16,287 nucleotides of DNA from Nitrospinota bacterium (GCA_022562795.1 JADFOP010000046.1:1-16287); one strand, 5' to 3'. Positions 1 through 16,287 are shown, counted from the first letter of the stretch. A program made the numbers and translations. The notes: generated from the sequence alone by a model not told the origin.

Positions 1-199
1 CCTCCACCAGTCGCTCCTCCCTCGACTCGCCCTGCTCGAGCCTCTGGCGGAATTCGGCTGTCTTTGCCCCGAGCTCCTCGTCGCTCATGGCCTGAATCGT
101 CGGCTCAAGGGCGCCGACGGCCTCAACGATGGGCTGGATGCGCCGAAGCTCACGAACGTTCTTGGAGGGAACGAACTTGCTGATGAGGTTGGTAAACAT
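1..199 (-). CDS. secA: Preprotein translocase ATPase SecA, N-terminal part only
   Basis: The reading frame starts at an ATG (197-199) and runs off the left edge, giving about 66 residues. The translation begins MFTNLISKFVPSKNVRELRR and contains LEPTIQAMSDEELGAKTAEF, the characteristic SecA N-terminus (the 'LSDEEL..KT.EF..RL' segment). SecA is the cytosolic motor that drives unfolded proteins through SecYEG. The ATPase motifs lie outside the window. The gene is commonly preceded by an M23 peptidase gene in Gram-negative bacteria; here the M23 gene is present but separated by about 2.1 kb of insert (307-2196). The ribosome binding site is weak in the visible leader. Identification is confident from the N-terminal signature alone. 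Confidence 0.93.
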   Translation of the reverse strand, partial: MFTNLISKFVPSKNVRELRRIQPIVEAVGALEPTIQAMSDEELGAKTAEFRQRLEQGESREERLVE

Positions 200-306
200 A
201 GATTTGGGTGGGCTCCGCCACTAGTTTCGCTAATTTAAACCCAATCCATATTAACGGAGTTCGATGGGGGACGCAAGGGAAGGGACGCGAGGGTACTGGG
301 TTAATT

Positions 307-740
307 TCAATCCGCAAGCTCCACGATTTCCTCTAGCTCCAAGATATGGTCAGACACGCCAGCCTCCATAGCCGGGGTAACTCGTAGCGTCGAATGGATG
401 CGAGCAAAGTTGTAGTGCATGAAATGCAGGGCCAGGACGTGTTCTAGGTTTTCAACCTTCTTGGAGTGAGCGTTAGTCAATCGCGTAAACCTTCGCATGG
501 ACATTCTGAGGGTCAGGTTGTTCCGCTCTGCAAAGCTGGTAGAAACGTGTTGTGGGTCTGGTTAGCCATTGACCTTCCGCCTTTCTGTTCCTATGCATTT
601 TGGCGGGTGTATTGTTTCTCTGATTCCGAGGCTTGGCCGTAAGGTTTATCAACTGGCAGTAATTGGCGTTGCTTCCAAATACTTCTTCAACTGCTGGAAG
701 ATATGCATTTCAAGCATCGTCAAGAGAAATACTACTCTAT
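307..740 (-). pseudogene. Decayed IS1-type transposase (C-terminal half)
   Basis: The last 307-530 bases encode an intact transposase tail containing TSFAERNNLTLRMSMRRFTR, then HFMHYNFARIHSTLRVTPAM, which match the C-terminal catalytic region of IS1-type DDE transposases. Reading upstream, the same protein continues only by switching frames: an in-frame TAA follows KVNG before PDPQHVSTSF, PPKCIGTERRKVNG sits in one frame, YGQASESEKQYT in another, and NAYLPAVEEVFGSNANYCQL in a third with a TGA before it. At least two frameshifts and two stops are therefore present. No terminal inverted repeats or N-terminal half are visible, so this is an immobile relic. It explains the otherwise gene-poor stretch 505-754. 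Confidence 0.85.
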
Positions 741-754
741 TTTTTTAATGAGAG

Positions 755-1039
755 CTATTTCGTTCTTTTCTTTGTTGTTTTGCGCTTCGGCTTGGGGCGA
801 GGGTTTACTTTTGCGGCATCGACCGAGAGACTGTTCTCTTTTGGGAACTTTTGAAGCCCAATTTTTAAGACTCCAACGATTACGGAGGGGGCAAGTTCGT
901 CCTCTGATGGCCCTACATTGGTTGCATTAAACCCAAACCGCACAGAAACCCCCCAAATTCCTTCGTGAATCCCTTGGTGTTTGATAAGCGCCTCTGCCAC
1001 TTCTTTATGGTCGAATATAAATTTCTCTGCCTCTACCAC
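755..1039 (-). CDS. Small protein of unknown function downstream of HicB
   Basis: I do not recognise this 94-residue protein. It starts at a GTG (1037-1039), two bases after the HicB stop, so it is probably the third gene of the same transcript. The N-terminal two thirds are mixed alpha/beta in character (VEAEKFIFDHKEVAEALIKH, then GIWGVSVRFGFNATN and a hydrophobic APSVIVGVLKIGLQKF). The C-terminus is strongly basic (KPKRKTTKKRTK), which could contact nucleic acid. There are no cysteines and no signal peptide. It is AT-rich like the neighbouring toxin-antitoxin genes and ends just before the IS relic. The close spacing and coherent composition argue that it is real. Confidence 0.6.
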   Translation of the reverse strand: MVEAEKFIFDHKEVAEALIKHQGIHEGIWGVSVRFGFNATNVGPSEDELAPSVIVGVLKIGLQKFPKENSLSVDAAKVNPRPKPKRKTTKKRTK

Positions 1040-1041
1040 AC

Positions 1042-1593
1042 TTAATCTCCAATCTTATTTATATTTTGAATAAGGACGTGCGGGCCAGTTCCAACCGGGC
1101 CTTCTTCTATTACAAAGTGCTCTCCTTCTGGAAGTAATGTTCTTTCTGAGGGCTCCGTGACGGCAACAATAACATTCGCCGTACGATGAATTACGGACCT
1201 GGAAATCTTATCAGCAATTCGATTGTAAAGGTCCTCGGCCCCAACACGGGCAGCAATTGCGGATACAAGAAACTGGTTTACGCTAGTTCCGTCTTGTTTG
1301 GCCATTCTTGTTGCCAGACGATGCAAACTCCTTGGCAATCGTAGGGCAATTCTCCCGCTAAAACCGTGATTTGCAGAAGGCGGAGGAATCTCATGCCCCC
1401 GTTCTAACTCTATCTCGATCCAAGCCTTAGCTGTATTCTCAAGATTTGCAATGGCTTCTTGTGCATTATCACCATAATCAATACAACCGGGAAACTCCAA
1501 GACTTCCGCAGAGAACCCTCCTGAATCCTTGTCCTCTGTTAGAATAAAGGCGTAAGGCTCTTGTAGATATTCTTCTGGAGTCTTCTTAACCAT
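1042..1593 (-). CDS. hicB: HicB-family antitoxin, long form
   Basis: This 183-residue protein is the likely antitoxin of a type II toxin-antitoxin pair. Residues 1-60 form the HicB fold (AFILTEDKDSGGFSAEVLEF, then PGCIDYGDNAQEAIANLENT), the degenerate RNase H-like domain that neutralises HicA. Residues 80-115 (SGRIALRLPRSLHRLATRMA, then DGTSVNQFLVSAIA) form a ribbon-helix-helix-like DNA-binding segment found in HicB proteins. A further ~60 C-terminal residues are unassigned. I chose the ATG at 1591-1593 because the protein then begins with the HicB domain and overlaps the HicA stop by eight bases, the usual translational coupling. A longer reading from 1650 would only add residues translated from inside hicA. 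Confidence 0.82.
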   Translation of the reverse strand: MVKKTPEEYLQEPYAFILTEDKDSGGFSAEVLEFPGCIDYGDNAQEAIANLENTAKAWIEIELERGHEIPPPSANHGFSGRIALRLPRSLHRLATRMAKQDGTSVNQFLVSAIAARVGAEDLYNRIADKISRSVIHRTANVIVAVTEPSERTLLPEGEHFVIEEGPVGTGPHVLIQNINKIGD

Positions 1594-1891
1594 GTTCGTT
1601 ACCCCCGAATATTTGGAGTCTCTCAGCCCACAGACCCCAATCTTCCTCAAGATGGTCTAAGATGCTCATTGCGGCCTTTGGCAGGGGACCTTTAGAGTGA
1701 TGTGGAATGCTCAAAGATCGTATTCCGGGAAAATCCTTGCTTACCCACATTGGATGTTTTGTTCCCTTCCCTGCTCTCTTTCGCCCAAGCGATCCCGCAA
1801 GTCTTTCTAGTTCACTAGTTTTTATGTTTGCTGGCCTTAGTCTCAGCTTATCTATTCTCTCTCTCAGTCTGCGTAGCTTTCGGATATTCAT
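1586..1891 (-). CDS. hicA: HicA-like mRNA interferase toxin
   Basis: A 101-residue basic protein encoded directly upstream of, and overlapping, the HicB-like gene. HicA toxins are small double-stranded-RNA-binding-fold RNases with a Gly-x-x-x-x-His core. Here the matching part is RAGKGTKHPMWVSKDFPGIR followed by LSIPHHSKGPLPKAAMSILD, which carries the expected lysine/glycine-rich strand, the candidate catalytic His and the C-terminal amphipathic helix. A 35-residue arginine-rich N-terminal extension (RKLRRLRERIDKLRLRPANI) precedes this core, so it is longer than a usual 60-80 residue HicA. The start codon abuts a pair of palindromes (1891-1910), consistent with autorepression. Toxin-first order and the overlap fit HicAB. 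Confidence 0.75.
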   Translation of the reverse strand: MNIRKLRRLRERIDKLRLRPANIKTSELERLAGSLGRKRAGKGTKHPMWVSKDFPGIRSLSIPHHSKGPLPKAAMSILDHLEEDWGLWAERLQIFGGNEHG

Positions 1892-1938
1892 GATATCATA
1901 GGTGATATCATTATAATACCATCGTCCAAAAATTGCAA
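1891..1938 (-). promoter_or_regulatory. hicAB promoter with paired TGATATCA operator
   Basis: On the minus strand a -35-like TTGCAA (1933-1938) is followed after 17 bases by a consensus -10 TATAAT (1910-1915). Between the -10 and the hicA start lie two identical 8-bp palindromes TGATATCA at 1903-1910 and 1891-1898, with centres 12 bases apart, i.e. about one helical turn. This is the arrangement expected for a ribbon-helix-helix antitoxin that binds as a tetramer and shuts off its own promoter. The leader would be only about a dozen bases long with no clear Shine-Dalgarno, so translation may be nearly leaderless. Confidence 0.6.
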
Positions 1939-1947
1939 GTCTTTAGT

Positions 1948-2196
1948 TTATTTTTTTCGCCATCTCGTCTCAGCCGCCTTTTTTGCTATTTCAACTCGTC
2001 GCTTTTTGGAGAGCTTCTTGGCTCGTGCGGGGCCACCTTTCTTTCCACCTAGCCGTCCCAGAGCGACGGCGTGAGGGTTCTTCTCCTTATCCTTATCTGG
2101 CTCCGATTTGTCCTTGGTGGCCGACTTTACTATTTTAGTAGCGAGGACGTTGACATCATCGGGCGGGGCTTTTTTCTTTCTTGAGCGTTCAGGCAT
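1948..2196 (-). CDS. Small lysine-rich protein with LGRLGGKKGG repeat-type tail
   Basis: An 82-residue, highly basic, cysteine-free protein. The N-terminus is rich in Lys, Asp and Glu and probably disordered. The C-terminal 40 residues contain ALGRLGGKKGGPARAKKLSK followed by KRRVEIAKKAAETRWRKK, a conserved tail I recognise from many small uncharacterised bacterial proteins (A-L-G-x-x-G-G-x-x-G-G-x-x-R-A, then I-A-x-x-A-A-x-x-R-W). The charge suggests nucleic-acid contact but no function is established from sequence. It starts at an ATG (2194-2196), lies immediately upstream of the hicAB promoter in the same orientation, and shares the lower GC of that insert. Confidence 0.65.
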   Translation of the reverse strand: MPERSRKKKAPPDDVNVLATKIVKSATKDKSEPDKDKEKNPHAVALGRLGGKKGGPARAKKLSKKRRVEIAKKAAETRWRKK

Positions 2197-2345
2197 ATTA
2201 CTAATACGCCATATTGCGCTCCGAATTGCCAGGCCTAATCATATAGCGTAGAGTTCAAACTGCCCCAGTACCGACGCGAGGGGCTCTCATGGCTTTGGCC
2301 CGGCCTCGGTCGAAAGCCTAAACGAAAAGACCCAGCGGATCTCAG

Positions 2346-3278
2346 CTAAAACGTATTTTCCTCTAATAAGATGTATCGCTTGGGGTTGACCGGAACCCCG
2401 TTGAGGTGAACTTCGTAATGGAGGTGAGAGCCGGTCGAGCGGCCCGTGTCTCCAACTCGGGCTATCGGGTCGCCCCGCTCCACCCGCTGGCCGGCTCGAA
2501 CGAGAATATGGGAGTTGTGGCCGTACCGGGTCTTGAGTCCGTAGCCGTGGTCGATCTCCACCAACTTGCCGAAATCGTACTCGGTCACCACGCGTACGAC
2601 CACCCCGTCGGCGGGCGCGACGACGAGCGCCCCCTTGCGGGAAGCGATGTCCATGCCCGTGTGCAAGGACCTCTTTCCGGTGAAGGGCGAGACGCGGCGG
2701 CCGAAACCGCTGGTCACCCAGCCCCGCACGGGCCAGATGGACGGCGTGTAGGCCAGCAGGCTCTTCAGGTCATGGAAGGCGCTCACCAGCTCGTGGAAGC
2801 TCTCCTCCTGGCGGCCCGTGGCCTCCTTGAGCTTTGCCAACTCCTGGCGCATTGTATCGATGAGGGTCGACTGGCTATCAGCTATGAAGACATCCTCGCC
2901 GGATGAGGCCTTCGTGTTGGGACCCCCGAGGCCGAGCAGCGGTTTGGAGCTTTCCGTTGTCGGCTCCAGGCTCGCCAGCAGACGAAGCTTACGGTCCAGC
3001 TTCTGCATCCGCTGGAGCTGGTTATTAAGGCCCTCTATCTCCTCAGACATGGAGGCAAGCTGCATTGGGTGCGAGCTCGACCCAGCCTGCATGTAGGCGA
3101 GCTCGCCTGCATGGCGGTGAAGAGAGCGGTATGAAAAAGCAAGTAGAATGAGGCCGGCAATGCAAAACAGCCCGGCGAGGGCCGCAATTCGCAGCCAGCG
3201 ACGACGGAGTACCATCGTTCGTGGACGGCCAGCTCCATCGGGCAGGACGATGACCGTTAGGGTATCGCGTCGACCCAC
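2346..3278 (-). CDS. M23 (LytM-type) peptidoglycan endopeptidase, membrane-anchored
   Basis: A zinc metallopeptidase expected to cleave peptidoglycan cross-bridges or act as a divisome/envelope regulator. The chosen GTG at 3276-3278 (VGRRDTLTVIVLPDGAGR) follows a GGAGAGG; an upstream GTG at 3314 would add 12 residues. A single membrane helix follows the basic RRRWLR (IAALAGLFCIAGLILLAF), then a coiled-coil region (EEIEGLNNQLQRMQKLDRKL and DTMRQELAKLKEATG), then the C-terminal M23 domain with the zinc ligands H-x3-D (LHTGMDIAS) and H-x-H (GSHLHYEVHL), plus G-Y-G-x-x-T-x-Y-x-H. All catalytic residues are present, so it should be active. In other genomes this gene often sits directly before secA; here an insert separates them. 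Confidence 0.9.
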   Translation of the reverse strand: MGRRDTLTVIVLPDGAGRPRTMVLRRRWLRIAALAGLFCIAGLILLAFSYRSLHRHAGELAYMQAGSSSHPMQLASMSEEIEGLNNQLQRMQKLDRKLRLLASLEPTTESSKPLLGLGGPNTKASSGEDVFIADSQSTLIDTMRQELAKLKEATGRQEESFHELVSAFHDLKSLLAYTPSIWPVRGWVTSGFGRRVSPFTGKRSLHTGMDIASRKGALVVAPADGVVVRVVTEYDFGKLVEIDHGYGLKTRYGHNSHILVRAGQRVERGDPIARVGDTGRSTGSHLHYEVHLNGVPVNPKRYILLEENTF

Positions 3279-3370
3279 AAAACCCTCTCCACTCAACTTA
3301 TCAGGCGGGGACACCGGCCGCTAATTGGGAACTACATTCAAGATGGACCGGGTGGACGTAAAATCGGGTA

Positions 3371-3399
3371 AATTTAACACACCAGGTCACCCCTGTCAA
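3371..3399 (-). promoter_or_regulatory. Sigma70-like promoter for the M23 gene
   Basis: Minus-strand TTGACA (3394-3399) and TAAATT (3371-3376) are separated by 17 bases, an almost ideal housekeeping promoter. It lies about 90 bases upstream of the M23 start. The rest of the gap 3279-3553 shows no gene. Confidence 0.65.
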
Positions 3400-3553
3400 G
3401 CCGCTTTTTCGATAAGTCATTCAATTCCAAGCCGTTACATAACAGATGTCTGCCACGGATGAGAACACCCCAAACGACGGCAAATTACACCCTGCTCCTT
3501 GAGAAACTACTGAAAGGATGGAGCGGCGATATTTGGCAGCAAGGGCAGACACA

Positions 3554-4066
3554 TCACTTGCCCGCAATCACAATATCTCCCTTTACGGACTCCAGAAGCG
3601 CGATGAGCTCCCCCTGCTCGTGCCCGGGCACTTTGAGCATATAGAGGGTCTCGTTGAAGTTCGCCATCATTGCCTGCCACTCGACCTCATTGATGTAGAG
3701 ATGCTTATGCGACTCCTTCATCGAGCGGCCTTCGTAGCTGCAAGGCCCGCCCGTCGCCTGACAGACGAACTGGGTGACCAAGAACTTGAGCACTGGCGCG
3801 GGAACCTTCTTTCGTGCCTCATCGACGTCGGGGTTGGCGTTGAGGACGGGGTTGGCCACCAGGCGGTCGATAAAGTCATCAACCACCACCGAGATGGGCC
3901 CTACACCGCCGAGCCGCTCGTAGAGGCTTTTTTCGTGCTTCTCTCCGGCAATGATGAGTGTGGCGCCGACCCCTACGAGCAGGAGGGTGGCGAGGAGCAT
4001 AGGAATGGTCCTGCTCAGACGTGTCAAAAACCGAAATGGATAGCGACAAAGGCCGATAGACGTCAT
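3554..4066 (-). CDS. Truncated haemoglobin with N-terminal membrane anchor
   Basis: A 170-residue protein of the truncated-haemoglobin fold, class I-like, which binds haem and typically handles O2, NO or peroxide. Residues 22-40 form a hydrophobic helix (IPMLLATLLLVGVGATLI) that should anchor it in the membrane with the globin outside. The globin begins KSLYERLGGVGPISVVVDDF, the standard TrHb opening, and the proximal His is probably H120 in GRSMKESHKHLYI. The usual B10 Tyr position (F-Y in 'VVDDFY') is Ile here, so distal-pocket chemistry may differ. Two cysteines (FVCQATGGPC) are eight residues apart. The ATG at 4064-4066 has a perfect AGGAGG six bases upstream, and I prefer it over an upstream in-frame ATG at 4141. 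Tandem repeats lie in its promoter. Confidence 0.88.
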   Translation of the reverse strand: MTSIGLCRYPFRFLTRLSRTIPMLLATLLLVGVGATLIIAGEKHEKSLYERLGGVGPISVVVDDFIDRLVANPVLNANPDVDEARKKVPAPVLKFLVTQFVCQATGGPCSYEGRSMKESHKHLYINEVEWQAMMANFNETLYMLKVPGHEQGELIALLESVKGDIVIAGK

Positions 4067-4143
4067 GGCGGTCCTCCTTATATGATTGGGACCAGGGGTG
4101 GGTGTGAGTTTGAGGGATTCGGCCCGCTCGCGAGCCATCAATG

Positions 4144-4198
4144 TATCAACCCTTATACAGTATCAACCCTTATACAGTCTCATATCCCTCCAAGTCAA
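4144..4198 (-). promoter_or_regulatory. Promoter of the truncated-haemoglobin gene carrying a 17-bp tandem repeat
   Basis: On the minus strand TTGACT (4193-4198) and TATAAG (4169-4174) are 18 bases apart. The -10 lies inside one copy of a perfect 17-bp direct repeat (4144-4160 and 4161-4177, plus-strand unit TATCAACCCTTATACAG). Each unit plus its neighbour forms TGTAT-N8-ATACA on the minus strand, a dyad typical of a dimeric regulator site. The regulator is unknown; the TTGAT half-sites recall FNR/CRP-type boxes but the other half does not match. Confidence 0.5.
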
Positions 4199-4290
4199 GC
4201 TCCCCGTTTGCCCGGGAGGGTCTCGTACATCCGGAAAGCCACCACAAGCCCCGATGTAAGAGTAAGGGCCGCGATGACGTGGATGGCCGT
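4195..4290 (-). pseudogene. 3' remnant of an MFS transporter gene
   Basis: The last ~32 codons of an MFS gene are present between SCO1 and the haemoglobin. They read AIHVIAALTLTSGLVVAFRM then YETLPGKRGA and a TGA at 4195-4197. This matches the C-terminus of the intact transporter at 10303-11589 almost residue for residue (AIHVIAALTMLSGLVVAFRM, YETLPGKRGT), and 22 bases (GCCGCGATGACGTGGATGG plus CCG) are identical. Homology begins right after the SCO1 stop codon. There is no start or N-terminal part, so it is a recombination or deletion scar and not a gene. Confidence 0.85.
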
Positions 4291-4294
4291 CGGC

Positions 4295-4900
4295 TCACAG
4301 CTGCGTTCTCTTCAGCAGTTGCCGAACATCTTGGAGAATATCCTCTGGAGGTGTGATGGAGGCATGGCGCAGGCGCCACAGGCCGTCTGGGTCAATCACG
4401 AAGGCGGAGGTGTTGTGATTCACAAGATAGTCCTTTCCCGTGGCACCCACAGAAGCCTTCTCGCGGAAGACACCATAGGCCGCGTAGACTGACTCCAGCT
4501 CGACTTGGGTTCCCGTCAACCCGACGAAATCAGCATTAAAGGTCGCTAAGTGTTGCTGCAAACGTTGTGACCCATCTCGCTCCGGGTCTACGGTGATGAA
4601 AACAAATCGAACACGTTCGGCGTCAGCTCCCAGGGCCTCGTGGACCTTCGTCCACTTAGTCAGCGTAAGAGGGCATGCACCTGGGCAATGGGTGTAACCG
4701 AAGTAAAGGAGCACAACCCGACCCCGCTGTTCGCTCAGGCGGAAAGGCTGGCCGTGCTGGTCGGCGAGGGTGAAGTCGGGCGCTGACACTGGGGGCTTCA
4801 GTACGGTTCCCAGGAACGAGGGCGACTGCTGCTCACAGGATGTAAGCATCAGTCCAGCCAACAGCACCATCACCAAACCAATGGTCATCCCCTTGCGCAT
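4295..4900 (-). CDS. SCO1/SenC family copper chaperone/thiol protein (lipoprotein)
   Basis: A 201-residue SCO protein, a thioredoxin-fold copper chaperone or thiol-disulfide oxidoreductase that helps assemble the CuA site of haem-copper oxidases in the periplasm. The N-terminus has a hydrophobic stretch and lipobox-like LTSC (Cys22). The copper/redox motif C-x3-C is Cys72/Cys76 in GYTHCPGACPLTLTKW, and the third ligand His is in DYLVNHNTSAFVIDP; strand ITVDPERDG is also typical. The ATG at 4898-4900 follows AAGGAGAGAAGTT and gives full family length. A longer open frame exists upstream but overlaps the CYCXC gene. The gene is 31 bases downstream of that selenoprotein, suggesting joint expression. 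Both redox residues remain Cys here. Confidence 0.93.
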   Translation of the reverse strand: MRKGMTIGLVMVLLAGLMLTSCEQQSPSFLGTVLKPPVSAPDFTLADQHGQPFRLSEQRGRVVLLYFGYTHCPGACPLTLTKWTKVHEALGADAERVRFVFITVDPERDGSQRLQQHLATFNADFVGLTGTQVELESVYAAYGVFREKASVGATGKDYLVNHNTSAFVIDPDGLWRLRHASITPPEDILQDVRQLLKRTQL

Positions 4901-4931
4901 AACTTCTCTCCTTACTCTAGTTCCCAACGCC

Positions 4932-5402
4932 TCAATAAGGCCAGAACTTCGAGTACTTGGCGTCGATGGCTTGCTTGATCTCCGGGACGGGCCTTCCCTG
5001 CTTGTACATGGCATACGCATCCAGCGTAATGTTGAGGCAGATGGCTCACCCAACCGCGTGCGTGTCAACGTAACAGTCCAGGTTGTTCTGGTGGCTGTTC
5101 GTCTTATAGCAACCGCAGTAGCACGGCATCCTTTCTATGAGCTCGGGCACCTCCCGCGCAATCCGGTAGGCCTCGGCGACCTTGCCCGTGAAGAGGCCGG
5201 GAGGGAGGGTCGCCGGGCGAGGATTTCGGGGGATGGCTGGTAACGCGAAGGCCGGTCGAGCGCCCAGGGCTGAGCCCCCGACTGGCCTGGACTGCCACCA
5301 CCAGTATCCTCCGGCTCCTACCACGACGACGAGAACACCAACCAGAAGAATCCAGCGGCTCTCCGTTCTGGGTTTTTTAGTATATCTTTTCTTCTTGGCC
5401 AT
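4932..5402 (-). CDS. CYCXC-type secreted protein with selenocysteine (U119)
   Basis: A 156-residue protein of the PCYCGC-motif family (conserved in secreted or lipid-anchored proteins of unknown function). It has a basic N-terminus, one membrane helix (about 17-36, WILLVGVLVVVVGAGGYWWW) and then the family signature: PCYCGC at 93-98, H-x-N-x-LDCYVD and HAVG. At residue 119 there is an in-frame TGA (5046-5048), followed by AIC and then LNITLDAYAMYKQGRPVPEI and DAKYSKFWPY. Family members carry C-x2-C at this point, so the site reads U-x-x-C. The continued homology beyond TGA is strong evidence for Sec. A hairpin lies 14 bases downstream (5012-5031). I end the protein at TGA 4932-4934, which lacks such a hairpin. 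Start: ATG with GAGGAGGG. SCO1 follows. Confidence 0.88.
5012..5031 (-). promoter_or_regulatory. SECIS-like hairpin of the CYCXC selenoprotein
   Basis: In the mRNA, CA-U(bulge)-UACGC pairs with GCGUA-UG around a five-base loop UGGAU containing GG. The stem starts 14 bases after the UGA, within the spacing expected for bacterial SECIS elements bound by SelB. Confidence 0.6.
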
Positions 5403-5439
5403 ACGTAAGCCCTCCTCATTGAAATGTGAGTCCTATTGT

Positions 5440-5455
5440 TTTGTTCATGAACAAA
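5440..5455. promoter_or_regulatory. Perfect 16-bp palindrome, candidate operator
   Basis: TTTGTTCATGAACAAA is an exact palindrome in the 72-base gap between the two-Sec gene and the CYCXC gene, about 38 bases upstream of the CYCXC start. It is more AT-rich than its surroundings and has no following T-run on the minus strand, so an operator seems more likely than a terminator. No matching site was seen elsewhere in the window. Confidence 0.45.
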
Positions 5456-5474
5456 TTCCGGAGGAGTCCCTTCA

Positions 5475-6698
5475 TTACCTTTCTTCAACCAAGTAGATAG
5501 AGCGCCTCGATTCCCTCCCGATGCGGATCAAGACCTGGTCGCTTATCCAGGTCTGGGGCGTTATCTGGCTGATGGTTTCTTCCTGACCAATTAGGAACCC
5601 AATAAGGTAGGCCTGGCCATCTTCCCAAGCCGTGTCACCGGGGTCTTCATTGGTTAGAGGGAACGCAAATTCGTACTCGCGGGTTGAGCCCACCGACCTA
5701 AACCCTGCCCCTAGCAAATTGCTCGTTTGGTCCTGGACCAGGAACCCTGAGGCCATTCACGTATGGGCTCCTTTCGTCGACCGGGGACGGGGTGTTCTCA
5801 CATTGGGGTCAACGCCGATAAAATAATCCTCTATTCCACTACGCGTCAGCAGTTTGGCGTCATTGAAGTCGCCGATCATCCCGTGATGTTCGAAGTCCTT
5901 AAAGAGCATCGCAATCCAGTTCTTGGTGTCCGCCCTAATGGCGAAATAGATTGCTCCTTGGTGAATTTTCGTCCAGACCTCCAGGTGGTATTGCTTTGGG
6001 TCATTCACGATGACATCCCCAGAGGTGCCTCAGCCATAATCGGTCACTGTGGGGTAGTTGGCCCCCACGTGGATTCGTTTGTGGGCAGCGTCCCACCACT
6101 CATTGGGGTCGATGACGCCGTCGAGGCGCGGCGGGGACCCCTGGCGGGCAACGAAGGAAGTGTTGAACTGGGCCAGAGGGAGGGTTTTGTCCCGAAGCTC
6201 CGCTGGGTACTCTGTCGGGTTATATTTCACAACCACTTGGCCCGGGCCGCCGCCGCATCCTATCCCATAGACGTCCCCTGTTATTGCATCCACGTGGAGA
6301 TGGAAGTGGTCCGTGGCGTAGCGAACGGGACCGATATGATAGCTCACGGCGCTATTAGGCAGGTGGGTGTCAAACATGTAGACGAAGGCCCCGTGCTCAA
6401 AGGTGAAAGCCTCAAACTCCAGCTCTTTGGCTCCCGGGTAGGTGCGCTCCAAAAATTTCCTCGCGATGGCTTCGGCCAGGCCGCTGGAGATTTTCACCTG
6501 GCTGGCGTCGAGCAGGTAATCGCCTCGGCTGTCCAGGTAGTATGTCTTTCCTGAAGGGCCCGTCTCCACGCTGGCTGCGATCTTCTCTGGGTTTTCAACT
6601 ATTGTGGCGAGCCGACCACCGCAGGCGTGTGTGGTGTGTGGGAGAAATAGCACCAAGGCCCCAGCCACCACAAAGGGTATGAATTTTATCCGTTTCAT
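5475..6698 (-). CDS. Secreted protein with two selenocysteines (U223, U314), CBM9/DOMON-like C-terminal domain
   Basis: Three consecutive open segments in one frame (6698-6033, 6029-5760, 5756-5475) are separated only by TGA, giving a 407-residue protein. It has a signal peptide (MKRIKFIPFVVAGALVLFLP, cleavage near THA-C) and a strong AGGAGG start. Residues ~60-160 look PepSY-like (LDASQVKISSGLAEAIARKF, HFHLHVDAITGDVYG) ending in CGGGPG. After ~190 comes RLDGVIDPNEWWDAAHKRIH, typical of carbohydrate-binding-9/ethylbenzene-dehydrogenase-like beta-sandwiches. Sec sites are TVTDYGUGTSGDV and TKGAHTUMASGF, both inside this sandwich; they may pair with each other or bind a ligand. The sandwich does not make sense if the protein stops at either TGA, and each TGA has a hairpin downstream. 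I do not recognise a named family for the whole protein; function unknown. It heads a unit with CYCXC and SCO1. Confidence 0.8.
5729..5746 (-). promoter_or_regulatory. SECIS-like hairpin after U314
   Basis: The mRNA GG-U-UCCUG / CAGGA-CC stem with loop GUC (or CCU-GGUCC-AGG) begins 10 bases after UGA 5757-5759. An overlapping alternative, UGGUC-CAG-GACCA, would begin 16 bases after the UGA like most others in this window. Confidence 0.5.
6000..6014 (-). promoter_or_regulatory. SECIS-like hairpin after U223
   Basis: Perfect 5-bp stem GUCAU-CGUGA-AUGAC starting exactly 15 bases after UGA 6030-6032, extendable by two G-C pairs with an AU bulge. Confidence 0.5.
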
Positions 6699-6872
6699 TG
6701 TAAATCCTCCTGATTACTTGGTTTTCACCCAAAAATTTTACGCCCAAGCATGGTCTGGTTTAGATTAGTTGAGTGCGCTAAACGTTTTTCAACTGTCTTA
6801 AATCTTCGCTAGCCCAGTTACCCATTTACTGCTTTTGTATCGCACCCATCTCAACTGGCCCTTTTCCTTCTT

Positions 6873-7460
6873 CTAACGATGATGATCGATGCCTTTGTAA
6901 GCCTCGATGAACTTTACAATCCGTTCCTCATCGAACCCATCAAACTTGTCGATACGTCCCCAGGCCGTCAGGGCGATGGTCTTGTCTAATCGTGGGTTGG
7001 GCGCCAGAATGACGTATCGGTCATACCGCCTGACGACCTGCTCTAACTGCTGGATCAACCGGCCACAATTCCGACAGCGGTATTGGACCAACACACCGCC
7101 GTCTTCGAGATTGTGGACCTGCACCTCGTCAGGGATCGGTGCTTGATGAATCCCCCACCGGGCTAAGGAACCCAAATGGGGGCCAGAGGTGGGAGGGAGG
7201 CTGTTGTAGGGGGGATGCGGGGTGTCGGGAGAGGATATGTGCCACGTGGGCTGAACCGGTATGGCGGTTCCAACCGAGCTTTTCATCATTTGGTTGACGA
7301 ACCACCCTCCGGCCAGAACAACCACCGACAGCCCGATAAGCGGGAGCGCCATCGCGCTAGATTTCTTACGCCGCTTCTCTTCCTGCCGCCTTCTGCGTCG
7401 CTCTTTCTTGCTTGACAAAAGCTCTACCCTCCCTGATGGGAACTCAAGACATCTTTTCAT
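6873..7460 (-). CDS. DUF3105-like membrane-anchored protein
   Basis: A protein of up to 195 residues with a very basic N-terminus (KKERRRRRQEEKRRKK), one membrane helix (AMALPLIGLSVVVLAGGWFV) and an extracytoplasmic domain. The domain carries PPTSGPHLGSLARWGIH, VHNLEDGGVLVQYRCRNC and RLDKTIALTAWGRIDKFDGF, which match the DUF3105 signature (PPTSGPH, HNLEHGGV, LTAWG). Function is unknown; members often accompany redox or cytochrome genes. The CRNC pair could be a redox or metal site. The annotated ATG has GAGG close by, but a TTG at 7416-7418 preceded by GGGAGGG would give the more usual 'SSKKERRRRRQE' start. The 174-base gap downstream (6699-6872) shows no gene. Confidence 0.82.
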   Translation of the reverse strand: MKRCLEFPSGRVELLSSKKERRRRRQEEKRRKKSSAMALPLIGLSVVVLAGGWFVNQMMKSSVGTAIPVQPTWHISSPDTPHPPYNSLPPTSGPHLGSLARWGIHQAPIPDEVQVHNLEDGGVLVQYRCRNCGRLIQQLEQVVRRYDRYVILAPNPRLDKTIALTAWGRIDKFDGFDEERIVKFIEAYKGIDHHR

Positions 7461-7530
7461 AAGCCCTCACTGCAAGGGCTATGTGGCACAGTGAAAAGTA
7501 ACCTATGAAAATGCCTTTCTTCGCAGACAT

Positions 7531-8097
7531 CTAGAGGAGCTCCTTGATTTGCTTGGAAAGGACGGCCAACGTCAGGGAACCGAAGTGCTTGTAGGCTATC
7601 TTGCCGTTTCGGTCGATAAAAAATGTCTCCGGTACTGCATATACCCCGTAGTCAATCGTTATCTTGCCGTCATGGTCCGGCCCGTTGGGATAGGTCTTGC
7701 CGTGCTCCCTAATGAAGGCCAAGGCTTCCCTTCGCTCATCCTGGATGTTCACCCCGACGAAAACCACTCCTCGATCTCGGAAGGTCAGCCAGCCTCCCTC
7801 CAGGATAGGAGCCTCAAGCTTGCAGGGGATACACCACGAGGCCCAGAAGTTGATGACCACGACTTGGCCAAGGTAGTCAGCCAGGGAAAAGCGCTCGCCG
7901 TTGAACAGGACAAACTCCAGGGGCGGGGTCTGCTGGTTGACCAGGGGTGATGGAATGAAGCGGGCGTTTTTGGTTAGACCCCATGCGAAGAGCCCCACCA
8001 GCCCGAGCAGACCGCCAAAGACCCATAACGGAGTCCAAAATCTCCGGACTGATGATACCGCGTTTAGCCTGGAAGCTTGGTGGATCTTTTCGTCCAC
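7531..8097 (-). CDS. CcmG/DsbE-like thiol-disulfide oxidoreductase
   Basis: A 188-residue membrane-tethered thioredoxin-fold protein. A helix at about 22-42 (TPLWVFGGLLGLVGLFAWGL) anchors it. The active site is W-C-x-x-C at Cys89/Cys92 (NFWASWCIPCKLEAP), and the C-terminal GVYAVPETFFIDRNGKIAYK holds the cis-Pro loop of the CcmG/DsbE family, which keeps apocytochrome haem-binding cysteines reduced in the periplasm. Start is a GTG (8095-8097) after GAGGGGAAG. No other cytochrome c maturation genes are visible, so it may act more generally on exported Cys or Sec proteins nearby; that role is inferred. Confidence 0.88.
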   Translation of the reverse strand: MDEKIHQASRLNAVSSVRRFWTPLWVFGGLLGLVGLFAWGLTKNARFIPSPLVNQQTPPLEFVLFNGERFSLADYLGQVVVINFWASWCIPCKLEAPILEGGWLTFRDRGVVFVGVNIQDERREALAFIREHGKTYPNGPDHDGKITIDYGVYAVPETFFIDRNGKIAYKHFGSLTLAVLSKQIKELL

Positions 8098-8127
8098 GAC
8101 GTCTTCCCCTCAATGGTCGGACGACCT

Positions 8128-8141
8128 CCCCTGATAAGGGG
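8128..8141. repeat. Short inverted repeat in the ccmG-like gene leader
   Basis: CCCCTGATAAGGGG has 5-bp arms around GATA, 30 bases upstream of the GTG start at 8097. It could be an operator or a 5' leader hairpin. The rest of the gap 8098-8300 shows no gene. Confidence 0.3.
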
Positions 8142-8300
8142 GCGCTGCCCTATCTGTGCCTGGTATCGTCCAAACCATAGAGGAGTCGTCCTCCTTCGGC
8201 GAGGCTAGGCCTCGATCCAGACCGTTGGCACCGTATCACCCTAATTAGCCTCCCCTCCGGGAATGAAGCAAAACCGACATAGAGTTAGCCGGGTGATGTT

Positions 8301-8582
8301 TTAGGCCCTCTTCCCGTCACGCCCCTCACTCGTTCCTTCTTTTAATGACGTAGGTATGGGCGCTCCTTTAGCTGATCCCACCTCGTCTTGCAGGGCCTCA
8401 ATGTGACGGGCTATCTCTTGTTGCTGTGCCCGGAGCATCGCCAGCTTCTCTTCCGGCGTACCCTCCTGAGTATTCTTCTCTGGTGACGATTCTGAAGGGC
8501 CATGTTTTCCCATACCCCTCATGCAGAAATACATCATCAAGGGGCAAGCCAACAATAACAGCAGCAGAACTAGATTATTCAT
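8301..8582 (-). CDS. Small membrane protein with coiled-coil tail (DUF2933-like)
   Basis: A 93-residue protein with an N-terminal hydrophobic helix (NNLVLLLLLLACPLMMYFCM then RGMGKHG), a polar linker and a helical, coiled-coil-prone segment (PEEKLAMLRAQQQEIARHIE). The helix with a Cys-Pro followed by R-G-M resembles small membrane proteins near copper and metal resistance genes (DUF2933 type), but the match is loose and no function is known. ATG with AGGAAACAGTC upstream. It lies 41 bases downstream of the TlpA-like gene, so probably in the same unit. Confidence 0.6.
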   Translation of the reverse strand: MNNLVLLLLLLACPLMMYFCMRGMGKHGPSESSPEKNTQEGTPEEKLAMLRAQQQEIARHIEALQDEVGSAKGAPIPTSLKEGTSEGRDGKRA

Positions 8583-8623
8583 GACTGTTTCCTTTCACTT
8601 AGAATCCCCTTGTTAACCTGGGC

Positions 8624-9244
8624 CTAACATTCGACCTCGGCTTTGGCAAGTTTCGAATGGGCGAGCAGCGATCCGATGTAGCGACAGCCATCCTGTGAGC
8701 TCCAGTTCCTGCCTCCAATGGCACGACCCACAATGTTTCCATCAGGGTCGATGAGAACCGTCATGGGGATGGACCATAGACCGTAAAGTGACGCGACTTT
8801 CCCCCTGCGGTCCAACAGAGCGGGGAAGGTCAAGCGGAACTGCTCCATGAAAGCTCTGACCGTGGAAGGGTTTTCCTTGAGATTTACAGCGAGAATTGTG
8901 AATCCGTAGTCTTTGAACTTTTGATAGAGCCGTTCCATAGAGGGCATCTCTGCCCGGCACGCAGGGCACCAGGAAGCCCACAAGTTCAGGAACACAACAC
9001 TGCCCCGGAAGTCTTTCAATGCGACTTGATTCCCTTCTGAATCGGGAAGCGTAAACTCAGGTGCCTTCATCGGCGGCACCGCTTTGAGCACTCCAAGGGT
9101 GGATGCGTAGTGGTCTTTCCCCTGAACGCTTGGAGGGAACACGGTGAATCCCGCCACCAAGCCTAGACCCACCGCCAGCCACGCCCAACGGGCGATAAAA
9201 CCATCTCGGTGGCGTGTCCTTGATAGACGTCTCGGTTGTCTCAT
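8624..9244 (-). CDS. TlpA-family periplasmic thioredoxin
   Basis: A 206-residue membrane-anchored thioredoxin-fold protein. The anchor is at about 19-36 (RWAWLAVGLGLVAGFTVF). The fold begins KAPEFTLPDSEGNQVALKDF, the active site is W-C-x-x-C at Cys93/Cys96 (NLWASWCPACRAEMP), and SLYGLWSIPMTVLIDPDGNI holds the cis-Pro loop. TlpA/ResA proteins reduce exported metallochaperone or cytochrome thiols. An extra cysteine ends the protein (AEVEC). I chose the ATG at 9242-9244 because of a GAGGGAAGG directly upstream; an upstream GTG at 9280 lacks this. Together with the CcmG-like and SCO proteins it forms a periplasmic thiol-maintenance set. Confidence 0.9.
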   Translation of the reverse strand: MRQPRRLSRTRHRDGFIARWAWLAVGLGLVAGFTVFPPSVQGKDHYASTLGVLKAVPPMKAPEFTLPDSEGNQVALKDFRGSVVFLNLWASWCPACRAEMPSMERLYQKFKDYGFTILAVNLKENPSTVRAFMEQFRLTFPALLDRRGKVASLYGLWSIPMTVLIDPDGNIVGRAIGGRNWSSQDGCRYIGSLLAHSKLAKAEVEC

Positions 9245-9375
9245 CCTTCCCTCACAAAAGGAATGGTTACTTCCTGGCACCGAAGCCCCCTGGTCCCTCG
9301 TTTAGCAGCCAGAGCAACAGCCTCTGACAGCCTGGGTTCAGGGAAACTAGCTAGGCAGTTAGGGAGTTCTGGGGC

Positions 9376-9753
9376 TTATACGGATCGTGGAGGGTGTTCT
9401 TCCGGAGGCGTGACCAACGAAACGATCCTAATTTGCATGGGAAGGGATATAGACTCAACGTGGGAGATGGAGGTCGCTGAGGCCTGCATCCCGAGGAATG
9501 GCGTCAGGTCGTAGGCCAGGAGGCAAACTGTGCAAGGGTTGCTATCAGTTGAGGAAGAGTTAGAAGGTGAAGGGCTTTGGTTACTATTCCCGCTACGAGG
9601 AGGGCACTCGCCGGGTCCCATGCGCGTACACGGGCCCTTGTCGCCCGACATGCATTGGTCCTGAGCGCTGGCGGTTGGTGTGAAGGGAATTACCCCCAAG
9701 AGTGTGGGGACTATAAAGGATACAAGCACCAAAATGTGGAGGAGCCGTTTCAT
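9376..9753 (-). CDS. Secreted cysteine-containing small protein, unknown
   Basis: A 125-residue protein that I do not recognise. It has a clear signal peptide (MKRLLHILVLVSFIVPTLLG, cleavage near SAQ). The mature part has a Ser/Asn/Pro-rich linker between two cysteine groups: DQCMSGDKGPC and GECPP before the linker and NPCTVCLLAYDL after it. C-x2-C near the C-terminal third could bind metal, which would fit neighbours dealing with metals and thiols. It has its own promoter (9786-9814) and is the first gene before the TlpA-like gene, 131 bases downstream. ATG with AAGGACTAAG upstream. Confidence 0.62.
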   Translation of the reverse strand: MKRLLHILVLVSFIVPTLLGVIPFTPTASAQDQCMSGDKGPCTRMGPGECPPRSGNSNQSPSPSNSSSTDSNPCTVCLLAYDLTPFLGMQASATSISHVESISLPMQIRIVSLVTPPEEHPPRSV

Positions 9754-9785
9754 ACGATCTTAGTCCTTCTTTCTACTGGGCCCCC

Positions 9786-9814
9786 AACATAGATGTGCCT
9801 TCTCGGAAAGTCAA
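9786..9814 (-). promoter_or_regulatory. Sigma70-like promoter for the secreted Cys protein unit
   Basis: Minus-strand TTGACT (9809-9814), 17-base spacer, TATGTT (9786-9791), about 33 bases upstream of the ATG at 9753. It lies in an AT-richer gap after the Met/His-rich gene and probably starts transcription toward the TlpA-like gene. Confidence 0.5.
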
Positions 9815-9850
9815 GAATGTTATTAATAAAACTCGGCAAGCGCGGGCCAC

Positions 9851-10213
9851 TTACTTGCCTGCCTCTTTGGCCTGATTGCGACCCTGTTGAATCATCCTGT
9901 CGCCTTGTTTGGCCATCATCTCGGCCATCTTCTTCATCATCTGACCCTTGAGGACCATCATCTCGCCATGCAATTTGGGGTCCGCGTCCCGGCCGCCCAT
10001 CATCCCATGCATCATCCCATGCATCATCCCGTGCATCCCGCCGTGACCCGTCTTACCGCTGTGGCCCGTCATGCCCGAGCCCATCATGCCGCCCTGTCCC
10101 ATCATGCCCATGCGTCCCGAATGGGCCTCTTTCTTTTCAGCCTGAGCCAGGGAGACGACCAAAACGATGGCCAATCCCGTGATTGCCACTATTCCGAGTG
10201 CCTTTTTCATCAT
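9851..10213 (-). CDS. Met/His-rich periplasmic protein, probable metal binder
   Basis: A 120-residue exported protein (MMKKALGIVAITGLAIVLVV, cleavage after AQA). The mature N-terminal half is a low-complexity stretch of Met, His and Gly (MGMMGQGGMMGSGMTGHSGK then GGMHGMMHGMMHGMMGG). The C-terminal half is a Met/Lys/Gln amphipathic helix (KGQMMKKMAEMMAKQGDRMI). Such Met/His clusters bind Cu(I), Ag(I) and other soft metals in periplasmic copper proteins. It contains no cysteines. The core HGMM unit comes from a 12-bp tandem repeat. AGGAGTCAAG precedes the ATG pair. It lies downstream of the MFS gene, which is consistent with metal handling, though its cargo is unknown. Confidence 0.75.
   Translation of the reverse strand: MMKKALGIVAITGLAIVLVVSLAQAEKKEAHSGRMGMMGQGGMMGSGMTGHSGKTGHGGMHGMMHGMMHGMMGGRDADPKLHGEMMVLKGQMMKKMAEMMAKQGDRMIQQGRNQAKEAGK
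9998..10037. repeat. Imperfect 12-bp tandem repeat inside the Met/His-rich gene
   Basis: About three copies of CATCCCATGCAT-type units encode repeating His-Gly-Met-Met. Repeat number is likely to vary between strains by slippage, changing the number of candidate metal ligands in steps of four residues. Confidence 0.7.
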
Positions 10214-10302
10214 CTTGACTCCTTTCGAGCGGTCGTAAGTTCCAGCAAGACAGACTTCGGGGGGATTCCCGATCCTGACCCTTTAGATGGTGGCAACCTG
10301 GT

Positions 10303-11589
10303 TTAGGTTCCCCGTTTTCCCGGGAGAGTCTCGTACATGCGGAAGGCGACGACGAGTCCCGAGAGCATCGTGAGAGCCGCGATGACGTGGATGGCCGCCT
10401 TCATCCCGACGAAGTCGGCGATGAGGCCCGCGAGGAGCGCCCCGACGGCGTAGCCCAAATCCCGCCAGAAGCGGTAGACCCCGAGCGAGGTCGCCCGCCA
10501 CTCGGGGTGGGCCACGTCGCCCACCGCCGCAATAATGACCGGGTAGACCATCGCGGTGCCCAGGCCCTGGATCACGGCCGCCACTATCCACCACGAATAG
10601 GTGGGCAGGAGCGCCGTCATCCAAATCCCAACGGCCTGGACGGTCATCCCTCCGACGATGAGGTGCTTTCGCCCGATCTTATCGCTCAGGGGGCCGGTGA
10701 CGGGCTGCAGAATCCCCCAGACCATTGGGTAGACGGCCTTGATGACGCCGATGGCCGCAATCCCCAGACCGTAGGATGAGAAGAAGAGGGGGTAGATGCC
10801 CCAAGACATCCCGTCGTTGAGGTTGTTCACCAACCCGGCCTGGCTGCAAGAGGAAAGCGCCCGCTCCTTCCACGTCGTCAGGGAGAAGATCTCTCGCAGG
10901 GACGGTTGCTCCTTGGCCATAGGTTCAGGATTGCCCGTCCCCGGATTGCCGCTCGGCGCCGCCCGGAGGCGGGCCTCGTAGCGGACGTGCTCGATGGTAT
11001 CCCTGACGAAAAACGTCGATACCAGGAGCCCCGCAAAGGCGATGCCGATACCCATGTAGAAAGGCTCGGGCCGCAGGCTGTAGCGTGCGGCGATCTCGCC
11101 TGTGAGCAACGCCATGATGCCGACCGAGAAGTAGCCTGCGAACTCGTTCAGCCCGACAGCCAGGCCCCGCCTCTTTGGGCCTACGAGATCGATCTTCATG
11201 TTGACGGTCATCGACCAGGTGAGGGCCTGGTTGATGCCGAGCAGCACGTTGGCCACGTCGAACCAGAACCAGCTGTTGGCGTAGATGATGATAAACGGCA
11301 CGGGCAGGCCGATTATCCAGCCCAAGACGAGCACGCGCTTGCGGCCCCAGGTCTCGGAGATGCGGCCCGCTAATAAGTTGCAGAGAGATTTCACCACGCC
11401 GAAGGTGATGATGAACGAGACAATGGCGGTCTTGGAGGTGAGGCCGAACTCCTGCTCGCCGATGAGGGGGACAACGGTGCGCTCCAGACCTACCATGGAG
11501 CCCACGAACCCCACCGTCAAGAGAAGCAGCGTGAACTGCTGCCAGTTTTCTTTGATGCCAAGCTTGATCTGGTCGTGTTGGGCCGGCAT
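10303..11589 (-). CDS. Major facilitator superfamily transporter
   Basis: A 428-residue inner-membrane transporter with about 12 helices. The N-terminal half has the MFS signature between helices 2 and 3 (LLAGRISETWGRKRVLVLGW), repeated in the C-terminal half (PLSDKIGRKHLIVGG). The two halves are joined by a ~50-residue cytosolic linker (ARLRAAPSGNPGTGNPEPMA). The substrate cannot be read from sequence; position between the MBL/ArsR module and a metal-binding periplasmic protein suggests efflux of a sulfur, metal or metalloid compound. It starts 110 bases after the MBL stop and probably belongs to the ArsR-controlled transcript. A second, truncated copy of its 3' end lies at 4195-4290. Confidence 0.9.
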   Translation of the reverse strand: MPAQHDQIKLGIKENWQQFTLLLLTVGFVGSMVGLERTVVPLIGEQEFGLTSKTAIVSFIITFGVVKSLCNLLAGRISETWGRKRVLVLGWIIGLPVPFIIIYANSWFWFDVANVLLGINQALTWSMTVNMKIDLVGPKRRGLAVGLNEFAGYFSVGIMALLTGEIAARYSLRPEPFYMGIGIAFAGLLVSTFFVRDTIEHVRYEARLRAAPSGNPGTGNPEPMAKEQPSLREIFSLTTWKERALSSCSQAGLVNNLNDGMSWGIYPLFFSSYGLGIAAIGVIKAVYPMVWGILQPVTGPLSDKIGRKHLIVGGMTVQAVGIWMTALLPTYSWWIVAAVIQGLGTAMVYPVIIAAVGDVAHPEWRATSLGVYRFWRDLGYAVGALLAGLIADFVGMKAAIHVIAALTMLSGLVVAFRMYETLPGKRGT

Positions 11590-11699
11590 GGCTGACGCCC
11601 CTAGCCTTTCCAGACTCTGTCACCACGACGCAGGGGCCTTGCCTCGAGTCGAAGGACCGAGACGCGAATGAGTCCCGTCGAGCTCCTGGTGGGGTTACC

Positions 11700-12434
11700 T
11701 TACGTCGTCAGGCCCATGTTGGACCGTCGAATATTGGCGAAATCTTCGGGCTGGGGCGGGATGTCCTGGGCCAAAGCCTTTATAAACTCATCCTTGGAGC
11801 GGGCCTGGAGCCCGATGTTGAACCGCTTCTCGAATCCGATGGTGGAGCTCGGCTTCCCGCTCATGTGGCGGCCACAGACCGAGCCCGCGGAGTGGGCGGG
11901 ATAAATTTCAAGGGCATCGTCCAGGGCCAAGAGCTTTCCAAAGAGGCTCTCGTAGAGCTGAGCAGCCCCTTCGCGCGTATCGAGCACCAGGTCGGGCCGG
12001 CCCACGTCGCCCACAAAGAGAGTATCGCCAGTGAGGACGAACCAAGGCCCCTCGCCACGGGAGCGGTCTTCGACTACGAGGCACATGCTCTCGGGGGTAT
12101 GGCCAGGAGTGTGAAGGGGCGACATCACAACGTTGCCCACCGCCACCTCATCTCCCTCGGCCAGCGGCACAAACTCGTAGGCGGCCTCGGCGGACTCGTG
12201 CAGGTAAATGGGCGCCCCGGTGGCCTCGGCGAGCTTGCGGCTTCCGGAGAGGTGGTCGGCGTGGATGTGGGTGTCGATGATATGGGTGATCTTAACGCCT
12301 GACTTCTCGGCGAGCTGGAGGTAGGGCTCGATCCCCACCTGGGGATCAACGATGGCGGAGCATCCTTTGCCCCCTCACGCCAGGAAGTAAGCCAGACACC
12401 CTCCCGGGTCGTGTCGGAGCTGCTCGAAAATCAT
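11700..12434 (-). CDS. MBL-fold persulfide dioxygenase-like protein with selenocysteine (U20)
   Basis: A 244-residue metallo-beta-lactamase-fold protein related to ETHE1-type persulfide dioxygenases and glyoxalase II-like enzymes. Metal-site motifs are THIHADHLSG (His56, His58, Asp60, His61), HTPGHTPES, GDTLFVGDVGRPDL and YPAHSAGSVCGRHMSGKPSS; the last is typical of the persulfide branch. The true start is the ATG at 12432-12434, after AAGGAG, and the frame crosses an in-frame TGA (12375-12377) at residue 20: CLAYFLAUGGKGCSAIVDPQ. Family members usually have Cys where U20 lies ('YLxGC...xVDP'), and translation starting after the TGA would lack the first beta strand. Expected role: oxidise low-molecular persulfides; Sec could give it reactivity with selenium or soft metals (inference). 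It follows the ArsR-rhodanese gene by 54 bases. Confidence 0.85.
12328..12349 (-). promoter_or_regulatory. SECIS-like hairpin of the MBL selenoprotein
   Basis: In the mRNA UUGAUCCCC pairs with GGGGAUCGA (9 bp, one G-U) around the tetraloop AGGU, starting 25 bases after the UGA. The loop is at 34 bases, farther than in the neighbours but still within the range known for bacterial elements. Confidence 0.5.
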
Positions 12435-12488
12435 CGCCTTCTCCTTATCTATAGAGCCACGACGATACCGGCCGTTGGGCCGCTCGCC

Positions 12489-13163
12489 TCACTCCTGGCC
12501 CACGGCTACGGGCAAACCGGCTACTCGCCACTCGGGAACCCCCTCTTCAAAGCGGCGGGCCGTGAAGCCCCGTTCGCGGAGGAGCTCGACGGCGTGAACG
12601 GCGAAGACGCAGTACGGCCCCCGACAATACGCGATAATCTCCTGGTCCGTCGGCAGCTCGGCCAGGCGCCGCTCAAGCTCCTCCAGAGGAACTGAGACGG
12701 CCCCCGGGATGTGTCCCGCCCGGTACTCCTCGGCGGGGCGGACGTCGAGGAGAGTCACGTGGCCCTCCCGCACCCATTCCAAGAGCTCTCGGCGACCGAC
12801 GGGCTCCAGCGCTTCGGGGACCTCGAAGTAGTCCTGAACGACCCGCTCGATGTCGGCCAGACGGCGTTCGGCCAGCGATCTGAGAGCGATCCAGAGGCCG
12901 CCTACGGCCTCGTCAGCAAGGCGATAGAAGACGTAGAGGCCCTCCTTGCGCGCCTCGACGAGACGGGCCTCCCGGAGCACCTGTAGGTGCTGGGAGCAGT
13001 TGGCCAGGCCGAGGGAAGCCTCTCTGGTCAAGCTCTCGACCGTTCGCTCCCCCTGGGCCAAAAGATCAAGCAGCTCCAGCCGCTTGGGGCTGGCGAGCGC
13101 CTTGCCGATGCGGGCGAACTGCTCGTAGAGCTGGTCTTTAAACATGCGGCCCTGCTTGGACAT
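12489..13163 (-). CDS. ArsR-family regulator fused to a rhodanese domain
   Basis: A 224-residue two-domain protein. Residues ~10-95 are an ArsR/SmtB winged helix (FARIGKALASPKRLELLDLL, SQHLQVLREARLVEARKEGL). Residues ~125-222 are a rhodanese domain with LLDVRPAEEYRAGHIPGAVS and the active-site loop YCRGPYCVFA (Cys180, with a second Cys185). Such fusions are thought to sense or transfer sulfane sulfur. The ArsR part has Cys56 in LANCSQHL near the recognition helix, a plausible sensor thiol. The protein starts at ATG 13161-13163, directly downstream of a strong promoter and a 20-bp operator, so autoregulation is likely. The next gene encodes the MBL selenoprotein, giving a reactive-sulfur response module. 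Confidence 0.93.
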   Translation of the reverse strand: MSKQGRMFKDQLYEQFARIGKALASPKRLELLDLLAQGERTVESLTREASLGLANCSQHLQVLREARLVEARKEGLYVFYRLADEAVGGLWIALRSLAERRLADIERVVQDYFEVPEALEPVGRRELLEWVREGHVTLLDVRPAEEYRAGHIPGAVSVPLEELERRLAELPTDQEIIAYCRGPYCVFAVHAVELLRERGFTARRFEEGVPEWRVAGLPVAVGQE

Positions 13164-13177
13164 AGCGAGTCTCTCTC

Positions 13178-13197
13178 AAGTATTCAATTGATTACTT
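13178..13197. promoter_or_regulatory. Operator for the ArsR-rhodanese regulator
   Basis: AAGTATTCAATTGATTACTT is a 20-bp near-perfect palindrome (nine of ten base pairs match) covering the expected transcription start, right between the -10 box and the ArsR start codon. The form (AT-rich dyad, TTCAA/TTGA core) is typical of ArsR-family sites. Confidence 0.7.
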
Positions 13198-13198
13198 A

Positions 13199-13227
13199 AA
13201 TATATATAACAAAAAAATACCTGTCAA
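13199..13227 (-). promoter_or_regulatory. Strong sigma70-like promoter of the ArsR-rhodanese operon
   Basis: Minus-strand consensus TTGACA (13222-13227), a 17-base spacer and TATATT (13199-13204). The operator at 13178-13197 abuts the -10, so a bound repressor would block initiation. The rest of the gap 13228-13343 shows no gene. Confidence 0.75.
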
Positions 13228-13343
13228 GTCTTTTTTTAGGAGGCCCCAAAGAACACTATTAATTGGGAGAGCTTAATTGGGTAACGGCTTCGCTTCAAGA
13301 CCAACCTGTGCAATGGAATTAACGAGGGCATGGCTGTAGGTTG

Positions 13344-13910
13344 TCATTCGGCAAGCAATGGACTCACTTCCTCAAGGAGTTTGTCCGCCGTCTGGATAAC
13401 CGTAGACCCCCAGCCTACCAAGGGTTCGGGGATCACATCCCATCTGGCCTCGCCTCCGTAGAGCAAATAGGCGTCCCAGACGATATCCTCCTGGAGGGGC
13501 TGACCACCTTTTATTTGTTCAATCTCCTTGACGCTCAGGCTCGAGCGAGGAGCCTCCCCTGTGACCCAGTCTCTTTCCGTAAAGGAAGGGAGGACGTGCT
13601 CTTTGACCCACCTTCCCAGGGTTCGCTCTTCATCCCAAAAGTGCGTGACTCGGGGGTCACCCAACCGCTCCTTCGCCTCAGAAAGTCGCTCTTGGGCATC
13701 GCTGCTTAACATAGACAGCCAAATGGCATAAACGGAAATTTCGGAAGAGGGGTTTTTCGCCAGAATCTCCTGCTGCACCCAACGGGTGCCGTCCTCACAG
13801 ACCCCTCACGTCGGGGAGAGAAGGAGAATCAGACGAGGCCTGCCCTGGTCCTGGTTAAAGAGCGTCTTTAGCTGCGCAAGAACAGTCTCCGCACCGCTTG
13901 TCTCTTGCAT
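13344..13910 (-). CDS. Thioredoxin-like selenoprotein with U-x-x-C (U35)
   Basis: A 188-residue cytosolic protein, last gene of the mer-like operon. The start is ATG 13908-13910 after GAGGGG, 17 bases behind the MerP stop. An N-terminal helix leads to a hydrophobic strand and active-site loop RLILLLSPTUGVCEDGTRWV, where TGA at 13806-13808 encodes residue 35 and Cys38 follows: U-x-x-C at the thioredoxin position. After it come helix WVQQEILAKNPSS and a strand SVYAIWLSML. The C-terminal ~100 residues (DPRVTHFWDEERTLGRWVKE, WDAYLLYGGEARWD) resemble a thioredoxin-fold beta strand plus insertion and are not assigned. No signal peptide is seen. Likely role: selenol-dependent reductase or metal handler for the adjacent carriers (inference). 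A hairpin lies 16 bases after the UGA. Confidence 0.85.
13775..13789 (-). promoter_or_regulatory. SECIS-like hairpin of the thioredoxin-like selenoprotein
   Basis: GCACCC-GUU-GGGUGC (or a 5-bp stem with loop CGUUG) begins 16 bases after the UGA at 13806-13808. Confidence 0.6.
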
Positions 13911-13927
13911 ATTGCTCCCCTCTCAGG

Positions 13928-14224
13928 CTAAGGGTTAGCTTTTGCCTTAAAGCCGGCTCGCTCGATGGCCTTGATAAGTTCTTCCAGGGTAACTCTATCC
14001 AGGTCGTACTGAACCACCGCCTCCGGGGGTTTGAAGGTCACTTTGGCTTGCTTAACTCCGTCCAGCCTCTCCAAGGCCGTCTTGACCAAGACGGGTCAGG
14101 CGCCTCAGACCATGCCTTCAATGGTGAGAGTGACCGTCTGAAGCTCGGCCACAGCGGGACCCACGACCATCCCCACAAACAGCAGACCGAGAATCAGGGC
14201 AATCATTATTGTGTGTCGACTCAT
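13928..14224 (-). CDS. merP: MerP-like periplasmic metal carrier with two selenocysteines (U40-x-x-U43)
   Basis: A 98-residue protein with a signal peptide (MSRHTIMIALILGLLFVGMV, cleavage near VA-E27) and one heavy-metal-associated (HMA) domain. In MerP the Hg(II) ligands are the two Cys of G-M-T-C-x-x-C. Here that motif reads TLTIEGMVUGAUPVLVKTAL with TGA at 14105-14107 (residue 40) and 14096-14098 (residue 43), followed by the intact HMA fold: LERLDGVKQAKVTFKPPEAV and LEELIKAIERAGFKAKAN. Both ligands are therefore Sec. Stopping at either TGA would destroy the domain. A 7-bp hairpin with a GGUC loop starts one base after the second UGA. It overlaps nothing and starts 13 bases after the MerT stop. 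Role: bind a soft metal, probably Hg(II), in the periplasm and hand it to MerT; the selenol form is inferred to bind tighter. Confidence 0.88.
14077..14094 (-). promoter_or_regulatory. SECIS-like hairpin of the MerP-like selenoprotein
   Basis: Perfect 7-bp stem CCGUCUU / AAGACGG around the tetraloop GGUC, a loop sequence like that of E. coli formate dehydrogenase SECIS elements. It starts 10 bases after the first UGA (14105-14107), with the second UGA lying in that gap and only one base from the stem. Confidence 0.75.
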
Positions 14225-14236
14225 CGTTCCAACCCC

Positions 14237-14596
14237 TCAGCTGGGCAGGGCCGACATAAGCAGCTTGGAGGCGAACGCCGGGAATAGGTCGAAGAAAACG
14301 GCCACCGTCACCACAGCCGTGGCAAATATCAATAGAGTAAAGTTGAGCTTCGCTCCCACCATCCTACAGGCCAAGGTGCGGCAGCGACGCCGCTCGCGGA
14401 AGTAGAGGAAGTAACCCAGGGCCACCCCTCCCACACCCGTCGGGATGAGAACCGCACGGTATTTCATCGTGGTCGCCATGAAAGCGCCGCTGCCAAGGCC
14501 GAGCAGGATGACCGCCAGCGGCAATACACAGCAGAGCGACGCGGCGAGGGCCGAGACGAGGCTGACCACCCCGCTTTTGATTTCACCCACCTTCAT
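14237..14596 (-). CDS. merT: Mercuric ion transporter MerT
   Basis: A 119-residue inner-membrane protein with three hydrophobic helices. The first holds the Cys22-Cys23 pair (ALAASLCCVLPLAVILLGLG) and the loop between helices 2 and 3 holds Cys72 and Cys77 (FRERRRCRTLACRMVGAKLN), the arrangement known for MerT, which takes Hg(II) from MerP and passes it to the cytosol. All four are encoded by UGC or UGU. Start: ATG 14594-14596 after GGGAGAGG (a GTG just before it is possible). It ends with TGA 14237-14239, followed in the same frame by MerP; I read the TGA as a stop. Grx lies 12 bases upstream. Confidence 0.92.
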   Translation of the reverse strand: MKVGEIKSGVVSLVSALAASLCCVLPLAVILLGLGSGAFMATTMKYRAVLIPTGVGGVALGYFLYFRERRRCRTLACRMVGAKLNFTLLIFATAVVTVAVFFDLFPAFASKLLMSALPS

Positions 14597-14608
14597 CACC
14601 TCTCCCTT

Positions 14609-14854
14609 CTACGAAATTTCCAGGAGCCGTTGGAGCTTCCCCCGGTCGAAGCCGATGACCACCTCGTCACCGATAATCACTATGGGCACCGCCCGGGCCC
14701 CCGTCAGGCGGACCACCTCTTCCAAGGCTTCCGGGTCGTCCATCACGTTGTGGTCGGTGAAGGCGACCCCCTTTGCTGAAAGGAACCCTTTCAGTCCCTG
14801 GCAGGAGCTTCACGTGGGGCTTGAGTAGACGACGACGGACTTTTCTTCACTCAT
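14609..14854 (-). CDS. Glutaredoxin-like selenoprotein with U-x-x-C (U15)
   Basis: An 81-residue glutaredoxin-fold protein. The frame starts at ATG 14852-14854 and crosses TGA 14810-14812 at residue 15: KSVVVYSSPTUSSCQGLKGF. This is the C-x-x-C position of glutaredoxins of the NrdH/'PTCSSC' type, so the site is U-x-x-C. The rest is normal: GARAVPIVIIGDEVVIGFDR carries the cis-Pro and the glutathione-binding-like strand, followed by the terminal helix KLQRLLEIS. Sec would raise its reactivity with disulfides, diselenides or soft metals. It sits between the zinc-ribbon gene and merT in a tight operon (12 bases to merT). A perfect hairpin begins 15 bases after the UGA. Confidence 0.92.
14776..14794 (-). 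promoter_or_regulatory. SECIS-like hairpin of the glutaredoxin selenoprotein
   Basis: Perfect 7-bp stem CUGAAAG / CUUUCAG around loop GGUUC, starting 15 bases after UGA 14810-14812. The GGU at the loop start matches the bacterial SECIS loop pattern. Confidence 0.75.
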
Positions 14855-14899
14855 AACGGGTTCTCCCTTATTATCCCTTTTTCTCCTCAGGCGCCGTTA

Positions 14900-15199
14900 T
14901 CAAACTTCCAAAGCCCAAGCCCCGTACTCGAAGCTCAGGCGAAAGGCTCGGTCACAATGCTCAACCATATCCCCCACTTGAACGTCGGTATCCAGCTCAA
15001 GTGCCTCGTAACACACCGGGCAGGAGGCGGTGGGAATGGGCTCCAGCGCCCACTGGTCCTTCTGTCTGACAAGTCGATAGGCGCTCCCCGCGCACACGTC
15101 ACATAACACACGGTCGCCTTCTTTATCATCGGGCTCCAGAGCTTTCATCTCCCCGCATCCAGGGCAGAGAGCCTTTCTCTCTCCCTCACTCGCACTCAC
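14900..15199 (-). CDS. Double zinc-ribbon, LysW-like protein
   Basis: A 99-residue protein translated from a GTG at 15197-15199 that overlaps the MerF stop by 14 bases, so it is translationally coupled. It has two copies of a zinc ribbon: the first is complete (ALCPGCGEMKALEPDDKEGD then RVLCDVCAG), while in the second the CPVC knuckle (SCPVCYEALELDTDVQVGD) is followed by EHCD with only one Cys (MVEHCDRAFRLSFEYG). The 'CPxC...ELDxDVxVGDxVEC' pattern is that of LysW-type carrier proteins. The usual LysW C-terminal Glu-Asp/Glu tail is replaced by WALEV. LysW homologues shuttle amino-acid intermediates, but a mer-operon partner may instead bind metal. The exact function is unknown. Confidence 0.75.
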   Translation of the reverse strand: MSASEGERKALCPGCGEMKALEPDDKEGDRVLCDVCAGSAYRLVRQKDQWALEPIPTASCPVCYEALELDTDVQVGDMVEHCDRAFRLSFEYGAWALEV

Positions 15200-15413
15200 T
15201 TTGGCACCGCCTCCGCTGGACCCAGCCAACGACGGCCAGAACGACAAAGAGCCCCAGGGCTGGAAAGAGCACGTAATCGAGGTAGCCGACGATAGCCGAC
15301 CATCCCACAACCGTCACGAGGACCACCAGCACGGGCGTGAAGCAGCAGACGGCCGCCACGACAGCCCCTATAATCCCAGTACGATGAAGACGAACGGCCG
15401 ACTTGAGATTCAC
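15186..15413 (-). CDS. merF: Mercury transporter MerF
   Basis: A 75-residue two-helix membrane protein. The first helix carries Cys23-Cys24 (GIIGAVVAAVCCFTPVLVVL) and is followed by VVGWSAIVGYLDYVLFPALG, which closely follows MerF of plasmid mer operons. The C-terminus has a second Cys pair, Cys70 and Cys74 (RRRCQSECE). MerF moves Hg(II) across the inner membrane using the two vicinal pairs. All four Cys are normal UGC/UGU codons. It starts 14 bases after the MerT-like selenoprotein stop and overlaps the zinc-ribbon start. Confidence 0.92.
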   Translation of the reverse strand: MNLKSAVRLHRTGIIGAVVAAVCCFTPVLVVLVTVVGWSAIVGYLDYVLFPALGLFVVLAVVGWVQRRRCQSECE

Positions 15414-15427
15414 TCCGCCTCTTTCTC

Positions 15428-15745
15428 CTACACAAAAAGCCTAAGCCACGGAGCCGACCAAAAGAAGAGGCTCACCGCCAGCGCCCCCCAGAGGTAACGG
15501 CGCCGCTTGGGCCCACCCATCCCTTTAGTGTAGCTCAAGTAAAAGGCTACACCAATGGACAGAACGGATACCGGAAGAAGATAGACCCTGTAGGCCGCCA
15601 AACTGACGGCTCCCAGGCCTCCGCTCGTAACCCCAAAGGCGGCGAAGACCAACGGAAGAATTCATCAGATATTCGGCAGCAACGAGGTCACCACGGAGAC
15701 GGCCCCGGTCCAAAGGGGCTTAGCTCCTCGATCCATGTTCCTCAT
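15428..15745 (-). CDS. MerT-like membrane protein with tandem selenocysteines (U27-U28)
   Basis: A 105-residue protein with three hydrophobic helices. Its frame contains TGATGA at 15662-15667: KPLWTGAVSVVTSLLPNIUU then ILPLVFAAFGVTSGGLGAVS. Helix one of MerT-type transporters carries a Cys-Cys pair before a 'xxPLVxxxxG' segment, and here exactly that pair is UU. The remaining helices (YRVYLLPVSVLSIGVAFYLS, YLWGALAVSLFFWSAPWLRL) are intact; the MerT loop Cys pair is absent. Start: ATG 15743-15745 or, with better ribosome spacing, ATG 15734-15736. MerF follows 14 bases later. No compact hairpin is obvious after the TGA pair; only a 4-bp stem around a large loop at 15621-15642 is visible. Role: transport of a soft metal, probably Hg(II), with a diselenol site (inference). 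Confidence 0.78.
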
Positions 15746-15830
15746 GTCTCCTTCTAACCATTCCTTGGGTTATCTCTGTTCAACCCCATCGATCTGGAGC
15801 GCGCATTCCGGTCTCGCCCACGAACTCCTG

Positions 15831-15866
15831 AAAAAAGGCGCCCAGATGGGCCGGTTAAGGCCCACG
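15831..15866 (-). terminator. Possible attenuator or terminator between the HMA and MerT-like genes
   Basis: Minus-strand TGGGCCTTAACCGGCCCA forms a 6-bp GC stem, followed ten bases later by a run of six T (15831-15836). The T-run is too far from this stem for a standard terminator; a second weak GCCC/GGGC stem lies closer. It might lower downstream expression. Confidence 0.3.
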
Positions 15867-15879
15867 AGGGCAACAGGCC

Positions 15880-16287
15880 TCACTGCGATGGGGCAAGCTT
15901 CAGCTCAAGGAACCGAAAATCAACCAGCTCCACCGCGGGAGGGACGCCGTCAATGACATTGTCTATCTTCATCACGGCCCTGGCCTCCTGCTCTGGCGGA
16001 GAATCCAGCGAAGCCAGCTTCTGGAGGGAAGGCGTCGCTTTCAGCCGACACACCTCGCCGGTCCCCGCAATGATAAAGACCCTATCCCCATTCGACTCAG
16101 TTAACACGCCCTGGGCGTCGAAGAGAGCGTAGCCGGTCTTGAAACCAGCCTTTTCGATTGCTTTGGCCATCTGTTGGGCGTTCTTAAGCCGCCACTGAGA
16201 GCCTTCTTTGAGCGAAACGGTGCCCGTGGCTTTTTCCAGACTCATGGTCACATTCTCAACGCCTTCCAGGCGTCTTAGGGCCTTTTC
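15880..16287 (-). CDS. HMA-domain protein, N-terminus cut off by the window edge
   Basis: The frame is open to the right edge, so at least 135 residues are visible and the beginning is missing. The first visible part, EKALRRLEGVENVTMSLEKA, and then KNAQQMAKAIEKAGFKTGYA are the two halves of a heavy-metal-associated fold after its metal-binding loop, which lies just outside the window. A C-terminal extension of ~70 residues (DRVFIIAGTGEVCRLKATPS ... VDFRFLELKLAPSQ) is not assigned. It is the most upstream visible gene of the mer-like operon, 135 bases before the Sec-Sec MerT-like gene. Because its partners use Sec in the metal loop, its missing motif may do so too. Confidence 0.7.
   Translation of the reverse strand, partial: EKALRRLEGVENVTMSLEKATGTVSLKEGSQWRLKNAQQMAKAIEKAGFKTGYALFDAQGVLTESNGDRVFIIAGTGEVCRLKATPSLQKLASLDSPPEQEARAVMKIDNVIDGVPPAVELVDFRFLELKLAPSQ

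Follow-up and report, generated by a model that had tools for sequence, protein, structure and literature searches.

A mer-like gene cluster with predicted selenocysteine codons at metal-contact and redox positions in a Nitrospinota bacterium

Organization of the locus

The stretch of DNA analysed here (the window) is an entire contig (C46; 16287 bases) of a Nitrospinota genome assembly of 2.15 Mb, which consists of 84 contigs and is 97.1% complete. Eight genes lie on the minus strand at 13344-16287. Read from 16287 towards 13344, they code for an HMA protein, a MerT-like protein with a UU pair, MerF, a zinc-ribbon protein, a glutaredoxin (Grx), a MerT-like protein with a CC pair, MerP and a thioredoxin-like protein (TrxL). 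Four of the eight contain in-frame UGA codons, six altogether, so that the layout originally predicted from the sequence was recovered in full.

13344..13910, minus strand: thioredoxin-like selenoprotein TrxL, UxxC (PTUGVC); Sec codon U35 at 13806-13808
13928..14224, minus strand: MerP-type periplasmic HMA selenoprotein, GMVUGAUP; U40 at 14105-14107, U43 at 14096-14098
14237..14599, minus strand: Cys form of a MerT-like membrane protein, with LCC in TM1 and a CRTLAC loop; no internal UGA
14609..14854, minus strand: glutaredoxin selenoprotein, UxxC (PTUSSC); U15 at 14810-14812
14900..15199, minus strand: small zinc-ribbon protein, LysW-like, all Cys in the window; no internal UGA
15186..15413, minus strand: MerF (NF033565, PF11431); no internal UGA
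15428..15745, minus strand: MerT-like membrane selenoprotein, UU in TM1 (NIUUILP); U27 at 15665-15667, U28 at 15662-15664
15880..16287, minus strand: HMA protein, C-terminal part only, N-terminus off the contig; no internal UGA in the visible part

The mer transport proteins MerT, MerP and MerF are all present, but only MerF exceeds its NCBIfam equivalog cut-off, MerP and MerT staying under theirs. MerF scored 90.0 bits with NF033565 (cut-off 50) and matched PF11431 at 1e-17. MerP matched PF00403 (3e-14) and scored 75.1 bits with TIGR02052, under the cut-off of 92.55; with NF041115, the model for UxxU metal-binding (seleno)proteins, it was a near miss (87.4 bits, cut-off 95) with an identical motif. 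The gene names of the original prediction hold, but that of MerT is less firm, both MerT proteins being weak Pfam matches (PF02411, at 14240-14599, with E 9e-4 for the Cys form; E 0.06 for the UU form, which is without any Cys). The glutaredoxin matched PF00462 (1.2e-15) and scored 63.4 bits with NF041212 (cut-off 66) and 78.7 with TIGR02196 (cut-off 88.55). A Pfam search with TrxL gave no match; in its AlphaFold model (mean pLDDT 46) the strand-loop-helix around U35 is consistent with a thioredoxin-like site. Sequence searches of solved structures returned chance matches only, for the most part to designed proteins.

The in-frame UGA codons fall on cysteine columns

The UGAs had been predicted to lie at metal or redox residues, and alignment with homologues indeed placed them on Cys columns. 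The UU pair of the MerT-like protein aligns to the TM1 Cys-Cys column in nearly all of the MerT homologues compared, and Cys homologues were found at the UGA positions of the glutaredoxin, MerP and TrxL (for TrxL a single one, reading APSCPRC). UGA is also retained at these positions: in Acidobacteria homologues of TrxL, in a TrxL orthologue of 84% identity, where it occupies the same place, and in 15 glutaredoxin sequences, the window's own counted. All six UGAs, including both in merP, are kept in a same-genus relative that represents a separately assembled species (G001). Between the window and this relative, dN downstream of the last UGA of each gene is far below dS (approximately 0.07/0.33 for TrxL, 0.085/0.34 for MerP, 0.07/0.79 for the glutaredoxin and 0.06/0.38 for MerT). 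These regions are under purifying selection, and the UGAs are not a matter of chance.

SECIS-like hairpins

Candidate SECIS-like elements were found downstream of the UGAs.

13775..13789, minus strand: SECIS-like apical hairpin for TrxL U35, GCACCCGUUGGGUGC
14063..14094, minus strand: two tandem SECIS-like merP hairpins, for U40 at 14077-14094 and for U43 at 14063-14079; 3 nt shared
14776..14794, minus strand: SECIS-like hairpin for Grx U15, CUGAAAGGGUUCCUUUCAG, with compensatory changes
15616..15650, minus strand: candidate SECIS for the MerT UU pair, the weakest of the set; longer, less certain folds only

The elements of TrxL, MerP (two) and the glutaredoxin have a short stem whose loop opens with G, 17-23 nt downstream of the UGA; ranked against 1529 background codon positions, each comes within the top 2-3%. 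Across genomes, hairpins reaching -5 kcal/mol were counted in 14 of 15 Sec forms of the glutaredoxin, 5 of 5 for MerP U43, 7 of 7 for TrxL and 4 of 9 for MerP U40; the corresponding counts in Cys homologues were 0/6, 3/38, 0/1 and 0/36. In the glutaredoxin stem, four of the eight pairs display both-sided (compensatory) changes over the 15 sequences. Plain minimum free energy z-scores of the UGA flanks, computed over short stretches, were not significant, and the case for the hairpins therefore rests on the contrast between Sec and Cys forms and on covariation. For the MerT UU pair a stricter hairpin test revealed no short apical hairpin, and an Rfam scan of the window gave no relevant match. 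The tandem merP hairpins, which overlap by 3 nt, may be a way of decoding Sec codons that lie close together; like the adjacent UU codons of the MerT-like gene, they raise the question of how decoding is achieved.

Selenocysteine machinery

Absence of the sel genes had been named beforehand as evidence that would refute the original prediction. The source genome contains tRNA-Sec (selC) with a UCA anticodon, as well as selD, which is split across two contig ends and carries an in-frame UGA of its own. Neither selA nor selB was found in the 84 contigs (97.1% complete), which, taken literally, counts against the prediction for this assembly; but the assembly is fragmented, and in the same-genus relative the two genes are present and adjacent; a genome of the same class (G002) also has selB. 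The neighbouring gene for ScpA was located on contig C34 of the source genome, where the gene order breaks before selA. Loss of the two genes and an assembly gap are both possible, the intact UGAs favouring a gap.

The missing selA and selB might be taken to mean that the UGAs are true stops or errors in decayed genes. We consider this very improbable, since the UGAs are kept in a separately assembled species, the regions downstream of them are under purifying selection and the hairpins go with UGA rather than with Cys. Sec decoding, in contrast, is strongly supported by the Cys/UGA alignments, conservation, the hairpins, tRNA-Sec and selD, along with selA and selB in the relative. As judged from sequence, the prediction that all six UGAs in the four genes are decoded as Sec is thus well supported.

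The region beyond the contig end, as seen in the same-genus relative

Continuation of the sequence past 16287 had been proposed as the place to look for merA and merR. The contig ends there; however, contig C233 of the same-genus relative matches the window colinearly over three segments (1-283, 2370-4276 and 13331-15737), and in this relative the operon extends upstream. The extension includes an HMA protein with the motif GMVUPVU (UxxU), an outer-membrane barrel protein (PF13557), a CxxC thioredoxin-like protein (PF13192) and a divergent gene for a MerR-family regulator. The HMA protein of the window begins just past the expected place of the metal motif, and a fifth Sec gene is therefore likely, though not seen. 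In the relative, an additional ArsR-type gene separates the gene of the UU MerT from that of MerF, where the window has none.

The MerR-family regulator of the relative scored under every curated cut-off, slightly better with Zn(II) models than with that of MerR, and has two of the three Hg-ligand Cys; the missing one we take to be the middle Hg ligand, by reference to Tn501 MerR. A Hg-type MerR with three ligand Cys was accordingly not found in the relative, where the gene could be read (in the source genome it would lie off the contig). For the ArsR/SmtB regulator of the relative, the best match after the general metalloregulator model was the Cd/Pb sensor CmtR, and the protein carries a CLRWCG motif; for both regulators the specific-family scores are below the cut-offs.

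No merA was found in the source genome. MerA candidates in the source genome (G000) and in the relative were rejected as NF004991 FAD oxidoreductases; the best one in the source genome scored 763 bits with NF004991, over the cut-off, and 399.6 with the MerA model (cut-off 454).

Related clusters in other genomes

Sec-containing mer-like clusters recur in other genomes. The zinc-ribbon and Sec-glutaredoxin genes are adjacent in G139, G050, G033 and G276, the first two of which have MerT and MerP as well. G099 has MerT, MerF and a Sec-glutaredoxin along with MerP and HMA proteins that contain UGA, and G109 has a UGA-containing HMA protein and MerT. The original description of the locus as a mer-like operon fits its transport parts, and in the latter two genomes such Sec clusters share a stretch with true merA, which the source genome lacks. 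In some related Sec clusters there are also regulators of the MerR family for which the mercury MerR model gave the highest score. An ArsR-type protein (L101, 9935-10621) resembling an ArsR-rhodanese fusion encoded in the window is found next to the merA/Sec-HMA cluster of G109.

The Cys-form MerT (14237..14599) has homologues in other Sec-mer clusters, and zinc-ribbon homologues in three other genomes (L100, L103, L104) have UGA at the CxxC positions. A census of MerT in 386 genomes confirmed no other UGA-containing MerT, although the model used can miss such forms, as it failed to pick up the UU MerT of the window; one weak UGA-flagged match (G095) was left aside. Flagged census rows in the source genome and the same-genus relative turned out to be MerF followed by its own stop. 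A plasmid search with the UU MerT gave no match.

Proposed function and substrate

With moderate confidence, we interpret the locus as a mer-type uptake and trafficking operon in which metal-contact and redox residues are partly replaced by Sec. The Sec-containing mer-like clusters of other genomes, two of them with true merA, and a recognised CYCXC-family selenoprotein encoded elsewhere in the window also speak for this interpretation. The steps are drawn by analogy with mer: capture by periplasmic HMA proteins, inward passage through MerT and MerF, and receipt by small cytosolic redoxins. A soft thiophilic metal, Hg(II) being the most probable one, would first be bound by periplasmic MerP (UxxU) and by the HMA protein encoded upstream, which has UxxU in the same-genus relative. 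It would then be taken over by the paired residues (UU or CC) in membrane helix 1 of the MerT-like proteins and of MerF. From there the metal would reach the zinc-ribbon protein and the Sec-glutaredoxin, which might reduce or exchange metal-thiolate bonds, while the thioredoxin-like protein would keep the donors reduced. Selenols have a higher affinity for Hg(II) than thiols do, and Sec at ligand positions should tighten Hg(II) binding. With no merA in the source genome, Hg would need another fate (sequestration, hand-off or export), and one of the first two, not Hg0, is the probable end point.

Mercury is a plausible substrate, and the assignment is no firmer because the source genome has no merA and the MerR-family regulator of the relative is without one Hg-ligand Cys. 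High-affinity capture of Hg(II), suggested in the original prediction, may still describe the system, but merA is absent and that regulator is not clearly of the Hg type. Since the regulators of the relative do not single out Hg, other soft metals are candidates too. The same selenoprotein operon could act on Cd, Pb, Cu, Ag or Zn, or on a range of metals, with the Mer-type parts serving as generic thiophilic-metal carriers. The absence of merA, the preference of the MerR-family regulator for Zn(II) models together with its missing middle ligand, and the CmtR score of the CLRWCG-bearing ArsR/SmtB regulator would all agree with this; yet the specific-family scores of these regulators are under the cut-offs, MerF passes the cut-off of its Hg family, and related Sec clusters contain true merA or regulators with mercury-type MerR scores. 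We regard a substrate other than Hg as possible but rather unlikely.

The role of Sec itself may also be viewed differently. Two of the four Sec proteins are UxxC redoxins, a classic redox use of Sec in place of Cys (PMC13188914), and Sec might serve throughout for redox repair, oxidised sites being reduced faster and the metal being held as in the Cys homologues. However, all four Sec residues of MerP and MerT, two in each, are at positions that are metal ligands in Cys homologues, where no catalytic turnover is obvious, which makes redox repair as the general explanation improbable. Mer-type trafficking might take the form of a selenol-based Hg relay, in which the metal would move from Sec to Sec, from the UxxU periplasmic proteins to the UU membrane pair and on to a Sec redoxin, ending without merA in a bound or selenide form. 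This extension is speculative; if it were true, selenium would be the working element of a detoxification pathway. The point at issue is whether Sec is a natural metal ligand, beyond its use in redox catalysis, and its presence at ligand positions of a periplasmic carrier and a membrane transporter would make the question directly testable with small proteins.

Comparison with known systems

A 2008 list of marine metagenome selenoproteins already includes MerP and MerT with Sec (PMC2398784). In a 2026 review (PMC13188914), UxxU metal-binding proteins and MerT with a C/SxxU motif figure among the selenoproteins, and such proteins are described as implicated in resistance to heavy metals and in need of study. 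NCBIfam already has models of such proteins (NF041115, NF045683). Sec-containing MerP, MerT, UxxU metal-binding and glutaredoxin proteins have therefore each been published singly. What appears to be new is the operon as a whole, together with the UU MerT, the tandem merP hairpins and the occurrence of Sec in the zinc ribbon; no description of the operon, the UU MerT or zinc-ribbon Sec was found in the part of the literature covered.

As in merT/merP/merF of the Tn501/Tn21 type, there is an HMA periplasmic protein, a MerT with paired TM1 residues, MerF and redoxins nearby. Unlike in those systems, Sec replaces Cys in MerP and in one MerT, merA is missing, and a zinc-ribbon protein, a Sec-glutaredoxin and a Sec-containing thioredoxin-like protein are added. 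The published Sec proteins (PMC2398784, PMC13188914) are of the same kinds, with UxxU in the HMA protein, whereas the MerT motif listed is C/SxxU and that of the window is UU. Like the UXX-star/YruB-type Sec glutaredoxins (NF041212, TIGR02196), the window's glutaredoxin has a small Grx domain whose motif begins with Sec; it differs in being just under both cut-offs, in reading UxxC and in lying within a mer-like cluster. The SAO and Tso multi-selenoprotein operons (Haft and colleagues), as far as the review relays them (PMC13188914), likewise have several Sec genes per operon, and SAO has an organometallic theme, while their gene families differ from those of the window.

Other selenoprotein candidates and neighbouring DNA

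A second UGA-containing glutaredoxin paralogue, ~51% identical, is encoded outside the operon in both the source genome (L108, G000:C32:5401) and the same-genus relative (L109, G001:C199:9680). Elsewhere in the window, 4920-5402 (minus strand) codes for a CYCXC-family protein (NF041379, 122 bits; cut-off 90) with an in-frame UGA at U119 (HAVGUAICLNI). As CYCXC is a recognised selenoprotein family, the window has Sec genes outside the operon. An MBL-fold (ETHE1/GloB-like) protein encoded at 11700-12434 (minus strand), next to the ArsR-rhodanese fusion at 12489-13163, is possibly a selenoprotein too, as its gene contains an in-frame UGA close to the start (YFLAUGGKG). The ~9 kb at 4276-13331, which have no counterpart at the same place in the relative, contain genes for an SCO1-like protein, TlpA-like thioredoxins and an MFS transporter, as well as rhodanese/MBL genes.
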